Shown: one piece after another, positions 1-64,000 of the stretch
How positions within the stretch are numbered: position 1 is the first letter of the stretch
How the letters are laid out: the number at the start of each line of letters is the position of its first letter
Assembly: GCF_000011385.1 (NCBI RefSeq)
Contig: NC_005125.1
Span: forward strand, 3,844,001-3,908,000
Direction: 5' to 3'
Length of the DNA: 64,000 nucleotides
Source of the DNA: Gloeobacter violaceus PCC 7421
GTDB lineage: Bacteria; Cyanobacteriota; Cyanobacteriia; Gloeobacterales; Gloeobacteraceae
Position numbers and translations under genes: made by a program
Notes under the pieces: model-generated
The model's database searches: none
Told to the model about the DNA's origin: nothing
Seen by the model: the letters and a program-made list of their open reading frames with translations, nothing else

Positions 1-77
1 TTCATCGCAAGGGGTCCAAAGTGCTTGCAAGTCTGTCCAATTCTGAGAGTCAAGCGAGATTTCAAGGAAACACACCT

Positions 78-1520
78 ATGCAGATTCACACACCGAACTG
101 GGTAAAGCACGCTATCTTCTATCAGATCTTTCCGGACCGCTTCTCCCGCACCCAGCAGTTAAAACAAAAGCTGTTGCAGGCGGTCTCCTTCGAGGATTGG
201 GCAGCCGCCCCGACCCTCTACGGCTATAAAGGCGGCGATCTGTGGGGGGTAATCGAAAGACTCGATTACCTGTCGGATTTGGGCATCAACGCCATCTATT
301 TCACTCCGATATTTCAATCGGCGAGTAACCACCGCTACCATACCCACGATTACTATAGAGTCGATCCGCTGCTGGGAGGAAACGAGGCGTTCAAGGCATT
401 GCTCGATGCCGCCCACGCCCGCGACATCAAAGTGGTGCTCGACGGTGTATTTAACCACGCGAGCCGCGGTTTTTTCTTCTTCCACGACATCCTTGAAAAT
501 GGTCAACTCTCCCCGTGGCTCGACTGGTTCAAGATCGAAGGCTGGCCCCTCTCGCCCTACAATGTCGAGCAGCCCGCCAACTATGCCTGCTGGGACAACA
601 ACCGTGCCCTGCCCCAGTTCAACCATGCCAATCCGATGGTGCGCGAGTACATTATGGAGATTGCCGAATACTGGATCAAAGCGGGTATCGACGGCTGGCG
701 CCTCGATGTGCCCGCCTGTGTAGAGGCGGAAGGTTTCTGGCAGGAATTTCGCGAGCGCGTCAAGGCAATCAATCCTGAAGCCTACATCGTCGGCGAAATC
801 TGGGAGGATGCCCGCCAGTGGCTCGACGGCACCCAGTTCGACGGGGTGATGAATTATCTGTTTGCCGCCCCGACCATCGCCTTTACGGCCGGGGATCGCG
901 TCCAGGTGCAGTACGTGCAGGACCGTTCCTACAGGCCCTACCCGGCGCTGTTCGCCGTTGAGTACAAAGAGGCAATCGACAAATTGTTGGGGCTGTACGA
1001 CTGGGAGATCCAGCTGGCGCAACTCAACTTGCTCGATAGCCACGACACGGCCAGGGTACTGACCATCGCCGGGGGCGACCGCGCGAGTGTAGAACTGGCG
1101 ACACTGCTGTTGCTCACCTTTCCCGGGGCGCCCAGCATCTACTACGGCGACGAGGTGGGCCTGCCCGGCGGCATCGACCCTGATTCGCGCCAGGGTTTTC
1201 CTCCCGAATCGCAGTGGAACGGCGAACTGCTCGCGCTGCACCGCGACTTGATCGCCCTGCGCCACCGCCACGAAGCGCTGCGCATCGGCAAATACAAAAG
1301 CGTCTATGCCTCCGGCCAGTGCTATGTCTTCGAGCGCCGCCTGGAGGCGGAAGTGCTGTTGGTGGCCGTCAACGCCGGGACCGAACCGGCGCGCGTCACC
1401 CTCGAAGCGCCTGGGGAAACCTACCCGCGCAAAGTGCTCTTCGGTCCCGGCCAGGTGGAAGCCGCCGAAGGGCATCTGGAATTGAGCCTGCCGGCCCGCA
1501 GCGGTCTGGTGCTGGGGTAG
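78..1520 (+). CDS. GH13 alpha-amylase family glycosidase (neopullulanase/cyclomaltodextrinase-like)
   Basis: Hydrolyses (or transfers) alpha-glucans or maltodextrins, probably in the cytoplasm because no signal peptide is seen. The 480-residue protein opens with HAIFYQIFPDRF, typical of the neopullulanase/cyclomaltodextrinase branch. The four GH13 regions are visible: DGVFNH near residue 124, DGWRLDV near 207 (Asp nucleophile), VGEIW near 240 (Glu acid/base) and LLDSHD near 321. The start chosen is the ATG at 78, preceded by AAGGAAA; an upstream in-frame start at 21 adds residues that do not look like the family. The stop lies 9 bases from the stop of the convergent neighbour. The subfamily cannot be fixed by eye: amylase, pullulanase and trehalose-metabolising enzymes remain possible. 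Confidence 0.9.
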   Translation: MQIHTPNWVKHAIFYQIFPDRFSRTQQLKQKLLQAVSFEDWAAAPTLYGYKGGDLWGVIERLDYLSDLGINAIYFTPIFQSASNHRYHTHDYYRVDPLLGGNEAFKALLDAAHARDIKVVLDGVFNHASRGFFFFHDILENGQLSPWLDWFKIEGWPLSPYNVEQPANYACWDNNRALPQFNHANPMVREYIMEIAEYWIKAGIDGWRLDVPACVEAEGFWQEFRERVKAINPEAYIVGEIWEDARQWLDGTQFDGVMNYLFAAPTIAFTAGDRVQVQYVQDRSYRPYPALFAVEYKEAIDKLLGLYDWEIQLAQLNLLDSHDTARVLTIAGGDRASVELATLLLLTFPGAPSIYYGDEVGLPGGIDPDSRQGFPPESQWNGELLALHRDLIALRHRHEALRIGKYKSVYASGQCYVFERRLEAEVLLVAVNAGTEPARVTLEAPGETYPRKVLFGPGQVEAAEGHLELSLPARSGLVLG

Positions 1521-1529
1521 ATAGACGTA

Positions 1530-4226
1530 CTACGCCGCTTCTTCGGATTCGGCGGCGAGGGCTTCTTCCTCCGCCAGTCGGGCCGCCTCTTCTTCGGCTG
1601 CGATGCGCGCTTCTTCTTCGGCTTGAAGCCTCGCTTCTTCCTCCGCCTGCAACCTGGCTTCTTCTGCTGCTGCTTGCTGGGCTTCGAGTTCCGCCTGCTG
1701 TTGCGCTTCTTGTTCTTCGGCCTGCTGCTCCAGCAGTTGTGCCTCAGGATCGCTCTGCAAGGTTTCTTCGCCAGTTTGCCCAGGCTGTGGCTCCAACCAG
1801 CCTGAAGGATCGTCTGTTACCGGTTCGAAACTGTCCTGCAGAGCCTCCAGGTCCTCGCTGAAGCCAAAATCCTGGACAGGCGCTTCGAGCAGATCCGCCG
1901 ACGCTTCGGCTTCAGTATTTTCGAGCGTTTCGGTGGGTAGGGTGAAACTGTCGTCGAAGAAATACTCCGGGCTCTGGCCTTCGGGATCTGCCGGCTGCTC
2001 GCCGTCGGGCAGTTGCGGATCTTGGAGGCCGTTTGCGTCCTCGACACTATCCTCCATCTGCTGCGCATCGGGTGGGGTGCCTTCGCGAAACTCCCCCTCC
2101 GCCTCCAACCGATTGCGGGCTTCATCCAACAGCGCCTCCGCCCGCTCTGCCTCGGTGATCACACCGCTTTCAACCAGTTCGCTCAGGTTGGTGTCGGGGT
2201 TGGCCAGTTGTTCCGGCGTCGGAGCAACTGGCACCGGCGGGGGAACTGGAACCGGGGTAGGAGCGGGTTGAGGTGCAGGAACCACCGGCTCCATCCGGTC
2301 CGTCGGCGCGGGAACAGGTGTGGGTTCAGGTTCGGTGAGCGGCTCGACCGACGGGAAGGGTTCGGGCTGCGGCTCGATCAAACCGGTTGGATCATCGGCC
2401 GGATCGTCGGTGGTTTGATCGCTCGTCGGATTGGTGGTTGAATCGCTTGCCGGATCGGTAGCTGGATCGCTGTCCGGGTCGTCGGTCGCAGTGCTTGGCG
2501 GCGGGTCCTCCACGGCCACAGGCTCCGGCGCGGGCACCGGTTCGACCGGCGGTGGATCGACCGGGGCAGGTGGCGGATCGGCGAAGGGGTTGATGCCGGA
2601 TAGAAAATTGCCGACAGTATCGATGGCCTGGGCACCAAAGTCGAGCAGGTTCTGGTTGTCCTGCTGGACATCCGCCGCCGCCGCCAGATAAGTATCGCCA
2701 TTGGTAAAGTCCTGCCAGGCGCCGCCGAGGCCCTCCTGCACCTGCTGCCAGGCGCCGCCCCAATCTCCCTGCTGTACTGCGTCGAGCGCTTCTGAGCCGT
2801 TGGTCCACAACTGCTGCCCTGCTGCGATGCTGTTGACCCCGAAGGCGGCGACGGTCTCATCGAGGCCGCCGGCGACGAAGTCCCCGGCGTCGCGCAGAAA
2901 CTCCATGCGGCCCATGAAGTTCTCGCCGGCGTGCTCCCCCGCCACCTTCAAGTCCTCCCACATCGTCGCTCCGGCGGTCTGCAGATCGCTGCCAACCTCC
3001 TGTAGCTGACCCAGGGCCGCCTGGCCGTCGTCCCAGCCCAGGCCGTCGCTCAGGTCCACGGCTCCCACCGCATCGACGACGCCCTCGACGACGGCACCGC
3101 CGCCCCCGACGACGACACCGTTCCAGAGCGCACCGATCGTCTCGTCTATCGCGTCGCCCACCAGCAGTTGACCGCCGGTGTAGATGGCGGCGGCGGTGCC
3201 CACCACCGGTGAGGCCGCCACCGCCGCCGCCCCCGCCCCGACGCGGCCCAGCACTCCCGACAGGGGCATGTTGGAAGCCACCTGACCGATCCTGGCGATG
3301 CCCGAAGTCGCCCAGGCGGGCATCGTGCCCGCCTGGATGAACTGGGCGCCGGCTTTGATGCCGCTGCCGATGCCGTCGGCGATGCGTAGGCCCGCTTCGA
3401 CGTCTTTGCCGTTCCACTGGCCGTCGGTCAGTTCGCTGATGCCCACGCCGATGTTGGCCAGACTGCCCACCCCGTAGCCGAGCCCTTCGACGTGGGCGGC
3501 ATTCTTGGCCACATCTCCGGTGCGGCCGAGGACGTTGGCGATCGTGTTGGCCAGGCCGGGGGCATTGTTCTTGGCGCCCTGGGCCGCTAATTTACCGACC
3601 CCCAGCGTGGTGTAAGCCGCCGAGGAGCCCGTGTAGGCCGCTCCCCGGACATAGTTGCCTTCAGAGAAAGCGTCGTGGGCCCGAAAGCCGTCGCCCAGCC
3701 CCATAAAAAGCGAGCCGCCGCCGGTGCCGGTGATCGATTTGACCTCGTCGGAAGGTTTGGCGGTCCAGGGGTTCATGTTGAGCGCCGGGTTGCGCAGGTC
3801 GGTCCCCCGATAGCCCAGGGTATTCATCACCCGGCCGCTCGAATTGAGCAGATGGCCGGCGGCCTCGTCCCCGTCTCCGGCTTTGCGGGCGTCCAGGTAG
3901 TTGCCAAAGGACAGACCGACGCTCGTCAGGTTCAAGTTGGCGCTCGCCCGGTTGATAACTTCCTGTTTCTCCTGCTTGAGGGTCGCCTCACGCTCCCTGT
4001 CGCCCTGCAGCTTTGCGTCGACTTCTTCGTACTTGTTGCGGCCGTCGAACACCCGGGCCGGTCCCCCCAGCCCGCGCCGACCGAACACCGCGGTTTCTTC
4101 CCCCTGTTGACCGAGGGGGAAGCGGTCCCGCATACCCAAACCCATGTCGGGATGCTGTTTATCGTCCGGTTGCGGCGGGGTGCCGCCAGTACCGTCACCA
4201 CCTTGATCTTGGGAATTACTGGACAT
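1530..4226 (-). CDS. Large protein of unknown function with Gly/Ala-rich core, Pro/Asp repeats and charged coiled-coil tail
   Basis: 898 residues, not recognised. The ATG at 4226 is supported by GAGGTGG four to six bases upstream; a longer upstream reading lacks such support. The N-terminal 60 residues are polar (Ser, Gln, Gly, Asp). Residues about 130-420 hold glycine- and alanine-rich stretches with small-residue zippers that could insert in or lie on membranes. Residues about 570-720 are rich in Pro, Asp and Thr with DPASD/DPTSD-like repeats. The last 60 residues are a Glu/Ala/Gln heptad-like coiled coil (EEARLQAEEEARL). No signal peptide or catalytic motif is visible. The layout (hydrophobic small-residue core plus disordered spacer) resembles secreted effectors or surface proteins, but that is inference. 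Confidence 0.75.
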   Translation of the reverse strand: MSSNSQDQGGDGTGGTPPQPDDKQHPDMGLGMRDRFPLGQQGEETAVFGRRGLGGPARVFDGRNKYEEVDAKLQGDREREATLKQEKQEVINRASANLNLTSVGLSFGNYLDARKAGDGDEAAGHLLNSSGRVMNTLGYRGTDLRNPALNMNPWTAKPSDEVKSITGTGGGSLFMGLGDGFRAHDAFSEGNYVRGAAYTGSSAAYTTLGVGKLAAQGAKNNAPGLANTIANVLGRTGDVAKNAAHVEGLGYGVGSLANIGVGISELTDGQWNGKDVEAGLRIADGIGSGIKAGAQFIQAGTMPAWATSGIARIGQVASNMPLSGVLGRVGAGAAAVAASPVVGTAAAIYTGGQLLVGDAIDETIGALWNGVVVGGGGAVVEGVVDAVGAVDLSDGLGWDDGQAALGQLQEVGSDLQTAGATMWEDLKVAGEHAGENFMGRMEFLRDAGDFVAGGLDETVAAFGVNSIAAGQQLWTNGSEALDAVQQGDWGGAWQQVQEGLGGAWQDFTNGDTYLAAAADVQQDNQNLLDFGAQAIDTVGNFLSGINPFADPPPAPVDPPPVEPVPAPEPVAVEDPPPSTATDDPDSDPATDPASDSTTNPTSDQTTDDPADDPTGLIEPQPEPFPSVEPLTEPEPTPVPAPTDRMEPVVPAPQPAPTPVPVPPPVPVAPTPEQLANPDTNLSELVESGVITEAERAEALLDEARNRLEAEGEFREGTPPDAQQMEDSVEDANGLQDPQLPDGEQPADPEGQSPEYFFDDSFTLPTETLENTEAEASADLLEAPVQDFGFSEDLEALQDSFEPVTDDPSGWLEPQPGQTGEETLQSDPEAQLLEQQAEEQEAQQQAELEAQQAAAEEARLQAEEEARLQAEEEARIAAEEEAARLAEEEALAAESEEAA

Positions 4227-4424
4227 GCTTCCACCTCTAGAGACGCCTGCCACCTGCTGCGGTTGTGCGGCCTGAGCGCACTGCCCGGTTCTGTGCCCCG
4301 GCAACAGGACACCCGGTTTTTTAGGGGGGGGATGGCGAATCTGTAAGCCCCCATAGGCATGACAGCACCGCCCGCAGCGGTGTTGGAGCGCAGCCGTTTG
4401 CGCTTGACGTTCCTGCGATCATTG

Positions 4425-4520
4425 TTATAGCTGTCGCCTAGATCCTTAGGACACATGGATCAAGTGCCTATGAACTCGGACATGGTCAAAAAGTCCTAGC
4501 CTAAGTGGCGACAGCTATAA
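4425..4520. repeat. 96-bp element bounded by 14-bp perfect inverted repeats (MITE-like)
   Basis: Bases 4425-4438 read TTATAGCTGTCGCC and 4507-4520 carry the exact reverse complement. A second, inner pair (CTTAGG at 4445-4450, CCTAAG at 4500-4505) extends the pairing after a bulge, so the element can fold into a long hairpin. It lies between two genes on the same strand and has no open frame. This is the size and form of a miniature inverted-repeat element or an insertion-sequence remnant; a regulatory hairpin is an alternative. Confidence 0.5.
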
Positions 4521-4546
4521 TAGTAATTTTTGGTGCGACTCTCCAT

Positions 4547-4572
4547 GAAAAAGCCCTTTCCCGGTGAAGGGC
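4547..4572 (-). terminator. Rho-independent terminator downstream of the PIN toxin gene
   Basis: On the minus strand GCCCTT, an 8-base loop and AAGGGC are followed by TTTTT, 28 bases past the stop codon of the PIN gene. Confidence 0.7.
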
Positions 4573-4600
4573 CAGGGGCGACAGCCGACACCGGCACTAC

Positions 4601-5029
4601 TTACGGCACTTGCACCAGGGCCGCAACGTCCGCTCCCAGGCGCAGAAAGTCCTGAGCATTGAGTGTCACGATGCAGTCCACCCTAGCTTTGAGGCCGGCG
4701 CGGGCAATGAGTGCGTCATACACAACGGCGCCATGCAGACCCAACGCGCCCATGCGGGTGAACACTGCCAGGTGATCCGTCTCATCGAGACCTACGGCCT
4801 TGAAATTGGCCAGCAGTTGCTTGATTGCACGCTCTGCGCTTTTGGGACTCAGTTGCGGCCGCGCGACGCCGGTCATGAACCGGAAATACTCGCTGAGCGA
4901 TTGGAGGCAGACGTATCCTTCATCGCCTCCCGAAATGATGCCCTGCATGACAGGTAGGCACCGCCCATGCGCCGGATGGCCTGGTACAGTCCCGGCGATG
5001 AGGATATTCGTGTCGATAAGAAGTCTCAC
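4601..5029 (-). CDS. vapC: PIN-domain ribonuclease, VapC-type toxin
   Basis: 142-residue PIN-domain protein. LIDTNILI at residues 4-11 carries the first catalytic Asp, an SEYFRF segment near 47 supplies the conserved Glu, and a YDALIA segment in the second half gives a third acidic residue; LNAQDF near the end matches the PIN core. VapC toxins cleave RNA (tRNA or rRNA) and are held inactive by a partner antitoxin. The start is GTG within GTGA, overlapping the stop of the upstream gene by four bases, the usual coupling of a toxin-antitoxin pair. The upstream partner is unusual (see next entry). A rho-independent terminator follows. Confidence 0.85.
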   Translation of the reverse strand: MRLLIDTNILIAGTVPGHPAHGRCLPVMQGIISGGDEGYVCLQSLSEYFRFMTGVARPQLSPKSAERAIKQLLANFKAVGLDETDHLAVFTRMGALGLHGAVVYDALIARAGLKARVDCIVTLNAQDFLRLGADVAALVQVP

Positions 5030-5586
5030 CCTTCGCGCAGTTTGCGCAGGGCAGCCACCAAGTCTTCATCGACCTGGGTGTGGACGAGCGGCAGACCATC
5101 GACAATTTCGAGTCGAGCGCCCGCTTGGTCATGGTTCTGGTGACTGCCGACGGTATTGTTGTTACCTGTGACGATGTTGCTGCCGCTGACATTGCCGCCG
5201 ATGGCCACGGAGCGCTCTCCATTGGCAGTCACAGTCCGCCTCCTCTGGCCCTGTCCCCACAACCGGGCGATTTCATCAGCAAGTTCCGGATTCTCGTTCA
5301 ACAGCTTTTTGATTTGCTGGCGCAAAGCGGCTTGAGCGTCCTGGTCGTTCGGCGCAGCTAGAACATCCTGCGCGGCTTCCACAGCAACGGCCTTAGCTTC
5401 CATCTTTGGCCAGAGCCTGCTCCACAGCGTTTTCGCTTGACTCCAGGCATCGGCCCCCAGCGCTTTGCCCGCCGCTTCGGCGGCCTGCTTCGCGGCATCC
5501 TTGGTCAGGGCCAACAGATGAGGCAGAAAAGGGGATAAAAATACTGTCACTTCTCTCGACAGGGTGGCCAAAACGGCGGGATCCAT
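5026..5586 (-). CDS. Putative VapB-like antitoxin fused to an effector-associated-type N-terminal domain
   Basis: 186 residues. Residues about 1-105 form a helical Ala/Lys-rich region (start MDPAVLATLSREV, later ALRQQIKKLLNENPELADEI) of the kind seen as a short N-terminal adaptor in bacterial conflict proteins. Residues about 112-145 are a beta-rich Gly/Asn linker (GERSVAIGGNVSGSNI, then NNNTVG). The last 30 residues (LEIVDGLPLVHTQVDEDL) look like the toxin-neutralising tail of VapB antitoxins. The gene overlaps vapC by four bases. The usual VapB DNA-binding domain is not visible, so autoregulation may be lost. ATG at 5586 chosen over an upstream extension. The reading as antitoxin rests on position and tail; confidence in function is moderate. 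Confidence 0.6.
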   Translation of the reverse strand: MDPAVLATLSREVTVFLSPFLPHLLALTKDAAKQAAEAAGKALGADAWSQAKTLWSRLWPKMEAKAVAVEAAQDVLAAPNDQDAQAALRQQIKKLLNENPELADEIARLWGQGQRRRTVTANGERSVAIGGNVSGSNIVTGNNNTVGSHQNHDQAGARLEIVDGLPLVHTQVDEDLVAALRKLREG

Positions 5587-5694
5587 GGAAAAGCTCACAA
5601 GACAAAAGGTCTGCTTCAATCTTAGGGGCGAAATTGGCTTGGGAAGGGATGCCTGTGACGGTGCGCAGCTGATGTTTCTAGGTTCCACCGAGAC

Positions 5695-6618
5695 TCAAGG
5701 ACGTTCACCCTTGCGTGCTCGAAAGTCGTGCACCCCGGCGATAAGCGGGGCAATGAGGGCGCGCTGCGGTCGGCGCAACAAGGACCATAACAGTACTTTG
5801 CCACCAACTCGCACTGCGAAGTTGGCGCGGGCGGTGATGCGCTGCAGGGGGCTGCACCAGCGGTCGATGAAGTAAAGATTGTTGCGAGCGTCGTAGTAGG
5901 CGTGGGTGGGTGAGAGGCCGTCGGCCCCGCGCGCTGAAGAACCCTCGCGGTGCCAGACGCGCGCCTCGGGGACGAACAATAGCCGGTAGCCCCGGCGGCG
6001 GGCCTGCAGGCACCAATCGACATCCTCAAAGTATAGAAAATACTTTTCAGGAAGCAGCCCGACCCGCTCGAAGGCGGCACGGCGCACCAGCAGGCTGCAG
6101 CCGGTCAAAAACGCCACCGGCCGGGGCGGGCCGCCAAACTGGCCGCGATCGGTCTGGCCGCGACCGATATGCCAGGTCACCCCCCGCCAGAGTGAGACCG
6201 CCCCGCCGGCAAACCAGACCACCTCCGGCCGATCTTGCTCGTAGATCAGCGAGCCGCAGGCGGCGGCGTCCGGATGGCGCTCGGCAACATCCACCAGGGC
6301 GGCCAGGGCGGTCGGGTGGGCGGTGGCGTCGTTGTTGAACAACCATACGTACCGGGCTCCGAGGGCCAGAGCATAACGGATCGCGACATTGCAGCCGCCC
6401 GCCCAGCCCAGGTTGGCCCCGCTCTGCAATACGGTGGCCCGGCCCGCGAGCGCCTCGCGCAGCCGTGCTTCCGAACCATTGGGCGAGGCATTGTCCACCA
6501 CGACCACCTCTGGAAGCAAGCTCTGCGCCAGTAGCGACTCGACCGCCCGGAGCGTGTCGCCGTCGTTACACCAGTTGACCAGGACTGCAAAGACCCGGTC
6601 TCCGGCGTCGTTGGACAT
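5695..6618 (-). CDS. Family 2 glycosyltransferase (rhamnosyltransferase-like)
   Basis: 307 residues. The GT-A fold signature is clear: VLVNWCNDGDTLRAVESLL at the N-terminus, VVVVDNASPNG (nucleotide-sugar binding), a WLFNNDA motif near residue 93 for the metal-binding Asp pair, and FEDVDWCLQARRRGY near 200, the conserved ED motif with the catalytic base. Such enzymes add sugars, often rhamnose, to polysaccharide or lipopolysaccharide precursors at the inner face of the cytoplasmic membrane. The start ATG lies one base after the stop of ileS, so the two are translationally coupled, though no functional link is known. The acceptor cannot be predicted. Confidence 0.88.
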   Translation of the reverse strand: MSNDAGDRVFAVLVNWCNDGDTLRAVESLLAQSLLPEVVVVDNASPNGSEARLREALAGRATVLQSGANLGWAGGCNVAIRYALALGARYVWLFNNDATAHPTALAALVDVAERHPDAAACGSLIYEQDRPEVVWFAGGAVSLWRGVTWHIGRGQTDRGQFGGPPRPVAFLTGCSLLVRRAAFERVGLLPEKYFLYFEDVDWCLQARRRGYRLLFVPEARVWHREGSSARGADGLSPTHAYYDARNNLYFIDRWCSPLQRITARANFAVRVGGKVLLWSLLRRPQRALIAPLIAGVHDFRARKGERP

Positions 6619-6619
6619 T

Positions 6620-9571
6620 CTAGAACGCCCCGGCCAGAGCTGAGACGCACCGCTCGCACAGCGTCGGGTGCTCGGCATCTTCGCCGACATGGACCGAGTA
6701 GTTCCAGCAGCGCTCGCACTTTTGACCGTCCGCATCGAGTACAATTACCGCCGCCCCTTCCTCGACGGACACCTCGGCCGGGAGTTCGTCCAGCAGTTCC
6801 ACCTGCGAGACGATGAACAAATAGCGCAACTCGTCTTTTTGGCGGGCCAGTTCGTCCGTCAGGGCCGGGTCTTCGACGTGCAGTCGAATTTTGGCTTCCA
6901 GCGAGGAGCCGATGCGTTTGGCGTTGCGGGCGGCTTCGAGGGCGATGTTCACCCGGTCGCGCAGGACAATCAGCCCTGGCCAACGATCGACCGTGAGCGG
7001 TTGGAACCACTGGGAGTGATCGACCGGCCAACCTGCCTCAAATACCGAAGCGTCGCTTCTGGGGTAGGGCAGATGCTGCCAGATATCCTCCGCCAGGTGC
7101 GGCAGCACCGGGGCAATCAGCCGGGTGAGGCTTTCGAGCACACGGTAGAGCACCGTCTGGCAGCTGCGGCGGCGCAGGGACACTTCGGCACTGATGTAGA
7201 GGCGGTCTTTGGAAATATCCAGATAAAAATTCGACAGATCCGCCACGCAGAAGTTCTGGATGGTCTGGAAGAAGCGCGAGAACTGGTAACTTTCAAAAGC
7301 CTGGGTGACTTCGAGATGCACCACACTCAGGCGGTGCAGGAGGTATTGATCGACTTCGCCCAGCGAATCGAAGGCCACCAGGTCGCGCTCCGGTACGAAG
7401 TCGTTGAGGCTACCCAGCAGGTAGCGCGCCGTGTTGCGGATCTTGCGATACACTTCGGCTATCTGGGCAAGCACGCTGGGGCCGACTAGCTGATCGCTGG
7501 TGTAATCGACCGAGGCAACCCAGAGGCGCAGCACGTCCGCCCCGTAGGCGGGGTGCTGCTTCTGATTGGCCCCGCCGTCGATAACCAGTTTCGGGTCCAC
7601 GACGTTGCCGAGAGACTTGGACATCTTGCGGCCGTGCTCGTCGAGGGTGAAGCCGTGGGTGATCACGGTTTTGTAAGGGGCGGTGCCCTCGGTGGCCACA
7701 CAGGTGAGTAGGCTCGACTGGAACCAGCCGCGGTGCTGATCGGATCCTTCGAGGTAGACATCGGCCGGGTAGTGCAACTCGGGCCGCCGGCCGAGCACCC
7801 CGGCCCACGAAGAACCCGAGTCGAACCAGACGTCCATGATGTCTTTTTCTTTGCGAAAGGCGGTGCCGCCGCAGTGGGCGCAGGCGATCCCCGGGGGAAG
7901 CAGCTCGCTTGCTTCTTTTTGCCACCAGATGTCGGAGCCGTGGACGCGCACGGCCGCCTGCACCGCTTCGACCGACTCCTGGGTAAGCAGCACGTTGGCG
8001 CAGTTTTCGCAGTAGAAGGCCGGAATCGGCAGTCCCCAGGCGCGCTGGCGGGAGATGCACCAGTCGTTGCGCCCGGCCACCATGGCGGTGATCCGGTTCT
8101 CGCCGCTGGCGGGGATCCATTCGGTCTGGGCAATGGCGCTCAGTGCCTGGGGGCGAAAATCGGAGACCGAGGCGAACCACTGGGTGGTGGCCCGAAAGAT
8201 GGTCGGTTTTTTGGTGCGCCAGTCGTAGGGATATTTGTGGACGTAGGCTTCTTCTTTGAGCAGCGCTCCCGCCGCGCTGAGCGCTTCGATGACCGCCTGG
8301 TTGCCGTCGCTGAGCACCGCCTTGCCGGCAAAGACCGGCAGGTTCTCGCGGCGGTCGCTATCCGCCTCGCGGGTGAAGCGGCCGTAATCGTCCACCGGCG
8401 AGAGCACCCCGAGGTTGTAGCGCTGGGCCAGCTCAAAGTCCTCACTGCCGTGGCCGGGGGCGGTGTGCACCGCCCCTGTGCCCGATTCGGTGGTGACGTG
8501 ATCGCCCAGGACGATTGGGCTGGTGCGGCGGAAGAGTGGGTGAGCCAGGAGGCTGCCCTCCAGTTCGCGGCCTCTGAAGGTGGCAATCGTCTCAAAGCGG
8601 GTGGCGAGCGTCCCTGCCAGCCGCTCCACCAGTTCAGCCGCGACGATGAGCAGGCCGTGCTCGTCGCTTGCCACCAGTGCGTAGTCGAGTTCGCCGTTGA
8701 GCGCCACCGCCAGGTTGCCCGGCAGCGTCCAGGGAGTTGTGGTCCAGATGGCTACGGCGATCTCGGGAAGGTCGTCGCGCTCACCCAACAGCGCATCGAT
8801 CAGTTCTTCTTCGCGGTCGTGAAAAGCGCTCAGGCGCGGCAGCAGTTCGGCGGCCATCACCGTGGCGGTCTCGGGTGCCGCGATGGAGATAAGCGGGAAC
8901 TTGACGTAGACCGAGCGGGAGGTGTGGGCGGGGCTGCCGTCGTCCTTGGTCGGGTACTCCAGTTCTGCTTCTGCCAGAGCAGTCTGTGAACTGGGGCTCC
9001 AGTGGACGGGTTTGAGGCCCCGGTAGATATAGCCTTTGAGGGCCATCTTGCCGAAGACCCCGAGCTGAGCCGCCTCGTACTCCGGCTGCAAGGTGAGGTA
9101 CGGGTGATCCCAATCGCCCCAGACGCCGAAGCGCTTGTAGCTCGCGCACTGCGACTGCACGGTGCGCTGGGCGAAATCGCGCGCCCGCGTGCGCACATCG
9201 AGGGGCGTCAATTGCGAGCGCTCCGCCTGGGAGAGATCCTGCAGCACTTTGAGTTCAATCGGCAGCCCGTGGCAGTCCCAGCCGGGCACGTAGCGCACCC
9301 GCCGCCCCTGCAACAGCTGGTAGCGGTTGATGATGTCCTTGAGGATCTTGTTGAGGGCGTGGCCGACGTGCAGCTCGCCGTTGGCGTAGGGCGGCCCGTC
9401 GTGCAGGATAAAAATTTCGCCGGGGTTTTCCTGGGCAAGACGTCCGTAGATGCCCTGCTCTTCCCAGAACCGCTGAATCTCGACCTCGCGGGTTGAGGCG
9501 TTCGCCCGCATCGGAAAATCCGTCTTGGGCGTGCGGACGGTCTGCTTGTAGTCGACGGGGGTCTGGGTCAC
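6620..9571 (-). CDS. ileS: Isoleucine--tRNA ligase
   Basis: Charges tRNA-Ile with isoleucine in the cytoplasm. 983 residues, a normal bacterial class I length. The HIGH motif is HVGH near residue 67, KMSKS near 650, and the editing domain lies between them. The C-terminus carries the zinc-binding pattern CERCW...CERC, which places it in the zinc-containing bacterial group. The GTG at 9571 is preferred: AGGAAA lies nine bases upstream, whereas a TTG 18 bases earlier has no Shine-Dalgarno sequence. The glycosyltransferase gene follows with a one-base gap. Confidence 0.97.
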   Translation of the reverse strand: MTQTPVDYKQTVRTPKTDFPMRANASTREVEIQRFWEEQGIYGRLAQENPGEIFILHDGPPYANGELHVGHALNKILKDIINRYQLLQGRRVRYVPGWDCHGLPIELKVLQDLSQAERSQLTPLDVRTRARDFAQRTVQSQCASYKRFGVWGDWDHPYLTLQPEYEAAQLGVFGKMALKGYIYRGLKPVHWSPSSQTALAEAELEYPTKDDGSPAHTSRSVYVKFPLISIAAPETATVMAAELLPRLSAFHDREEELIDALLGERDDLPEIAVAIWTTTPWTLPGNLAVALNGELDYALVASDEHGLLIVAAELVERLAGTLATRFETIATFRGRELEGSLLAHPLFRRTSPIVLGDHVTTESGTGAVHTAPGHGSEDFELAQRYNLGVLSPVDDYGRFTREADSDRRENLPVFAGKAVLSDGNQAVIEALSAAGALLKEEAYVHKYPYDWRTKKPTIFRATTQWFASVSDFRPQALSAIAQTEWIPASGENRITAMVAGRNDWCISRQRAWGLPIPAFYCENCANVLLTQESVEAVQAAVRVHGSDIWWQKEASELLPPGIACAHCGGTAFRKEKDIMDVWFDSGSSWAGVLGRRPELHYPADVYLEGSDQHRGWFQSSLLTCVATEGTAPYKTVITHGFTLDEHGRKMSKSLGNVVDPKLVIDGGANQKQHPAYGADVLRLWVASVDYTSDQLVGPSVLAQIAEVYRKIRNTARYLLGSLNDFVPERDLVAFDSLGEVDQYLLHRLSVVHLEVTQAFESYQFSRFFQTIQNFCVADLSNFYLDISKDRLYISAEVSLRRRSCQTVLYRVLESLTRLIAPVLPHLAEDIWQHLPYPRSDASVFEAGWPVDHSQWFQPLTVDRWPGLIVLRDRVNIALEAARNAKRIGSSLEAKIRLHVEDPALTDELARQKDELRYLFIVSQVELLDELPAEVSVEEGAAVIVLDADGQKCERCWNYSVHVGEDAEHPTLCERCVSALAGAF

Positions 9572-9813
9572 GGGGTGGTTTCCTAACAAAAGCGCAATCT
9601 TTTCTTCAGTTTAGGGGAGGGCAGCCCCTGCCGACAGCGGGGCCGATTGCGAGATGTGCCTTTGTGCAAGACTTTCGCGCTTGTCACCACGGGATGGCGA
9701 AGACCGCAAGCACAACATCCCCACCCGGCAGGGCGCCTTTATGAGCTAGCTCAAGGACGCCGGGCCGCGGGCTCTGTGAGAGTACAGACAGCTGCGCAAC
9801 GGAGACAACACCC

Positions 9814-10590
9814 ATGACCAGCGGAACATTCAACATGCAAACCGCCCCCGGCTACCAGATCCTGGCGGTGGCGGGCAAGCAGACCTTGCGGCCGGGGGGC
9901 CGATCTGCCACCGAGCAACTGTTGGTCTGGGCCGACTTTCAGCCTGGCCAGACACTTCTGGAGCTGGCTTCGAGCTTTGGCCACAGCGCCATCGACCTGG
10001 CCCGCCGCTTTGGGGTGCGGGTGGTGGGCGTCGAGAAGAACCCTGCGAGCGTCGAGCGCGCTCGCGCCAACGTCCGGGCCGCCGGGCTCGGCCATCTGGT
10101 GCAGATCGTCGAAGGCGACATTTTTCGCCTGGAGGCGATCGACGAGCGCTTCGACTACGTGCTGGCGGAGGCCATTCTCACCATGCAGCCCCCCGCGGCC
10201 AAGGCCAATATTCTCCGGGCGGTGGCGAACCACCTCAAACCCGGCGGCAAATTCTTGAGTCACGAGGTGGCCGTGGGTGGGCGCGAGGAGGAGATCCACC
10301 GCGAACTGTCGCGGGTGATCCGGGTGAACGCTGCGCCGCTGAGCGAGCGGGGCTGGATCGCCGAGTCCGCCCGGGCGGATCTGCGGGTAAGCCACCACCT
10401 TACCGGTCCGATGGCCCTGCTCACCCCCGCCCAGGTGCTGCGCGACGAAGGTATCGCGGGCACCGCCCGGATTCTCTGGAACGTGGCCACCCGGCCTGCC
10501 CTGCGTGAGCGGGTACTGGCAATGCGCGGCGTCTTTTCCCGCTATCGCGCCGATCTGGCCTACATCGTCCTGTGCGCCGTCGCCGGTTAG
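9814..10590 (+). CDS. SAM-dependent class I methyltransferase
   Basis: 258 residues with a Rossmann-type methyltransferase core. Motif I is LLELASSFGHS near residue 49, a variant of the usual E-x-G-x-G-x-G with fewer glycines. Motif II is VVGVEKNPASVERAR, followed by VQIVEGDIF and the DYVLAEAIL segment. A Pro-Gly-Gly turn (LKPGGKFLSHEVA) matches motif VI of this class. The substrate is unknown; small-molecule methylation, for example of lipids or quinones, is the family's common role. Two small unknown genes follow on the same strand with short gaps, suggesting one transcription unit. Confidence 0.82.
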   Translation: MTSGTFNMQTAPGYQILAVAGKQTLRPGGRSATEQLLVWADFQPGQTLLELASSFGHSAIDLARRFGVRVVGVEKNPASVERARANVRAAGLGHLVQIVEGDIFRLEAIDERFDYVLAEAILTMQPPAAKANILRAVANHLKPGGKFLSHEVAVGGREEEIHRELSRVIRVNAAPLSERGWIAESARADLRVSHHLTGPMALLTPAQVLRDEGIAGTARILWNVATRPALRERVLAMRGVFSRYRADLAYIVLCAVAG

Positions 10591-10622
10591 CCCGGCGCTC
10601 AACCTTTCAACAAGGATTTCTC

Positions 10623-11135
10623 ATGCGTAACACCTTTGCCCAACACCTCGAACTGTCCGCAGTCCAAGTCGAGCAACTGCTTGCCCTGGATCTGGCCGGA
10701 CTGGTCGAATCGCCCGCCTTCGGCTGCAAACTCGCGTGTCTCGATATCGACCTGCTGCGCCAATCGCTGCCCGTGGCCAGGGAGCTTCTCATCCAGAAGC
10801 TTCCGGCTTTCTACGACTGGCTGCAAAGCGAACTGGGGGTGGAGCGCGTCCCCGACAGTCCCGACCACACCGCCCGCTGGGTGGTGGGTTTCCTTAACAA
10901 CCAGGAGAGCCTCCATCGCCTGGTCGAGTTGCACAGCACCGTCCCGGCTGCGGCCCTGGAACTGTCGATCCCCCGGCTGGTCGGATTTTTTGAGGTGGTC
11001 GAGGACGAAGCGATCCGCAAGCAATGGCAGGCGGTCCTTGCCGCTCTGTGCCTGGTGCTCGTGGTTGGGGCGCGCAGCCGCAGCACAGCCCCGAGCGCGC
11101 CGTGTCTCTGTGCCGAAACCGTCCCTTCGCCTTAA
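10623..11135 (+). CDS. Protein of unknown function
   Basis: 170 residues, not recognised. ATG at 10623 is preceded by AAGGA eight bases upstream; a longer frame starting at 10572 would overlap the methyltransferase gene. The sequence is mostly helical, with a hydrophobic stretch near residue 142 (VLAALCLVLVVGA) that could be a C-terminal membrane anchor, followed by a Ser/Pro/Cys-rich tail. Its position right after the methyltransferase suggests co-transcription. Confidence 0.65.
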   Translation: MRNTFAQHLELSAVQVEQLLALDLAGLVESPAFGCKLACLDIDLLRQSLPVARELLIQKLPAFYDWLQSELGVERVPDSPDHTARWVVGFLNNQESLHRLVELHSTVPAAALELSIPRLVGFFEVVEDEAIRKQWQAVLAALCLVLVVGARSRSTAPSAPCLCAETVPSP

Positions 11136-11171
11136 GCCCGAGCGCACCTACCCATTTGAGGAGAAAAACCG

Positions 11172-11444
11172 ATGAGTAATGCCACCGCGATTCCCCACGT
11201 CGTTCCCGCCGAGATCACCCTTGTTCCGGACAATACGCTGATTACCGCCACTGCCGAAGAGGGGAGGCAACTGGCGGTGAAAATGGCGCGTCTGATCATC
11301 AAGCTCACTCAGCCGGACGAAGAAAAGCGCAAACAGCTGCGCGAGGTCTACGGCAACGACGCGATGATGCTGATTGCCGTCGGCCAGGTCGTCGCTGCCG
11401 AGTTTGCGACTATCGCTGCTGCCAACAATTATTGGCGCAGGTAG
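11172..11444 (+). CDS. Small protein of unknown function
   Basis: 90 residues, not recognised. A strong site, GAGGAG, lies eight bases before the ATG. The N-terminal 30 residues are Pro/Thr/Val rich and the rest is helical and amphipathic (KMARLIIKLTQPDEEKRKQLREVYG). It follows the preceding unknown gene by 36 bases, so the two probably share a transcript with the methyltransferase. Confidence 0.65.
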   Translation: MSNATAIPHVVPAEITLVPDNTLITATAEEGRQLAVKMARLIIKLTQPDEEKRKQLREVYGNDAMMLIAVGQVVAAEFATIAAANNYWRR

Positions 11445-11474
11445 AGACCGAGCGTGCACTGCAAAGTGCCAGGG

Positions 11475-12426
11475 TCAGGGCATGGTGCGCAAGCGCACTT
11501 CGTCGTCTCCTGCCCTGGCCATGATATTGCGCAGCAAAGAACCGAAAACCCGCCAGCCTACGAGACTGAGGCTCGCAAGACGGGCAGCAAGCAGTAAATC
11601 TTCCAGGAGGACTTGCGCGATGCCGTCGAAATCGATGGCATGGCCCAGGATACCCGGCCCGTCACCCTTGAACCTGGGTAAATACATTCGTTTTGTCGAA
11701 TCAAACTTCAAAAGCTCACCTAAATAGTGTTTTGGCGTTGGGATCCGTACTCTCAATTGGAACGATTCGGAACAAGTGTGCGTGTACGCACCGCTTCGGC
11801 ATCAAATCGCAAGTGGAGCTGGCTATCACAAATCGGTTGCCGACCACCCTTGAGCCCATCAGGAAGGCCGCGTCTGTGCGGACGATGTCACCTTGCAGCA
11901 ATACGAAAGGGTCATCGCCTTCCTCCACGATCCCTTGCTCAATTGCCTAGCTCCTCAAGACTTTGTGGAACGTTCAAGGGGAAAGAGAGCCTTCAAGCGC
12001 AGCTGGATCCAAGATCACCTCGTCATCCGGATCGACCTCGGTCCCCTCCGGCAACAATGGCTCGAACCGTTCGACAGTAGGCAGCACAGGACTATCGCCG
12101 ACCAGAGACACTGCCTGGACGAGCGTGCTGATCGTGGCATCTTCGGGGTGCCTCCGTACCGCTTGGGCCGCGGTCATCACCAGACGCAAGCCGCTTTGGA
12201 TTCGACGGGTCTCACGGGCGAGACCGTACAGGCGCTGAAAATCGTCTTCAGCAAGAATACGGTACTGGCCGGACTTCGTGATCAGTGTGCCCACTACACC
12301 CGAAGCGATGGGGAGCAAACCTGCCTGGCCGGAGGTGCGGAATTGCTCAAAAGAAGTCCAAAATGGACCGGATTGCATGTCCAGGTCCGACTGGGAGCTA
12401 AGCGGAATCACCGTCTGCAAGGTCAT
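11475..12426 (-). pseudogene. Frameshifted gene of unknown family (three indels)
   Basis: Three overlapping minus-strand frames join into one coherent protein of about 317 residues. Frame 1 runs 12426-11974 and ends EGSLSP-stop. The sense continues in another frame (PLNVPQSLEEL), returns to the first frame (AIEQGIVEEGDDPFVLLQGDIV...) down to about 11732, then shifts at an AAAA run into the frame giving HYLGELLKFDSTKRMYLPRFKGD and ending LRTMP at 11475. The indels lie next to a CCCC run (about 11978), a GG pair (about 11948) and the AAAA run (about 11731). A VIASSTCDLMPKR segment recalls proteins with an S-x-x-CDL-x-P motif, family not named. Degeneration or sequencing error are both possible. 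Confidence 0.65.
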
Positions 12427-12664
12427 CACCAAAAGATAAAAACATCTCGGCTAGAATCACATGCTAGCATCTGTTCCAACGAAAATCCAACGAAGATCCA
12501 ACGAACTCATTGATAGTGTAGAGAGAAAGCGATGGTCCTTGCTTCCATGGCAACAGATCGGTAGTCCGTACCTAGAAAAAACTATTTTCAGGGTCATCGG
12601 GCTCACGCCGGTGTCGATAGGGAAAAAGCGCGAAAACGAGTGCATGGCGCATTGGTCCTGTTGC

Positions 12665-13402
12665 TTACTCCTTCGGCTTTGCCGCCGCGATTGCCCGCGA
12701 GACGTACTCAAAAATCTTGGGATCGAGTCCACCCTGGGTTCTCAGTTCCGGTTCCTGCCAGTACATGGTGCGCAGGGCTTTGTTGATGGCGGGGTTGCCG
12801 CCTGTGAACTCCTCGATCAATTCCTGCCAGCGCCGCGCCAGCTGCTGCATCGTCGGGTCCGCGGGATCGGTGCCTCGGTCCATCTCGGCGCGGACCCTGG
12901 CGATGAGCGTCGGCCACTCCGCCTCGACCGCACGGATACGTTCTTCGCCGAGCTGCTGTCTGCGCTGTTGCAGCTCTTCGAGTTGTTCGGGCGTGTAATA
13001 TTTTTCCAGCATGTTCATAGCCTCGATAGTATTGATAAAGTCTTCAACGCCGACGGATTCCGTCGTGCGCAGTCGCTGTGCAATCGCTTCGAGGCGAGTG
13101 CACAGTCTTTGCTGCAACTCGATCTGCTCCTTTACATGGGCGATGTGCCGCTGAAGAACCTCGAGCGGCGAGCAGTCGGAACGCTCCAAACTCGTGCGGA
13201 TTTCATCTAGAGAAAAGCCCAGCTGCCTGAGGGATTTGATCTGCTGCAGGCGGGCAATGTCGCCAGTACAGTACAAACGATGACCGCCCTCTGTGTAATG
13301 CGAAGGCGAGAGGAGGCTGATTTCGTCGTAGTAGTGCAGCGTGCGCACTGAAAGCCCCGTCTGTCGGGCCAGTTCGCCGACTTTCCAGGGTGGGGCTTGC
13401 AT
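12665..13402 (-). CDS. MerR-family transcriptional activator with TipAS-like C-terminal domain
   Basis: 245 residues. The N-terminal winged helix is classic MerR: WKVGELARQTGLSVRTLHYYDEISLLSPS, then GHRLYCTGDIARLQQIKSLRQLGFSLDEI. A coiled-coil dimerisation helix follows (HIAHVKEQIELQQRLCTRLEAI), and the rest resembles the TipAS ligand-binding domain of drug-responsive members (MYWQEPEL near the end, ALRTM). The ATG at 13402 has GGAGG seven bases upstream. Proteins of this group bend over-spaced promoters into an active shape when they bind a ligand. A promoter of exactly that type lies just upstream, so the gene is probably autoregulated. No obvious target gene is adjacent. Ligand unknown. 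Confidence 0.88.
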   Translation of the reverse strand: MQAPPWKVGELARQTGLSVRTLHYYDEISLLSPSHYTEGGHRLYCTGDIARLQQIKSLRQLGFSLDEIRTSLERSDCSPLEVLQRHIAHVKEQIELQQRLCTRLEAIAQRLRTTESVGVEDFINTIEAMNMLEKYYTPEQLEELQQRRQQLGEERIRAVEAEWPTLIARVRAEMDRGTDPADPTMQQLARRWQELIEEFTGGNPAINKALRTMYWQEPELRTQGGLDPKIFEYVSRAIAAAKPKE

Positions 13403-13451
13403 AGGGCATCCTCCAGTGGATCTCTGCAGGCGGATTGAACGCTGCAAATTC

Positions 13452-13482
13452 AGCCTATGTCCTGACGCAACGTGAGGATCAA
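13452..13482 (-). promoter_or_regulatory. MerR-type promoter with 19-bp spacer and operator dyad
   Basis: Minus-strand -35 TTGATC (13482-13477) and -10 TAGGCT (13457-13452) are separated by 19 bp, the over-long spacing that MerR activators correct. The dyad CCTCACGTTGCGTCAGG (13477-13461), with one mismatch between arms, sits in the spacer as in TipAL-type operators. It points at the MerR gene starting at 13402. Confidence 0.65.
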
Positions 13483-13811
13483 GAGGTCACTCCAACCAAC
13501 CCATCCGGACTGCGCGGAATGCTCTCGCTTTGGCGTGGTTTTTCCTGATCACACCTTGCTGCAATCAACCTCCCCGTCCCAAAATCGGTAATTATGTGGG
13601 TAGCCCCGTCCAGCCTGGAGATCGCGCTGTGCCGACCAGTGGCCGATTCGCGGTGTCTGTTCACACCCTTGCTGCCCTAGCCGTCAATCCTGGGCGGTCG
13701 ACCCATTTTGGGCAGATGGCCAGAAGTATCAGTATTAATCCGGCGGCAATCGGCCGAATCGTGTCGGTGCTCTCCTAGACTGTTCAATCCGTTCCCGGGC
13801 TCGGTGCCGCC
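13483..13811. other. Intergenic region without recognised gene
   Basis: About 330 bases between the MerR promoter and the acyltransferase gene. Short open frames here have no Shine-Dalgarno site and no recognisable sequence. I see no RNA gene or clear repeat. It must contain the promoter of the acyltransferase gene. Confidence 0.4.
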
Positions 13812-15224
13812 ATGCGTTACGTCCGACCACGCCTCGAATTTGTCCCCCAACGGCTCAGCCTGGGGGTGGTGCGGGCCTCGCACTGGGTGCTGCCGTTCCT
13901 GCTGCGCGTTCGCACACGGCCCTGGCTGCCGGCGGGCATCGCCCGGATTGAGGCGGTAAATGCCGAAGGGTTGGTCAAGCTTTATCAGCGGTTTCAGGCG
14001 GGTGAGGTTCGCTTTTTGATGGCGTTTCGCCACCCCGAAGTCGATGATCCGATGTCCTTAATGTATCTGTTTTCTCGCATTCTGCCCGGGGTGGCCCGCC
14101 GGCAGAAAATCGCCCTCCAACTTCCCCTGCACACGCACTTTCTCTACGACCGAGGGATGCCGCTGTGGGCCGGCAACTGGCTGGAGTGGCTTTTTTCGCG
14201 GTTGGGGGGAATGCCCATCCACCGCGGCCGGGCGCTCGATTGGACCGCTATTCGCGCTGCCCGCGAACTTTTTGCAAACGGCAGCATGCCGATCACCATC
14301 GCTCCGGAAGGGGCGACCAACGGCCACAGCGAAATCGTCAGTCCCCTGGAACCTGGGGTCGCCCAGTTGGGCTTCTGGTGCGTAGATGATTTGCGCAGAG
14401 CCCAACGCTCCCAGGAAGTGCTGATTGTGCCGATTGGCGTTCAATACCGTTATCCTAAGCCGCCCTGGGCACAGTTGGACCGCCTGATGGGCCGCCTGGA
14501 AGCCGACTGCGGCTTGCCGCCTGCTCCACCTTTTGATCCGCGCGCCCGGGATGGCTTTGAAGAAGCGCTCTACGCACGGCTACTGCGTCTTGCTGAACGA
14601 TTGCTCGACACGATGGAAAAGTTTTATAGCCGCTTCAACCATCGCCCACTAGAGGAATTGAGCCCAAAGATTGCAGACCTTACGGGCGATCCCCACCCAC
14701 AACTGGCATTGCGTCTGCAGGCACTGCTCGACGTAGCTCTACGCACCGCCGAACGGCACTTCGGCATCGCATCTACCGGCGAGATCGCCGAGCGGTGCCG
14801 CAAGCTGGAGGAGGCGGGCTGGATAGACACCTACCGGGAAGATCTGCTGGCTCTGGGCAGGCTTTCCCGGCTGGAGCAGGATCTGGCGGATTGGGTGGCG
14901 CAAGCGGCCATTCTGCCGGTCAAGCACATGCGTCTGGTCGAGAGCTTCGTGGCCGTCACCGGCAGCTATGTGCGCGAGCGGCCGACCGCCGAACGCTTTG
15001 CCGAAACGACGCTGATTCTTTTTGATCTGGTTTCGCGCATCAAAGGGGAAAAAAACCCGCGCAGGCCCCGCTTGGGCTGGCGACAGGCGCGGATCTCTGT
15101 CGGAGAGCCCATCTCAGTCACAGAACGCTGGTCTGTTTATCACACCAGCCGCTCGGCCGCCCGGCAGGCCGTTCAGCGTCTGACTGGGGATCTACAGCAG
15201 GCTCTTGAAAAGCTCATCGACTAG
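13812..15224 (+). CDS. 1-acylglycerol-3-phosphate acyltransferase-like protein (PlsC superfamily) with long C-terminal extension
   Basis: 470 residues, about twice the usual PlsC length. Residues about 35-210 carry the acyltransferase core: FRHPEVDDP near 75 is the catalytic H-x4-D motif, GGMPIHRGR near 134 matches motif II, and TIAPEGATNG near 158 is the E-G motif for the phosphate. IVPIGVQYRY is the fourth block. PlsC enzymes acylate lysophosphatidate at the membrane to give phosphatidate. The long helical C-terminal part (from about 230) is of unknown role but is also seen in long cyanobacterial paralogues as I recall them. The acceptor could be another lysolipid. The Shine-Dalgarno site is weak. 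Confidence 0.8.
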   Translation: MRYVRPRLEFVPQRLSLGVVRASHWVLPFLLRVRTRPWLPAGIARIEAVNAEGLVKLYQRFQAGEVRFLMAFRHPEVDDPMSLMYLFSRILPGVARRQKIALQLPLHTHFLYDRGMPLWAGNWLEWLFSRLGGMPIHRGRALDWTAIRAARELFANGSMPITIAPEGATNGHSEIVSPLEPGVAQLGFWCVDDLRRAQRSQEVLIVPIGVQYRYPKPPWAQLDRLMGRLEADCGLPPAPPFDPRARDGFEEALYARLLRLAERLLDTMEKFYSRFNHRPLEELSPKIADLTGDPHPQLALRLQALLDVALRTAERHFGIASTGEIAERCRKLEEAGWIDTYREDLLALGRLSRLEQDLADWVAQAAILPVKHMRLVESFVAVTGSYVRERPTAERFAETTLILFDLVSRIKGEKNPRRPRLGWRQARISVGEPISVTERWSVYHTSRSAARQAVQRLTGDLQQALEKLID

Positions 15225-15272
15225 TAGAGCGCTTTTCACTTGCACGGATAACGGCTGGCCGCTGTACACGTT

Positions 15273-17879
15273 TTAGCGCCGCCCCGGCCGCGCAAACAAT
15301 TCAGCCATGGGCCGCCAGTCCCCGGAAGGGATAAAGGCCGACCAGTAGTAGGGATGGCGGAAACTGCGGCTACGGAGCATGGTCAGTTGCACCCGGCGCA
15401 ACGCATCGTCACTGCCTGCCCCGGCGCGCAATTCTCGATAGAAACCGACCATCAGATCCCTGGTCGCGGTGTCCTCCACCCGCCAGAGGCTCACCAGTTG
15501 GCTTGCGGCTCCCGCCAGGGTCAGGGCGCGCCTTAGACCATAGACGCCCTCACCGCTCTCGACATCCCCAAGTCCCGTCTCGCAGGCGGAGAGCACGGCA
15601 AGTCGGGTCCCGCGCAAGTCGAGCCCGGCCACCTCCAGGGCGGTGAGCACACCGTCGTCACCACCGCTTTTACGGACGTTTACCCCCGCCAGGGCCAGCC
15701 CCGAGCGCAAGAGTGGATTTTCCGCCTGGGCAGTCGGGTGCAAAAAGAAGCCGTGGGTGGCAATGTGCAGAATGCTTGGGCCGGACGAGCGCTTGAGGGC
15801 GCTTTCGGTGGCCGCTGCCTGGGTGAGCACCCGTGCGTCCGGCAGCAGTTCGGCAAGGGCTGCGACTTCTTTGGCGGTGGCAGGGAGGGCCGCAAAACCG
15901 AGTGCATCAAACTTTCCAGCCCGCGTGTCGATTTTGCCCGCAGCAGCGAGGCGATCGACAACGGCATCCGCCCGGTCAAAATCCGGATTGGCGATCAACA
16001 GTGGTGGGTGGCGAAGAGTGGCCGGGCGGGCCAGCCGCAACAGATCCCGGCCGGAACCGAGGTACTGGATGGTAAAGCGTTCCACCAGAAATCGACCGTG
16101 CTCGTCCACCAGAGCAGCAAAGGGGATCAAATTGAGCGCCCCGTCGGGGGAGACCAGCAGCCTTCGCCGCCCGCCGAGTTTGGCGCGCACCGGCTCCATC
16201 AGTGCTCGATCGAGCCGGCGGGCGGCGGCCTTGAGTTCGGCTGTCGGCAGGGCGCTGTTGCGCACGGCATTGCGAAAGACCTGGGCTGTCGCGTCGATCG
16301 CCCGGGCCTCCCCCAGATCCACCCAGTCCAGTGCGCCGCGTCCGTCGAACAGGTAGGCCGCGTAACGCGGCGCGGCGAACTGCTCACTGAAGCGGGTGGC
16401 TTGCAAGTTGAGCGGCCGGTAGAGGATCAATTCCACCAGGACCGTTGCGCTTGGAATCTGCCTTTGTACCGACTGCGGGTCGGCCGGAGCGGAAAGGGCG
16501 ACAAATTCGGCGCTGCGGCGGCTGAGGGCGGCTTCGAGGCGTTCGGCTTCGCGCTGCAAAGACTGCGCCGCACCGGTGGCGGCGGATACCGGTGCGTCCT
16601 CGCCCAGAACCCCGAAAGCCAGGGTGGCAAGCCGCGTGCGGGCGGTAGTCCATTGGTCGAGAAGCACCTGGTCGGCGGGGGCAAGGTGCGCGCGCAATGC
16701 CGCGAGGCTGCCGCTCTGGACATCGAGGATACGGCCCTTGCGCCGCAGGACGGTCGCAAAGGCCAGCCGGGCGGCGGCAGGGTCGGCGGGGGAAGAACGC
16801 AGGTGCAGCGAGATGGCCGTGTCGGCGGCAGCGGCCAGAACCTGCAAGTAATCGCGCTTGTGGCGTTCTGAACCCGCGGCGAGCGAATCCGCCAGATTGT
16901 GCTCCTGGATCTCAAGGGCGCGGGCAATCGACGTTCTGGCAAGCTCGGGCTCCCCCTGGCGGACCGCGAGCTGTGCCAAACCCTGCAGCGACTGGGCCAG
17001 ACCGGGGTGGTTCGTCCCGAGCGAGGCTTCGCGGATGGCCAAGGCGCGTCGAAACAGCGGTTCCGCCTCGTCCAGGCGGCCTTGATCGAGGTAGAGCCCG
17101 GCCAGACTGTGCAGACTGCGGGCCACATCCGGGTGGTCCGGACCGTAGGCTTTTTCCCAGATGGCCCGAACGCGCAAGAACAGCGCCTCGGCCCGCTCGA
17201 CTTCGCCCCGCAACCGGCACAGTATCGCGAGACCGTGCAGGCTGCGGGCCGCCTCCGGGTGCTCCTCGCCCAGGGTTTGCTTCCAGACCGCCAGCGCCTC
17301 CAGAAAATACCCTTCTGCCGCCGCATCGCCGGCGCCGCGGGCCATCAGCAGCATCGCCAGGCCGTGCAGGCTCTTGGCCACCAGCGGGTGGTCCGCACCC
17401 AGGGTCCGGCGACGGATGGCCAGGGCCCGTTCGGCGAGCGGTTGCGCTTCGGTGAGGTTGCCGCGCGCCCCGTAGAGCATCGCCAGGCCATAGAGACCCT
17501 TGGCGACCAGCGGGTGCGTCGGGCCAAAGGTGCGCTCGCGCAGGGCGAGCGTCCGCTCGAACAAAGCCTCCGCCTCGGTGTAATCGCCCTGCACCCCGTG
17601 CAAAACGGCCAGGTTGTTGAGGCTGTCGGCCACCTGCGGATGCTCCGCTCCAAGCGTCTGCTCCAGCAATTCCAGCCGCCGCCGACCGAGAACGATCGCC
17701 TCTGCGAACCGCCCGGCCGCCTGCAACGATTGAATTTGAGCGCTCAGGCGGTCCGCTTCGGCCACGGCCTGGTCCTGGGCGAAAAGTGCTCTGGGACAGC
17801 TCACCAGCAGCAGAACCGCCGCCAGCGACGCCAGCCCTCTTGCAAGCCGGTGGGGCGGCTGATACTCGGATGCGGCCAT
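15273..17879 (-). CDS. Secreted TPR-CHAT domain protein (putative caspase/separase-like peptidase)
   Basis: 868 residues. A hydrophobic signal-type N-terminus (LASLAAVLLLVSCPRALFAQ) suggests export. Residues about 40-310 hold about six tetratricopeptide repeats of the kinesin-light-chain type (AEHPQVADSLNNLAVLHGVQGDYTEAE pattern, 42-residue period). The C-terminal CHAT domain carries the caspase-like dyad: His in ILHIATHGFF and Cys in LAVLSACETGLGD. CHAT proteases cleave specific protein partners held by TPR-type adaptors. It is the last gene of a minus-strand series, 39 bases after the DUF928 gene. Export of a CHAT enzyme is uncommon for characterised members but typical for this cyanobacterial group. 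Substrate unknown. Confidence 0.88.
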   Translation of the reverse strand: MAASEYQPPHRLARGLASLAAVLLLVSCPRALFAQDQAVAEADRLSAQIQSLQAAGRFAEAIVLGRRRLELLEQTLGAEHPQVADSLNNLAVLHGVQGDYTEAEALFERTLALRERTFGPTHPLVAKGLYGLAMLYGARGNLTEAQPLAERALAIRRRTLGADHPLVAKSLHGLAMLLMARGAGDAAAEGYFLEALAVWKQTLGEEHPEAARSLHGLAILCRLRGEVERAEALFLRVRAIWEKAYGPDHPDVARSLHSLAGLYLDQGRLDEAEPLFRRALAIREASLGTNHPGLAQSLQGLAQLAVRQGEPELARTSIARALEIQEHNLADSLAAGSERHKRDYLQVLAAAADTAISLHLRSSPADPAAARLAFATVLRRKGRILDVQSGSLAALRAHLAPADQVLLDQWTTARTRLATLAFGVLGEDAPVSAATGAAQSLQREAERLEAALSRRSAEFVALSAPADPQSVQRQIPSATVLVELILYRPLNLQATRFSEQFAAPRYAAYLFDGRGALDWVDLGEARAIDATAQVFRNAVRNSALPTAELKAAARRLDRALMEPVRAKLGGRRRLLVSPDGALNLIPFAALVDEHGRFLVERFTIQYLGSGRDLLRLARPATLRHPPLLIANPDFDRADAVVDRLAAAGKIDTRAGKFDALGFAALPATAKEVAALAELLPDARVLTQAAATESALKRSSGPSILHIATHGFFLHPTAQAENPLLRSGLALAGVNVRKSGGDDGVLTALEVAGLDLRGTRLAVLSACETGLGDVESGEGVYGLRRALTLAGAASQLVSLWRVEDTATRDLMVGFYRELRAGAGSDDALRRVQLTMLRSRSFRHPYYWSAFIPSGDWRPMAELFARPGRR

Positions 17880-17918
17880 GGCTCAGGGCGCAGGAGGGGA
17901 ATAGATGAACCCGCGGGT

Positions 17919-18776
17919 CTAGGGTCGGACGTTCGGAGCAGAAATTTGGTTCAAGGCCACAGGAAATTGCGCAATCCCTGTGAACATCGGTATGGGCAGG
18001 GCACCGGCGATCACATCGAGTCCCTCGGAGCGCAGCAGCGATTGCCAGCGCCCGGCGGCAAGTGGTGCGCCGGTTGCGGTGCGGTGCAGCGCTGCCAGCG
18101 CCGGCAGCAGATCGTACCAGTAGCCGTCCTCGGCCAGCAAAGCGGTCCGTGCCGCCGGCGGCGCCTGCTCCAGCCGCCGTCTCCAGGCAACGCCCGGCAC
18201 CACCCGGCTGACCCAGGCATCCACCGTCACATTGGCCGAGGGATCGTCTAGATCGCACAGCAGCGTCACCGACCAGTGGTAATCCCGGCCCGGGGCCAGC
18301 GGCGGCGCCTCGGACGGCAGAGCGAGGGCGACGACGCCGGGGGCAAGGCCGTTGGTGTCCAGGTGGGCACGATAGAGAAGGTGCCCCTCGCGCGATTCCA
18401 GGGTAAACAGCACCGGCGGGGCGGAGGCGCCCACCGTCGGCAGGTGCCAGAGGAAGGTGGGATGGGCAGCCTGGGTCAATCCGGGCGAACTTCTGGGCGC
18501 CAGGGCGGTCAGCGGCGCCGGCACCGGTAGATCGCATCCCGCCGAGCGCAGGTGCCTGACCCGCTGCGCCGGCAGGCGGCGATCGCGCGTGCGCACGAGC
18601 TTGAAGAAGTTCTGACTTGGCGCGGCCGGTTTTTGAACCGGGCGCTCGCCAGGCGTCACCCTGGCGGGTCGGGGAGTTTTTGGGGTTTCCCCGGCCGCCG
18701 CAGGCGCTTCCCACCCCCGCCAGGCCATGTTCATCGCGAGCAGGCCCCAGGCAAGTCGATAAAGCAGTACGGGCAT
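17919..18776 (-). CDS. DUF928 family secreted protein
   Basis: 285 residues. An N-terminal hydrophobic segment (LLYRLAWGLLAMNMAW) looks like a signal peptide or anchor. The DUF928 pattern is visible: GCDLPVPAPLTALAP, then HPTFLWHLP and VLFTLESREGHLLYRAHL, then APPLAPGRDYHWSVTLLCD, and a C-terminal GYWYDLLPALAAL. The family is of unknown function, almost confined to cyanobacteria, and from memory is often found near CHAT-TPR genes. It sits between the caspase-STAND gene (37-base gap) and the TPR-CHAT gene (39-base gap), so co-transcription is likely. A GTG 27 bases upstream is an alternative start; neither has a strong Shine-Dalgarno site. Confidence 0.85.
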   Translation of the reverse strand: MPVLLYRLAWGLLAMNMAWRGWEAPAAAGETPKTPRPARVTPGERPVQKPAAPSQNFFKLVRTRDRRLPAQRVRHLRSAGCDLPVPAPLTALAPRSSPGLTQAAHPTFLWHLPTVGASAPPVLFTLESREGHLLYRAHLDTNGLAPGVVALALPSEAPPLAPGRDYHWSVTLLCDLDDPSANVTVDAWVSRVVPGVAWRRRLEQAPPAARTALLAEDGYWYDLLPALAALHRTATGAPLAAGRWQSLLRSEGLDVIAGALPIPMFTGIAQFPVALNQISAPNVRP

Positions 18777-18813
18777 AGGCGGTCTTTGGCTCCGGTTCGG
18801 CACAGGCGACTAA

Positions 18814-21800
18814 TCAATATTTGCACGGGCGGTTGGGCGTGTTGTCGGAACTGGCTGCAAGCCAATTGCAGCCGCGGGCGACAAGGCCCGCCATATCGAG
18901 CTGCCAATCATTCCAGAGCAACACGGTTTTGTCGAGGCCCGCGGAAATCACCGTCCGGCTGTCGGGGCTGAATCCGACGCTCGTCACCGGGGCAGTGTGC
19001 CCCTCGAGCACTTTGAGCAGCGTCCCGTCAAGACTCCACAACTTGACCAGGCGATCGTGCCCGGCGGTGGCGAGGGTGCGGCCGTCGGGGCTGAAGGCGA
19101 GCGCGCCGATCCAGTCTGTGTGGGCGGCCCAGTTCTGCCGCAGAAGGCCGTCGGCCTCCCAAATCCGCACCATGCCCTCCTCGCCCGCGGCGGCGAGGAT
19201 TTGTCCGTCGGGGCTGTAGTGCAGCGAGTGCACCGGGCCGCTGTGCCCGCTCAACTGCCCGAGGGCGGTGCCGTCGCGCCGCCATAGCCGCACCGTGCCG
19301 TCGCCGCCGCCCGTGGCGAGGCGATCGCCCTTGGGGCTGAAGGCGACCTCAAGCACACCTCCGGGCGTGCCTCCAAAGGCGGCCTGCAATATCCCCTGCG
19401 CATTCCAGAGGCGAACGGTCTCGCCCGCGGCGGCGAGGATTTGTCCGTCGGGGCTGTAGTGCAGCGAGTGCACCGGGCCGCTGTGCCCGCTCAACTGCCC
19501 GAGGGCGGTGCCGTCGCGCCGCCATAGCCGCACCGTGCCGTCGCCGCCGCCCGTGGCGAGGCGATCGCCCTTGGGGCTGAAGGCGACCTCGATCACCGCC
19601 TGCGCGTGGCCGCGCAGGATTGCCAGCGGCTTGCCGTCACGGCTCCACAGGCGAGTCGTCCGATCGTCGCCCGCACTGGCTACGAGCGCCCCATCCGGGC
19701 TGAAGCGGGCACTCAGCACCCCGTCGGTGTGGCCATAGAGGGTTCGGCGCAGGGGCGGCTGCAGCCGCCACAGCCGCACGGTGCGGTCGAGGCTGGCGGT
19801 GGCGAGGGTCTGGCCGTCGCCACCGAAGCTGAGGGAGGTGATGTCGGAACTATGGCCCTGCAGCACCCCGGCGGGAGTGCCGTCGGGCCGCCACAGCCGC
19901 ACGGTGCGGTCGAAGCCGGCGGTGGCCAGAAGCGCACCGTCCGGGCTGAAGGCGACCGCAAAGACGGCTTCGCTGTGGCCGCGCAGGGATTTGAGCCCGT
20001 GGCCTTCCCGGCTCCAGAGCCTGACCGCCCCGGTGCGGTCGCCGGAGGCGATGACGCGCCCATCGGGACTGACAGCCACCGCCAGCGCCCAGTCGCGGTG
20101 ACCGCGCAGCGTGGCGCCCAGGCGGCCGTCGCGCCGCCACAACCGGATGGCGCCGTCGGCCGAGGCGGCGGCAATCAAGTCGCCGTCGGGGCTGAAGGCC
20201 AGGGCAAATACCGGATTGCCGGGATCGGCCAGGGTCCGCAGCAACCGGCCTTCGATGCTCCACACACGCACACAACCGTCGGAGCTGGCGGTGGCCAGGG
20301 TCGCCTCCCCGGGCGAGAAGCGCACGTCGTAGACACCGCGCGGATGGCGCAGCGTCGTCACCGGTCCGCCCTCGGACCGCTGCAGCGCCACGATACCGTC
20401 GTCGCGGGCCACCGCCAGCAGCCCGCCGTCGGGGCTGAAGCGCACCTGAAGGTTGGGTTTGTGATCGGTGCTGCTGGCGAGTGCCGCTATCTTGCGCACC
20501 AGGGTGCCGTCGGGACGCCACAGCCGCACCTGCCCGTCGACGCTGCCGCTCGCCAGCAGCGCCGCGCCGGGACTGAAGGCGACGCTTGTCACCCACTGCG
20601 GATGCTCGATGCGATTCCACTGCTGAACGGTGCTGAGCGCTTCGCGCAGGATGCTTTCTGTCTGGCGGGTCTGCCCGGTGTCGGCGGACAGGGTCTGCAA
20701 CTGCTGTCTGCCGGCCCGGAGGGCGGCCTGCAGACCCTCCGGCCCGCGGTGGGTGCTCAAGAAGCTGCGGGCGTAGGCGGTATGGGTGGCGATCTCGTTG
20801 TGTTGGAGGTCGCCCACGAGCTTGAAGAGCACCCCGCCCAACACCGCCACCACCAGCGCCAGGGCTCCCATCGCCCCGGCCGCCAGCCTGGTGCGCACCA
20901 GCGCGCGTTGCTGGCGTTGCTGCAGGGCTGCCCGCTGCGCCAGGCACGCCTCGATGAAGCGGTTGCTGGTGGCGGTCAGCTCGTCGGCACAGCCCTGGTG
21001 CAACTCCTCAGCCTCGGCCAGCCGCGCCCCGCTGAGTAAAAATTCGTCGCTGCGGCCGCTTTGCAACCACAGGTGCGCCGCCTGCTCGATCTGTCGCTGC
21101 ACCCGCAATCTGGCGCGGTTCTCCTCAAGCCACCAGCGCAAAGTCGACCAGTTGCGAATCAGCACCTCGTGGGCGACCTCCACGGTCACCTCGGCATGCA
21201 GCTGCTCGATGGCCCCGGCAATGTCATCGTCGGCAGCGGCGCCGCGCTCGATGCCGGTGCCGGCGGCCTGCCCTCTGTTTTCCTCGGTGCCAATCACAAT
21301 CAAACGCGCGTCGCTGAAGGCTTTAAGCGTCTGTTCGACCAGAGCCGGGCCGTAGCGCGGCACCAGCAGATCCGCCTTGCGCACCCGCCTGCGGGTGTCG
21401 GGCATGCCTTCTCCCAACTGGGTGAGCGACAGAAAAAGCCAGTGGGCGCAGGCGCGGGCCTGCGGGCAGAGTGCGCCGAAAACCTCCTCGGCTTTGCGCT
21501 CCAGGGCGCCTTCGATGCCGCCTATCTGCTGCCGGTAGGCCCGCAGAGTGAGCCAACCGCCCGCGCGCCGCTCCCACAACTGCTCCAGGACAAATTCGAG
21601 CAACGCCAGTTCGCCGCGGCTGCGCTCGAGGTCCCGCAGCAGCACCTCCACCAGTTCCGGCTCCACCTGCAGGCCGACCTGGGCGGCCGGTTTGAGGATA
21701 ATGTCGCGGTAGTCGGCCTGGCTGAGTTCGGCGGACAGGTAGACCACCGAGCGCTCCAGCAGCCGGTGCAATCCCCGCAACCGCAAAGCGCCCTCGGCAC

Positions 21801-23862
21801 AATCCGCCCGCAGCGTGATCACCAGCTTGAAGCGATCGGGCGCATGCTCTAGGGCGCCAAGCACCAGTTCGACAAATCGGTCGCACTCCAGGGCGGCACT
21901 GAGGGTCAAAAGCTCCTCGAATTGGTCGACCACCAGCACCAGCACCGGCTGCGGCCGGGTGCGCAGCCAGCGGACAAATCCCTCCGCCCCCAGATACACC
22001 AACCCCTCCAACTCCCGGCGCTCCGTCTCGCCGGCGCCCATCGCCCCCGATTCCCCCAGCCGGGCGATCAGGTTCGCGAGCGGGTGGGTGCCCGGCTGCA
22101 TCGTGCAAAGGCGCCAGCGCCCGCTGCCTGGAATCATGCCCCCCTGGCGCAGCTGTGCCATCAACCCCGCCTGCACCAGCGACGATTTTCCGCAGCCGCT
22201 CGCGCCGACCACCGCCACAAACGACCGCTCCTGCAGCCCATGGAGCAGCCGGGCCACGAGCGGACCGCGCCCGTAAAAAAATGGGGCCGCCGCTTCTGCG
22301 AAGGCCCTCAGCCCCATATAAGGGCAAATCCTGGTGTCAAAAGGTGCCGCCGAATCGCCGGGGAGCACCTCGACGATTCCCTCGACCCCAGAAAGCCAGC
22401 CTTCGAAGTGCGTGGTCTCTGCGGCAGTTTGGTCCTGCAATTGGGCTATCCATTCAGCCGCGCTCAATCCGGCCGCGGCGGCGGCCAGGGTGGTCACCAG
22501 CGCCTCCCCGAATCGCCCCGCTTCGTCGGGTGCCGATAACCCGGCCATCAGGCACAAGCCAAGGGTTTGCGGCTGCTGCTGGCTTTGTATCCAGCGGCGC
22601 ACCGCCTCCAGGTTCTCGGGCTCCACGACCCAGTCGCAAACCCAGATGCGCCGGTCGGGGCGTCCCGCCTGCATCTGCTGACCCAACCACAACAGGCCCA
22701 CGGCGGTGCCGCCGAGATCGAGATGCAGATCCCCGGCCCCAGTGCAGACGACCCGCCCCCCGAGGTACACCAGCACCGTCCGCGCCACCGGCGAATCGCC
22801 CGCCAGTCGCCGGGCCAGCCACTGCCTGGGGGCGGATTCGGCAGACCAGTAGCGGATGTCGAAGCGACCGAGGCGGGCCAGTTCGCGGCTGAGTTTCACG
22901 CCCACGCCCCGACCGACCGGCGATTCGATCACCAGCGCTCGGCGAGTCTGCGAAGCCCCTGCCGCCCGCAGCGCGCGGCCGAGCACCACCGGGGCCACCC
23001 CGCCGACGAAGCGCTTGGGTGTCTGTAGAGAATGGAGTCGAAAGCGCTCGATCTCGCCCCGGCGCCCTTTTTGGCGGTTCAACAGGCGCAACTGTTTGTT
23101 GATCTGATCGATATGGCGCAGGGTCTGGTAGTAGACAAATTTGTACAGGCCGTCGATATCGATCACACCCTGGCAGTCCGCCGCTTCGCCGCGCAGACCG
23201 CGAATGAGATAGTAAGTGAATACGCCGTGGCCCAGTTCGGGAAACTCCCACGAGCGCTCGCCCGCGTCGCACGAAAGCAGCGCGTAGAGACTGCGCCGCT
23301 GGGGGGCATGCCGCTGCAGAGCCGCCACCAGTCGGCCGGCCGCATCGTCGGCCTGCATCGCTCCGGCCGGGACAAACCCGGCGCCGCTGTGGCAGGCGTC
23401 CAGCCAGAGCAACTGCTGATGCGCACGGCAACTGGCCAGGGATCCCAGCAACTCCGGCAGTCCGAGGGCGGTCTGCTCCAGAGCACCCAGGCGCGTATCG
23501 GCCAGGCAAAAGAACACTTCGGTGCAGCGCCGGTCGAGCACGCCGTGGCCGGAAAAATAAAACACCACCGTGTCCTCAGGCTGCGCCTCGGCGACCAGTT
23601 GCGCCAGACTGGCGCGCACCGCCTCCAGCCGCGGCGATCGTCCGTCCTGCCCGTGGTGCACCAACTCCACACGCCGCTCGAAGCGGCCGGTGAGCTCCGC
23701 CAGGGCCGCGGCCAGTTCCCGACAATCGCAGACGGCGCACCCCAGCCCTCCCAGCCCGGGATCTGCGTAGGTATCGATGCCGACCATCAGCATCCAGAGC
23801 CTTCCCACCTCCGCCTGCTGCAGGCGGTCGTCTCGGCTGGTGCGCAGACCCAACGGCGGCAT
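18814..23862 (-). CDS. Caspase-like peptidase / STAND NTPase / WD40 repeat signalling protein
   Basis: 1682 residues. Residues about 20-270 are a caspase (C14) domain: His in FYFSGHG near 102, Cys in DACHSG near 156. After a linker comes a novel-STAND ATPase module: YMGLRAF and a P-loop GASGCGKSS near 553, with Walker B VLVLVVDQFEEL. A single hydrophobic segment near 998 (LALVVAVLGGVLFKLV) could anchor it in the membrane. From about 1080 on are 14 WD40 repeats, enough for two seven-bladed propellers. STAND proteins oligomerise on sensing a signal, here probably activating the caspase. AAGGAG six bases before the ATG supports the start. Repeats 9-10 and 11-12 are nearly identical (see repeats). 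Target unknown. Confidence 0.92.
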   Translation of the reverse strand: MPPLGLRTSRDDRLQQAEVGRLWMLMVGIDTYADPGLGGLGCAVCDCRELAAALAELTGRFERRVELVHHGQDGRSPRLEAVRASLAQLVAEAQPEDTVVFYFSGHGVLDRRCTEVFFCLADTRLGALEQTALGLPELLGSLASCRAHQQLLWLDACHSGAGFVPAGAMQADDAAGRLVAALQRHAPQRRSLYALLSCDAGERSWEFPELGHGVFTYYLIRGLRGEAADCQGVIDIDGLYKFVYYQTLRHIDQINKQLRLLNRQKGRRGEIERFRLHSLQTPKRFVGGVAPVVLGRALRAAGASQTRRALVIESPVGRGVGVKLSRELARLGRFDIRYWSAESAPRQWLARRLAGDSPVARTVLVYLGGRVVCTGAGDLHLDLGGTAVGLLWLGQQMQAGRPDRRIWVCDWVVEPENLEAVRRWIQSQQQPQTLGLCLMAGLSAPDEAGRFGEALVTTLAAAAAGLSAAEWIAQLQDQTAAETTHFEGWLSGVEGIVEVLPGDSAAPFDTRICPYMGLRAFAEAAAPFFYGRGPLVARLLHGLQERSFVAVVGASGCGKSSLVQAGLMAQLRQGGMIPGSGRWRLCTMQPGTHPLANLIARLGESGAMGAGETERRELEGLVYLGAEGFVRWLRTRPQPVLVLVVDQFEELLTLSAALECDRFVELVLGALEHAPDRFKLVITLRADCAEGALRLRGLHRLLERSVVYLSAELSQADYRDIILKPAAQVGLQVEPELVEVLLRDLERSRGELALLEFVLEQLWERRAGGWLTLRAYRQQIGGIEGALERKAEEVFGALCPQARACAHWLFLSLTQLGEGMPDTRRRVRKADLLVPRYGPALVEQTLKAFSDARLIVIGTEENRGQAAGTGIERGAAADDDIAGAIEQLHAEVTVEVAHEVLIRNWSTLRWWLEENRARLRVQRQIEQAAHLWLQSGRSDEFLLSGARLAEAEELHQGCADELTATSNRFIEACLAQRAALQQRQQRALVRTRLAAGAMGALALVVAVLGGVLFKLVGDLQHNEIATHTAYARSFLSTHRGPEGLQAALRAGRQQLQTLSADTGQTRQTESILREALSTVQQWNRIEHPQWVTSVAFSPGAALLASGSVDGQVRLWRPDGTLVRKIAALASSTDHKPNLQVRFSPDGGLLAVARDDGIVALQRSEGGPVTTLRHPRGVYDVRFSPGEATLATASSDGCVRVWSIEGRLLRTLADPGNPVFALAFSPDGDLIAAASADGAIRLWRRDGRLGATLRGHRDWALAVAVSPDGRVIASGDRTGAVRLWSREGHGLKSLRGHSEAVFAVAFSPDGALLATAGFDRTVRLWRPDGTPAGVLQGHSSDITSLSFGGDGQTLATASLDRTVRLWRLQPPLRRTLYGHTDGVLSARFSPDGALVASAGDDRTTRLWSRDGKPLAILRGHAQAVIEVAFSPKGDRLATGGGDGTVRLWRRDGTALGQLSGHSGPVHSLHYSPDGQILAAAGETVRLWNAQGILQAAFGGTPGGVLEVAFSPKGDRLATGGGDGTVRLWRRDGTALGQLSGHSGPVHSLHYSPDGQILAAAGEEGMVRIWEADGLLRQNWAAHTDWIGALAFSPDGRTLATAGHDRLVKLWSLDGTLLKVLEGHTAPVTSVGFSPDSRTVISAGLDKTVLLWNDWQLDMAGLVARGCNWLAASSDNTPNRPCKY
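19180..19350. repeat. 171-bp exact direct repeat, copy 1 (WD40 coding)
   Basis: Identical over 171 bases to 19420-19590, offset 240 bp, inside the WD40 part of the caspase-STAND gene. It encodes parts of repeats 11 and 12. Perfect identity including silent positions means a recent duplication or gene conversion. Confidence 0.9.
19420..19590. repeat. 171-bp exact direct repeat, copy 2 (WD40 coding)
   Basis: Second copy of the 19180-19350 sequence, encoding parts of WD40 repeats 9 and 10. The two copies keep the reading frame (240 bp = 80 codons apart). Confidence 0.9.
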
Positions 23863-23989
23863 CGCTTCTCCTTATCGTACCTTTCGTACCTTCGGCGCGG
23901 CATCGCCCGGGCCTTCCCGGCTCCGCCTCTCCTGCACTCTGCCTGCTTGTAGGGCAACCCCCAGAACATCTATGCACAGAAAAGCGGTT

Positions 23990-24400
23990 TTAGCTTTCGT
24001 GCTGTCCGCTCTCGCCGTCGGACGCGGGCCGGATACAGGACTTGTAGGCGTCGATATCGGTACAGGTACCAAACCACTGAGCGATTCGGCCCTCGGCGTC
24101 GCGGATCGGCTGCACCTGCATCAGGTGCCACCGGTAATTCCCATCGCCGGCGCGCAATCGATATTCCATAGCGTACGATGTGCCGGTGCGCGTGGCTTTG
24201 TACCCACGCTGTAGACAACTGGGCAGATCCTTCGGGTGGACAACCGCCTTCCACCCCCAACCCTGCAGCTGTTCTCCGCTCATGCCCGTGTAGTCCAGGG
24301 CTCGCTTGTTACAACAATCGAGAGCACCGTTTGCCCTCGCAGTCCAAGCAATTTGTGGTAGACATTCAAGAAGATATCGGATGCGCCAGTCGTCGAACAT
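23990..24400 (-). CDS. Stand-alone PAS/PAC domain protein
   Basis: 136 residues, essentially one PAS domain with its PAC extension: LPQIAWTARANGALDCCNKRALDYTG, then GWGWKAVVHPKDLPSC and the PAC part YRLRAGDGNYRWHLMQVQPIRDAEGRIAQWFGTCTDI. This closely resembles PAS domains of phytobacterial and cyanobacterial histidine kinases but no output domain is attached. GGGAGGT lies about eleven bases before the ATG. It sits between the DUF1822 gene and the caspase-STAND gene on the same strand. It may be a signal-binding subunit acting in trans, or the remnant of a larger kinase. Confidence 0.85.
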   Translation of the reverse strand: MFDDWRIRYLLECLPQIAWTARANGALDCCNKRALDYTGMSGEQLQGWGWKAVVHPKDLPSCLQRGYKATRTGTSYAMEYRLRAGDGNYRWHLMQVQPIRDAEGRIAQWFGTCTDIDAYKSCIRPASDGESGQHES

Positions 24401-24562
24401 TGATGAACTTACCTCCCAGCGTCATTGATAGCCATCAACGCCACCTGGCGGCCACATATTCGGATGGGATATTGCAACGAAAAATCGATTTAAGCCGCAC
24501 CTTTGGGCGGATCTCAGCCACAATTTTTTACATATTTGCCGTCGATGAAAGCGACAGGGCGC

Positions 24563-25720
24563 TCAAGCCAACCACAAAATTTCCCGGTCGAAACCTTCCG
24601 GCTCCGGCTCGATTTCCCAGGTGAGGGCGTCGCCCGGGTCGACCGCCACCTCGACGTACAGTCGCTCGACGGGTTGCTCGGCACTATCCTCGTTGTTGAC
24701 AAAGGCCTGCAGGTCTTCAGCCAACAGGCGCAGCACGAAGCCGGACGGGATCGGTGCGCCGGCTTCGGCCGCCTGCAGTTCGAACCGCCAGACGGGAACA
24801 TCCGGCGATTCGACAGGCTGCAGTTGCAGTTCGTAGTCGCCTCCGGCGATGCGCAGAGGACGCGTGAGCAGCACGCCCATGGACGGTGCCCCAGGCGCGA
24901 GTCCGCGGGCACGGGTACCCTCCGGTTCGGCCCGAAGCCGCCAGCGCCGCCAGCCTGCGAGTTCGCCAAGCGGGCTGACACCCGCTTGAATCCAGTCGGG
25001 TACCGAGCGCTGTTCAGGCAGGCCCTGACGCAGCTCGTACAGTTTTTGCCGCCAGCCGCCGTGGGCCATCAGCGCCCCCCATAGGCCAAACGGCACCGTC
25101 CACTGGGGCATCGAGAGGGCCGGATCGCCCAGCCGGGTCAGCAACTGCCGGGCCTGGCCCAGCGGCAGGGTCGGCAGGGCGGCGAGCGGGGCGCGGGTCG
25201 GCTCCGCCAGCTCGAGGTGCAGAGCGGCCGGCAGACAGGCCATCTCCCGCACCAGATCGCCTGCGATCAGGCAGTATTGACGGCGCTGAGCGTCGTAAAC
25301 GGCCACTTCCTTGAGGCGGCGGTGGCTGATAAAACCCCAAAGCTGCACCGCTCCCGCCTCCGGCGCCACCTGGGCGGCCAGGTAGTAATCCGCCGCCCAG
25401 GTGGGAATATCTATCCACTCCTGCGGCACGCACAGTTCGTCGGCCGCCGGTTCTTCGCCGGCAACCACCAGCAGCCGCCGCTCGCCGACGGCGAGGGCCG
25501 TCCCCGCCACCCATTGCCAGAAACTTGGCAGGGCATCATCCCCGGGCCAGACCCGGGCCGCACAGCCCGCCTCACCCAACCAGTCCAACACCCCCGCCAG
25601 CGCCAACCCACCCAGATAAGCCCGCCAGACCGCCGCCGGGGTGCCGAGCGGCTCGGCGCGTTGGCGGGCGGCTTCTTGTCCCGCTGCAGATACTTCAAGC
25701 CAGAGGTCGTTCGAATCCAT
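24563..25720 (-). CDS. DUF1822 family protein
   Basis: 385 residues. Recognised as DUF1822 by its overall pattern: an N-terminal LGTPAAVWRAYLGGLALAGVLDWLGE segment, LCVPQEWIDIPTWAADYYLAAQV near residue 110, and a LWGFISHRRLKEVA motif. Function is unknown. From memory the family is cyanobacterial and often lies directly after a sigma factor of the type encoded upstream, as here (68-base gap). The ATG at 25720 avoids overlap with the sigma gene. The C-terminal third is acidic and beta-rich (GGDYELQLQPVES, VEVAVDPGDALTWEIEPEP). No membrane segment is seen in the chosen frame. Confidence 0.85.
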   Translation of the reverse strand: MDSNDLWLEVSAAGQEAARQRAEPLGTPAAVWRAYLGGLALAGVLDWLGEAGCAARVWPGDDALPSFWQWVAGTALAVGERRLLVVAGEEPAADELCVPQEWIDIPTWAADYYLAAQVAPEAGAVQLWGFISHRRLKEVAVYDAQRRQYCLIAGDLVREMACLPAALHLELAEPTRAPLAALPTLPLGQARQLLTRLGDPALSMPQWTVPFGLWGALMAHGGWRQKLYELRQGLPEQRSVPDWIQAGVSPLGELAGWRRWRLRAEPEGTRARGLAPGAPSMGVLLTRPLRIAGGDYELQLQPVESPDVPVWRFELQAAEAGAPIPSGFVLRLLAEDLQAFVNNEDSAEQPVERLYVEVAVDPGDALTWEIEPEPEGFDREILWLA

Positions 25721-25788
25721 GGGTACAACGCAAGTAAGTGATACCGCAGATAAAAGGACGGCGACGGCCATCGCAAGGATCGACGCGG

Positions 25789-27024
25789 TTATTCGCCGTG
25801 GTCGCCGTGGTAGGCTTGCAGCCACTCCTCCAGAACTGTGCCTATAGCTTCGAGTAGGGCGAGCGAAAGCGGCCTATGCAGAACCTGCGCGCAGCGTGGG
25901 GCCAGCTGTTCGAGCAATTGTGCCTTGAGGCGCTTGAGGCGGCGGTGCACCGTCCATTGCCTGATGGCAAAGCGCTCGCCAATCTCGCTCTGGGTCATCC
26001 CACCCTGGTAGTACAACCGCAACAGCTCCCGGTCGGCCTGCGGCTGCACTCGGACGATTGCCTCGCCCAAAAGCGCGTTGAGCCGTTCGCGCAACGCCTC
26101 GCGCTCCTGTTCTTGCTCCTCGGCGATTAGTCGCTCGAATTCGGACGGCTGCTGGACGACAGGCAGCGTCTCCAGCCGGTCGAGGGAGGTGCCGTCCCCG
26201 GACGCACCCCCCAGCGGACGGATATCCGGAACGAGCGCCGCGCGGACAGCCACCGCACACTGCCGCAGCCATTGCTCGAGCAGTTGCGGGGTGGGCGGCG
26301 CTCCGGCGGCCAGGCCCTGGCCGATGCTTTCGCGGTGGTACAGGGCGCAGACCCTCTGCCAGGTGGCCGGATCCGGGTCTGCAAGCCGGGCGGAATCGCG
26401 CCGGGGTGCCGGGCAGTACAGTTCGCGAAAGCAGATCCAGGCGAGCACATAACAGCGGATGGCGCGCTCATCGTAGGACACCTGCTTGAGCGATGCGCAC
26501 AAAAACCGCTGCGTGACCCGCCGCAACAGCGCCCAAGGCGAGCTGATGTCGGCTTCTTGATGCTGGCGCAACGCTTCGCCGATGATGCTGTGGAAGACCG
26601 AGATGGCGTAATTGTCGAGGCTGTCGCCGCGTTCCGGCTGGAAACCGCGCAAAACCCGATCGCACTTGAGCATGCCGATCTGAAACAAATCGAACACCTC
26701 AAAACGGCTACTGGTAAAGCGGGTACTGGCCCGGTGGGCCGCCCGGTAACAGGCTTCCTGCAAATAGGCGCACAGGTGGCGCGCCGCCAGACGGCGCGCC
26801 TCAGCACCGACGGTCTGGTCGTCCTGCCAGATGCGATGCCAGTACAGCACCCAGAAGCGTCGCGAGGCATCCGCCTGCGCAAGGCGGCCGAGGGAGTGTT
26901 CGATACTCGATTGCAGCTGGGCGTCGGCGATCCAGCCCGCCGGACGGCCCATGTTCCAGCTCAAATAGGTCGAGAAAAGTTCAACAATTTCTGCGCGACG
27001 ATAGAAGGGGAAGGGGCTCCTCAC
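25789..27024 (-). CDS. Alternative sigma factor of the sigma-70 family (cyanobacterial CHAT/DUF1822-associated type)
   Basis: 411 residues. A region-2-like helical part (RFEVFDLFQIGMLKCDRVLRGFQPERGDSLDNYAISVFHSIIGEALR, residues about 125-175) and a clear C-terminal region 4 helix-turn-helix (LRLYYQGGMTQSEIGERFAIRQWTVHRRLKRLK) identify a sigma factor. The GTG at 27024 is decided by a perfect AAGGAGGT site just upstream; ATG at 27051 lacks one and the product would start unlike the family. A long region between 2 and 4 (about 190 residues) is larger than in ECF factors. It heads a minus-strand series ending in the TPR-CHAT gene and may transcribe it. No anti-sigma gene is recognised. Confidence 0.87.
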   Translation of the reverse strand: MRSPFPFYRRAEIVELFSTYLSWNMGRPAGWIADAQLQSSIEHSLGRLAQADASRRFWVLYWHRIWQDDQTVGAEARRLAARHLCAYLQEACYRAAHRASTRFTSSRFEVFDLFQIGMLKCDRVLRGFQPERGDSLDNYAISVFHSIIGEALRQHQEADISSPWALLRRVTQRFLCASLKQVSYDERAIRCYVLAWICFRELYCPAPRRDSARLADPDPATWQRVCALYHRESIGQGLAAGAPPTPQLLEQWLRQCAVAVRAALVPDIRPLGGASGDGTSLDRLETLPVVQQPSEFERLIAEEQEQEREALRERLNALLGEAIVRVQPQADRELLRLYYQGGMTQSEIGERFAIRQWTVHRRLKRLKAQLLEQLAPRCAQVLHRPLSLALLEAIGTVLEEWLQAYHGDHGE

Positions 27025-27118
27025 ACGGACCTCCTTGGTGAGGGAGAGCATCCATACTCTACCTGAGTCGACTTTTTGCGATAGAAGAAATATGAAAAAA
27101 TTCGGAAAACTTGAACAA

Positions 27119-27150
27119 GGCTGCGAAGCAGCGGGTGCTCCTCCGCAGCC
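27119..27150 (-). terminator. Possible terminator between the S8 remnant and the sigma-factor gene
   Basis: GGCTGCG and CGCAGCC pair around a 18-base interval that can itself pair partly. On the minus strand the stem is followed by TTGTTCAAGTTTT, a broken T tract, so function is uncertain. Confidence 0.4.
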
Positions 27151-27160
27151 CGACACTGGA

Positions 27161-27981
27161 CTAAGGCAGCGAATCGGCTGCCGCCTGGGCGTCGACCAGA
27201 CCAAAACCGTCGAAGGGCGTGTAGCCGCTACCAATAGTATTGGCAAAGGTGCCGCTCAGGGTGCCCGTGGAGGTCGTGGCGGTGAAAGTGGCGCCGGCCA
27301 GGGGGTCGGCGGAGTTGCCGAAGCCGCCGGTGGCCAGATCCCGGTCGATGCCGAAGTTGAGGGTGTCGCCGGAGTTGAAGCTTGTGAAGGTGAGGGTGAG
27401 CGTTGCGGCGGGCGCACTTGGTCCGGCGGAGGTGATGGCGGTGAGGGTGACGCCGCTGCCCCCGAGGCCGATGCGAAAGAAATTCGGATCGGTGCTGCCG
27501 GCGCCGTTGCCGGTGTGTGCACCACGGCTCCCTGGGAAGTGGTGAGGCCGACGCTGGTGACCGGCTTATGGGAGAGGGCGACAGCACTCACCCCGGCCGC
27601 CTGGCCCGCCTCGGCGGCGCGCCCGAGGGGCAGATAAGCGGAAATGGCCCCGGCCCGGTAGTGGGCATTGACGGCCACCACCTGGGCACCCAGTTTTTGA
27701 AGCGTCGGCAGCAGTTGGGCAAGTGGCACCCGCCCGTCGGGGTAGATCACCACCAATACCCGATCGCCTTGAAAATCCAGGCGCCGGTTGGAACGCAGTT
27801 GCTCGAAGCGCTCGGGTGCGCCGAGGTAGCTTTGCACCAGTTCCTTCAGGCCCGAACCGAGGTTATCGGGCACAGCGGTTTGGGACCAGGCGGGGGAGAG
27901 GGCGGCCCCGAGCCCAAAGGTCGCGGCCAAAAGCGCGAGGGTCCGGACCAAAGAGGAACGCTGGGAGTGTGCTGGGTTCAT
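27161..27981 (-). pseudogene. Remnant of a secreted subtilisin-family (S8) protein with catalytic domain deleted
   Basis: The intact start (ATG 27981, AGGA eight bases upstream) encodes a signal peptide (LVRTLALLAATFGLGAALSPAWSQ) and an N-terminal region (LKELVQSYLGAPERFEQLR, GDRVLVVIYPDGRVPLAQLLPTL, VSAVALSHKPVTSVGLTTSQGAVVH) like the pro-part of cyanobacterial subtilases. At about 27511-27530 the frame changes. From there a different frame gives a coherent beta-rich C-terminus (STDPNFFRIGLGG, TLTFTSFNSGDTLNFGIDRD) ending SGYTPFDGFGLVDAQAAADSLP, the typical end of an S8 catalytic domain. The Asp-His-Ser catalytic blocks are absent, so an internal deletion of several hundred codons removed them. 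The original frame instead runs into low-complexity Pro/Ser sequence. Confidence 0.65.
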
Positions 27982-28175
27982 CGGTATTTCCTGTGGCAAA
28001 GGGCAATGGGCCTTGGGTGCGGACGGCAATGCGAAAATCAGCCAGGGATTGTACCAGGGGTCCAGCCACGAATTGTATAAAGTAATAATGCGTCCTCCGG
28101 TCCAAACGGACGCCTGCCCCAAACCACCGTCTCGTGCGTATGATAGTTCCAAGTCGCCTCATGCTGGTGAGTTCT

Positions 28176-28517
28176 ATGCGCCTACTTCTTTGTCTGTTGG
28201 GCCTGCTGGTATTGAATGCGGCGGCGGCCGAAGCCCAATCGACTTCGACTGTGACGCCCAACACCCCGACCGGCCAGCCGCAGCCCGGTTCCGAGCGAGA
28301 CACGACCTTCGGCACCCCCGGCGGTGGCCTGAACATGATGGATCTCATCCACCAGGCCAACATGGGCTCCGTCCGCAATATGGATCAATACAAGCGCGAC
28401 CGCGACCGCGGCCTCGACGATGCGATCAACAATTTCCGGCGCACCGACGTGCGCATCACCCCGAAGATTATCAGCCCCGCTCCTGCCGGCGAGACGGTTC
28501 CATCCGAAAAACCCTGA
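28176..28517 (+). CDS. Small secreted protein of unknown function
   Basis: 113 residues. Signal peptide MRLLLCLLGLLVLNAAAAEAQ, then a Ser/Thr/Pro-rich stretch and a polar C-terminal half (NMMDLIHQANMGSVRNMDQYKRDRDRGLDDAINNFRR). GGTGAG lies six bases before the ATG at 28176; other in-frame starts at 28161 and 28134 would only lengthen the signal region. Its stop overlaps the gpsA start by one base (TGATG), so the two are coupled. Not recognised as a named family. Confidence 0.7.
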   Translation: MRLLLCLLGLLVLNAAAAEAQSTSTVTPNTPTGQPQPGSERDTTFGTPGGGLNMMDLIHQANMGSVRNMDQYKRDRDRGLDDAINNFRRTDVRITPKIISPAPAGETVPSEKP

Positions 28518-29434
28518 TGCGCATTGCCGTACTCGGGGGCGGCGCCTGGGGAACGACCCTGGCGGACCTTGCTGCGGCCCAGGATCATCAGGTGCGGGTG
28601 TGGTCGCGTTCGGGAGCATTGGCCCTGGGTGAAGTTCTGGCCCAGGCGGAGGCAGTGTTCAGTTGTCTGCCGATGGCGGCGGTGGCCGGGGTGATCGATC
28701 AGGTAATAGCCCTTGGGCTGCCTGCGGGGGTGATCGTGGTCAACGCCACCAAGGGGCTCGATCGCCGCACGGCCCGCCCCGCCTCCAGCCTCTGGCAGGC
28801 CCGCTTTGCCGACCATCCGCTGGTGGTGCTGTCCGGACCGAATTTGGCTGCTGAAATTCGCGCCGGGCTGCCGGCGGCCACCGTGGTGGCAAGCGCCGAC
28901 GGCCAGGCGGCCGGACGCATCCAGCAATGCCTGGCCTCCGAACGCTTCCGGGTCTACACCAGTGCCGACTGGCGCGGTGTGGAGTTGGGGGGCGTGCTCA
29001 AAAACGTAATCGCCATCGCCGCCGGGGTCAGCGACGGCCTGGGCCTGGGCGCCAACGCCAAGGCCGCCCTTATCACCCGCGGTCTGGCCGAGATGATCCG
29101 GGTAGGCACCCACTGGGGGGGACTTGCCGAGACTTTTTACGGTCTGTCGGGTCTGGGGGACTTGCTCACTACCTGCAACAGTCCCCTGAGCCGCAACTAC
29201 CAGGTGGGTTTTGGCCTGGGCAAAGGCCAATCTCTAGAAGCTGTTCTTGAGCGTCTCGAAGGGACCGCCGAGGGGGTGGCAACCGCCGCCATCCTCGCCG
29301 AATACGCCCAGCGCAGCGCGCTTGAAGTGCCGATTACCGATCAAATCTGCGCCGTCCTGGGCGGCCTGCGCCCCCCCACCGAAGCGCTCGCAGCCCTGAT
29401 GACCCGCCGACTGCGCGAAGAGGACGGTGGTTAG
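28517..29434 (+). CDS. gpsA: Glycerol-3-phosphate dehydrogenase [NAD(P)+]
   Basis: Reduces dihydroxyacetone phosphate to sn-glycerol 3-phosphate, the backbone for membrane lipids. 305 residues. The nucleotide-binding motif VLGGGAWGTTLA is at the N-terminus, SGPNLAAEI near residue 108 and the substrate-binding/catalytic block NVIAIAAGVSDGLGLGANAKAALITRG near 160. The protein is shorter than the usual 330 residues because the segment after the first beta-alpha-beta unit is compact (WSRSGALALGEVLAQAEAVF), as in other cyanobacteria from memory. It is translationally coupled to the preceding secreted-protein gene. Confidence 0.93.
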   Translation: MRIAVLGGGAWGTTLADLAAAQDHQVRVWSRSGALALGEVLAQAEAVFSCLPMAAVAGVIDQVIALGLPAGVIVVNATKGLDRRTARPASSLWQARFADHPLVVLSGPNLAAEIRAGLPAATVVASADGQAAGRIQQCLASERFRVYTSADWRGVELGGVLKNVIAIAAGVSDGLGLGANAKAALITRGLAEMIRVGTHWGGLAETFYGLSGLGDLLTTCNSPLSRNYQVGFGLGKGQSLEAVLERLEGTAEGVATAAILAEYAQRSALEVPITDQICAVLGGLRPPTEALAALMTRRLREEDGG

Positions 29435-29460
29435 GAAATACATTCAACCGAAATCTACGA

Positions 29461-29682
29461 ATGTCTCCCACTCCGGAACAATTGCCGGCTTTTTTCTTGC
29501 GATGCCGGGAACTGACGGAACGCTACAATCGCCCTATCGAGGTCATTGTCATCGACAGCGACGGCAGCATTTGCATTACCGCCGGGTACAGCCAAAGACA
29601 AACCGGTCCGAAAGATACGGTGTACATCGAAATTACTCCCCAAGGGCAGGTGACGCTCTATGGAACACGAGAAGATGACTGA
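29461..29682 (+). CDS. DUF6888-like small protein
   Basis: 73 residues (TPEQLPAFFLRCRELTERYNRPIEVIVIDSDGSICITAGYS). The pattern of an N-terminal helix followed by beta strands and an xITAG motif resembles the small cyanobacterial DUF6888 family, recalled from memory. Its 3' end overlaps the next gene by 23 bases, and in other cyanobacteria such genes are paired with DUF6887 genes. Toxin-antitoxin function is a guess. No clear Shine-Dalgarno sequence. Confidence 0.6.
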   Translation: MSPTPEQLPAFFLRCRELTERYNRPIEVIVIDSDGSICITAGYSQRQTGPKDTVYIEITPQGQVTLYGTREDD

Positions 29683-29860
29683 CAAGGAACTTTACGAATA
29701 CGTAAAGTCACATCGCAATGACACCAATGCCTGGGAAGCTTTTCGGATGCGTATGTACGAAAGGCCCAGCATCACGTTGCCCCCGGGGGATACCACTCCC
29801 CTCTCCAGAGTCTGGGAAGCCTTACATTCATTGAAATCTCAATCCGAAGAGTCCCACTGA
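29660..29860 (+). CDS. DUF6887-like small protein
   Basis: 66 residues. MTDKELYEYVKSHRNDTNAWEAFRMRM matches the pattern of the short DUF6887 proteins (KELRxYVLxNRxDxxAFxAFxxR). The start at 29660 has AGGTGA seven bases upstream and overlaps the preceding gene by 23 bases; the ATG at 29675 is an alternative. A two-gene unit with the DUF6888-like gene; role unknown. Confidence 0.6.
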   Translation: MEHEKMTDKELYEYVKSHRNDTNAWEAFRMRMYERPSITLPPGDTTPLSRVWEALHSLKSQSEESH

Positions 29861-29922
29861 TGTGATGCTCCCACGCCCCCCAGTATGCTGGTGAAGCCTT
29901 GATGAACTAGGAAGTGGTATTG

Positions 29923-31245
29923 ATGGGCTCGCTGCTGCTGCGTGATATGCGCATGGTCCTCGACGACGGCTCGCTCTATGTGGGCGATCTGCTCTGCCGC
30001 GACGGGCTTATCGCGGCCGTGGACCGCACGGTGAATGCCCCCGCCGATCGGGTAATCGACGGCGGGGGCCGGGTGCTGCTGCCGGGGGTGATCGACCCGC
30101 AGGTGCACTTTCGCGAGCCGGGCAAAGAATACAAAGAAGATTTGCAAACCGGCTCCTGGGCCTGTGCCCGCGGCGGCGTGACCTCGTTTTTGGAGATGCC
30201 CAACACTTCGCCTCCCACGACTACCGTCGAACGCCTCGAAGACAAACTGGCGCGCGCGGCGAGCAAGTGCGTGGTCAACTACGGATTTTTCGTGGGCGCC
30301 ACCGCCGACAATATCGAACAGTTGCAGCAGGCGGCGGGCCTCAGTTGCGGCGTCAAGATCTTTATGGGCGCTTCCACAGGCGATCTCCTCGTAGACGATC
30401 CGGTAGCCCTTGAGCGCATCTTCAAAGAGGTGCCCCGCCTGATTGCCGTCCACGCCGAGGACGAAGCGCGCATCCGCGAGCGCACGCGGCTGTTTGCCGG
30501 GCGCAGCGACCCCCATGTCCACTCTCAACTGCGCGACAACGAGTGCGCGCGCCTGGCCACCGCCCAGGCCCTGGAACTCTCGCGGCGCTACCGCAGGCGC
30601 CTGCACATCCTGCACCTGTCGGCGGCCGAGGAACTGGAATTGCTGAGAGCCGACAAACCCGCCTGGGTGACGGCCGAAGTGATCCCGCAGCACCTGTTTC
30701 TCTCGACGGCCGCCTACGACACGATCGGCATGCGCGCCAAGCAAAATCCGCCCCTGCGCTCGGAAGCCGACCGTGAGGCGATGTGGGCGGGGTTGCGCTC
30801 GGGGCTCATCGATTTTGTCGCCACCGACCACGCCCCGCACCTGCTGAGCGAAAAGGACCGCGATTACGCCGAAGCCCCGGCCGGGATGCCCGGCGTCGAG
30901 ACTTCGCTGCCCTTGATGCTCACGGCCCTGGCGCGCGGCGAGGTGAACTTCGAGCAAATTGTCCGCTGGATGAGCCGGGGGGCGGCAAAAGCCTACGGTA
31001 TCCCCAACAAAGGATCGCTGCGGCCCGGTTTTGACGCGGACCTGGTGCTGGTGGATCTGGAGCGCTATGAGCCGGTGCGCGCCGAGCGTATGGCGAGCAA
31101 ATGCGGCTGGAGTCCTTTTGAAGGCTGGTCGCTCACCGGCTGGCCGGTGCTCACGGTGGTCGGGGGCCGGGTGGCCTTCGAAGCAGGCGAGGTGCAGACC
31201 GACACTCGCGGAAACGCCCTCAACTTTCGGCCGCTGGAATTCTGA
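29923..31245 (+). CDS. pyrC: Dihydroorotase
   Basis: Cyclises carbamoyl aspartate to dihydroorotate in pyrimidine synthesis. 440 residues, class I length. Motifs: DPQVHFREPGKEYKEDL near residue 57, where the usual HxH is QxH; GGVTSFLEMPNT; VKIFMGAST; HAEDEARI; HILHLS; and DFVATDHAPH. The Q-for-H change at the first metal ligand is shared by a known subgroup (VDDQVHFREPG-type), whose activity I cannot confirm from sequence. ATG at 29923 has AGGA ten bases upstream. The 3' end overlaps the convergent lipoprotein gene by 26 bases. Confidence 0.9.
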   Translation: MGSLLLRDMRMVLDDGSLYVGDLLCRDGLIAAVDRTVNAPADRVIDGGGRVLLPGVIDPQVHFREPGKEYKEDLQTGSWACARGGVTSFLEMPNTSPPTTTVERLEDKLARAASKCVVNYGFFVGATADNIEQLQQAAGLSCGVKIFMGASTGDLLVDDPVALERIFKEVPRLIAVHAEDEARIRERTRLFAGRSDPHVHSQLRDNECARLATAQALELSRRYRRRLHILHLSAAEELELLRADKPAWVTAEVIPQHLFLSTAAYDTIGMRAKQNPPLRSEADREAMWAGLRSGLIDFVATDHAPHLLSEKDRDYAEAPAGMPGVETSLPLMLTALARGEVNFEQIVRWMSRGAAKAYGIPNKGSLRPGFDADLVLVDLERYEPVRAERMASKCGWSPFEGWSLTGWPVLTVVGGRVAFEAGEVQTDTRGNALNFRPLEF

Positions 31246-31678
31246 CCACGAAGATATTGATTTCGGGCGTCTCGCCGTAGTAGAGCTTCATCGCCCCCGG
31301 CCCGGGTAGTTTCAAAAACAGCTCGCCTTCGGTTGCTTCGCGGGGTACCAGTTCTTTTTGGGTCAGGGTCGTCTTCTGAGCGTCCACCGAGCGCACCGGC
31401 AGCTCAGTTCCCTCGTTAGAACCGACAAAAAAATACTCCGGCCCCACCTTCTGAGGCAGCGGCACCGCCCCGGGGTTGAAAATGCGCACCGTCAACTTCG
31501 CTTCTTCGGCTGAGAGGCGTTCGAGCGTTTTGACCTGCAAGATCACCCCCTGGGCCGTGCGTACCCCGACCACCTGACCCCGGCTGCTTTGGGGGGCAGC
31601 GGTCTCGGCAGGCCGCTCGCCCCCAGCACACCCCACCACCAACCCCAGCACCAATCCAGCTACAAATATCCGTCTCAC
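31220..31678 (-). CDS. Lipoprotein of unknown function
   Basis: 152 residues. The N-terminus FVAGLVLGLVVGCAGG is a type II signal peptide with lipobox L-V-V-G-C, so the mature protein is anchored by Cys17 to the membrane. The rest is beta-rich (GVILQVKTLERLSAEEAKLTVRIFNPG, LKLPGPGAMKLYYGETPEINIFVVRI), like DUF4352-type immunoglobulin folds, but I do not assign the family. Its stop codon lies inside the 3' end of pyrC on the opposite strand (26-base convergent overlap). Confidence 0.75.
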   Translation of the reverse strand: MRRIFVAGLVLGLVVGCAGGERPAETAAPQSSRGQVVGVRTAQGVILQVKTLERLSAEEAKLTVRIFNPGAVPLPQKVGPEYFFVGSNEGTELPVRSVDAQKTTLTQKELVPREATEGELFLKLPGPGAMKLYYGETPEINIFVVRIPAAES

Positions 31679-31815
31679 GTTGCGTACCCCGCTTGCCCTT
31701 TCTATCGAACCACACCACCTGTATGAATAATCATTTCGGCAGTACGGTGAGTGCTTGCACCAGACAAATTAACACTGATAGACTAAATTCGATTGAGCTT
31801 ACTCAAGGCAAACCA

Positions 31816-32022
31816 ATGCTGTCGCTGTTCCTAAAGTTGGCCCTGGTGCTGTTCACTCTGGTGGTTCTGGGCACCGCCCTCAAGATCGTCGTGTTGCCCC
31901 TGGCTTTCGTGGCGGGGCTGTTGGGATTTCTGGCCCAGTACGCGCTGCCTATCGCGCTGGTGGGCGGTGTGATCTGGCTAATCAGACGCGACCGGTCCCA
32001 AAAGCGCCTACCCGGCAGCTAA
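31816..32022 (+). CDS. Small membrane protein of unknown function
   Basis: 68 residues, almost entirely two hydrophobic helices (LFLKLALVLFTLVVLGTALKIVVLPLAFVAGLLGFLAQYALPIALVGGVIWLI) with a basic tail RRDRSQKR, which predicts a cytoplasmic C-terminus. AAGG eight bases before ATG 31816 supports the start; the longer frame from 31693 has no such site. No family recognised. Confidence 0.65.
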   Translation: MLSLFLKLALVLFTLVVLGTALKIVVLPLAFVAGLLGFLAQYALPIALVGGVIWLIRRDRSQKRLPGS

Positions 32023-32062
32023 TCGGGGCGAAACAACTGAATAATTTTCGGGGCGCTGGGCT

Positions 32063-33799
32063 TTAGCTCAGCGCCTTTTCCAGTTCCTGCTGCTCCCACA
32101 GTTGGCGGTAGAGGCCACCCCGGCGCAATAGTTCGGTGTGGGAGCCGCTTTCGGCAATCTGTCCGCGCTCCATGACCAGAACCCGGTCGCAGGCGGCAGC
32201 GGCGCTCAGGCGGTGGGTGATCAGTAAGAGGGTGCGCTTCTGGCGGGCGAGGTGCTGGAGAATCTCTTCGGCGGTTTGGTTGTCGACGCTCGCCAGCGAG
32301 TCGTCGAGCACCAGCACCGGTGCGTCCATCAAAAAGGCGCGGGCGAGGGCGACGCGCTGGCGCTGCCCGCCGGAAAGCGTGATCCCCCGCTCGCCCACCA
32401 GCGTCCGGTAGCCTCTGGGAAAATCGCTGATCTCGTCGTGGATGCGCGCCTGCCTGGCCGCCGCCACCACCGCCTGCTCGCTTGCGTCGGGGCGACCGTA
32501 GCGGATATTCTCCTCGACGGTGGCGCTAAACAGAAAGCTCTCCTGCGGAACGTAGGCGATGGCGGTGCGCAAGCTGTCGAAGCGCAGGTGGGTCACATCG
32601 ACACTGTCGAGAAACACCTGGCCGGGGGCAATCTCCAACAGGCGCGGCAGGGCGTTGGCCAGGGTCGATTTGCCCGAGCCGATCGCACCGACGATCGCCA
32701 CACTCTCGCCCGGCTCGACGTGGAAATTGACCCCGTCGAGGGCCGGCCGGTCGCTGTCTTCAAAAAAGTAGGTGAGCGCTTTGACATCGATGGCGCCGCG
32801 CACCGGCTCGGGGCTCACCGCATCGGAGCGCTCGACGATCGAAGGAGCCACCGAAAGGATGCGCTCGATGCGCTCGATGCTCACCTGGCCGCGCTGGTAG
32901 GAGGTGATTGTAAAGCCCAAGAGTGCGGTCGGAAAGACCAAACGCTCGATATAAATGGCCAGAGCGGCAAAGGCGCCGATGGTCAGGCTGCCCTCCGCGA
33001 GGCGCGGTCCCCCAAACCACAGCAACACCAGCAAACTGCCGCTCGCCAAACCGCCCAACAGGGGAAAGATCAAGTTGCGGCTCAGGGCAAGGCTCAAATT
33101 GGCCTTCAGCAACTGCCCGTTTTTTTGATCGAAGGCGCGGCGCTCGTTTTCTTCCTGGGCATAGACCTTGATGAGGGAGATGCCGTTGATATCCTCTTGA
33201 ATGAGCGAACTGAGGCCATCGAGGCCGCGCTGTACGGCAATCTGCTCGCTGCGCAGCCGGTCTGAAAAAAGCCACACCGCCAAAAACATCAGCGGATAGA
33301 CCGCGAGGCACTGCAGCGTCAGCGTCCAATCGAGGCCGAGCATCACCGGCAGCGTCAGGGTATAGGCAAAAAAGGTGTTGATAATGCTCAGCAGGGCAAA
33401 GCCCAGAAGCCGTCGGACGTTCTCCACGTCGCTGGTGGCGCGGTTGATCAGGTCCCCCACCGGGTTCTGGGCGAAGTACGCAGGGGACATGCGCAGCAGG
33501 TGGGAGAAGATGCGGCCTTTGAGGTCGAATTCGACGCGCCTGCCAATGCTGAACAGCAGTACCCGTGACCAGACGCGGATGAGCCCCATGACCGTGGCGA
33601 GCCCCAAAATCAGCAGCGTGTAGTAGAGCAATCCGCCGCTGGTGAGCTTGCGCCCCAGATCGTCGATCGCCTCGGCGAGCAGCCAGGGAATCACCACCCC
33701 AAGGGCGTTGGTTATCAAAAGGGTGAAGACCCCCAGGAGCAGGTTGCCCCGGTGCGGCTTGAGGTAACTGTAAAGCTGAGACAAAGACGAGCTGGCCAT
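32063..33799 (-). CDS. ABC exporter, fused membrane and ATP-binding domains (MsbA/MdlB-type)
   Basis: 578-residue half-transporter that works as a homo- or heterodimer at the inner membrane. Residues about 15-310 form a six-helix exporter domain. The ATPase domain has Walker A GAIGSGKST near 373, Q-loop YVPQES, signature LSGGQRQR near 475, Walker B VLVLDDSLA and H-loop LITHRLSA. All catalytic residues are present. Export of lipids, peptides or drugs is possible; the substrate is not encoded in the sequence. Divergently transcribed from the DUF39 gene. Confidence 0.92.
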   Translation of the reverse strand: MASSSLSQLYSYLKPHRGNLLLGVFTLLITNALGVVIPWLLAEAIDDLGRKLTSGGLLYYTLLILGLATVMGLIRVWSRVLLFSIGRRVEFDLKGRIFSHLLRMSPAYFAQNPVGDLINRATSDVENVRRLLGFALLSIINTFFAYTLTLPVMLGLDWTLTLQCLAVYPLMFLAVWLFSDRLRSEQIAVQRGLDGLSSLIQEDINGISLIKVYAQEENERRAFDQKNGQLLKANLSLALSRNLIFPLLGGLASGSLLVLLWFGGPRLAEGSLTIGAFAALAIYIERLVFPTALLGFTITSYQRGQVSIERIERILSVAPSIVERSDAVSPEPVRGAIDVKALTYFFEDSDRPALDGVNFHVEPGESVAIVGAIGSGKSTLANALPRLLEIAPGQVFLDSVDVTHLRFDSLRTAIAYVPQESFLFSATVEENIRYGRPDASEQAVVAAARQARIHDEISDFPRGYRTLVGERGITLSGGQRQRVALARAFLMDAPVLVLDDSLASVDNQTAEEILQHLARQKRTLLLITHRLSAAAACDRVLVMERGQIAESGSHTELLRRGGLYRQLWEQQELEKALS

Positions 33800-33866
33800 A
33801 TAGCCAGCTTATCCCCTGCGGCCGCCGCCCGGCATAGCCGCATCCAAGCCGCCAGCATAATAGACC

Positions 33867-35027
33867 ATGGCCACCGAACGCTCTATCGACGAGATCAACG
33901 CCAAAATCCGCCGGGGAACTGTGCGGGTTCTTACCGCGGCCGAACTCAAAGCGGCCGTTCGTGCCGCCGGGGTGACAGCGGTGGCCGCCGAGGTGGATGT
34001 GATCGCCACCGGCACCTTCGAGCCGATGGAATCGTCCGGGGCGATTCTCAACATCGGACACACCGACCCGCCCATTCGCCTCGCCAAAGCCTGGCTCAAC
34101 GGCGTAGAAGCCTACTGCGGCTTCGGGGCGGTCGACTTGTACCTGGGGGCGGCCCAGATGGGCGAAAGCCTCGACTACGGCGGCGGCCACGTGATTGCCG
34201 AACTGGTGGCGGGCCGGTCGGTGCGCCTGCGGGCAACGGGACTACCTGCCGATTGCTACCCGCGCCGCGACTATGAAAGCCAGATCCAGCTTGCCGCCAT
34301 CAACCAGGCATACCTGTTCAATCCGCGCAATGTTTATCAGAACTTTATCGTCGGGGTCAACGGCGGGGATCGGCCGCTCTATACCTATCTGGGTACGCTC
34401 CAGCCCCGCCTGGGCAATGCCGTCTACGCGAGCGTCGGTGCCCTGAGCCCTTTGCTCAACGACGCCCTCCTGCGCTCGGTGGGCATCGGCACCCGCATCT
34501 TCCTGGGCGGGGGCACCGGCTATATCGCCTGGGAGGGCACCCAGCACTTTCCCTCCCAAAAACGACTGCCGAACGGTTCCCCCGTCGGCCCCGCCGCCAC
34601 CCTCGCTTTGATCGGCGACCTCAAGCAGATGGATCCGTTCTGGGTGCGCGGCTGTCGCTTCTACAACTACGGTCCGTCGCTGATGCTGGGGGTGGGTATT
34701 CCCCTGCCGGTCACCGACGAGACGGTCGTGGCCGCCGCGAGTCTTGCCGACGGCGACCTGGTCGCCCCGGTCATCGATTTTTCGATCCCCCGGCGCGTGC
34801 GACCCACCTTCGGACTGGTGAGTTATGCCCAACTCAAAAGCGGCCAAATCACCATCGAGGGCCAAAAAGTCCGCACCGCCCCCCTGGCGAGCACCGCCTT
34901 CTCGCTGCGGGTGGCGCAGGTGCTCAAAGAATGGATCGCCTCCGGTCGCTTCGAGCTGACCCAACCGGTCGCATCCCTGCCTGCCGAGCGTCCGCTCCTG
35001 GCCCAGGAGCGACCGTTGCTCAGCTGA
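33867..35027 (+). CDS. DUF39 homocysteine biosynthesis protein (aspartate-semialdehyde sulfurtransferase-like)
   Basis: 386 residues of the DUF39 (COG1900) family, which in methanogens helps make homocysteine directly from aspartate semialdehyde. Recognised by SIDEINAKIRRGTVRVLTAAEL, the FEPMESSGAILNIGHTDPPIR motif near 50 and AYCGFGAVDLYLGAAQM with a conserved Cys. FLGGGTGYIAWEGTQH near 210 is also family typical. The NIL-ferredoxin partner known from methanogens is not adjacent here, and the protein carries no CBS domains. Its role in cyanobacterial sulfur metabolism is inferred from the family. Confidence 0.85.
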   Translation: MATERSIDEINAKIRRGTVRVLTAAELKAAVRAAGVTAVAAEVDVIATGTFEPMESSGAILNIGHTDPPIRLAKAWLNGVEAYCGFGAVDLYLGAAQMGESLDYGGGHVIAELVAGRSVRLRATGLPADCYPRRDYESQIQLAAINQAYLFNPRNVYQNFIVGVNGGDRPLYTYLGTLQPRLGNAVYASVGALSPLLNDALLRSVGIGTRIFLGGGTGYIAWEGTQHFPSQKRLPNGSPVGPAATLALIGDLKQMDPFWVRGCRFYNYGPSLMLGVGIPLPVTDETVVAAASLADGDLVAPVIDFSIPRRVRPTFGLVSYAQLKSGQITIEGQKVRTAPLASTAFSLRVAQVLKEWIASGRFELTQPVASLPAERPLLAQERPLLS

Positions 35028-35207
35028 ATCCAAAAAACCTCTCGGGAACGTCGGATCCGGTGGCTGTGCCGAATCGGTTCATAAATTGTTGCATTTATAT
35101 CTGGTGTATTTTTCACCTTGGCACTGCAAAAATTGGGTTCATATAGAGGTTCCCCCCATCGATTTGGTATCCACCCGTGGACGTTGCCAACAATCAAAGG
35201 TTTGTAC

Positions 35208-36092
35208 ATGCTTTCAGAAGAAACGACAGGGGCGTTCAACTTGCTCAGCCTCGGCCAGCGGGGTGTGGGCAAGACCGTCTTTCTGGCGGGCAGTTATGCC
35301 GAGCTGCACGCCTGCCATCCCTCCCAGGCAAAATTGCCGCTGTGGTTTGACTGCAAAGATTACCAGTCCCAGGAAAATATCGAAAAGGTGCTCGGTTACA
35401 TTGTCCGCAACGGCCAGTACCCGCCGGGAACCATGAAAATCACCCACTTCGACTTCAGTCTGATGCGCCAGGGGCTGTGGGGACCGTCGGCGGTGTGCGA
35501 CTTCCGGCTGCGGGACATGCCCGGCGAGGCGTGCCACAATGCCAACCCCGCCTTTCGGGAGATCGTGCTGACCTCCCACGGCTGCTGTGTCTGCATCGAC
35601 GGGCAGGCCCTCGTGCACAGCCACACCTACCTCGACGATCTGCGCGACTTGATTGTGCAGGTGATGGCGATTGCCACCCTGGTACAGCTCAACCGCCTCA
35701 AGTACGCCTTCGCCCTAGTGATCACCAAGTGCGATTTGATTGCCGACGGCACCACGGGCGAGCAGCCCAGCCAGCGCGAGCGCCAGCGCATCGAGCGGCG
35801 GCTGCAGGCGCTCACCGAACCCCTCGACGAGATGGGTGCCCGCTACCGGTTGTTCTATTCGGCCATCCCGCTGGTGAATCGGGGTGGAGACATCGGGCTG
35901 GCGCCCTCGGGAGGTGCCGCTCCCCTGTTGTGGCTGGTGGGAGAATTGAGCCGCGCCCACAACGCCGGAGCGGTCGGCCAACTGATGCGCCAGTTGCGCC
36001 AGTTGCTGCCGGGGCGCTTCCAGCGGCGGCAGCGGGCGGGTAAAAGCCCCCTGCACCGTCTGTTGCAAACGGACGCGCCTCCGAACCCCTGA
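35208..36092 (+). CDS. GTPase-like P-loop protein of conflict-system type (double-GTPase-like)
   Basis: 294 residues. G1/P-loop LGQRGVGKTVFL near residue 15, a G3-like FRLRDMPGEACHN near 103 and a G4-like LVITKCDLI near 167 mark a GTPase fold. Its sequence resembles the DO-GTPase domains often seen in bacterial conflict operons rather than translation or Era-type GTPases; that match is from memory. It is alone here, flanked by the DUF39 gene (180 bases) and a 565-base gap. ATG at 35208 has AAAGG eight bases upstream; a longer frame starting at 35118 has no support. The last 30 residues are basic and Pro-rich. Confidence 0.7.
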   Translation: MLSEETTGAFNLLSLGQRGVGKTVFLAGSYAELHACHPSQAKLPLWFDCKDYQSQENIEKVLGYIVRNGQYPPGTMKITHFDFSLMRQGLWGPSAVCDFRLRDMPGEACHNANPAFREIVLTSHGCCVCIDGQALVHSHTYLDDLRDLIVQVMAIATLVQLNRLKYAFALVITKCDLIADGTTGEQPSQRERQRIERRLQALTEPLDEMGARYRLFYSAIPLVNRGGDIGLAPSGGAAPLLWLVGELSRAHNAGAVGQLMRQLRQLLPGRFQRRQRAGKSPLHRLLQTDAPPNP

Positions 36093-36657
36093 GCGCAGAG
36101 CGCATCGGGGTTGGCAACCTTGGGAGACTTTCGGGCACTCCCGTCCGTATCGATGCAAAACGGAGCGATTCGCCGTGTCCACGGCCACTATCGGTATTTC
36201 TCTATCGTAAGTCAATCGCATTGACAAACATTTGTTAAGCGATGCGCATTCTTCGTTCCAGAATTTTAGTTTTTCTTCAAAATTAGGAATAGGAGTGCCC
36301 AGGCAGTAGCTTGCTAAATTGCCTGGGTAGTGCGGTTGATCCATGGGAGTACGCCCCTGGGTGAACGTTTTTCGAGGTAACCCAATGCGGAAATCTCCGC
36401 ATACATTGCAGATGCAATCAATCATGGTCGATGCTTGCCCTTGGTCTAATAAGTTTTTATCGGCAAATCCGGAAGGAATTTTGTTGCAGCACCCCCGTGC
36501 CGTCCGTCCTTCGTATACCCGGATAAATGGTAGATGCTGTTTCCGTGGTTTGAGTGGGTAGTCTCAAGACGGTGGCCCCAGGTCGTGGTTGCTGTTCAAC
36601 CCGGCCCGGTCATAGGCGATGCCTGATGCTCATCAGACTTCTTAGGTACTGAGAACC
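36093..36657. other. 565-bp intergenic region with small palindromes
   Basis: No gene supported. A minus-strand frame runs through the region but continues antisense into the GTPase gene, so I do not call it. At 36211-36225 GTCAAT-CGC-ATTGAC is a perfect palindrome, and at 36224-36235 ACAAA-CA-TTTGT is another, in a locally A/T-rich stretch. They could be regulator sites for the downstream histidine kinase or a terminator region. Confidence 0.35.
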
Positions 36658-38214
36658 ATGCTTAAAAATCGACCCGTCCATCACCGAGACCGCTCATTTC
36701 AGGTGTCGGGCGCAGTGCAAAGAGCCGGCCGGCCGATGCCCTCTTGGGGGTACAGTCTTGGGGGCTTCAAGCTCTCTCGCCCGCGGGGCCTATTCGGCCG
36801 ATTCGGGGTGCGTTTGCGGCTACTTGCATGGTGCATATTGCTGATGATCCTCTTTGGGGCAGCCTCCGGTCTGCTTATTGACCAGGTGCTTTTTTTCTAT
36901 CTGGAAGATCGTATTGAAGCGTCCCTCACCCAGGAAGCGGCTGAATTTCGAGCGCTGGCCACCAGAAGCAAACCCGGAGGCCGGCTTCTGGTGGCCAGGG
37001 AGACTTTTACGGGAGTTCTCGATGAATTTCTGACCCACAATATTCCACCCCAGAATACGTTTTATCTCACGTTTGCCGATGGAGCGTTTCATAAAGCCAG
37101 CCCGCGGGCGTTGCCGCCCTTGCTCGCACCGGATTCTCCCCTCACCAGGCGGCTTGCGGGGGTGAGCCTGCCGCAGCGCAGCGAAGTGGTGACCGCCGAC
37201 GGGCAGCGCTATGTCTATCTGAGCGAGCCGCTGAATGCGGCGGGCCGGACGCGCGGCGGGTTGGTTCTGGCCCACTGCGTTTCCTGCGAGCGCCAGTTTC
37301 TCGATCAGTGCCTCGCCGTCATCGGGGTCATCTTCCTCTTGGCGCTCGCCCTCGCCTCGGTGATTGTCTGGGTCGGGACCGGGCGCGTGCTTGCTCCCCT
37401 ACAACAGCTGCTGCGCACCGTGCGCGCCATCGACGAGTTGGATCTCACCCGGCGGGTGCACTTGCACGAACAGAGCAACGAATGGAGCGAATTGGCCTGT
37501 GCCTTCAATGCCATGCTCGGCCGCCTGGAGGGGGCCTTTCAAACGCAGCGCCACTTTGTCAACGAAGTCAGCCACGAACTGCGCACACCGCTCACGATCA
37601 TCCGTGGGCACCTCGAACTCATCGGCGACGACCCCCACGAGCGCGCCGAGACGATGCACATCGTCCACGACGAATTGGGCCGCATGCACCGCTTTGTCGA
37701 AAGTTTGTTGCTGCTGGACCGCCTGGAGCGGCACGATGGCTTGCATCTGGAGCCACTTGAAGTGGACGCTCTGACGCGCGAGTGTTTCGCCAAGGCCCGC
37801 GGGCTGGGGCGGCGCCAGTGGCATTTGCCCTCCGCCGCTTCCGGCTGCCGCGTCCACGCCGATCGCCAGTGCCTGACCCAGGCGGTGCTCAATCTCGCCC
37901 ACAACGCCGTCAAATTCACCACCCACCAGGACCGCATCGCCATCGGCTCCAGCCTGGTAGACGGCCGGGTGCACCTGTGGGTGAGCGACAGCGGACCCGG
38001 CGTGCCCCTCGAAGCCCAGGGGCGCATCTTCGAGTGCTTCGAGCGGGGAAGCTGCCATCGTCAGACCGAAGGCAACGGCCTGGGTCTGGCCATCGTGCGC
38101 TCGATCGCCCTGGCCCACGGCGGCGAAGTGCGCCTGCAGAGCACCCCAGGCCACGGCGCCACGTTCACGCTCGTGCTGCCCCTCGCGCCGCAAACCCACC
38201 GGCAAGACGGCTGA
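36658..38214 (+). CDS. Orphan sensor histidine kinase (HAMP, HisKA, HATPase_c)
   Basis: 518 residues. Two membrane helices (about 58-80 and 215-240) enclose a 135-residue extracytoplasmic sensing domain. A HAMP linker follows, then the H-box NEVSHELRTPLTII near residue 305 with the phospho-accepting His, N-box QAVLNLAHNAVKFT near 408, G1 DSGPGVP near 443 and G2 GNGLGLAIV near 475. No response regulator is adjacent, so it is an orphan kinase. The first 50 residues before the first helix are basic and may be non-native; ATG at 36736 would be an alternative start. Ligand unknown. Confidence 0.9.
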   Translation: MLKNRPVHHRDRSFQVSGAVQRAGRPMPSWGYSLGGFKLSRPRGLFGRFGVRLRLLAWCILLMILFGAASGLLIDQVLFFYLEDRIEASLTQEAAEFRALATRSKPGGRLLVARETFTGVLDEFLTHNIPPQNTFYLTFADGAFHKASPRALPPLLAPDSPLTRRLAGVSLPQRSEVVTADGQRYVYLSEPLNAAGRTRGGLVLAHCVSCERQFLDQCLAVIGVIFLLALALASVIVWVGTGRVLAPLQQLLRTVRAIDELDLTRRVHLHEQSNEWSELACAFNAMLGRLEGAFQTQRHFVNEVSHELRTPLTIIRGHLELIGDDPHERAETMHIVHDELGRMHRFVESLLLLDRLERHDGLHLEPLEVDALTRECFAKARGLGRRQWHLPSAASGCRVHADRQCLTQAVLNLAHNAVKFTTHQDRIAIGSSLVDGRVHLWVSDSGPGVPLEAQGRIFECFERGSCHRQTEGNGLGLAIVRSIALAHGGEVRLQSTPGHGATFTLVLPLAPQTHRQDG

Positions 38215-38229
38215 CCTCGGGGGGCTGCC

Positions 38230-38994
38230 TCATCCCAACAGACTGGTAATTGCCCAGGTGAAGACCGCCCCGGCCGCCAGAGCGCTACCCAGGCCGAGGG
38301 TTTGGGCGGGCGAAAGCAGCGAGGCGTCTGCCGCCTCGGCTGCCGCTTGCAGAGTGGCCTTTGGCTGTACAGCAGCCGGGAGCAAATCGTGAAAAGCCAC
38401 GAACAAAAACGTGCCCCCCACAAAGGTGAGCAACCACCCCAGCGCCGGAGGCGACAGCGGCAACCGGGCGATCAACACGGCCGCCGCCAACGGCGCCAGG
38501 GCATTGGCGGCGAGAAACCCTCCCGCCAGCCCCCGCTCCGAGCGGGCGCGCATCACCAGGGTGACGGTGGTGACGCCGTCGCAGAAGCTGTGCGTCACCA
38601 CCGCCAGACCGACCCCGAGCGCGAGGGCCTCGCCCCCGCCGGCACCGACCCCCAGGATGACGCCGTCGAAAAGTTTATGGACGATGAGCGCTGCCGCCCC
38701 GACGAGCGTCGGTTTGGCAGCAAGCGCCAGGGCGTCCTCCGCGTGGGAGTGGGCCCCCAAATGGACCAGCCGGTGCCACAGGTGCAGCGCACCATACCCC
38801 GCCAGAGCGCCCAGAACAGCATAGGGACCGCACACCTGCAGACTGTGGGGCAACAGGTCCAGGCAGGCAATCGCAATCAAAGTGCCGGCGCTAAAAGCCA
38901 ACAACTCCCGCGGCAACTGCTTGAAGCGCAACACGAGCGCCCCCCCCATCAGGGTGGCGACCAGGGCGAACAAACTTAGGACAATCGCAGACAA
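38230..38994 (-). CDS. ZIP-family divalent metal transporter
   Basis: 254 residues, eight hydrophobic segments. TM4 and TM5 carry the metal-site motifs HKLFDGVILG near residue 117 and VTHSFCDGVTT near 137, each with His and Asp as in ZIP transporters, and a His-containing cytoplasmic loop follows TM3. It imports zinc or another divalent metal across the cytoplasmic membrane. The apparent start is TTG (38994); no ATG is close in frame. A Zur-like box lies 49 bases upstream, supporting zinc as substrate. Confidence 0.85.
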   Translation of the reverse strand: MSAIVLSLFALVATLMGGALVLRFKQLPRELLAFSAGTLIAIACLDLLPHSLQVCGPYAVLGALAGYGALHLWHRLVHLGAHSHAEDALALAAKPTLVGAAALIVHKLFDGVILGVGAGGGEALALGVGLAVVTHSFCDGVTTVTLVMRARSERGLAGGFLAANALAPLAAAVLIARLPLSPPALGWLLTFVGGTFLFVAFHDLLPAAVQPKATLQAAAEAADASLLSPAQTLGLGSALAAGAVFTWAITSLLG

Positions 38995-39042
38995 CGTAGA
39001 GGATCCGGTGGCGGGCAGTCCCCATCATAAAGAAAATAAAAT

Positions 39043-39057
39043 TGAAAATCATTCTCT
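39043..39057. promoter_or_regulatory. Zur-like box upstream of the ZIP transporter
   Basis: TGAAAATCATTCTCT matches the dyad TGANAAT-N-ATTNTCA in 14 of 15 positions (last base differs). It lies 49 bases upstream of the ZIP start in an A/T-rich stretch, the position expected for a repressor. Fur binding is an alternative, since Fur and Zur boxes look alike. Confidence 0.5.
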
Positions 39058-39180
39058 AAAAGTTGAAAAATGGTTGCGCTCAGAGCCCCGAAGTTTCGGC
39101 TGGACAGCACCCTACAACTGCCCCGGACGCTCAGCGGTCGCATCGGAAAAAAAGACATTTCTGCAATAACCGTCTCAATT

Positions 39181-40089
39181 TCACGCCCGATTGTCATGTA
39201 GGCACTCGGTGGTCGCCAGCCACTCGCGGATAGCGGCATTGACCCGCCGGGGGTCCTCGTCGTGGGGGCAGTGGCCAAGACCTTCGAGGGCCACGAACTG
39301 GGACTGGGGGGCGTAGCGGGCGAAGGTGCGACCGCGGCCGATAGGTGTCCAGGGGTCTTTGTCGCCCCAGAGGACCAGTAGGGGCGTGCGCACCAGGGGC
39401 AGCAGTTCTTCGGGACGGGGGCCGGCCTCGGCGGTGAGCACCGAGACGAACACGGCGGCGGCACCCGGATCGCTCGAGGGAGTGTACAGCAGTTCGACCA
39501 GTTCTTCGGTGACCGCCTCGGCGTTGCCGTAGACCTGGCGCAGGGTGTTGCGGATGTTGCGTTTGGAGCGGGCGAAATCAAAAAAGCGCTCGGCAAGACC
39601 GGGCACGCGCAGGACCATCTGCATCGCCGCCATCACCGGCCGGGTGACCAGCGGCAGTTCCTCGGGGCGGTGGGTGAGCCCGCCTGCACAGTTGAGCAGC
39701 ACCGTGGCCGTCGCCCGCTCGGGGTGGCGGGCGGTGACCATCAGCGCTTCGAGGGCGCCGATCGAATTGCCGACCAGCACCGCCGGGGCACCGACCACCT
39801 CAGTGCAAAAATCGACCAGTTGTGCCTCCCACAGCTCCAGACTGTAAGGAAGGGCCGGTTTGGCCGAAGCGCCGAAACCCAGCCAGTCGAGGGCATAGAC
39901 CCGGCGGTGGGCCGCCAGTTCGGCAATATTTTTGCGCCAATGGCCCGCCGAGGCGCCAAAGCCGTGCAACAGCACGATCGGCGGGCGCTCAGGGGCGGCA
40001 TTCGGCTCGGCCACCCAGTAGCAGATGCGATGGCCCCGCCAGGTCCAGTACGCTTCGGTGGTCGAGGGGGGCTTGAGATCGGCGCGCAT
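39181..40089 (-). CDS. Alpha/beta hydrolase (pheophytinase-like)
   Basis: 302 residues. The oxyanion motif VLLHGFGAS is near residue 41, the nucleophile elbow VGNSIGA has the catalytic Ser near 112, Asp is in LWGDKDPWTP near 237 and His in LGHCPHDEDP near 265. The GFGASAKP-LELW and VVGNSIGA pattern is shared with plant pheophytinase and other cyanobacterial hydrolases that act on chlorophyll-derived esters; this is family inference only. ATG at 40089 has AGGAG six bases upstream. Divergent from the TPR gene that follows. Confidence 0.85.
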   Translation of the reverse strand: MRADLKPPSTTEAYWTWRGHRICYWVAEPNAAPERPPIVLLHGFGASAGHWRKNIAELAAHRRVYALDWLGFGASAKPALPYSLELWEAQLVDFCTEVVGAPAVLVGNSIGALEALMVTARHPERATATVLLNCAGGLTHRPEELPLVTRPVMAAMQMVLRVPGLAERFFDFARSKRNIRNTLRQVYGNAEAVTEELVELLYTPSSDPGAAAVFVSVLTAEAGPRPEELLPLVRTPLLVLWGDKDPWTPIGRGRTFARYAPQSQFVALEGLGHCPHDEDPRRVNAAIREWLATTECLHDNRA

Positions 40090-40198
40090 CCGGGCTCCTG
40101 TCGGTCGTGAAGATTTATTTCTGATTCTACCCGTCCACGGGCTGCGGCGTGGGGGAAGCCGGAAGCTAGGATGGCGCTCTGGGCTGGGAGAATCGGCG

Positions 40199-41935
40199 AT
40201 GGGCAACGAATATTTCGACACTGTGATCACCCGGGCGCGCTCGGCCCGTTCCCCAGAGGCCATTGCCCACCTGCTCAAGCCGGTATTGCTGGAGATGGGG
40301 GGCGAGTTCGACGCCTATCTGGAGCAGCTGCTCGCTTCGACGGCCGCCGAGTCGAGTACCGCGCGCACCCTCAAGCTGATTGCCCGGATCTGGCGCGAAC
40401 TGCAGAGCGCCAACCGGCGGCAGATGCAACTGCGCGCCTACACCCGCGATCTGGCCGAAGCGGCCCCGGACGGGTGGCCGGGCCTGCTGCTTGCGGGCAT
40501 GGACCCGAACGGTCCGCTTGCCCTCACCGACGACGAGTGGCAGACGGTAGCGGCACTGCTTGAAAAGCGCGGCGAGGAGCCCTCGCGTCTGGCCGCCGGT
40601 CTGCGCCGGGGGTTGGCCTTGTACTTTCAGATGGAGGCCAATTTGCTCGATTGGCTCTACACCGCCGGGCGCGAACCGCTCGGTTTTGTGCGCACCGGTC
40701 CCTGGGGCGCCTGGGCGGGCCGCTTGCCCGCGGGGCAGCTCAGGGCGCTGTTCGAGGCGCTCGATCGCGGCGAGAGCGCGGGCAACTTTCGCGCCGCCGA
40801 CAAACTCGACGAAACGGCCTGGATCGAACTGACCGTGCTGCTTCGGCGCATCGAACGTCATCTGGTGCGCTCCTTCGAGCAGCGATTTGCCAACCTGGGC
40901 GAGCAGGCCCGCCTGCAGGTTCTGACTTCGACATTTTTGACTTTCGCGATTTTCTGGGCCGATTTTGCCCAGGCGATGGTGCGGCGGCAGGCACTGAGTC
41001 AAGCGAGCTTTCAAAACGCCCTGCAGATCCTGCGCGCCTTTGCCGCCCAGCCTTATTTTCCGCTCTACGGTGGACTGCTGGCCGTCTTCGACGGGCCTTA
41101 CCTGCGCGCGGCGCTCACCTATCTGGGCGAACCGCTGCGCGCGGACGGGATGGCCGCCGAAAAAGCGAAGGTACTCAATTTGCTGGGATACACCGCCCGG
41201 CTGTTGGGGGATTACCCGCGCTCGCTGGCGCTGCACCGCGAAGCACTGGCGGACCCGGACAACCTCACCGAAGCGCGCGTGTGGATTGCCCACTGGGTCA
41301 ACCAGGGCAGCACCCATCTGCGCCTGCGCGAGTTCGACGCGGCTGTCGAACTGTTCGAGCGGGCCCTGGTCTACGCGCGCCAGAGCGGCGATCTGCCGGG
41401 GCAGGCCCACGCCCTTGCCAACCTGGGCAATGCCCGCACTCAGGCGCTCCAGTTTCAGGAGGTGCTCGACGCGGAGCGCTACGGCGAAGCGGAGCACTAT
41501 CTGCAGCAAGGACTGGAACTGAGTCGCCGGGCCAAAGAGCGCCCCGCCGAGGTGGTCGCCCTGGCGGGACTGGGCAGCCTGCGGCTTTGGATGTCCCAAG
41601 GCGGTGAGGCCGTCGCGCTGCTGGAGCAGGGGCTGACCCTGGCGGGGGGACTCGGCGATCTGTGGTGGGAAGGCACCCTGCGCGCGGCGCTGGCCGAAGC
41701 GCTCGTCGGCGTCGAGCAGCCCGAGGCGGCGGTCGGACAGGCCGCCGCCGCCATGCTGCTGTTGGAACGACTGGGGGTCAGCGATTGGCGACAGCCGGCG
41801 GGCCTGCTGGTCGTGTTGCGCAATCGCCTCGACGCCGGATTTGACGCCGCCTTGGAGGCGGCCGGCTTGCCCCCCGCGGCGCGGGAGCGGGTCGAAGGGT
41901 TGCTTGGCAAGTACACCGATCAGGGGAGCCCTTGA
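40199..41935 (+). CDS. TPR-repeat protein of unknown function
   Basis: 578 residues. The N-terminal 330 residues are helical and not recognised. From about 330 on come tetratricopeptide repeats (AEKAKVLNLLGYTARLLGDYPRSLALHREAL, TEARVWIAHWVNQGSTHLRLREFDAAVELFERAL, ALANLGNARTQALQFQEVL) typical of protein scaffolds. No signal peptide; probably cytoplasmic. ATG at 40199 has GGGAGA seven bases upstream; the frame extends further upstream without support. Divergent from the hydrolase. Confidence 0.8.
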   Translation: MGNEYFDTVITRARSARSPEAIAHLLKPVLLEMGGEFDAYLEQLLASTAAESSTARTLKLIARIWRELQSANRRQMQLRAYTRDLAEAAPDGWPGLLLAGMDPNGPLALTDDEWQTVAALLEKRGEEPSRLAAGLRRGLALYFQMEANLLDWLYTAGREPLGFVRTGPWGAWAGRLPAGQLRALFEALDRGESAGNFRAADKLDETAWIELTVLLRRIERHLVRSFEQRFANLGEQARLQVLTSTFLTFAIFWADFAQAMVRRQALSQASFQNALQILRAFAAQPYFPLYGGLLAVFDGPYLRAALTYLGEPLRADGMAAEKAKVLNLLGYTARLLGDYPRSLALHREALADPDNLTEARVWIAHWVNQGSTHLRLREFDAAVELFERALVYARQSGDLPGQAHALANLGNARTQALQFQEVLDAERYGEAEHYLQQGLELSRRAKERPAEVVALAGLGSLRLWMSQGGEAVALLEQGLTLAGGLGDLWWEGTLRAALAEALVGVEQPEAAVGQAAAAMLLLERLGVSDWRQPAGLLVVLRNRLDAGFDAALEAAGLPPAARERVEGLLGKYTDQGSP

Positions 41936-41994
41936 ACGATCACGGGCGGCAGCCAGTCCAATAGTTCGTTCTACGCACTGAGGCGTTGTATTTC

Positions 41995-42753
41995 ATGCAG
42001 AAGCTTTTCCCTCTCGCCGCTGCGCTGCTTTTGCTGGCGGCAACCGCCACTCCCTCCGAAGCCCAATGGCGGGGGCGCGGCGGCGGATACGGCGGTGCCG
42101 GCTTGAATCGGGCAGGCGCCGGTTTTAACCGTCCGGCCAACTTCAACCGTCCGGGCAGCTTCGACGGCACCCGCGACCGCTCCTATGCCCCCGGCCAGGG
42201 TGTGACCAAGACCTACGACGGCACCTACACTGGTCCCCAGGGCAACACCCTCGGAGTCGATCGCAATGTCAACACCACCTACGACCCCGAGACCGGCGTC
42301 GGCCGCTCCCGGACGACCAACTTCACCAACGACCAGGGCGAAGTCGTGCGCTCCAAGACGACCAACGCCGATTTTGAGCAGGGCACGGGTCTCACCAAAG
42401 AAAGCACCATCACCGGCCCCGGCGGCAACACCCGCACCGTCGATTCGACGGTGACCAAAAATCCCGACGGTGGTCTGACCCGCACCCAGACCACCACCAA
42501 CGAAGCGGGCGAGGTGATTCGCACCAAGACCACGGACGCCGATTTTGAGCAGGGCACGGGTCTCACCAAACAGAGCACCATCACCGGCCCCGGCGGCAAC
42601 ACCCGCACCGTCGACACCGCCGTCACCGGCAACCCCGAGGGCGGTGCCACCCGCACCCAGACGCTTACCAACGAAGCGGGCGAGGTTGTGCGCACCCGGA
42701 CGACGACCGTCCCGCCGGTGACCGAGCCGACCACTCCCCCGCCTGCTCCGTAG
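41995..42753 (+). CDS. Secreted repeat protein with 57-residue tandem units
   Basis: 252 residues. Signal peptide MQKLFPLAAALLLLAATATPSEAQ, then a Gly/Arg/Phe-rich segment (WRGRGGGYGGAGLNR) and two full copies plus a partial third of a 57-residue unit rich in Thr, Gly and Asn (GEVVRSKTTNADFEQGTGLTK, STITGPGGNTRTVDSTVT). It ends in a Pro/Thr tail. The unit looks like a beta-stranded surface repeat but matches no family I recognise. A clean rho-independent terminator follows. ATG at 41995 chosen; a TTG nine bases upstream is possible. Confidence 0.7.
   Translation: MQKLFPLAAALLLLAATATPSEAQWRGRGGGYGGAGLNRAGAGFNRPANFNRPGSFDGTRDRSYAPGQGVTKTYDGTYTGPQGNTLGVDRNVNTTYDPETGVGRSRTTNFTNDQGEVVRSKTTNADFEQGTGLTKESTITGPGGNTRTVDSTVTKNPDGGLTRTQTTTNEAGEVIRTKTTDADFEQGTGLTKQSTITGPGGNTRTVDTAVTGNPEGGATRTQTLTNEAGEVVRTRTTTVPPVTEPTTPPPAP
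42328..42705. repeat. 171-bp tandem coding repeats (57 codons), 2 copies plus partial third
   Basis: Unit boundaries at 42328, 42499 and 42670. Copies share long identical DNA blocks (for example GATTTTGAGCAGGGCACGGG at 42370 and 42541), indicating recent expansion within the secreted protein gene. Confidence 0.8.
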
Positions 42754-42782
42754 ATCTACACCAGGACAAATCCAAACCTTCC

Positions 42783-42816
42783 GACGGCAAGCTCACACGG
42801 GCCTGCCGTCTTTTTT
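42783..42816 (+). terminator. Rho-independent terminator of the secreted repeat protein gene
   Basis: GACGGCA, a 14-base loop and TGCCGTC followed by six T's, 30 bases past the stop codon. Confidence 0.85.
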
Positions 42817-43006
42817 GCAGGAGTGCGCCCTTGGCCCGGCTCCGCCGCTGCCGTCCACACTCCTCGCCGCAGTCGCCACGCAAAGCGTGCACGCACTGGA
42901 AATCCGCCCATCCCAAACCAAAGAGCGGCCAAAAAGACTGTGTCCGATTCAAACCCTGCCGCTTCACCCGGATTCGATACGACACCGAATAGCGGCCCTG
43001 CCGCCA

Positions 43007-45238
43007 TCAAAAAGTCGTCTTCAAGCCCACCCGGAAATTGGTGCCGGGGGCGGGACCGCCGTAGGAGCGCTCGTAATAGGTGTTGAGCAGATTGTCGATA
43101 TAGGCGTTCAAGACGATGGCCTGGGCCACAGGTACCCGAAGCGACAGATCCACAGTCGTGTAGCCGGGCAGCAGCGAGCCGGGCGGCAATTTGGCGATAT
43201 GGGAGATAAATATCGGATTGCCGGCGGGGTCGAACGCCTCGGCATCCCCCGGCCCGACGTGGTAGGTGTCCACCGAGCGACCGCCTACGACGTTGGCAAA
43301 GACAGCCGCGCGAAAGCCGTTCGGATCTTCGTAGCTGAATCCGGCACGGCCCATCAAAAAGGGCACCAGCGCCTGTTGAGTCTGGTTGATCTCAGGCCGC
43401 AACCCCTCTACGACCCGCGAGTCGGTGTAGGTATTGGTCAAAAAGAATTCCCAACTCGGAGCCATCCGCCAGTTGAAACCCATCTCGAAGCCGGTGTTGT
43501 AAACCGACGGATAATTGACCCGCACCCGGTCGTTGAAGATATAGCCCAGCGACTGGAAATAGGCAAAATCCGCGAAGCGCGGGTCTGCCAGGTTGAGGGA
43601 CATCAAGTTGCTGATGTTGGCGATGAAGGTCGTAAAGCGCAAGTTGGTGGTGGGTGTTGGTTGCCAATCGATGCCGGCGTCAAAAAATGAACCGCGCTCA
43701 GGCAGCAGGTTCGGGTTGCCCTTGTGGACGGTTTTGCCGTAAAGATCGTGAAAGTTGGGCGCTTTGAATCCCTGATTGAAGTTGGTGCGCAGGGCGAAGT
43801 TGGGAGCGACTTGCCAGCGGATGCCGATGTTGGGATCAAAGGAATTGCCGAACTGGCTGGTGATGCTGTACCTAGCCCCGGCGGTGAGTGTGACGTTGCT
43901 CGCCAGCTTGAAGTCGTTGAGGAAAAACAGGGCGGGCCGGTCGAGGCTGGTATCGTAATCGGTGGTGCTGGTTCCCGTCGCAATCGTCGTCACCCCGGAG
44001 CGGCCGATTTCGCGCAGGAAGTCAAAGCCGTAGGTAATGCCCCAGCCGGGAGAAACCTGCCAGGCGTGGCTGCCGCGCAGTCCCAATAGATAAATCTCGG
44101 TGCTGAAATCGTCGCCGATGCGGTCGAGTTCACGGTTGAGCGCCCGGTCCACCGAGACGCGGAATTGCAGGTTCGAATCGTTGCCCTGACCGAGTTTGCT
44201 GTCCCAGGTGAGGCCGATACCCCAGGTGTCGGTGAGCAAACGCGATTGGTGATCGGCGTTGAGCCCGAGTTGCTCGGCACTTTGGCCGCCAAAGACGTTC
44301 TGACGGGTATCGACGATCGAAAATGGCGAGATGCCCTTAGCGAAATTGCGCAAGTAGGTGTTGAGGGTGATCGTGTTGCGCGCGTCGATTTCGTAGCCGA
44401 CATCGAGGTTGTAGGAGCGCATATTGACATCGCCGTTGGGCCGGGTACCGCTCAAGATGCCCACCGGCCGCTCCACCCGGTAGAAAAAGCTGTTGAGGGT
44501 ATTGAAGTTCTCGTAGTTGAAATTGTAGGTAACCGGTCCGCTTTTGCCCTGGTAGTAGGCGCCGTACTTGCTGTAGCCGTAGGAGCCAAATTCCACGGAC
44601 AACTGCCCTTCGATGGGCCGGGTGGGCTTGCGGGTGATCACGTTGATGACGCCGCCCAGGGCCGTGCTGCCGTAGAGGGTCGTTCCCCCGGAAGGCATCA
44701 CCTCGATGCGCTCGACATTATTGACGGGAATCTCGCTCGGATCGTAGTGTTCCTGGTTGAGGTTGGTGATCGGACGGCCGTCGATGAGGATGGCCGTGCT
44801 GGTGGTGGGCACGCCGCGGATAAAGTAGCCGTTGTGGACATCCGAGCCGGCTCCGAAGATGTTGGTGGTCACCCCCGGCACGTTGCGGATCGCATCTCCC
44901 AGGGTGCGCGAGCCTTTTTGCTCGATTTCTTTTTGGTCGATGATATAAATTGGCGTGGTCGTCTCGCTCTGCCGCCGGGCTCGACCGGTGCCGGTGACGG
45001 TCACCTCGTCGAGATCGATGGGTTCATCCTTGAGGTCCGCTTCGGTCTCGCCCGCCTGCTGGGCCACCGGCTGAGAAGGAGCAACCTGTGACCCGGCCGC
45101 CTGGGCAATGCGGTTCCATTCAGCCGGGGCCAGGTCGCCCGCCCGCGTGGAGACAGGCGGCAGAGGTTCGGCCGCCGCCGCAATCGAAACCGAAAACGCG
45201 CAACCCAAAACCAGTCCGCCCACGCGCAGCCCGGACAT
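43007..45238 (-). CDS. TonB-dependent outer-membrane receptor
   Basis: 743 residues. Signal peptide (VGGLVLGCAFSVSIAAAAEPL), then a linker and a TonB-box-like DEVTVTGT near residue 77. The plug domain follows (PIYIIDQKEIEQKGSRTLGDAIRNVPGV, then GTTLYGSTALGGVINVITRKP near 200), and the rest is a 22-stranded beta barrel ending in NFRVGLKTTF with the terminal Phe used for barrel insertion. It imports siderophores, vitamin B12 or other ligands with energy from TonB. Which ligand cannot be read; no Fur box is obvious upstream. The cobyrinate gene 18 kb away is not linked. Confidence 0.9.
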   Translation of the reverse strand: MSGLRVGGLVLGCAFSVSIAAAAEPLPPVSTRAGDLAPAEWNRIAQAAGSQVAPSQPVAQQAGETEADLKDEPIDLDEVTVTGTGRARRQSETTTPIYIIDQKEIEQKGSRTLGDAIRNVPGVTTNIFGAGSDVHNGYFIRGVPTTSTAILIDGRPITNLNQEHYDPSEIPVNNVERIEVMPSGGTTLYGSTALGGVINVITRKPTRPIEGQLSVEFGSYGYSKYGAYYQGKSGPVTYNFNYENFNTLNSFFYRVERPVGILSGTRPNGDVNMRSYNLDVGYEIDARNTITLNTYLRNFAKGISPFSIVDTRQNVFGGQSAEQLGLNADHQSRLLTDTWGIGLTWDSKLGQGNDSNLQFRVSVDRALNRELDRIGDDFSTEIYLLGLRGSHAWQVSPGWGITYGFDFLREIGRSGVTTIATGTSTTDYDTSLDRPALFFLNDFKLASNVTLTAGARYSITSQFGNSFDPNIGIRWQVAPNFALRTNFNQGFKAPNFHDLYGKTVHKGNPNLLPERGSFFDAGIDWQPTPTTNLRFTTFIANISNLMSLNLADPRFADFAYFQSLGYIFNDRVRVNYPSVYNTGFEMGFNWRMAPSWEFFLTNTYTDSRVVEGLRPEINQTQQALVPFLMGRAGFSYEDPNGFRAAVFANVVGGRSVDTYHVGPGDAEAFDPAGNPIFISHIAKLPPGSLLPGYTTVDLSLRVPVAQAIVLNAYIDNLLNTYYERSYGGPAPGTNFRVGLKTTF

Positions 45239-45393
45239 ACACTCTCCCTATCTGTTTGGATCTAATAACCCGCCGTTCACCCCACCCCGGGCGGCGGATC
45301 TTTGTCAAGAAAGATGAACAACTTTAAGAAAGATTTTATCACGCGGATCCGCGCCCATTTCATTTTCTTTTCACAAAATGGGGGTGGTCCGGC

Positions 45394-45419
45394 AAAAAGC
45401 CCCGCACGAGGCGCGGGGC
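45394..45419 (-). terminator. Rho-independent terminator of the DUF6679-like gene
   Basis: On the minus strand GCCCCGC, loop GCCTCGT(part) and GCGGGGC precede TTTTT, 27 bases past the stop at 45446. Confidence 0.8.
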
Positions 45420-45445
45420 TGGGCGTTCACGAAGGGCGGCGCCTG

Positions 45446-45757
45446 TCAATCGGAGACGTGATGATCCTGGATGCGCTCGGCCTCGGGGCAGTCGTCGGAG
45501 ATGAGCAGGTCGCTGACACTGGTGCGGCCCCGGGGGACCGAGGAGAGGCGGCGGGTGACCGAGCCGATGCTCTCCAGGCGGACCATCTCTTCCCAGGCGC
45601 AGATTTCGTCGTCGTCTTCGGTCTCGTAGCGGACGGTGACGAGATCCCCTTCGACCTCGATGATCCGCGTTCGCTCCAACCAACGCCCTTGATCGCGCAG
45701 GTAAATCCAGACTTCTGTCCCTTCGCGGGAGAGCTGGTAAATCTTGCGATGCAACAT
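45446..45757 (-). CDS. Conserved cyanobacterial protein, DUF6679-like
   Basis: 103 residues. MLHRKIYQLSREGTEVWIYLRDQGRWLERTRIIEVEGDLVTVRYETEDDDEICAWEEMVRLESIGSV is nearly the same as a short protein I recall from many cyanobacteria (DUF6679 family). No function is known to me. The beta-rich, acidic sequence suggests a small cytoplasmic domain. Its own terminator follows. Confidence 0.8.
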   Translation of the reverse strand: MLHRKIYQLSREGTEVWIYLRDQGRWLERTRIIEVEGDLVTVRYETEDDDEICAWEEMVRLESIGSVTRRLSSVPRGRTSVSDLLISDDCPEAERIQDHHVSD

Positions 45758-45816
45758 ACGGACCTCCCTAAGGCCGACAATTGTACAAAGGTTTGTATGC
45801 CGTGGCTTGCAACAAT

Positions 45817-46791
45817 TTAGAGGTTCCTTGCGAGTGCGGGGCGTGTATATTCGACCAGCCAGTCGACGATTTCATCCTCCAACACTACACCATCCAGCAC
45901 ATCGATTTCGCAGATTCCAGTCGGGCTGGTGACATTGATCTCGGTGAGGTAAGCACCGATCACATCGATGCCGACAAAGTAGTGGCCGTCGGCCACCAGC
46001 CGCGGTCCGACCACCCGGCAGATTTCGCGGTCGCGCTCGGTGAGGGTGGTTTTGACCACTCGGCCCCCGGCGGCCATGTTGCCGCGCACGTCGTCCTCGC
46101 GCGGAACGCGCAACAGAGCGCCGATCGGTTCACCGGCCAAAAGCACGATGCGCTTGTCGCCCTGGCGCGATTCTTCGAGGTAGCGCTGCACCATGACATG
46201 GCGGGTGCCGTAGGCGGTGCTCGCCTCGATGATCGCGTTGAGATTGCGATCGGCGCGCGCGAGCAGAAAAATTCCTTCGCCGCCCTTGCCGTCGAGGGGC
46301 TTGATCACCGCCCGGCCGTGGATATCGACAAAATCGAGGATGTCCTGGCGGTGGGTACAGACCCGCGTCTCGGGGACCAGGTCGGGAAAGTGCAGGGCGT
46401 AGAGCTTTTCGTTGTCGTTGCGCAATCCCGAGGGCCGGTTGAGCACAAAAGTCGTGCGCCCGTCGCCGCGTCCGGCGTTGACCAGATCGAGAACCTGCGT
46501 GGCCCAGAGATAGGCGGAGGTGACCGGCGGATCTTTGCGCATCCAGATGACGTCGGCTTCGCTCAGGGGGTAAAAGCCGACGGCTTCGACCGTATAGAAC
46601 GGCGTGCGGCCCGGATGGATCGTCAGGGTGCGCACCTGGGCGGCGGCGCGGTGGTGGTGGACCTGCAAATCGCCCACCTCCGCCGCCCAAACGCTGTGGC
46701 CGCGGCGCGCGGCGGCCTGCATCAGGGCAACCGAAGTGTCGTGACCGGGTTTAAGGGTCTCGAGCGGATCGACGATAAAAAGAATCTTCAT
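45817..46791 (-). CDS. gshB: Glutathione synthetase
   Basis: Joins gamma-glutamylcysteine and glycine with ATP. 324 residues, the normal bacterial length. KILFIVDPLETLKPGHDTSVALMQAAARRGH at the N-terminus is typical, as are the MRKDPPV block near 78 and the ATP-grasp motif VIKPLDGKGGEGIF near 160; the C-terminal INVTSPTGICEID provides the metal-binding Asn/Glu. The ATG overlaps the stop of the upstream grxC in ATGA, so the two are translated together. Confidence 0.94.
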   Translation of the reverse strand: MKILFIVDPLETLKPGHDTSVALMQAAARRGHSVWAAEVGDLQVHHHRAAAQVRTLTIHPGRTPFYTVEAVGFYPLSEADVIWMRKDPPVTSAYLWATQVLDLVNAGRGDGRTTFVLNRPSGLRNDNEKLYALHFPDLVPETRVCTHRQDILDFVDIHGRAVIKPLDGKGGEGIFLLARADRNLNAIIEASTAYGTRHVMVQRYLEESRQGDKRIVLLAGEPIGALLRVPREDDVRGNMAAGGRVVKTTLTERDREICRVVGPRLVADGHYFVGIDVIGAYLTEINVTSPTGICEIDVLDGVVLEDEIVDWLVEYTRPALARNL

Positions 46792-47051
46792 GAAGCGACA
46801 AGCAGCGGATCGAGCTGGCCGGAGCGATCGAGGGCGTATAGATCGTCGCAACCGCCGATGTGCTTGCCGTCGATAAATATCTGCGGCACACTGCGCCTGC
46901 CGTCGGCGCGCTCGGCCATCGCCGAGCGCGCAGCCTCGTCGCCGTCGATGGCGTATTCGCTAAAGGCTACACTTTTTTGCTTGAGCAGAGCCTTTGCACG
47001 AATGCAGAACGGACAGAATTGCCAGGTATAAATTTCAACCTTGGGGTTCAT
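46788..47051 (-). CDS. grxC: Glutaredoxin
   Basis: 87 residues with the dithiol active site CPFC near residue 14 and the glutathione-binding SVPQIFIDGKHIGGCDDL motif. Reduces protein disulfides with glutathione. GGAGG seven bases before ATG 47051 fixes the start. It is the first gene of a two-gene unit with gshB, joined by an ATGA overlap, so glutathione synthesis and use are co-regulated. Confidence 0.92.
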   Translation of the reverse strand: MNPKVEIYTWQFCPFCIRAKALLKQKSVAFSEYAIDGDEAARSAMAERADGRRSVPQIFIDGKHIGGCDDLYALDRSGQLDPLLVAS

Positions 47052-47169
47052 CAAAGGCCTCCAATGGGCGTTCGCCCTTGCCACCATTGTAACTTCCGTC
47101 GGAAATGGGGCTGCCTCGCTGCAAGCCGTAGGACACTGAAGAGCAGCAACCCGCCTTACGAGAAGACCG

Positions 47170-47937
47170 ATGAGCGAAAAACTGCGCGCCTTGCTGTTCG
47201 ACGTCGACGGCACCCTGGCCGATACCGAGCGCGACGGCCACCGCGTCGCCTTCAACCGCGCCTTTGCCGAGGCCGGGCTCGACTGGAACTGGTCGGTAGA
47301 GCTGTACGGCGAACTGCTCGCCGTCACCGGCGGCAAAGAGCGCATCCGCCACTTTCTGGAGCGCTACCACTCTGGATTTGAAGCTCCCCCGGACCTGGCA
47401 GGATTTGTGGCCGGGCTGCACGCCGCCAAGACCCGCCATTACGTGCGCATGCTCACCGAAGGCGGCATCCCGCTACGCTCGGGGGTCGAGCGCCTGCTCA
47501 AAGCGGCCAGCACCGCCGGGCTGCGCCTGGCCATCGCCACGACCACCACGCCGGACAACGTCACCGCCCTGCTGGCGAGCACCCTCGGGGAGGAAGGGGC
47601 GGCACTGTTCGAGTGCATCGGCGCCGGGGACGTGGTGCCTGCCAAAAAACCGGCTCCGGACATTTATTTGTACGTGCTCGAGAAGATGGGCCTCGACCCC
47701 GCCGAGTGCGTCGCCTTCGAAGATTCTGAAAACGGTCTGCGCTCGGCCCTGGGTGCGAAGCTCAAAACAATCGTCACCACCAACGACTACACCCGCGGCC
47801 ACGACTTCGGCGGGGCGGCGCTGGTGGTCGATCGCCTCGGCGAACCCGGCGAGCCGTTTGAGCTGATCGACGGCGACCCGGCCGGGGCCGAGTACGTCGA
47901 CCTCGACCTGGTGCGCCGCGTCCACGGCCACCAGTAA
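47170..47937 (+). CDS. HAD-superfamily hydrolase, CbbY-like
   Basis: 255 residues. The HAD motif I LLFDVDGTLADTERDGHRVAFN carries the two catalytic Asp residues and the ERDGH pattern of CbbY proteins, often found near Rubisco genes. AIATTTTP is motif II; Lys in PAKKPAPDIY and ECVAFEDSENGL form motifs III and IV. CbbY removes phosphate from xylulose-1,5-bisphosphate, an inhibitor of Rubisco, in phototrophs; assignment is by family. Divergent from grxC. Confidence 0.85.
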   Translation: MSEKLRALLFDVDGTLADTERDGHRVAFNRAFAEAGLDWNWSVELYGELLAVTGGKERIRHFLERYHSGFEAPPDLAGFVAGLHAAKTRHYVRMLTEGGIPLRSGVERLLKAASTAGLRLAIATTTTPDNVTALLASTLGEEGAALFECIGAGDVVPAKKPAPDIYLYVLEKMGLDPAECVAFEDSENGLRSALGAKLKTIVTTNDYTRGHDFGGAALVVDRLGEPGEPFELIDGDPAGAEYVDLDLVRRVHGHQ

Positions 47938-47941
47938 GTGC

Positions 47942-48760
47942 TCAGCGCTCCCCCGCGGTCTGCTCGCCCCCGGACAGGACCAATTCCAGCACCAGCCAGA
48001 GGCTGAGCAACCAGGGCTGCAAAGCCAGTGCCGCGACCCCCGCCGCCCACCAGTGCACCCGGGCCAGCAGCACCAGCACCCCCAACGCCGCAAGCGCCGC
48101 CCCCAGGCACCCCAGGCGCAACCGCCAGACAGCGGCGGCCCCAAGGGTCCTGGGTGCCGCTGTCGAGGTCCCCGCGGCACCCAGGACCACATGGCGCTGG
48201 CTCACCAAAATCGCGAGCAGACGGTCGAAGGCCAGCAGGGCGCAGGCCCCCGCGGGCACCAGTGCCAACAGCCATCCCCAGACCGACAGGGCGCCGTGCA
48301 GGGTCGTGTCGGCCATCCCCCCAAAGCCGACACGCCCGAGCGTCAGGGCACCCCAAGCGATGGCCAGGCAACTGAGGGCGACCACCCACACCCCGGCCAG
48401 CAGGCTGCCCGGCACCAGTTGCCAGAAGCGATCGAGATAGATGCGGGCGGCGGCGGCAATCACCCCGCCCGGCCGCGGTTCGATGCGCCCGAGCGGACCG
48501 GGGTGGGCCAGACCGTAGAGCCTGAGGCCCGAGCGGGCAAAGGCGCGCACCTGGGCGTCGGCGGAACCGAGCAATTGCGAGCAATGGGTGAGCAACAATT
48601 CTTCGCGGCCCAACGCCAGGCTGCAACGGGCGATCCACATGCGCACCCGCTCGCGCTCGCTCGCCGAACGCTCCCCCGGCAACGCCTGCTGGAAGTAATA
48701 GAGCGCTTCGGTGTACTGCTGCAACTGAAAGGCACTCAGACCCTGTTCAAGAAGCGACAT
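47942..48760 (-). CDS. Membrane protein with N-terminal TPR-like region
   Basis: 272 residues. An N-terminal TPR-like part (LLEQGLSAFQLQQYTEALYYFQQAL) is followed by four or five hydrophobic segments (LLAGVWVVALSCLAIAWGAL, VWGWLLALVPAGACALLAF, RLGCLGAALAALGVLVLLARVHW, AGVAALALQPWLLSLWLVLEL). Not recognised. It ends four bases from the stop of the convergent CbbY gene. A weak Shine-Dalgarno site leaves the start uncertain; ATG at 48760 is chosen because it begins the TPR-like part. Confidence 0.7.
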   Translation of the reverse strand: MSLLEQGLSAFQLQQYTEALYYFQQALPGERSASERERVRMWIARCSLALGREELLLTHCSQLLGSADAQVRAFARSGLRLYGLAHPGPLGRIEPRPGGVIAAAARIYLDRFWQLVPGSLLAGVWVVALSCLAIAWGALTLGRVGFGGMADTTLHGALSVWGWLLALVPAGACALLAFDRLLAILVSQRHVVLGAAGTSTAAPRTLGAAAVWRLRLGCLGAALAALGVLVLLARVHWWAAGVAALALQPWLLSLWLVLELVLSGGEQTAGER

Positions 48761-48863
48761 CGCCCAAATCCCATGTGTGCGAAATTCTAGCAGATGCACC
48801 AGGGGAACTCTTGACACCGCCCCCCGTCGGTGGGATAACGTTTTGGACTTGACGGAGCTTTTC

Positions 48864-50246
48864 GTGGGCCGTTTTTTGCTGGGCCTAATGCTGGCCGGGA
48901 CGCTGTCGCTCGGGGCGGCGGTGCGGGCTGAGAGCGAGGCTGTTCCCCTGCCTCCGGTTCAATTTAGCGAGCGCACCCTGGCCAACGGGCTTCGGGTGCT
49001 GTTGGTGGAAGATCACACCTCGCCCACGGTGGCCATCCAGGTCGCTTACCGGGTCGGGGGCAAGGACGACCCGCCCGGCCGTTCGGGCTTTGCGCATCTG
49101 TTTGAGCACCTGATGTTCAAGGGAACGGCCAACACCAAACCGGAGACCCTGGATCGGCTCACCGAGGATGTGGGCGGCTTCAACAACGCCTTTACCTCCG
49201 AGGACATCACCAACTACTTCGAAGTGGTGCCCTCCAACTATCTGGAGACGCTTCTGTGGGCGGAGGCCGACCGCCTCGGGTCGCTCGTCGTCGATGAGAC
49301 CAACTTCAAGACCGAGCGGCAGGTGGTGATTGGCGAGTACGACCAGCGCGTGCTGGCCAGTCCCTACGGCATGCTCTTCGAACTGCTCGACAGCAAGTCC
49401 TACACGGTGCACCCTTACCGCCGGGGGGTGATCGGCAATCCGGCCGAACTGAACGCCGCCACCCTCGAAGATGTCCAGAATTTCCACCGCACCTACTACC
49501 AGCCGGACAACACCACGCTGGTGGTGGTGGGGGACTTTGACCCGGTCCAGGCCAACCGGTGGATCGACCAGTACTTTGGCGCAGTACCCAACAATTCCCG
49601 GCCGATTCCGCGGGTGAGCGCCGTCGAGCCCAAGCAGAGCGCCGAGCGGCGCACGACCCACTACGGCGCCAATGTGCCGCTGCCCGCGGTGGCCCTGGTC
49701 TACCACGCCCCGGCGCGCTCCAGTCCCGACCGGGCCGCCCTCGATGTGCTGGAGAATGTGCTTTCGCAAGGGCAGAGCGCCCGGCTCTACCGCACCCTGG
49801 TCTACGAAAAGCAGGTGGCCTCCCAGGTGTCCGCGAGCGCAGATCTGCGCGAGCAGCCGGGGCTGTTTGTGGTCTACGCCATCTTGAACGCGGGCGAAAA
49901 GCCCGAGCAGGCCCGCACCCTGCTCGACGGCGAAATCGGCAAGCTGCAGCAAGTGCCGGTACCGGAAGCGGAACTGGCCAAGGCCAAGACCCAACTGATT
50001 GCTGAACTGGTGCGCGGCCGGGAGCAGGCCAACAGCCGCGCCACCGAACTGGTGCTTGCGACCCTGGTAGGCGGAGATCCCAGGCAGGTCAACACCGCCC
50101 TCGAAGAGATCGAGAAAGTGACCGCCCAGGACGTGCAGCGCGTCGCCCGCCAGTATCTGGTGCCCACCAACCGCACCGTCATCGACTACCTGCCCCGGGC
50201 GATGCAACCGGCCGGACCCACCAAAAAGGAGCGCAAGTCGCCATGA
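48864..50246 (+). CDS. M16 zinc peptidase (active subunit), secreted
   Basis: 460 residues. A signal peptide (FLLGLMLAGTLSLGAAVRA) precedes an M16 peptidase with the inverted zinc motif HLFEH near residue 78 and the downstream Glu in the NNAFTSEDITNYFEV region, so it is probably active. M16 enzymes degrade peptides outside the membrane in the periplasm. GTG at 48864 is preceded by ACGGAG eight bases upstream. It overlaps the next M16 gene by four bases (ATGA), which suggests a heterodimer like mitochondrial processing peptidase. Confidence 0.9.
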   Translation: MGRFLLGLMLAGTLSLGAAVRAESEAVPLPPVQFSERTLANGLRVLLVEDHTSPTVAIQVAYRVGGKDDPPGRSGFAHLFEHLMFKGTANTKPETLDRLTEDVGGFNNAFTSEDITNYFEVVPSNYLETLLWAEADRLGSLVVDETNFKTERQVVIGEYDQRVLASPYGMLFELLDSKSYTVHPYRRGVIGNPAELNAATLEDVQNFHRTYYQPDNTTLVVVGDFDPVQANRWIDQYFGAVPNNSRPIPRVSAVEPKQSAERRTTHYGANVPLPAVALVYHAPARSSPDRAALDVLENVLSQGQSARLYRTLVYEKQVASQVSASADLREQPGLFVVYAILNAGEKPEQARTLLDGEIGKLQQVPVPEAELAKAKTQLIAELVRGREQANSRATELVLATLVGGDPRQVNTALEEIEKVTAQDVQRVARQYLVPTNRTVIDYLPRAMQPAGPTKKERKSP

Positions 50247-51709
50247 AAACGTTGTGTTGGGCGCTGACGGCGATGCTCCTGGCCCCGGGAACGGCGGCTA
50301 CCGCCCAGACGCAGACCCCGCCTCCTCCGGGGCCGCCCCCTTCGGTCAGCTACCCGACCCCGGTCGAGCGCACCCTCGCAAACGGCCTGCGGGTGATCGC
50401 CGTGCAGCGCCCGAACGTGCCGCTGGTGGCCGCGCAGTTGATTGTCAAAAGCGGCAGCGAGACCGATCCGCCCGCGCGCCCCGGCATCGCCTCGCTGGCT
50501 GCCGACCTGCTCGACAAAGGCACCAAGACCCGCAGCGCCCTGGAGATTGCCCAGGCCATCGACGCGCTTGGAGCGGAGCTGGAGGCCGGTGCCGGCTTCG
50601 ATGCGACCCGCGTGGAGGTGAGCGCCACCACACCCCAGTTCGGGCGGGCCTTCGCCATCCTCTCCGAGGTGGTGCGCACCCCCGCCTTTGCCCCCGCTGA
50701 AATTGCCCGGGCCAAAACCCAGGCGATCAGCAATCTGCAACTGGCCTACAGCAATCCTTCGGCCCTGGCGCAGCTGGTGGCGCAGCGGCTGATCTACGGC
50801 GAAGCCCCCTACGGTCAACCGGCCGAGGGCACCCCCGCATCGCTCGGCGCCATCGCCCGCGCCGACTTGGAGCGCTTCCACCGCACTTACTTCCGGCCGG
50901 ACAACGCCGTGCTCGTGCTCGGAGGAGACATCGCCCCAGAAGCAGCTTTTGCCGAGGCCGAGCGCGTCTTCGGCAACTGGGCCAAACCCGCCGCCCCACT
51001 TCCGGCTTTCCCCGCAGATAAACGCGACACCGCTTCGCGCGTCGTGGTGATCGATCAGCCCGAGGCGGGCCGCACGGCGGTGGCCGTGGGTAAAGCGGTA
51101 CTCCGCCGCGCCGATCCGGCCTACATCCTGGGGGTGGTCACCAACGCCGTGATCACCGGTTACTCGGGCCGGCTCAATGCCGAGGTGCGCATCAAGCGGG
51201 GACTGTCCTACGGCGCCGGCGCCAGCCTGGTGGGCCGCCGCGAGCCGGGGCCGTTTGTCGCCGCCACCCTGGTGGATCACGCCAAAGCCGCCGAGGCCAC
51301 CCAGGTGGTGATCGACACCCTCGCAAGCCTGGTGGGTCAACCTGCAGGGGCTGAAGAACTGAAGCCGCGCAAGGCGGTCATCACCGGCGGCTTCGCCCGT
51401 TCGCTCGAAACGATCGACGGCCTGGTGAACCAGGTGGGCACCCTCGCCCTCTACGGCTTGCCCCTGGGGCAGATCAACACCTTCATCGGCGAGGCGGAGG
51501 CGGTCACCCCCCTCAAAGTCCAGGAATTTGCCGCGGGCTATCTGCAGTCCAACCAATCGGTGGTGCTGGTGGGCAACGCCAAGGCGTTTCTGCCCGACCT
51601 GCGCAAGCGCTTTGCTGAACGCGCCTCCCGCATCGAGGTGATCCCCTTCCAGCGCCTCGATCTTGGCCGGGCGAGCCTGGTGCGTCCCACGGGAGTTGCC
51701 GGAAAGTAA
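50243..51709 (+). CDS. M16 peptidase-like subunit lacking the zinc motif, secreted
   Basis: 488 residues. Signal peptide MKTLCWALTAMLLAPGTAATAQ, then the same M16 fold as the upstream gene. At the zinc site the active partner has FAHLFEHLMFKG, whereas this protein has IASLAADLLDKG: both His and the Glu are missing. It is presumably the non-catalytic, substrate-holding subunit. Overlap with the upstream gene in ATGA and conserved order support a heterodimer. Residues about 180-400 are conserved domain II. Confidence 0.9.
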   Translation: MKTLCWALTAMLLAPGTAATAQTQTPPPPGPPPSVSYPTPVERTLANGLRVIAVQRPNVPLVAAQLIVKSGSETDPPARPGIASLAADLLDKGTKTRSALEIAQAIDALGAELEAGAGFDATRVEVSATTPQFGRAFAILSEVVRTPAFAPAEIARAKTQAISNLQLAYSNPSALAQLVAQRLIYGEAPYGQPAEGTPASLGAIARADLERFHRTYFRPDNAVLVLGGDIAPEAAFAEAERVFGNWAKPAAPLPAFPADKRDTASRVVVIDQPEAGRTAVAVGKAVLRRADPAYILGVVTNAVITGYSGRLNAEVRIKRGLSYGAGASLVGRREPGPFVAATLVDHAKAAEATQVVIDTLASLVGQPAGAEELKPRKAVITGGFARSLETIDGLVNQVGTLALYGLPLGQINTFIGEAEAVTPLKVQEFAAGYLQSNQSVVLVGNAKAFLPDLRKRFAERASRIEVIPFQRLDLGRASLVRPTGVAGK

Positions 51710-51781
51710 CCGCGCCGCGCCAAAGCACGGCGGGCGCGCTCACTCAGCCTGACGCCGCCGGCATCGAGCCGGAAGTCGCTT

Positions 51782-52783
51782 TCAGGGTGTTTCCGGGCGA
51801 TTGATCACGTTGGGTGAAGCAGGGGCGCGCTCGGCGGCGCATCTGCGGGTGCGCACAAAATCACCCGCGTCTTCGAGTTGAAAACTGGTGATGGTGCGGT
51901 CGCCACCGCCGTACTCGTTGACGAGATTGCCGTCAATGATTGTTTGTACGTTCCTGGTACCGACGCCCAGCCCTTTCTGGGGGCTGGTGACGATGGTGAG
52001 CGACTGGTCGGGGTAGAGGACGTTGGTGTTGTTCTCAGAAAGCCCCAGTCCCATCTGACGGCCCAACTGGAACATCGTCTGCTGGGTAATCTGCTCGGGG
52101 TGCCACCAACGAAAGCCCTGTGTCACCCAGGCGCCGACATCGCGCTTGAAGGGCATGCGCACCACGACCCGGCCGCTGCGCTCGTCGATGAAGTAGCTGC
52201 TGTAGTCGGGATAATCTTCAAACGCTTCGACGACGACATCGGCCTGTTCGGGGGAGGGCACCACCACCAGCGGCTCCGGCAATTTGCCCTCGGCGTAGCC
52301 CACCACCATCGCGTTCCACTTGATGAGGCCTTGTTCGAGACCTTTGAACAACACCTCAGGAATCGTTTCCTGGGTATCTTTGAGCGCGACGGGCAGAGCG
52401 ACCCGCAGCGGAAAGCACCCCGGCACCCGGCCGCTGGAGCGGATCTGCAGCGTAAATTCCACCGGGCCGCGGGAGGCTGTGTCCACCACCGCCCGGCGGA
52501 TCGCCTCCTCCAGGCTGCGGCGGGTCAGCTCGGCCGCTTCTCCGCCTTCGATGGCGAGGGGACCGCCCAGGGTGAGTTGGGGATCGATCAGGTGTCCGTC
52601 GGACAGCAACTTCGCTTTGACGGTGACGGTGCCGTCGGTCTTGAGCCGCGGAAGTTTCCACTGGGCCTGAACCGCTTCGCGGGCAAGCCGGCCGGTGGGC
52701 AACTCCGCAGCGGTGCCCACCGACGCCGAATAGACCATCAAACCGCTGAACAGCAACAACGAACGCACGAAAGACATCATCAT
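51782..52783 (-). CDS. Matrixin-like secreted protein with lost catalytic residues and TonB-like N-terminal domain
   Basis: 333 residues with a signal peptide (FVRSLLLFSGLMVYSASVGTAAE). The first part (VTVKAKLLSDGHLIDPQLTLGG...EGGEAAELTRRSLEEAIRRAV) looks like a TonB/TolA C-terminal domain. The second part resembles a matrixin metalloprotease, with a DVVVEAFEDYPDYSSYFIDERSGRVVVRMPF block. Where active relatives have HExxHxxGxxH followed by MYP, this one has MFQLGRQMGLGLSENNTNVLYP: all zinc ligands and the catalytic Glu are replaced. So it is predicted to be inactive as a protease. ATG at 52783 is one of three consecutive ATGs behind GGAAGTGG. Confidence 0.7.
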   Translation of the reverse strand: MMMSFVRSLLLFSGLMVYSASVGTAAELPTGRLAREAVQAQWKLPRLKTDGTVTVKAKLLSDGHLIDPQLTLGGPLAIEGGEAAELTRRSLEEAIRRAVVDTASRGPVEFTLQIRSSGRVPGCFPLRVALPVALKDTQETIPEVLFKGLEQGLIKWNAMVVGYAEGKLPEPLVVVPSPEQADVVVEAFEDYPDYSSYFIDERSGRVVVRMPFKRDVGAWVTQGFRWWHPEQITQQTMFQLGRQMGLGLSENNTNVLYPDQSLTIVTSPQKGLGVGTRNVQTIIDGNLVNEYGGGDRTITSFQLEDAGDFVRTRRCAAERAPASPNVINRPETP

Positions 52784-52970
52784 GGCTGCCACTTCCAACC
52801 AACGCATGGGCCTGTCTACAGGTAGTACGATAACGCCAAATGTATGCAAGCTTCAGCCGGTACCCGCTGTACAGACTCCATCGGATGGGATCCAGTTCCA
52901 GTCTACAAGTGCGCAGGCGCGGGCCTTGGAGGCCGTCAGGGGCCGGGACGCGGCCTGGCAAGTTCGCAAT

Positions 52971-54419
52971 TCAAAAATGGACAAACACTTCGGGAACAAA
53001 GGTGCCGTGCAGGCTGTAGGGGACGTGGTGCTTGAGGCCGAGGCGGGTCAGGCAGGTGAGATCCCGGCCGTCCAGGATCCACAGATCGCTCCTGTCGCGC
53101 CGGGCATCGTAGACCATCGCCAATAGCCAGCCGTCGTCTTCGGCAGTACCGTCCGGGCGGGGCACGAAGATCGGTTCGCTGACGAACCCGGACGGGGCAA
53201 AGCTGTGAAATTCCGCCCGACCCGTTTCGACATCGAGTTTGGCGATGGCCTGCAAAGGGGCGTTGCCGCCCTCCGCGTGGACAGCGGCGGCAAAGGCGAA
53301 GCGGTAGGGACGCCCGACGCGATCGGGATGCACCTGGGGAAATTCGGCCGAGCGCCTGAGTAGGGGTCGGGCTTCCACACGACCTTTGACCGGGTCGATC
53401 TGCGTGCGCCAGATCCAGCCTTCCGGCAACCGGCTGAAGTCGGTCTGGCGAAAATCGCGGTCCTCCTGGGTGGTGATGTATTCTTCGTAGCGGATGCTGT
53501 CGACGACGATCCGGCCCTCCCGTTCGAAGGCGTTGACGTGGTGAAAGACAAAGAATGGTTCGGTGGCAATCGTCTGCACCGGCCCGCCGTTTCTTGGAAT
53601 GAGCAGTATTCGCGTCGGTTCGCCGGGGGCGAGGCGCAGACATTCCCCGGCCGCCTTGAAACCCAGCACAAACGGCAGCGGATCGAGGGCCATCGGGTTC
53701 TGGAAGAAGACCCAGTAGTTCTCGGTTAGGGCAAAATCGTGCACGAAGGCAAAACCCGGCACGGTGTGCTCGCTCTCGACGCGCACGCCGCCGTCGGGGG
53801 AGAGGCGGTAGATATACAGAACCGTCTGCAGGCCGGTGCGCACCCCAAAGGAAATCAAATCGCCGGTCGCAGGATCGAGGCGGGGGTGGGCGGCGAAGGG
53901 TTTGCCGCCGCAGAGGGCCCCGGCGAGATCGTCCAGGCCAAACGTTTCGAGGCTCGCCGGGTCGAGGCGGTGGGGAGGAGCGGCCTCCCAAAGCGCCAGA
54001 AGCCGGCCGCCGTGGTAGACGACGCCGGTATTGGCGACGTTCTTGAAGCCGAAGTCGAAGGCGTTTGCCCAGAATCCGCCGGGCCTGAGGGTGCCGAAAA
54101 CGTTTTTGCTTAGAATCCGCCCGGCCGCCGATTCTTGGATAAAGCCCTCGGTGCGCACGAAGCGGTTCTGGAAGTGAGCCCGGCCGCCCGCGAAGCGGAC
54201 CGCCGAGATCATGCCGTCGCCGTCAAACGGGTGCTTGTAGGACACCCCGCCGCGCTCGAAGCGGCCCGGGCCGTTGCGAAAGAGAGTGCCCGTAAGCTCG
54301 GCCGGAATTGTGCCTTCGATAGCGTCGATGACATAGGCCTGCTCGGCTTCAAGGGTGCGGTACCCTCCGGCCCAATCGGCCGACGCATACGGGCTTCGCG
54401 AATCCTGGGCGGCGGTCAT
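52971..54419 (-). CDS. Carotenoid oxygenase (apocarotenoid-15,15'-oxygenase family)
   Basis: 482 residues, close to the usual 480-500. Cleaves carotenoids or apocarotenoids with a non-haem iron held by four His. GTLFRNGPGRFERGG near 40 and HPFDGDGMISAV near 60 are family signatures. Likely ligands are His in AAHPRLDPATGDL near 180, FVHDFALTENYW near 235, FHHVNAFE near 300 and the C-terminal LHGTFVPEVF. Makes retinal or a related apocarotenal. ATG at 54419 has GGAGG nine bases upstream. No signal peptide; in cyanobacteria it would act at the membrane surface. Confidence 0.88.
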   Translation of the reverse strand: MTAAQDSRSPYASADWAGGYRTLEAEQAYVIDAIEGTIPAELTGTLFRNGPGRFERGGVSYKHPFDGDGMISAVRFAGGRAHFQNRFVRTEGFIQESAAGRILSKNVFGTLRPGGFWANAFDFGFKNVANTGVVYHGGRLLALWEAAPPHRLDPASLETFGLDDLAGALCGGKPFAAHPRLDPATGDLISFGVRTGLQTVLYIYRLSPDGGVRVESEHTVPGFAFVHDFALTENYWVFFQNPMALDPLPFVLGFKAAGECLRLAPGEPTRILLIPRNGGPVQTIATEPFFVFHHVNAFEREGRIVVDSIRYEEYITTQEDRDFRQTDFSRLPEGWIWRTQIDPVKGRVEARPLLRRSAEFPQVHPDRVGRPYRFAFAAAVHAEGGNAPLQAIAKLDVETGRAEFHSFAPSGFVSEPIFVPRPDGTAEDDGWLLAMVYDARRDRSDLWILDGRDLTCLTRLGLKHHVPYSLHGTFVPEVFVHF

Positions 54420-54480
54420 GGCGGCTCGCCTCCGGCAAACAGTTCGTTTCAAATGTTAACAAACCCTCGGCCTTGTGCGC

Positions 54481-55386
54481 TCAAAGCGTCGGCAGCACCA
54501 CCAGCGGCTGCAGGGAACCCGCCTCACAAGCCGCCACACCCAAAAAGCGATCCGTCTCGCACTCCCAGATCTGTGCGAAAGCACCCTCGCAATCGCCCGG
54601 CACCCTCTGGCCCATCAACCAGCGCGCCGCGAGCGGTGGTTCAAGATGCACCGCGGCAAGGTGAGCCAGGGCAGTGCGCGGTCCGATGAGCGGCACGGTG
54701 CCCGCCTGGAATCCCGCTTCGACCGCCGCCAGCGGCAGGCTCGCTTCGAGGGCAAACGGCCCGCTTCGCGTGCGCAGCAGGCGGGCGAGGGTGGCACCGG
54801 TGCCGAGAGCCGTCCCCAGATCGCGGGCGATCGAGCGGATGTAGGTGCCGGTGGAGCAGGCGATCTCGATTTGCAACTCGGGGTAGTGGCCTGGATACCA
54901 GTCCAGCACCGTGAGCGCTTGGATTTCGACGGTGCGCGGGGCAATTTCGGCGATGGCCACCCCCCGGCGGGCCAGGTCGTAGAGCCGTTCGCCCTCCTGG
55001 TGAATGGCGCTGTAGCGCGGCGGCACCTGGGAGATCGTGCCGCGAAAAGCTTGCAGGTGGACCTGTACGCGGCCGAGATCGAGATCGGCCGCACCGGCGT
55101 CGGCGAGGATGTTGCCTTCGAGATCGTCGGTGTCGGTGCTCAGCCCAAAGCGCACCGTCGCCCGGTAGACCTTCCCTTCGCTCAAGAAGCGCAACAGCCG
55201 CGTCGCGCGACCCACCGCCACCGGCAATACCCCGGTGGCCGCCGGATCGAGGGTGCCGCCGTGACCGATGCGCCGCTCGCCCAGCACCCGCCGCAGCCGG
55301 GCGATGCAGTCGTGGGAGGTCAGCCCCGCGGGTTTGTCGAGGTTGAGAAATCCTTCCAAACTTGAGCCTGAGCAGCGCTTTGCCAT
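54481..55386 (-). CDS. truB: tRNA pseudouridine(55) synthase
   Basis: Makes the T-loop pseudouridine 55 of tRNAs. 301 residues. The catalytic Asp lies in GHGGTLDPAATGVLPVAVG near residue 42, and VYRATVRFGLSTDTDDLEG near 78 is the second TruB block. The TRSGPFAL segment and the C-terminal PUA-like tail are as expected. The ATG at 55386 matches the length of the family; a GTG at 55410 is possible. Convergent with the carotenoid oxygenase and divergent from psbO. Confidence 0.93.
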   Translation of the reverse strand: MAKRCSGSSLEGFLNLDKPAGLTSHDCIARLRRVLGERRIGHGGTLDPAATGVLPVAVGRATRLLRFLSEGKVYRATVRFGLSTDTDDLEGNILADAGAADLDLGRVQVHLQAFRGTISQVPPRYSAIHQEGERLYDLARRGVAIAEIAPRTVEIQALTVLDWYPGHYPELQIEIACSTGTYIRSIARDLGTALGTGATLARLLRTRSGPFALEASLPLAAVEAGFQAGTVPLIGPRTALAHLAAVHLEPPLAARWLMGQRVPGDCEGAFAQIWECETDRFLGVAACEAGSLQPLVVLPTL

Positions 55387-55445
55387 GGAACCGGAACCGA
55401 TGGGCCACACTTCCCATTACAGCTCGATCCCGGCGAACAATTTGG

Positions 55446-55474
55446 TTGCTCAACGGGGATCAGTGCTTTAGAAT
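55446..55474 (+). promoter_or_regulatory. Candidate -35/-10 promoter of psbO
   Basis: TTGCTC (55446-55451), 17-base spacer, TAGAAT (55469-55474). The -35 element matches the consensus only in TTG, so the call is tentative. A palindrome follows ten bases downstream. Confidence 0.35.
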
Positions 55475-55482
55475 ATGAGAGC

Positions 55483-55502
55483 TATTGCAACCATTTGCAA
55501 TA
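55483..55502. promoter_or_regulatory. Perfect palindromic operator candidate upstream of psbO
   Basis: TATTGCAA (55483-55490) and TTGCAATA (55495-55502) are exact inverted arms with a 4-base spacer, 61 bases upstream of the psbO ATG. The size fits a dimeric regulator; which one is unknown. Confidence 0.5.
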
Positions 55503-55563
55503 TTTGTCCATTTTTCATTGCCCTTTGCGCCCAGGACCGTACCTGCGGGGAGGATTTTTCGAG

Positions 55564-56340
55564 ATGAGGCACTCAGCGCTTGTTTTGGGGTTGGTCGCGA
55601 TCAGCGCAGTCTCGCTGACCGGTTGCGGCTCCGATCGTGCACCCGGCGCGTCGTCGACCGAGTTCGGCTACGCTATCGAGTGCAAAAAGCCCACCGGCGA
55701 CCGCGCGCCGCTCGAACTGCGGGCCGGTGAAGTCCGCCAGGCGTACGACCTGTGTTTGCAGCCCAAGAAAATTGCTTACGAGGGCCGCCCTGCCAAGATT
55801 ATCTGGGGGCAGACCGCTCCTCTGGGTCCGGTGATCGCCGAATTGCACCAGAACGCGCAGGGCAAGCCCGCCATGGAAGTGACCGGTGGGCGCAACACTT
55901 ATCAGATGACCCTGCAGGTGGGCTCCGAGCGTATCGCCTTCAACTTCAGTGCGAGCGGTCTGGACGCCGTGTCGGCCACCCCCCGCAATGTCGTGGATAC
56001 CTCCACCGACTTTACCGGCGAGCTGGTGGTGCCGTCGCTGCGCGGCCTGGGTTACACCGATTCGCGCGGTCGGGGCACCGACTACGGCTACGAAAACTCC
56101 CAGTCGACCTATGCCAACAGCGGTGCCGCCTACGACGAAGCCACCAAAGAGTCGCGGGCGCGCGAAACCGGCGAGGGCAGGATGGTCCTCAGCATCGAGA
56201 GCGTCAACTCCCAAACCGGCGAGATCGCCGGCAGCTTCAAAAGCAAGCAGTCCTCGGGTCTGGCGGTTTTGCCCGGCGAAGTGGATGTCGAAGGTCGCTT
56301 CATCGGCACCTTCAAGCCCAAAAAAGAGAGCGCGAGCTAA
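55564..56340 (+). CDS. psbO: Photosystem II manganese-stabilising protein PsbO, lipoprotein type
   Basis: 258 residues. Stabilises the Mn4CaO5 oxygen-evolving cluster on the lumenal (here periplasmic) face of photosystem II. The N-terminal LVAISAVSLTGC is a lipobox, so Cys20 is the lipid anchor. Mature-protein features match PsbO: a Cys pair about 24 residues apart (IECKKPTG to AYDLCLQP), ELVVPSLRGLGYTDSRGRGTDYGYEN (PSYRG-like) and IAGSFKSKQSS near the C-terminus. The divergence from other PsbO is large, as recalled for Gloeobacter, which lacks thylakoids. GGGAGG ten bases before ATG 55564 supports the start. A strong terminator follows. Confidence 0.82.
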   Translation: MRHSALVLGLVAISAVSLTGCGSDRAPGASSTEFGYAIECKKPTGDRAPLELRAGEVRQAYDLCLQPKKIAYEGRPAKIIWGQTAPLGPVIAELHQNAQGKPAMEVTGGRNTYQMTLQVGSERIAFNFSASGLDAVSATPRNVVDTSTDFTGELVVPSLRGLGYTDSRGRGTDYGYENSQSTYANSGAAYDEATKESRARETGEGRMVLSIESVNSQTGEIAGSFKSKQSSGLAVLPGEVDVEGRFIGTFKPKKESAS

Positions 56341-56374
56341 CTTCCCGTTGCTCCGCGGGGCGCACACTATGGCA

Positions 56375-56398
56375 AAGGAGCCTTCGGGCTCCTTTTTT
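56375..56398 (+). terminator. Rho-independent terminator of psbO
   Basis: AAGGAGCC-TTCG-GGCTCCTT hairpin with a stable UUCG tetraloop followed by a T run, 34 bases past the psbO stop. Confidence 0.9.
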
Positions 56399-56463
56399 GC
56401 GCATTTTGGCGGGGGAGTCCCCTTTGACCTTATGATCGAGGGAGTGCTTTTCGGAGGAGACGC

Positions 56464-57453
56464 TTGCCCGCGGTACAGATGACGGGTGTGGGCGGGGCTG
56501 TCCCTGCACAGGTCCTCACCAATTACCACCTCAGTGAACTGGTCACCACCTCAGACGAGTGGATCGCTTCGCGCACCGGCATCCGCTCCCGGCGCATCCT
56601 AGCCCCCGGCCAGTCGCTCACCCAGCTTGCCGCCCGCGCCGCCACCGACGCCCTTTCCCAGGCAGGCCGCTCTCCTCTCGACGTCGACTTGTTGATCCTG
56701 GCCACCTCCACCCCCGACGACCTGTTCGGCGGGGCCGCCCATCTACAGCACGAAATCGGGGCCGTGCGCGCCGTCGCCTTTGACCTGACTGCCGCCTGCT
56801 CGGGCTTTGTCTTTGCCCTGGCCACGGCGAGCCAGTTTGTACGCACAGGAACCTACCGCACGGTGCTGGTGGTGGGAGCCGATGCCTTGTCGCGCTATAC
56901 CGACTGGACCGATCGCGCCACCTGCGTGTTGTTTGGCGACGGGGCCGGGGCGGCGCTGTTGGAGGCGGGGGAGGTTGAGGGTATTTTGGGCTTCGAGCTG
57001 CGCACCGACGGCGCCCGGGCGGGCCACCTCAATATCCACTGCACGGCGGAGGCGGTGCCGCTGGCGGCTGACATGGCAGCCACGCGCGCCCGCTTTGCAT
57101 CCATTACAATGAATGGCCGGGAGGTCTATCGTTTTGCCGTCGAGGCGGTGCCCGATTTGATCGAAAAGACCCTGGCCGCCTGCGGAGTGGCTCCGGAACA
57201 GGTCAAAGCGTATTTGCTGCACCAGGCCAATCAGCGCATCCTCGACTCTGTCGCAAGCCGCCTGCACGTTGCCCCCGAACGGATGGCGAGCAACCTCGCC
57301 GATTACGGCAACACTTCGAGCGCCTCGGTGCCGCTGATATTGCAGGAGTGGGTGCAAGATGGACGCATCCGGGCGGGAGACCGGGTGGTCCTGGCGGGAT
57401 TCGGCGCCGGGTTGAGTTGGGGAGTGTTGCTGGCGCGCTGGGGACGGCTGTAG
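56464..57453 (+). CDS. fabH: 3-oxoacyl-[ACP] synthase III
   Basis: Starts fatty acid synthesis by joining acetyl-CoA to malonyl-ACP. 329 residues. The catalytic triad is visible: Cys in DLTAACSGFVFAL near 112, His in LLHQANQRI near 254 and Asn in YGNTSSASVP near 284. The TTG at 56464 is chosen because GGAGGAG lies five bases upstream; the ATG 15 bases later would leave that site too far away. The gene sits between psbO and the PgpH gene. Confidence 0.94.
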   Translation: MPAVQMTGVGGAVPAQVLTNYHLSELVTTSDEWIASRTGIRSRRILAPGQSLTQLAARAATDALSQAGRSPLDVDLLILATSTPDDLFGGAAHLQHEIGAVRAVAFDLTAACSGFVFALATASQFVRTGTYRTVLVVGADALSRYTDWTDRATCVLFGDGAGAALLEAGEVEGILGFELRTDGARAGHLNIHCTAEAVPLAADMAATRARFASITMNGREVYRFAVEAVPDLIEKTLAACGVAPEQVKAYLLHQANQRILDSVASRLHVAPERMASNLADYGNTSSASVPLILQEWVQDGRIRAGDRVVLAGFGAGLSWGVLLARWGRL

Positions 57454-57534
57454 TGAGTTTCACGACACGGCAACGAGGCTGAAGGCCATGGCCAGAAAAT
57501 TTGGAACGCTGCTTGCACCGGGTGGGAGTTGCCC

Positions 57535-59862
57535 ATGAGCCACTCTCTGTTCGCTGGTCCGTGGCGCGGCGGTTCTTTGAAGTGGCTGGCTTTCTATAGG
57601 CCGGTACTGGACGCGCCGGTCTGGTTTCTGCTGGCTGTGCTGTCGCTCACTGCCGTTTTGGGAGTGCGCTTTTACAGCGAGCCGCGACTGTCGGTGGGGA
57701 CGCGCGTCGATCGGGCGATCGTCGCCCCGCGCACCGTCGAGGTCACCGACCGCTCCGAGACCGAAAAAGCCCGCCGCGAGGCGAGCCGCGCCGCCGTGAA
57801 GGTGTACGACTACGATCCGCTGGTAGATGCCCAGGTGCGCGATCGCCTCGACGACCTGCTCACCGAGGGCGATCAGATCGTCGCGACTGCCGGCAAGCTG
57901 CCCTACCTCAATCCCGGTATCCTCACCAGCGAAGCTCAGCAGTACCTGCGCGCGATGCCCCAGGCGGGCTGGCGGCGCCTCAAGCAACTGGCCTTCTCCC
58001 CAGGCACACCTTTAGCTGAGACTTTGCCGACCCTCGATCGTCAGATCCTTGCCAGTCTCAGTAATCGGCGCGAGGGCGGTGAACTCGATAATTTAATCGT
58101 GGCGATTGAGCGCTCCCGTCTGGCCTACGGTCAAGCGCTCTCGCGCCTGCGCACCGCCCCTATCGTCTTTCAGGACCGGCTTTTGGGGCTGACTCCCGCC
58201 CAGTGGCAGGACGTAGCTGACCAGGCCCGCCTGGTCACCCGTCGGCTTCTGGCGATTGGCATCGTTCCCAAACTCGATCCGGAGCTGCGCGAAAAGGGGA
58301 TCACCGCCCAACTGCCCGCAAATTTTGATATTCTCCAGCGCCGGATCGCCACCGATCTGGTGCTTTCGGTGCTCACACCCAATCTGCGCGTCGACCCGCT
58401 CCAGACCCTGCGCGAGGCGGAGCAAAGCGTTCAGAACGTCGAGGATATCCGCATCAAGATTCAAAAGGGTCAGGTGTTGCTGGACAAAGGGGATACGGTG
58501 ACCCCCCGCTGGTTTGCGATTCTCGATCAGCTCGATCTGACCCAGCGTGGGATCAACTGGCCGGAACTGGGCTTGCTCGCGGTGATCCAGATTGTCGCCT
58601 TCTCGACTTTTCTGGGCATCGACAAGCGGCTGGGCCGCGCCTGTCTGTGCAAGCGCGACTATCTGCTGACGCTGGTGGTCGCCTTGGGCACGGCGATTAT
58701 CGGGGTGATCATCGGCAACAGTTGGGGCTGGGGAGGCTTTTTGCCCTTTATCGCCGCCGGATTGCTGCTGGGCAACTTTTATGGCTCGCTGCGCGGCAGC
58801 GTTGCCCTGTTGGCCCTGGCGGTGCCCTTCTGGTATGGCCTGGCTTTGCCGCCGGCGATCTTCTGGCCGGTGCTGGCGGGCGGTCTGGTGGCGGCGGTGC
58901 AGGTGGGCCGCCTGCGCTCGCGCGAGGAGATGGCCTTTTTGGGGGTACTCGCCGCCGCTGTCCAGGGCGGCGTCTACGCCCTGCTCAATCTGGTTTTCCC
59001 GGCGGGCTACGACTGGCGCGAACTGCTCATTCACACGGGCGAGATGTTCGGCGGCGGCCTGGTCTGCAGCATCGTGGCCCTCGGGGCCAGCCCCTATCTG
59101 GAGCGGCTGTTCGATGTCGTGACGCCAGTGCGCCTCTCTGAACTGGCCAATCCCAACCAGCCTTTGCTGAAGCGCCTGGCCACCGAGGCTCCCGGCACCT
59201 TCCAGCACACCCTGTTTGTCGCCAACCTGGCGGAGGCTGCCGCCCGCTGCCTGGGGGACAACGCCGATCTGGTGCGCACGGGCACCCTCTACCACGACAT
59301 CGGCAAGATGGTCCGCCCCCGCTACTTTATCGAAAACCAGATGGGGCTTCCCAACCCCCACCTGCAACTGGACGATCCCTGGCGCTCGGCGGCCGTCATC
59401 CGCGATCACGTCACCGACGGTCTCAAACTGGCCCGCCGCCACGGTTTGCCCCAGGTGATCCAGAGTTTTATTCCCGAACATCAGGGCACCATCCGCATCG
59501 CCTATTTCCACCACCAGGCCTGCGAAGAAGTGGGCGCCGAAAACATTCGCGACGAAGACTTTACTTACCCCGGCCCGACGCCCCAATCGCGCGAGACCGG
59601 GTTGGTGATGCTTGCCGATGCCTGCGAGGCGGCCCTGCGTTCGCTCAAAGACGTCACCGAGCCCGAGGCGGTGGCGATGGTGCAGCGCATCCTCGCGGCC
59701 CGCTGGCGCGAGGGCCAACTCAAAGACTCGGATCTTAAAGAAGAAGAGTTGCCCTTGATAGCCAAAACCTTTGTCAAAGTTTGGAAGGAGCAGAACCACC
59801 AGCGCATCCGCTACCCCGCCGCCTGCACCGGCCAGACCGAGTTTCAGCCTGCCCGCCGATAA
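57535..59862 (+). CDS. pgpH: PgpH-type 7TM-HD c-di-AMP phosphodiesterase
   Basis: 775 residues. An N-terminal membrane helix and a roughly 300-residue extracytoplasmic domain are followed by seven hydrophobic segments (about 345-530) and a C-terminal HD domain with HTLFVANLAEAAARCLGDN near 560, TGTLYHDIGKM, FIPEHQGTIRIAYF and LADACEAALRS motifs. This is the 7TM-7TMR-HD architecture of PgpH, which hydrolyses cyclic di-AMP in the cytoplasm. GGGAG seven bases before ATG 57535 supports the start. Tied to osmotic or day/night responses in other bacteria; inference here. Confidence 0.88.
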   Translation: MSHSLFAGPWRGGSLKWLAFYRPVLDAPVWFLLAVLSLTAVLGVRFYSEPRLSVGTRVDRAIVAPRTVEVTDRSETEKARREASRAAVKVYDYDPLVDAQVRDRLDDLLTEGDQIVATAGKLPYLNPGILTSEAQQYLRAMPQAGWRRLKQLAFSPGTPLAETLPTLDRQILASLSNRREGGELDNLIVAIERSRLAYGQALSRLRTAPIVFQDRLLGLTPAQWQDVADQARLVTRRLLAIGIVPKLDPELREKGITAQLPANFDILQRRIATDLVLSVLTPNLRVDPLQTLREAEQSVQNVEDIRIKIQKGQVLLDKGDTVTPRWFAILDQLDLTQRGINWPELGLLAVIQIVAFSTFLGIDKRLGRACLCKRDYLLTLVVALGTAIIGVIIGNSWGWGGFLPFIAAGLLLGNFYGSLRGSVALLALAVPFWYGLALPPAIFWPVLAGGLVAAVQVGRLRSREEMAFLGVLAAAVQGGVYALLNLVFPAGYDWRELLIHTGEMFGGGLVCSIVALGASPYLERLFDVVTPVRLSELANPNQPLLKRLATEAPGTFQHTLFVANLAEAAARCLGDNADLVRTGTLYHDIGKMVRPRYFIENQMGLPNPHLQLDDPWRSAAVIRDHVTDGLKLARRHGLPQVIQSFIPEHQGTIRIAYFHHQACEEVGAENIRDEDFTYPGPTPQSRETGLVMLADACEAALRSLKDVTEPEAVAMVQRILAARWREGQLKDSDLKEEELPLIAKTFVKVWKEQNHQRIRYPAACTGQTEFQPARR

Positions 59863-59891
59863 TTGGGCTGTGATAGGCTGATTAAGCGCAA

Positions 59892-59965
<74 letters not shown>

Positions 59966-59983
59966 TACCAATTTCAAATGCCG

Positions 59984-60020
59984 AAAGCTGCTGAAGAGGC
60001 AGCTTTTCTGCTTTTTCAGG
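59984..60020 (+). terminator. Rho-independent terminator after tRNA-Pro
   Basis: AAAGCTGC-TGAAGAG-GCAGCTTT hairpin followed by TCTGCTTTTTC. An outer stem CCGAAAGC with GCTTTCGG further downstream could extend it. Confidence 0.65.
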
Positions 60021-60091
60021 ACGGCTTTCGGCCTTCTTTAATTGGGCCGGATCGTTGAAACCCAGGCTACGACCCGCATCACCGGCAGCAA

Positions 60092-61432
60092 TTAGCCCCC
60101 CTGCCCCCCCTCGAAGCGCAATACCTGCCCGGAGCGGGTGCGGCGGTAGTCGACAGCGGCCACCAGTTCGCCTTGGGCGTCGAATAGGGCGATAAGACCG
60201 GCGCGGTTGCCCAGTTGCATCGTATCGGGCCGCGCGCGTGTCACGAGCACCCGACGGGTCTCACCGGAAGCAATCGTGCCTGTGAGCGCTTCGGGACGAT
60301 TCGCTCGGTCGCGCAGTTGCCAACCCGTGAGATCGATAGGCTGGGTTGAGACGTTTTGCAGTTCCACCCACTCTTCGTCGGAATCGCCCCGTCCGGGATT
60401 GGGCAGCGCCGCAACGATCACCAGCGGCCCATCGGCTTTGCGCGCCGCGGCGCGCGGGCGGACAACCGTGCGATCCATCGGAACCTCGCGCCCATCCTCA
60501 TCGCCCAAAAATTCGGGGTAAAACGAACGGATAAAATCGCCGCGGCTGCCCTGGGGGGTCGTGCTGCGGTAGAGCACCAGGTTGTAGCGCGCGCCGTTGA
60601 TCGTTGTCTGACGCTTTTCCTGGCGCAATAGACCCTGTTCACTTTCGTAGAAGGCAACCGTTCCCATGGCGATTTCGCACTCCGGGCTAGTGCCCACGAA
60701 AAAGCCGCCCTTTTTCTTGAAAAGGCGGGCGAGGGTTTCGCCGCCCATATTCTTGAGTTCCCATTCCATCTGCAGCGTCACGACGTTCGGGTTGTCGGGG
60801 GTCTCCTCACCCCGCAGATCGTACTTATAGCCCAAAAAATTCACCCGCCCGAACTTTTCATCCAGAAAGAACTTGATCCAGTTGTGGTAGCCGGAAATTT
60901 CCCCCAAATTTTCAGCCCCGCCAAAGCGCGTGTCGTACTTGGCCTCGCCTACGAATACGTGCTCAAAACCGCTGCAATATTCCTGGGATTTGCCCTGGAA
61001 ATAGTTAGTAAATAGCTCAAACCAGATGCGCCGCAAGGCGGCCATAAACTGCACCTCACTCAGGTTGCGGCCCAGATCCCCATTGATGTACTCGCGCGCC
61101 AGACGCACCGGGACCGTCTCACGGATCACCTCCAGGTAGTCCTGGATTTCTTCTTCTTCGCCCGAGTCGTAGGATTCCGCCACCCGGGCAGTGGTCGCAT
61201 AGTTGTCCAACAGCGCAATAAACGCCGCGTAGGTCGGCTTGCGCAGTTTGGCCTCCTCCACTTTTGCAAACAGCGGTCCGGCCGCCAGATCCAAACTGCG
61301 CTTGCCGCTGGCGCGCACCTGCGCGTCCAGGAAGACTTCGGCCTGTGGGTCGGCCCATTCGCCCGCCTCGTTGCGCTGAGTCACTGTGAATCGGTTCTCG
61401 TCGCTGTCCCAGAGCTTTTGATAGATAGTCAT
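60092..61432 (-). CDS. EndoU (XendoU-type) endoribonuclease with C-terminal lamin-tail domain
   Basis: 446 residues. Residues about 1-330 resemble the eukaryotic XendoU family of uridylate-specific endoribonucleases rather than bacterial CdiA-type EndoU toxins: CSGFEHVFVGEAK near 157 (first catalytic His), SGYHNWIKFFLDEKFGRVNFLGY near 180 (second His), and KKKGGFFVGTSPECEIAMGTVAF near 250 (Lys region). Residues about 335-446 are a lamin-tail (LTD) domain (VIVAALPNPGRGDSDEEWVELQNVS...LTGWQLRDR), often attached to nucleases. No signal peptide. GGAGG nine bases before ATG 61432 supports the start. Target RNA unknown. Confidence 0.8.
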   Translation of the reverse strand: MTIYQKLWDSDENRFTVTQRNEAGEWADPQAEVFLDAQVRASGKRSLDLAAGPLFAKVEEAKLRKPTYAAFIALLDNYATTARVAESYDSGEEEEIQDYLEVIRETVPVRLAREYINGDLGRNLSEVQFMAALRRIWFELFTNYFQGKSQEYCSGFEHVFVGEAKYDTRFGGAENLGEISGYHNWIKFFLDEKFGRVNFLGYKYDLRGEETPDNPNVVTLQMEWELKNMGGETLARLFKKKGGFFVGTSPECEIAMGTVAFYESEQGLLRQEKRQTTINGARYNLVLYRSTTPQGSRGDFIRSFYPEFLGDEDGREVPMDRTVVRPRAAARKADGPLVIVAALPNPGRGDSDEEWVELQNVSTQPIDLTGWQLRDRANRPEALTGTIASGETRRVLVTRARPDTMQLGNRAGLIALFDAQGELVAAVDYRRTRSGQVLRFEGGQGG

Positions 61433-61623
61433 GGTTTGCCGCCTCCCGCACGGTGGATATATTTCACCGCCATTGCCTCTTTCTAGCGACATTGCAGCGA
61501 GAATATGCCGGGTCGGCCATGGGTGCGCAACAATTTGGACCACCTGTCTCCCTGTTCAACGTGGCAGCCACCCGGATTTTGCCCATAGACTGAAGAGCGG
61601 TTTTTCACCGGACGACAGGCTCT

Positions 61624-62982
61624 ATGGCGATCATCATTGCAGCCCCGGCGAGCGGCACCGGCAAGACGACGATAACCCTCGCTCTGCTTGCCTACCTCAA
61701 GGCCCACGCCTTGCGGGTGCGCTCGTTCAAGGTCGGCCCCGATTATATCGACCCGATGTTCCACGCCGCCGTCACCGGCCAGGGCTGCGTCAATCTCGAC
61801 TTGTTTTTGACCGACGAACCGTTCGTGCGCGCCACCTACCACCACCACTGCCGGGGCCAGCAGGCGGCCGTGATCGAAGGGGTAATGGGGCTATTCGACG
61901 GACGGGCGGGTCAGGGCGATTTTGCCAGCACCGCCCACGTCGCCCGCCTGTTGCGCTTGCCGGTGATCCTGGTCATCGATGGATCGGGGGCCGGCTTTTC
62001 GGTGGCGGCCACCCTCTACGGATTTCGCCGCTTCGACCCGCGCGTGCGCATCGCCGGGGTGATCCTCAACCGGGTGGGCTCCGAGCGCCACGCCCAAATC
62101 CTCTCTGAGGCTGTGCGCAGCCAGGGTCTCGAACTATTGGGAACCGTCTACAAAGACGAAACGATCGCCCTGCCGCACCGCCACCTGGGATTGGTGCCGG
62201 TGGAGGAACTGTCCGACTTTCGGCGCACCCAGCAGCAGTTGGCTGCCCTCGCCGAGCGCTCCTTCGACTGGCAGAAATTGCTGCCGCTGGTGGCCATCCA
62301 ACCTACCGCCCCCGCCCCGGCGCGCTGGGAAGCGGAGCCATTGCCGCCGGTGCGCATCGCCGTCGCCCGCGACCGGGCCTTCAGCTTCTACTACCAGGAC
62401 AATCTGGAATTGCTCGCGGCCCTGGGGGCGCAGCTGGAGACCTTTTCGCCTTTGGCCGGCGAGTGGCCCGATTGCCGGGGTTACTTGTTGGGAGGCGGTT
62501 TTCCCGAGCTGTGCGCGGGCGAACTCAGCGCAAAAACCCGCTTCTGGGAAGGACTGCGGGGGGCGGTGGCCCGTGGGGTGCCCCTCTATGCCGAGTGCGG
62601 CGGGTTGATGGTGCTGGGCGAAGCGCTGCGCACCCCCGAGGGCCGCTCCCACCCGATGGCGGGCATCCTGGAGGCCAGTTGCTGGATGGGCAAACGCACG
62701 GTACTGGGCTACCGGGTGGCCACGGCTTTGCACAGTTCCTGCGCCGTCGAAGCCGGCAGACAGTTGCGCGGCCACCTGTTTCACCGCTCGCGCATGGAAC
62801 CCCAGCCGGGCGCGCCGCTGTGGCAACTCGACGACGATGAGCAAGAAGGCTGGGTGCGCGGCAATCTGCACGCTTCGTATCTGCACCTGCACTGGGGTAC
62901 CCAGGCGTGGGCGGCCCGCCGCTTCGTGCGCCGCTGTCTGGCGGTCGCTTTCGAGGGAAAATCCACCCCGGCCCGCTTCTGA
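61624..62982 (+). CDS. cbiA: Cobyrinate a,c-diamide synthase
   Basis: Amidates cobyrinic acid at positions a and c in cobalamin synthesis, using ATP and glutamine. 452 residues, usual length. The P-loop-type IIIAAPASGTGKTT at the N-terminus, KVGPDYIDPMFH near 36 and VIEGVMGLFDG near 84 are CbiA/CobB motifs. The C-terminal glutaminase domain has Cys in YAECGGLMVLGE near 326 and His-containing LHASYLHLHW at the end. Cyanobacteria make pseudocobalamin with such enzymes. No other cobalamin genes are adjacent. Confidence 0.93.
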   Translation: MAIIIAAPASGTGKTTITLALLAYLKAHALRVRSFKVGPDYIDPMFHAAVTGQGCVNLDLFLTDEPFVRATYHHHCRGQQAAVIEGVMGLFDGRAGQGDFASTAHVARLLRLPVILVIDGSGAGFSVAATLYGFRRFDPRVRIAGVILNRVGSERHAQILSEAVRSQGLELLGTVYKDETIALPHRHLGLVPVEELSDFRRTQQQLAALAERSFDWQKLLPLVAIQPTAPAPARWEAEPLPPVRIAVARDRAFSFYYQDNLELLAALGAQLETFSPLAGEWPDCRGYLLGGGFPELCAGELSAKTRFWEGLRGAVARGVPLYAECGGLMVLGEALRTPEGRSHPMAGILEASCWMGKRTVLGYRVATALHSSCAVEAGRQLRGHLFHRSRMEPQPGAPLWQLDDDEQEGWVRGNLHASYLHLHWGTQAWAARRFVRRCLAVAFEGKSTPARF

Positions 62983-63037
62983 AGGCCACCGGTTGATAGG
63001 ATAGTCGCCAAACGGTTTGCGCTGAGCGGAGGCCCGG

Positions 63038-63733
63038 GTGCTCCTATCGATCCTGCGGGAAGTAGTCGCCGATGGCCTGCTCGCCGTGGTGCTGAGCTTT
63101 TTGTTCTGGGCGATGTGGCAGTGCCCGATCGAGCTGACCGCCCTGCTGGTAGTCACGGTGATTGGCGCACTGCGGCTGATGCGGCCCGTATGGGTCAGGC
63201 TCGCCGGTCGGATGCACCTGCGCTTCAACCAGTGGGTGGAGTGGCCTATCTGGCGGCGGGTGGCCTCGGTGCACGAGGCGGGGCACCTCATCGTCGCCCA
63301 CCGCCTTGGGGTGCCGGTCGCAGGCTACGCGCTTACCCCGGCGGCAAGTTACCTCCACCAGCACTGCGGCGCCACTTACTTCCAACACCACCCCGACCCA
63401 GGCGATCCCAAACAGTTGCTGCGCACCCTCACCGTGCTGGTGGCCGGCAAAGTGAGCGAAGAACTGGTGCTCGGTAAGTCGGTGGGAGCCGGTCATGATT
63501 TGCGCACGCTGGCACAGTGGGCTGCGCTCATCGACGCCGGACTCGAAGCCCAGGGCCGTTCCCCCGTGGGTGCCGGGTTTTGGCAGCAGGCCTGCGAGGC
63601 GGAGGCTCGCCAACTGCTCAAAGTCGACGCGCCGCTGATCGAGCAGGTAGCGGACGGCATGCGCCGCCACGTTCCGGTCGACGCGTTGCTGGCGGCGGTC
63701 GACCGCGCCCGGCAGCCGGCGACCTGCGCGTAG
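63038..63733 (+). CDS. Stand-alone M41/FtsH-like membrane metallopeptidase domain
   Basis: 231 residues. Two N-terminal hydrophobic segments (about 8-30 and 32-52) anchor it in the membrane. HEAGHLIVAHRLGVPV near residue 81 is a zinc motif, and the segment GKVSEELVLGKSVGAGHDL near 145 matches the FtsH pattern (GRVAEELIFG...SNDL) with the third ligand Asp. The AAA+ ATPase domain of FtsH is absent. The alternative is an M50-like or other HExxH protease. GTG at 63038 has GGAGG six bases upstream. Likely cleaves small membrane proteins without ATP-driven unfolding; inferred. Confidence 0.75.
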   Translation: MLLSILREVVADGLLAVVLSFLFWAMWQCPIELTALLVVTVIGALRLMRPVWVRLAGRMHLRFNQWVEWPIWRRVASVHEAGHLIVAHRLGVPVAGYALTPAASYLHQHCGATYFQHHPDPGDPKQLLRTLTVLVAGKVSEELVLGKSVGAGHDLRTLAQWAALIDAGLEAQGRSPVGAGFWQQACEAEARQLLKVDAPLIEQVADGMRRHVPVDALLAAVDRARQPATCA

Positions 63734-63753
63734 GTCCGGTTTCGGGGGATACT

Positions 63754-63781
63754 GACACCGGACACCCGACACCCGACACCC
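63754..63781 (+). repeat. Four tandem heptamers (GACACCC) abutting a start codon
   Basis: GACACCG followed by three GACACCC copies, ending directly at the ATG of the next gene at 63782. There is no Shine-Dalgarno sequence in the gap, and no in-frame ATG, GTG or TTG upstream before a stop. Confidence 0.85.
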
Positions 63782-64000
63782 ATGTTCGAGGTCGAAAAAA
63801 AGTACCGCCTGCCCCGAGCGCAGCGAGACGCCCTGCAACACAAGCTCACTGAGTGCTACGGCCCGCCTCGGGTGCTGCGCGAGGAGGACGTGCACGGGTT
63901 TACCAGCCCCGAGAAGCATTACCTGCGACTGCGTGCAAGCGGCGACAGCCTCAAGCTCATCGCTAAAGGACCGACCCAACTGAGCGCCGACGGCATCCGC
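63782..64000 (+). CDS. CYTH-domain protein (partial, runs off the window)
   Basis: First 73 codons only. MFEVEKKYRLPRAQRD has the E-x-E-K signature of CYTH phosphatases and class IV adenylate cyclases, followed by a DVHGFTSPEKHYLRLRASGD segment. The family binds triphosphate-containing substrates, acting as thiamine triphosphatase or inorganic triphosphatase. The start follows four heptamer repeats directly and has no Shine-Dalgarno site. The rest lies beyond position 64000. Confidence 0.8.
   Translation, partial: MFEVEKKYRLPRAQRDALQHKLTECYGPPRVLREEDVHGFTSPEKHYLRLRASGDSLKLIAKGPTQLSADGIR

Follow-up and report, generated by a model that had tools for sequence, protein, structure and literature searches.

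In the window, by which we mean the whole 64,000-nucleotide stretch of Gloeobacter violaceus PCC 7421 DNA that was analysed, six consecutive minus-strand genes encode a sigma factor, a DUF1822 protein, a PAS protein, a caspase/STAND/WD40 protein, a DUF928 protein and a TPR-CHAT protein, all of them present and intact (Table 1). A sequence-only reading had assigned these families, and Pfam and NCBIfam profile searches confirmed the assignment for all six proteins. The gaps of 37 to 162 bases that it gave are correct provided that the DUF928 gene starts at the ATG at 18776, and motif inspection bore out the intact catalytic residues of the caspase (H106 in SGHG, C157 in DACHSG) and CHAT domains (H709 in ATHG, C766 in SACETG). 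A promoter and terminator scan gave nothing above chance, and an Rfam search gave no match. The genes flanking the cluster most closely look like housekeeping genes.

Table 1. Features of the cluster (positions in the window).
Feature	Position	Strand	Basis
Sigma-70-family (ECF-like) sigma factor: region 2, ~170 aa insertion, region 4	25789..27051	-	Pfam Sigma70_r2 + Sigma70_r4, NCBIfam TIGR02937
DUF1822 protein, 385 aa, cytoplasmic; candidate sigma-holding (anti-sigma) protein	24563..25720	-	PF08852 1.6e-110
Single-domain PAS protein, 136 aa, accessory	23990..24400	-	PAS_3 2.6e-15, TIGR00229 1.2e-12
Caspase-unknown domain-nSTAND1-TM-WD40 protein, 1682 aa, in usual CHAT-CHASE2 slot	18814..23862	-	Profile and motif searches
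Peptidase_C14 caspase domain, His106/Cys157 intact	23173..23790	-	PF00656 6.1e-13
~220 aa domain after caspase (residues 291-510), no Pfam match	22333..22992	-	Weak colinear caspase-profile match
nSTAND1 NTPase, Walker A and B intact	21046..22323	-	PF20703 3e-112
Predicted transmembrane helix between STAND and WD40	20815..20871	-	Mean hydropathy 2.37
WD40 repeats, at least 13	18910..20616	-	PF00400 2.1e-132
DUF928 protein with predicted export signal	17919..18776	-	PF06051 2.7e-46
TPR-CHAT protein with predicted export or lipoprotein signal, His709/Cys766 intact, accessory	15273..17879	-	TPR + CHAT 3.3e-94

The same six-gene order was found in an Aphanocapsa lilacina MAG (L011) and in a genome of the same genus (L025), and L027, a third genome from this genus, carries the sigma factor, DUF1822, caspase/STAND/WD40 and DUF928 genes without the PAS and CHAT genes. 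In 19 control stretches of 20 kb each, the families of the cluster were absent except for one WD40 protein. Because the order is kept in relatives and the controls are nearly empty, the genes are linked far above chance.

The likely start codon of the sigma factor (411 to 420 aa) is the ATG at 27051, and the N-terminus of the protein (MLSxTKEV) is conserved in L011 and L025. It matched TIGR02937 at 6e-38 (130 bits), and its scores with the Sigma70_r2 and Sigma70_r4 Pfam models barely exceed the cut-off. In ECF sigma factors, only a short linker joins regions 2 and 4 and the total length is approximately 200 aa; this protein has neither feature, and it is called only ECF-like because of its large insertion. 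It belongs to class c3. A second type, c6, gave no match to c3 when compared by hhalign and was accepted as a putative sigma factor from a TIGR02937 match of 3e-5 for one member, the NCBI annotation and the gene position.

A DUF1822 scan of genome contigs yielded six loci, and a whole-genome family search, which yielded 80 loci, was used instead. A same-strand sigma factor lies directly upstream in 85 of the 93 DUF1822 genes sampled, and in most of the others the 2 genes are separated by an insertion or a spurious ORF. Conversely, 28 of the 34 full-length sigma genes of the 2 main types (19 genomes) directly adjoin DUF1822, and one further gene lies upstream in the same gene run behind an insertion. 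The 4 genomes among the 19 that have no DUF1822 carry zero full-length sigma genes of these types. Sigma factor and DUF1822 distances are correlated (r = 0.79 and 0.75; 0 of 2000 permutations as high), and among paralogues the nearest sigma factor and the nearest DUF1822 protein indicate the same locus in 32 of 34 cases (14.3 expected). These results show that sigma factor and DUF1822 diverge in step as near-exclusive partners, and they form the obligate adjacent pair that characterizes a sigma/anti-sigma switch. The co-occurrence check, together with the near-empty controls, thus upheld the statement in the earlier reading that these families cluster in other cyanobacteria, where their linkage is far above chance. 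The Gloeobacter genome has 3 sigma-DUF1822 loci, one of which (L017) has no peptidase match in the stretch read, and DUF928 follows in 37 of the 93 DUF1822 loci.

For the DUF1822 gene, the ATG at 25720 (MDSNDLWLE) is the probable start, which would probably leave the hydrophobic segment that precedes it in the longest ORF outside the protein. Structure models were built from window and related-locus sequences with shallow alignments, and the AlphaFold model of DUF1822 (mcf17dfa89441) has a pLDDT of 69.5. Its best fold match, of middling Z for a model of moderate pLDDT (8.6 over 111 residues), was restriction-endonuclease-like. The best-ranked matches for residues ~35-170 are weak and mostly restriction-endonuclease-like or PD-(D/E)XK, and the C-terminal part has a weak Ig-like match. 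The catalytic lysine of PD-(D/E)XK enzymes was not found, there being no Lys in columns at least 70% conserved across 79 DUF1822 sequences. No similarity of DUF1822 to a solved structure or to a known anti-sigma factor was detected: a PDB sequence search gave no match at E <= 1, and Csx30 is absent among the fold matches listed for the model. The viral contigs searched contained no DUF1822 relative.

The gene after DUF1822 encodes a peptidase domain in 51 of 56 cases, comprising 46 CHAT, 3 caspase C14 and 2 trypsin-like domains (the second trypsin-like gene, L077, was assigned through its shared cluster with L074), and a CHASE2 sensor in 37 of the 56; as a rule the peptidase domain and a sensor are fused in one protein. 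His and Cys catalytic motifs were found in most of these third-slot peptidases. Deposited plasmid records hold sigma-DUF1822-CHAT and DUF1822-CHASE2-DUF928 arrangements and also caspase-sigma-DUF1822 and sigma-DUF1822-M48 metallopeptidase. The presence of unrelated peptidase families in one slot indicates that proteolysis is the conserved function. Among class c3 loci, a peptidase lies within the next 2 same-strand genes in 25 of 48 and within 10 kb in 35 of 48. The Gloeobacter cluster is one local form of a module that is widespread in cyanobacteria; in this form the caspase-nSTAND1-TM-WD40 protein replaces the usual CHAT-CHASE2 protein, and the PAS and secreted TPR-CHAT genes are added.

In this protein the caspase begins at residue 25 and the Walker A motif of the STAND domain is GASGCGKS. 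The second domain has lost the catalytic His motif of the caspase and is possibly a pseudo-caspase. It is unlike the N-terminal domain of CHAT-CHASE2 proteins: with the N-terminal domain of third-slot CHAT proteins as a stand-in for an EACC2 profile, hhalign gave no match (probability 0.6). Its identification as EACC1 or EACC2 was unsupported by NCBIfam, Pfam or hhalign comparison, and the score with NF047832 (caspase, EACC1-associated) was 102.8 bits, below the curated cut-off of 140.

The remaining genes differ in how firmly they belong. The PAS gene is present in 3 of 4 Gloeobacter-type loci, being absent from L027, and the TPR-CHAT protein is one of 6 CHAT proteins in this genome. DUF928 is single copy in this genome, its signal peptides are clear in homologues, and its structure model (pLDDT 53) was too poor for a fold search. 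In loci of other species, two-partner-secretion surface proteins are found as partners of the module. Of the six-gene unit envisaged earlier, the linkage of sigma factor, DUF1822, third slot and DUF928 stands, and the inclusion of PAS and TPR-CHAT in the core does not, as L027 lacks both.

We propose, as a tentative model to which we give not quite an even chance, that these genes form a sigma-signalling module in which DUF1822 most likely holds the sigma factor inactive and a neighbouring protease receptor would relieve this hold. In Gloeobacter, the receptor would be a cytoplasmic caspase connected through the nSTAND1 switch and one predicted membrane helix to the WD40 propeller, and elsewhere a CHAT peptidase joined to CHASE2 or another sensor. 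The peptidase would be activated when the sensor receives a signal, possibly with the PAS protein contributing, and would then cleave or dislodge DUF1822. The freed sigma factor would then transcribe its own operon together with exported products, i.e., DUF928, the secreted CHAT protein and, elsewhere, the two-partner-secretion surface proteins. The class c3 loci without a nearby peptidase and the lack of detectable similarity between DUF1822 and known anti-sigma factors speak against this model, and it is equally possible that the sigma factor controls the peptidase as one of its outputs. It is conceivable, although we would not favour it over its negation, that DUF1822 is a new sigma-controlling family and that exchangeable cyanobacterial protease receptors (CHAT-CHASE2, caspase-STAND-TM-WD40, CHAT-STAND-WD40, trypsin-like and M48) release dedicated sigma factors, as a class of protease-to-sigma signalling across the membrane that would be a non-CRISPR parallel to the CASP switch. 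If so, DUF1822 would gain a function, and many cyanobacterial caspase and CHAT proteins would serve transcription control rather than cell death.

Alternatively, the sigma factor could require DUF1822 as a co-activator or adaptor, with the peptidase acting on itself or on exported proteins and the sigma factor merely transcribing the operon. This predicts the pairing and co-divergence equally well, agrees with the many class c3 loci without a downstream peptidase, and recalls the proposal by Kaur et al. (PMC8195603) of activation by autopeptidase action, to which the sigma factor is coupled as a transcriptional arm. However, it leaves the unrelated peptidases (CHAT, caspase, trypsin-like, M48) in the same slot unexplained, and we consider it rather unlikely. 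We are more doubtful about a conflict system for defence or programmed cell death, in which STAND/WD40 would sense an invader, the caspase would kill or signal and the sigma factor would launch the response. Such a role was proposed for EACC1/EACC2 systems, and caspase and nSTAND1 recur in predicted conflict systems (PMC8195603); copies of the module also occur on plasmids. PADLOC, run on the six proteins, gave weak matches to a caspase model for the caspase/STAND/WD40 protein and none for the other five, but these go no further than single domains, and defence was rejected as the main explanation. Exported DUF928, secreted CHAT, two-partner-secretion partners and extracytoplasmic CHASE2 sensors fit envelope or environment sensing better. 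The regulated proteolytic response with its own sigma factor suggested earlier thus survives as a sigma-driven, peptidase-tied response, which is the most economical reading, and loses its phage defence or cell death component, of which neither PADLOC on the six proteins nor the nearest flanking genes gave a sign. That the genes merely lie side by side with no functional link is very improbable. In favour of this reading, DUF928 and CHAT also occur commonly at sites without DUF1822, and one congener lacks PAS and CHAT. It may hold for PAS and TPR-CHAT, but it is largely refuted for sigma factor, DUF1822, third-slot peptidase and DUF928, which are linked over many families and absent from the 19 controls.

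The statement that no described system has this make-up was only partly right because Kaur et al. 2021 (PMC8195603) had sketched much of it, describing EACC2-caspase proteins with variable C-termini beside an ECF sigma factor and DUF1822. Common to both are the sigma factor, DUF1822 and a caspase-superfamily protein with a variable sensory C-terminus (CHASE2, STAND), and the window has sigma factor and DUF1822 beside such a protein, as an EACC2-type system does. The window's protein differs in that the C14 caspase comes first with no domain ahead of it, and a constant N-terminal EACC2 domain followed by a caspase was not found with the stand-in profile. DUF928, the secreted CHAT protein, the surface proteins and a measured sigma/DUF1822 pairing do not appear in the available excerpt of that paper. 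In Anabaena, HetF cleaves the regulator PatU3 (PMC12288457), likewise a cyanobacterial protease cutting a regulator of a transcription programme, and the NCBIfam model of HetF matches one third-slot CHAT-CHASE2 protein very weakly (E 0.037); the available excerpt of that account includes no sigma factor or DUF1822 and places HetF-PatU3 in cell division and heterocyst patterning. Partner proteolysis also frees the ECF sigma factor in the DegS-RseA and RsiW systems (as cited in PMC10028731), whereas DUF1822 is predicted to be soluble and the peptidase here belongs to the caspase superfamily. In CRISPR type III-E, an ECF-like sigma factor is inhibited by Csx30, which Csx29 (TPR-CHAT) cleaves (PMC10028731). 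This CASP system uses Cas7-11 and RNA activation, whereas the Gloeobacter module has no Cas7-11 and a membrane or STAND sensor is proposed, and no relation between DUF1822 and Csx30 was detected among the fold matches listed or in the PDB sequence search. A CHAT peptidase occurs in both, together with a partner protein and a sigma factor of ECF-like type, and Csx29-Csx30 is a precedent for release of a sigma factor by a peptidase, of which the cyanobacterial module, if our model is correct, would be a natural non-CRISPR counterpart.

The genome that holds the window is a single contig of 4,659,019 bases, and the six-gene grouping that the sequence-only reading had described around the sigma factor was confirmed as observed (table below). 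Motif inspection showed that the catalytic and nucleotide-binding motifs of the cluster proteins are intact. The caspase–nSTAND1–TM–WD40 protein has a single strong transmembrane helix, located between STAND and WD40, and the TPR-CHAT protein carries an export signal (LASLAAVLLLVSCPRALFA), alternatively read as a lipoprotein signal. Signal peptides are clear in DUF928 homologues. DUF1822 probably has its true start at the tabulated position and would therefore be cytoplasmic. The nearest flanking genes encode proteins resembling glycerol-3-phosphate dehydrogenase and dihydroorotase, and we take them to be housekeeping. Just upstream of the sigma factor, a gene for a secreted subtilase (S8) survives as a remnant that lacks residues about 190-668 and has the remainder out of frame; this gene is also broken in an Aphanocapsa lilacina MAG (L011) and has an intact frame in another genome of the genus (L025).

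Coordinates of the cluster and of related features in sampled loci
Feature	Location	Coordinates	Strand
Sigma factor, DUF1822, PAS, caspase–(unknown domain)–nSTAND1–TM–WD40, DUF928, TPR-CHAT (in gene order)	window	27051..15273	-
DUF1822, probable start	window	25720	-
Subtilase remnant	window	27164-28062	-
Subtilase, 819 aa	L025	12090-14546	
M48 metallopeptidase	L125, Pseudanabaena plasmid	8430-10361	
Second caspase-STAND-WD40 protein	L018	9818-14833	-
Insertion between sigma factor and DUF1822	L042	5213-8892	
Sigma genes without adjoining DUF1822	G031:C1	3064824-3065987; 4679170-4680336	

We followed these families with profiles seeded with the proteins of the window and then extended. The sample comprised 80 stretches, none longer than 20 kb, around DUF1822 genes from about 50 cyanobacterial genomes, a few stretches from other searches, and 19 controls. 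Of 93 DUF1822 genes, 85 are immediately preceded by a same-strand sigma factor gene. Most of the other 8 are separated from it by an insertion or a spurious ORF, at L059 for example by a restriction-modification pair. The insertion at L042 and L043 comprises genes for a 630-aa protein and an FHA-ferredoxin-reductase-like one. None of the cluster's families occurs in the control stretches, save one WD40. Rough binomial estimates for the grouping, based on assumed gene counts, indicate orders of magnitude only. DUF928 follows in 37 of the 93 genes and is also common away from DUF1822; further frequent neighbours are CHAT, two-partner-secretion surface proteins and a ShlB-type transporter.

Three sigma types adjoin DUF1822: c3 (the window's own) and c18, which are related (profile comparison, hhalign probability 98.4), and c6, a very divergent type of about 220 aa with no match to c3 in profile comparison. 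One c6 member matches TIGR02937 at 3e-5, and c6 relatives are annotated as sigma-70 by NCBI. Across 19 genomes, searches with the c3 and c6 profiles gave 34 full-length genes. Of these, 28 directly adjoin a DUF1822 gene; the four genomes that are free of DUF1822 contributed none. Two same-type genes in one genome (G031) are exceptions to the pairing. Sigma and DUF1822 distances are correlated (r 0.79 and 0.75; 0/2000 permutations). Because common species ancestry alone could yield this correlation, paralogues were compared: the nearest sigma factor and the nearest DUF1822 in another genome fall at the same locus in 32 of 34 cases (14.3 expected). By these sequence comparisons the two evolve as a pair, and therefore presumably function as one.

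The position next downstream of the pair (slot 3) was analyzed in 56 proteins, counting the window's own despite the intervening PAS gene. CHAT is present in 46 and CHASE2 in 37 of them, and most have His and Cys motifs. The C14 caspase domain occurs in three (window, L014 and L101), and two belong to a trypsin-like cluster, L074 by its Pfam match and L077 because it clusters with L074; on a Pseudanabaena plasmid the pair is directly followed by an M48 metallopeptidase, which adds another peptidase family to the slot. Sensors vary: CHASE2, periplasmic-binding-protein-like (L092), TPR (L016) or HEAT-like (L050), and L062 combines STAND–WD40 with one transmembrane helix. One of the two same-strand genes that come next encodes a CHAT or caspase protein in 32/36 c6, 4/5 c18 and 25/48 c3 loci; with the range set at 10 kb the counts are 36/36, 4/5 and 35/48, respectively (controls, 0/19). 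The downstream-peptidase rule is thus strong for c6 but only moderate for c3, the window's class. In one family (L032, L033 and L037), a conserved pair of about 186 and 375 aa (c40/c41) replaces the peptidase.

Gloeobacter has the caspase–STAND–TM–WD40 protein in place of a CHAT–CHASE2 protein. Its residues 291–510, between caspase and STAND, have no Pfam match. Their alignment to the caspase profile is colinear but weak (P 7e-4, and 0.02–0.67 in other comparisons), and they have lost the His motif; they may be a pseudo-caspase, a reading that is no more than suggestive. L011 and L025 both have PAS and TPR-CHAT and a third genome of the genus (L027) has neither, so the two genes are accessory. 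At L018 and L026, a second caspase-STAND-WD40 protein is encoded convergently to another of the genome's sigma-DUF1822 pairs, so the two are linked even outside one operon.

The best reading of these loci is that DUF1822, the candidate holder, would retain the sigma factor until a peptidase under receptor control released it. This model is based on the obligate pair, the unrelated peptidases swapped in one slot and the fusion of sensor and peptidase. It also draws on two precedents that have been studied: Csx29–Csx30–CASP-sigma of CRISPR type III-E (PMC10028731) and HetF–PatU3 of Anabaena (PMC12288457). A DUF1822 structure model built from seven sequences (pLDDT 69.5) gave no informative match in a fold search; its middle part is possibly restriction-endonuclease-like, and the catalytic lysine is not conserved. 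The earlier interpretation, a regulated proteolytic response with its own sigma factor, is supported in part: in its coupling of sigma factor and peptidase, not in its suggestion of phage defence or cell death.

The open-licence papers searched yielded neither the sigma-holder model for DUF1822 nor a quantified sigma/DUF1822 pairing, the linkage of DUF928 and secreted CHAT to these loci, or the Gloeobacter caspase–STAND–TM–WD40 replacement. The novelty first claimed for the make-up is reduced, because the loci of Kaur et al. (2021, PMC8195603), in which EACC2-caspase proteins stand beside an ECF sigma factor and DUF1822, are very probably of the same family as the CHAT–CHASE2 loci described here.

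Follow-up and report, generated by a model that had tools for sequence, protein, structure and literature searches.

The window, by which we mean the whole stretch of 64,000 nucleotides of Gloeobacter violaceus PCC 7421 that was analysed (the genome, here G000, has 4,659,019 bases in one contig), encodes a protein in which a TonB_2-like domain is joined to a matrixin-related domain stripped of its zinc-binding site. The homology of this second domain, the pseudo-matrixin domain, to matrixins is established by profile comparison, and the pseudo-matrixin genes are under purifying selection despite the lost catalytic residues. Since the zinc ligands are lost across the family and the genes are nevertheless kept under selection, the protein most likely binds rather than cuts, and it probably serves as a non-catalytic binding or adaptor protein in the periplasm. 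The table gives the features of the gene together with two further dead relatives; an in-frame TTG upstream of the ATG would lengthen the open reading frame to 52849. Two other genomes of its genus hold orthologues of the window protein, with identities of 94% and 91%.

Table 1. Features of the TonB_2-pseudo-matrixin gene, its upstream neighbour and two further dead matrixin relatives
Feature	Position	Strand	Basis or remark
TonB_2-pseudo-matrixin CDS	51782..52783	-	ORF list; ATG start, 333 aa; stop 51782-51784
Signal-peptide-like N-terminus, residues 1-26	52706..52783	-	By eye: basic residue, hydrophobic stretch, ...GTAA
TonB_2 (TonB C-terminal)-like domain, ~residues 32-118	52430..52690	-	PF13103 in family members; subfamily B alignment
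Pseudo-matrixin domain, ~residues 121-315 (~195 residues)	51839..52423	-	hhalign to active matrixins
FQLGRQMGLGL, replacing HExxHxxGxxH, residues 238-248	52040..52072	-	Direct reading and alignment
Arg242, at the position of the second zinc-binding His	52058..52060	-	Alignment of subfamilies A and B
NVLYP, at the Met-turn (x-V-M-Y-P) position	52010..52024	-	Direct reading and alignment
Cys123, opening the pseudo-matrixin domain	52415..52417	-	Kept 21/21
Cys315, close to the C-terminus; probably disulfide-bonded to Cys123	51839..51841	-	Kept 21/21
RPE65-type carotenoid oxygenase gene, directly upstream, same strand	52971..54452	-	PF03055, E 1e-144
Group C dead matrixin	L107:2777-3580 = G000:C1:2609315-2609914	-	Orthologues in L108, L109
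Zinc-less NQLGRVMGL protein, 490 aa	L110:592-2061 = G007:C1:50305-50928		C-terminal TonB_2 domains

A search of 59 genomes for relatives gave 16 loci in 5 genomes, referred to here as subfamily A, and the profile of their C-terminal domain was compared with 18 active cyanobacterial matrixin domains. These came from a PF00413 search and from the stretches around matches of the subfamily A profile. The two match at 98.8% over 124 columns in hhalign, with an E-value of 8.4e-17 that refers to one single comparison. FQLGRQMGL is placed on HELGHALGL of the active enzymes and NVLYP on DVMYP, and the strand, helix and Met-turn segments of matrixins all align with the pseudo-matrixin domain, with the proviso that alignments of such distantly related domains are uncertain. 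Control comparisons with the active matrixins gave 0.4% for the reversed family profile, 0.7% for the profile of the N-terminal domain and a maximum of 2.3% for 100 column-shuffled profiles, and the match stayed at 98.0% when four active sequences belonging to the closest group were removed. Among 388 genomes that sample the class, with at most five candidates scored per genome, the subfamily A profile matches active matrixins upstream of the zinc motif, with a best E-value of 7.0e-9 in G008.

That the likeness to matrixins arose by chance, the domain having another fold, is exceedingly improbable given this match and its controls, the more so as each half of the domain matches separately (98.1% for the segment before the motif, 91.0% for the motif segment), even though the window protein alone finds no metzincin in Pfam, NCBIfam or PDB sequence searches. 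It has no match to PF00413 (Peptidase_M10), which matches one of the 16 subfamily A members at E 0.2, and the subfamily A profile finds no metzincin in the PDB. Because both AlphaFold models were of low confidence, with a mean pLDDT of 34.3 for the window protein and its relative L017 and of 37.8 for the C-terminal domain alone, we can only infer that the metzincin fold has been kept. Fold retention had been part of a preliminary description of this gene, whose reading of a matrixin homologue that lacks an active site and carries a TonB-like part otherwise stands. Weak matches to YicC (Pfam) and in NCBIfam, far below the cut-offs where these are shown, were discarded. A search of viral contigs gave no relative, and one of genome contigs with the window protein alone gave a single locus of 91% identity, apparently on the contig G001:C5.

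Active matrixins keep their zinc ligands, the catalytic Glu and the Met of the Met-turn, whereas the window protein has lost all of these. The replacement of every zinc-binding residue, already noted in the preliminary description, can be read directly in FQLGRQMGLGL and agrees with the profile match, the conservation across the family and the tree. The phylogenetic comparison that it proposed shows the loss to be common to relatives: the zinc ligands are gone in 16/16 members of subfamily A, and also in 5/5 members of a second set, subfamily B, which aligns with subfamily A over its full length (99.5%, hhalign). The N-x-LYP that it placed after the motif is likewise present, and at this site the Met-turn Met has become Leu (Leu256) in all 16 proteins of subfamily A, while all five of subfamily B retain Met. 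Throughout subfamily A the first His is replaced by Phe, the second by Arg and the third is missing (16/16 in each case), the position of the catalytic Glu being occupied by Gln in 14 members, by His in one and by Glu in one. The five intact members of subfamily B have Gln for the first His, Leu for the Glu and Arg (4) or Lys (1) for the second His, and they too are without the third. The HExxHxxGxxH of Peptidase_M10 peptidases is thus found in none of these proteins, nor is the Met-turn Met found in subfamily A.

What has been conserved instead is a different set of residues. The position of Arg242 holds Arg in 20 and Lys in one of the 21 proteins of A and B, and once the NQLGR protein of G007 is added, a cationic residue stands there in 22/22 zinc-less proteins. 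Cys123, Pro125, Ala181, Gly241, Leu246, Gln302 and Cys315 are invariant (21/21), and Tyr197 is kept in 20/21. In each of the 21 proteins these two Cys are the only ones beyond the signal region, which points to a disulfide and to a location in the envelope. Arg242, Tyr197 and Gln302 could in principle build a new site, but it is very unlikely that the protein remains enzymatically active through a different metal site or a different chemistry: A and B share no invariant set of His, Asp or Glu fit for a metal, the subfamily A alignment has no invariant His, and the sole invariant Cys are two that lie distant in sequence.

Counted by the method of Nei-Gojobori, dN/dS in subfamily A ranges over 0.17-0.36 for eight pairs of close orthologues and reaches 0.45 in one distant pair; the window gene against its two close orthologues gives 0.19 and 0.30. 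In subfamily B the values are 0.06-0.28. Splitting by domain, for the window gene against two orthologues, gave 0.035 and 0.215 for the pseudo-matrixin domain and 0.85 and 0.53 for the N-terminal domain, values that are rough because the changes were few. With dN/dS well under 1 and open reading frames intact at 16/16 subfamily A loci, we consider it most improbable that the protein is the relic of a decaying protease, although the window's genome does contain a frameshifted copy of subfamily B and a truncated copy of 127 aa. The former (L078, ~base 3696; G000:C1 near 752695) is frameshifted by a single base when compared with its counterpart in G003 (95% identity), owing either to a sequencing error or to recent decay into a pseudogene. 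The latter (L087; G000:C1:1281664-1281831, minus strand) belongs to subfamily A, and its second half looks unrelated.

A tree of 45 matrixin domains (16 of subfamily A, five of subfamily B, nine active with TonB_2 and 15 other active ones) places the pseudo-matrixins nearest to active enzymes with TonB_2 domains. A branch with support 100/98 joins A, B and the nine active TonB_2-matrixins against the 15 others and is recovered, again at 100/98, from a tree without the motif columns; A and B group together at 91/79 and 92/83. Pfam finds TonB_2 in the open reading frames of all nine active members of the clade, so that the two domains of the window protein recur, in reversed order, in its nearest active relatives. 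The active TonB_2-matrixins of the order are found in L084, L085, L086, L095-L098, L101 and L102. Downstream of the zinc motif they conserve four Cys, and their C-terminus bears at least one and up to several TonB_2 domains; those of L084, L085 and L098, for example, stand in neighbouring groups of the tree and likewise combine matrixin and TonB_2, whereas the window protein carries its TonB_2-like domain at the N-terminus and has two Cys. Among the papers listed on matrixins and TonB, none appears to describe an active matrixin with a C-terminal TonB_2 domain.

A search of the 59 genomes with a profile of the active group yielded two further dead relatives that are missing from the matches listed for PF00413. 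Group C, which occurs in G000, G001 and G003, retains the three zinc His and has Ala for the catalytic Glu (HAxxH, in a motif HAVGHALGFAH or HAVGHVLGFAH-like), so that nature here repeats the classic inactive mutant; Pfam gives no TonB_2 match in it, and its dN/dS is 0.24-0.34. The NQLGR protein of G007 comes from another family of the order, and its Gln and Arg are placed as in the window protein. In a tree that includes both, for which the motif columns and four active rows were omitted and the program warned of long branches, group C is the neighbour of an active protein of G002 (97/92), the NQLGR protein falls among active ones (support 82-86, not starred), and a minimum of four switches between the active and the dead state is required. 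The AU test rejects a single origin for the dead proteins as a whole (p 0.0005), but not one shared by A, B and the protein of G007 (p 0.114). These trees indicate at least two losses of catalysis in the TonB_2-matrixin clade, all within one order.

The TonB C-terminal-like part seen in the preliminary description holds for the family. PF13103 (TonB_2) matches 7/16 subfamily A members at E<=1, with a best value of 6.5e-5, and its curated cut-off is passed by one subfamily A member and by all six subfamily B loci; the window protein alone gives no TonB_2 match in Pfam. In the TonB energy transducer, an inner-membrane anchor and a long periplasmic spacer precede the TonB C-terminal domain. Inspection by eye reveals neither a membrane anchor nor a proline-rich spacer in the window protein, the TonB_2-like domain following directly on the signal-peptide-like segment. 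This argues against the protein being a part of the TonB system, in which the TonB_2 domain would contact an outer-membrane receptor and the pseudo-matrixin would serve as a specificity or spacer domain, a reading that we find quite unlikely despite the TonB_2 domain of the family and a receptor gene that immediately precedes one set of paralogues.

The member of that set at 3561062-3562042 of G000 is immediately preceded by a gene for a TonB-dependent receptor and followed by one whose 740-aa product has a PQQ_2 match below threshold. The three stand on one strand (L089:2253-8299; G000:C1:3558252-3564298), and their order is conserved in G003; in the stretch examined of G001, the 740-aa gene is present and the receptor survives only as a 55-residue remnant, so the receptor is directly upstream in 2/3 genomes of this set. 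Most paralogues adjoin no receptor, the window gene among them, whose nearest one is ~7 kb off. The other family members have no adjacent receptor among the matches listed, except at G002 2107391, where a convergent receptor match begins ~1.5 kb further on. As the window's genome has 33-36 receptor matches, a single adjacent receptor could be chance. A general pairing of pseudo-matrixin genes with TonB-dependent receptors was rejected, since apart from this convergent case it is confined to a single paralogue set.

The best-known pseudo-metzincins are those of animals. In the pseudo-ADAMs of family M12 (ADAM11, ADAM22, ADAM23, ADAM2, ADAM18 and ADAM32) the zinc motif of the metzincin domain is replaced, and such dead domains persist in non-catalytic roles, according to the accessible part of PMC11266112; the replacement in ADAM11, given there as QTLGQNLGMMWN, is similar in style to that of the window protein. 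Comparison suggests that the window protein is most likely a pseudo-metzincin comparable to ADAM11, ADAM22 and ADAM23, and in this sense of a known kind. The pseudo-ADAMs differ in being animal membrane proteins with disintegrin domains and without a TonB-like domain, and the term TonB is absent from the accessible text of PMC11266112. In substituted zincins, which include the CLCA family and others, the His of HExxH change to Arg or Lys more often than expected, for reasons left unexplained, and the Glu changes most often to Gln (PMC3650047, in its accessible part). This is the pattern of the window protein, although the CLCA proteins are another zincin family with another architecture and the accessible text contains no word beginning with ‘cyanobacter’. 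Cyanobacteria do have conserved dead protease homologues, the pseudo-orthocaspases, some of them in genomes without an active counterpart, but these are a cysteine peptidase family reported absent from Gloeobacter (PMC6426788, in its accessible part). Among the papers listed on matrixins, metzincins, pseudoproteases, Gloeobacter and TonB, none appears to describe the TonB_2-pseudo-matrixin family.

The non-catalytic roles of dead ADAMs and the tendency towards Arg or Lys at the zinc His favour a non-catalytic binder or adaptor. Such a protein would be secreted, most likely into the periplasm; its pseudo-matrixin domain would keep the metzincin shape, held by one disulfide, and would bind a protein or peptide through the old substrate cleft, with Arg242 at the former metal site, or through its surface, while the TonB_2-like domain may attach it to an envelope partner such as a TonB-dependent receptor or the cell wall. 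Most of the doubt in this reading concerns the partner. A role as binding protein or inhibitor, raised in the preliminary description, is possible. As an inhibitor or decoy, the protein would compete through its dead cleft for the substrates of active matrixins of the same cell, or dimerise with them, and so damp them. The accessible part of PMC11266112 names the regulation of active cousins as one role of metallopeptidase pseudoenzymes, and the window's genome encodes active matrixins of other clades, such as a 372-aa protein from the PF00413 search. Even so, we regard inhibition as unlikely: the active-group profile search found no active clade member in G000, G001 and G003, which leaves no close active cousin for an inhibitor to regulate, and the paralogues persist there anyway. 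It is for this lack of an active same-clade member in the window's genome that we prefer the binder or adaptor over the inhibitor.

Beyond the binder or adaptor as such, we speculate, with little confidence, that the Arg or Lys might substitute for the zinc ion and hold a carboxylate, turning the dead cleft into a peptide pocket; the clade would then have exchanged cutting for binding on at least two occasions in one order, possibly to provide periplasmic partners of TonB-dependent receptors. In this clade, bacteria offer a mixture of active and dead small soluble metzincins with at least two separate losses and an Arg conserved where a metal ligand used to be. It makes testable the role of Arg/Lys-substituted zincins, a question raised in the accessible part of PMC3650047, as well as the purpose of TonB_2 domains outside TonB.

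The carotenoid oxygenase gene is separated from the pseudo-matrixin ATG by a gap of ~190 bases, and the two genes possibly belong to the same operon. Their pairing is present in 4/4 genus genomes examined, the own one included, and a 45%-identical orthologue in genome G002 is likewise paired with a carotenoid oxygenase gene. On its other side, the pseudo-matrixin gene meets two genes for M16 peptidases tail to tail, and this pair as well as the nearby truB are conserved in the two close genomes. A gene for a PsbO-like manganese-stabilising protein (PF01716; 55495-56340, plus strand) lies near the group of truB, oxygenase and pseudo-matrixin genes, and its order relative to this group is the same in two other genomes. 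An antisense open reading frame of 315 aa (51878-52825, plus strand) overlaps the pseudo-matrixin gene and is probably a by-product of the high GC content.
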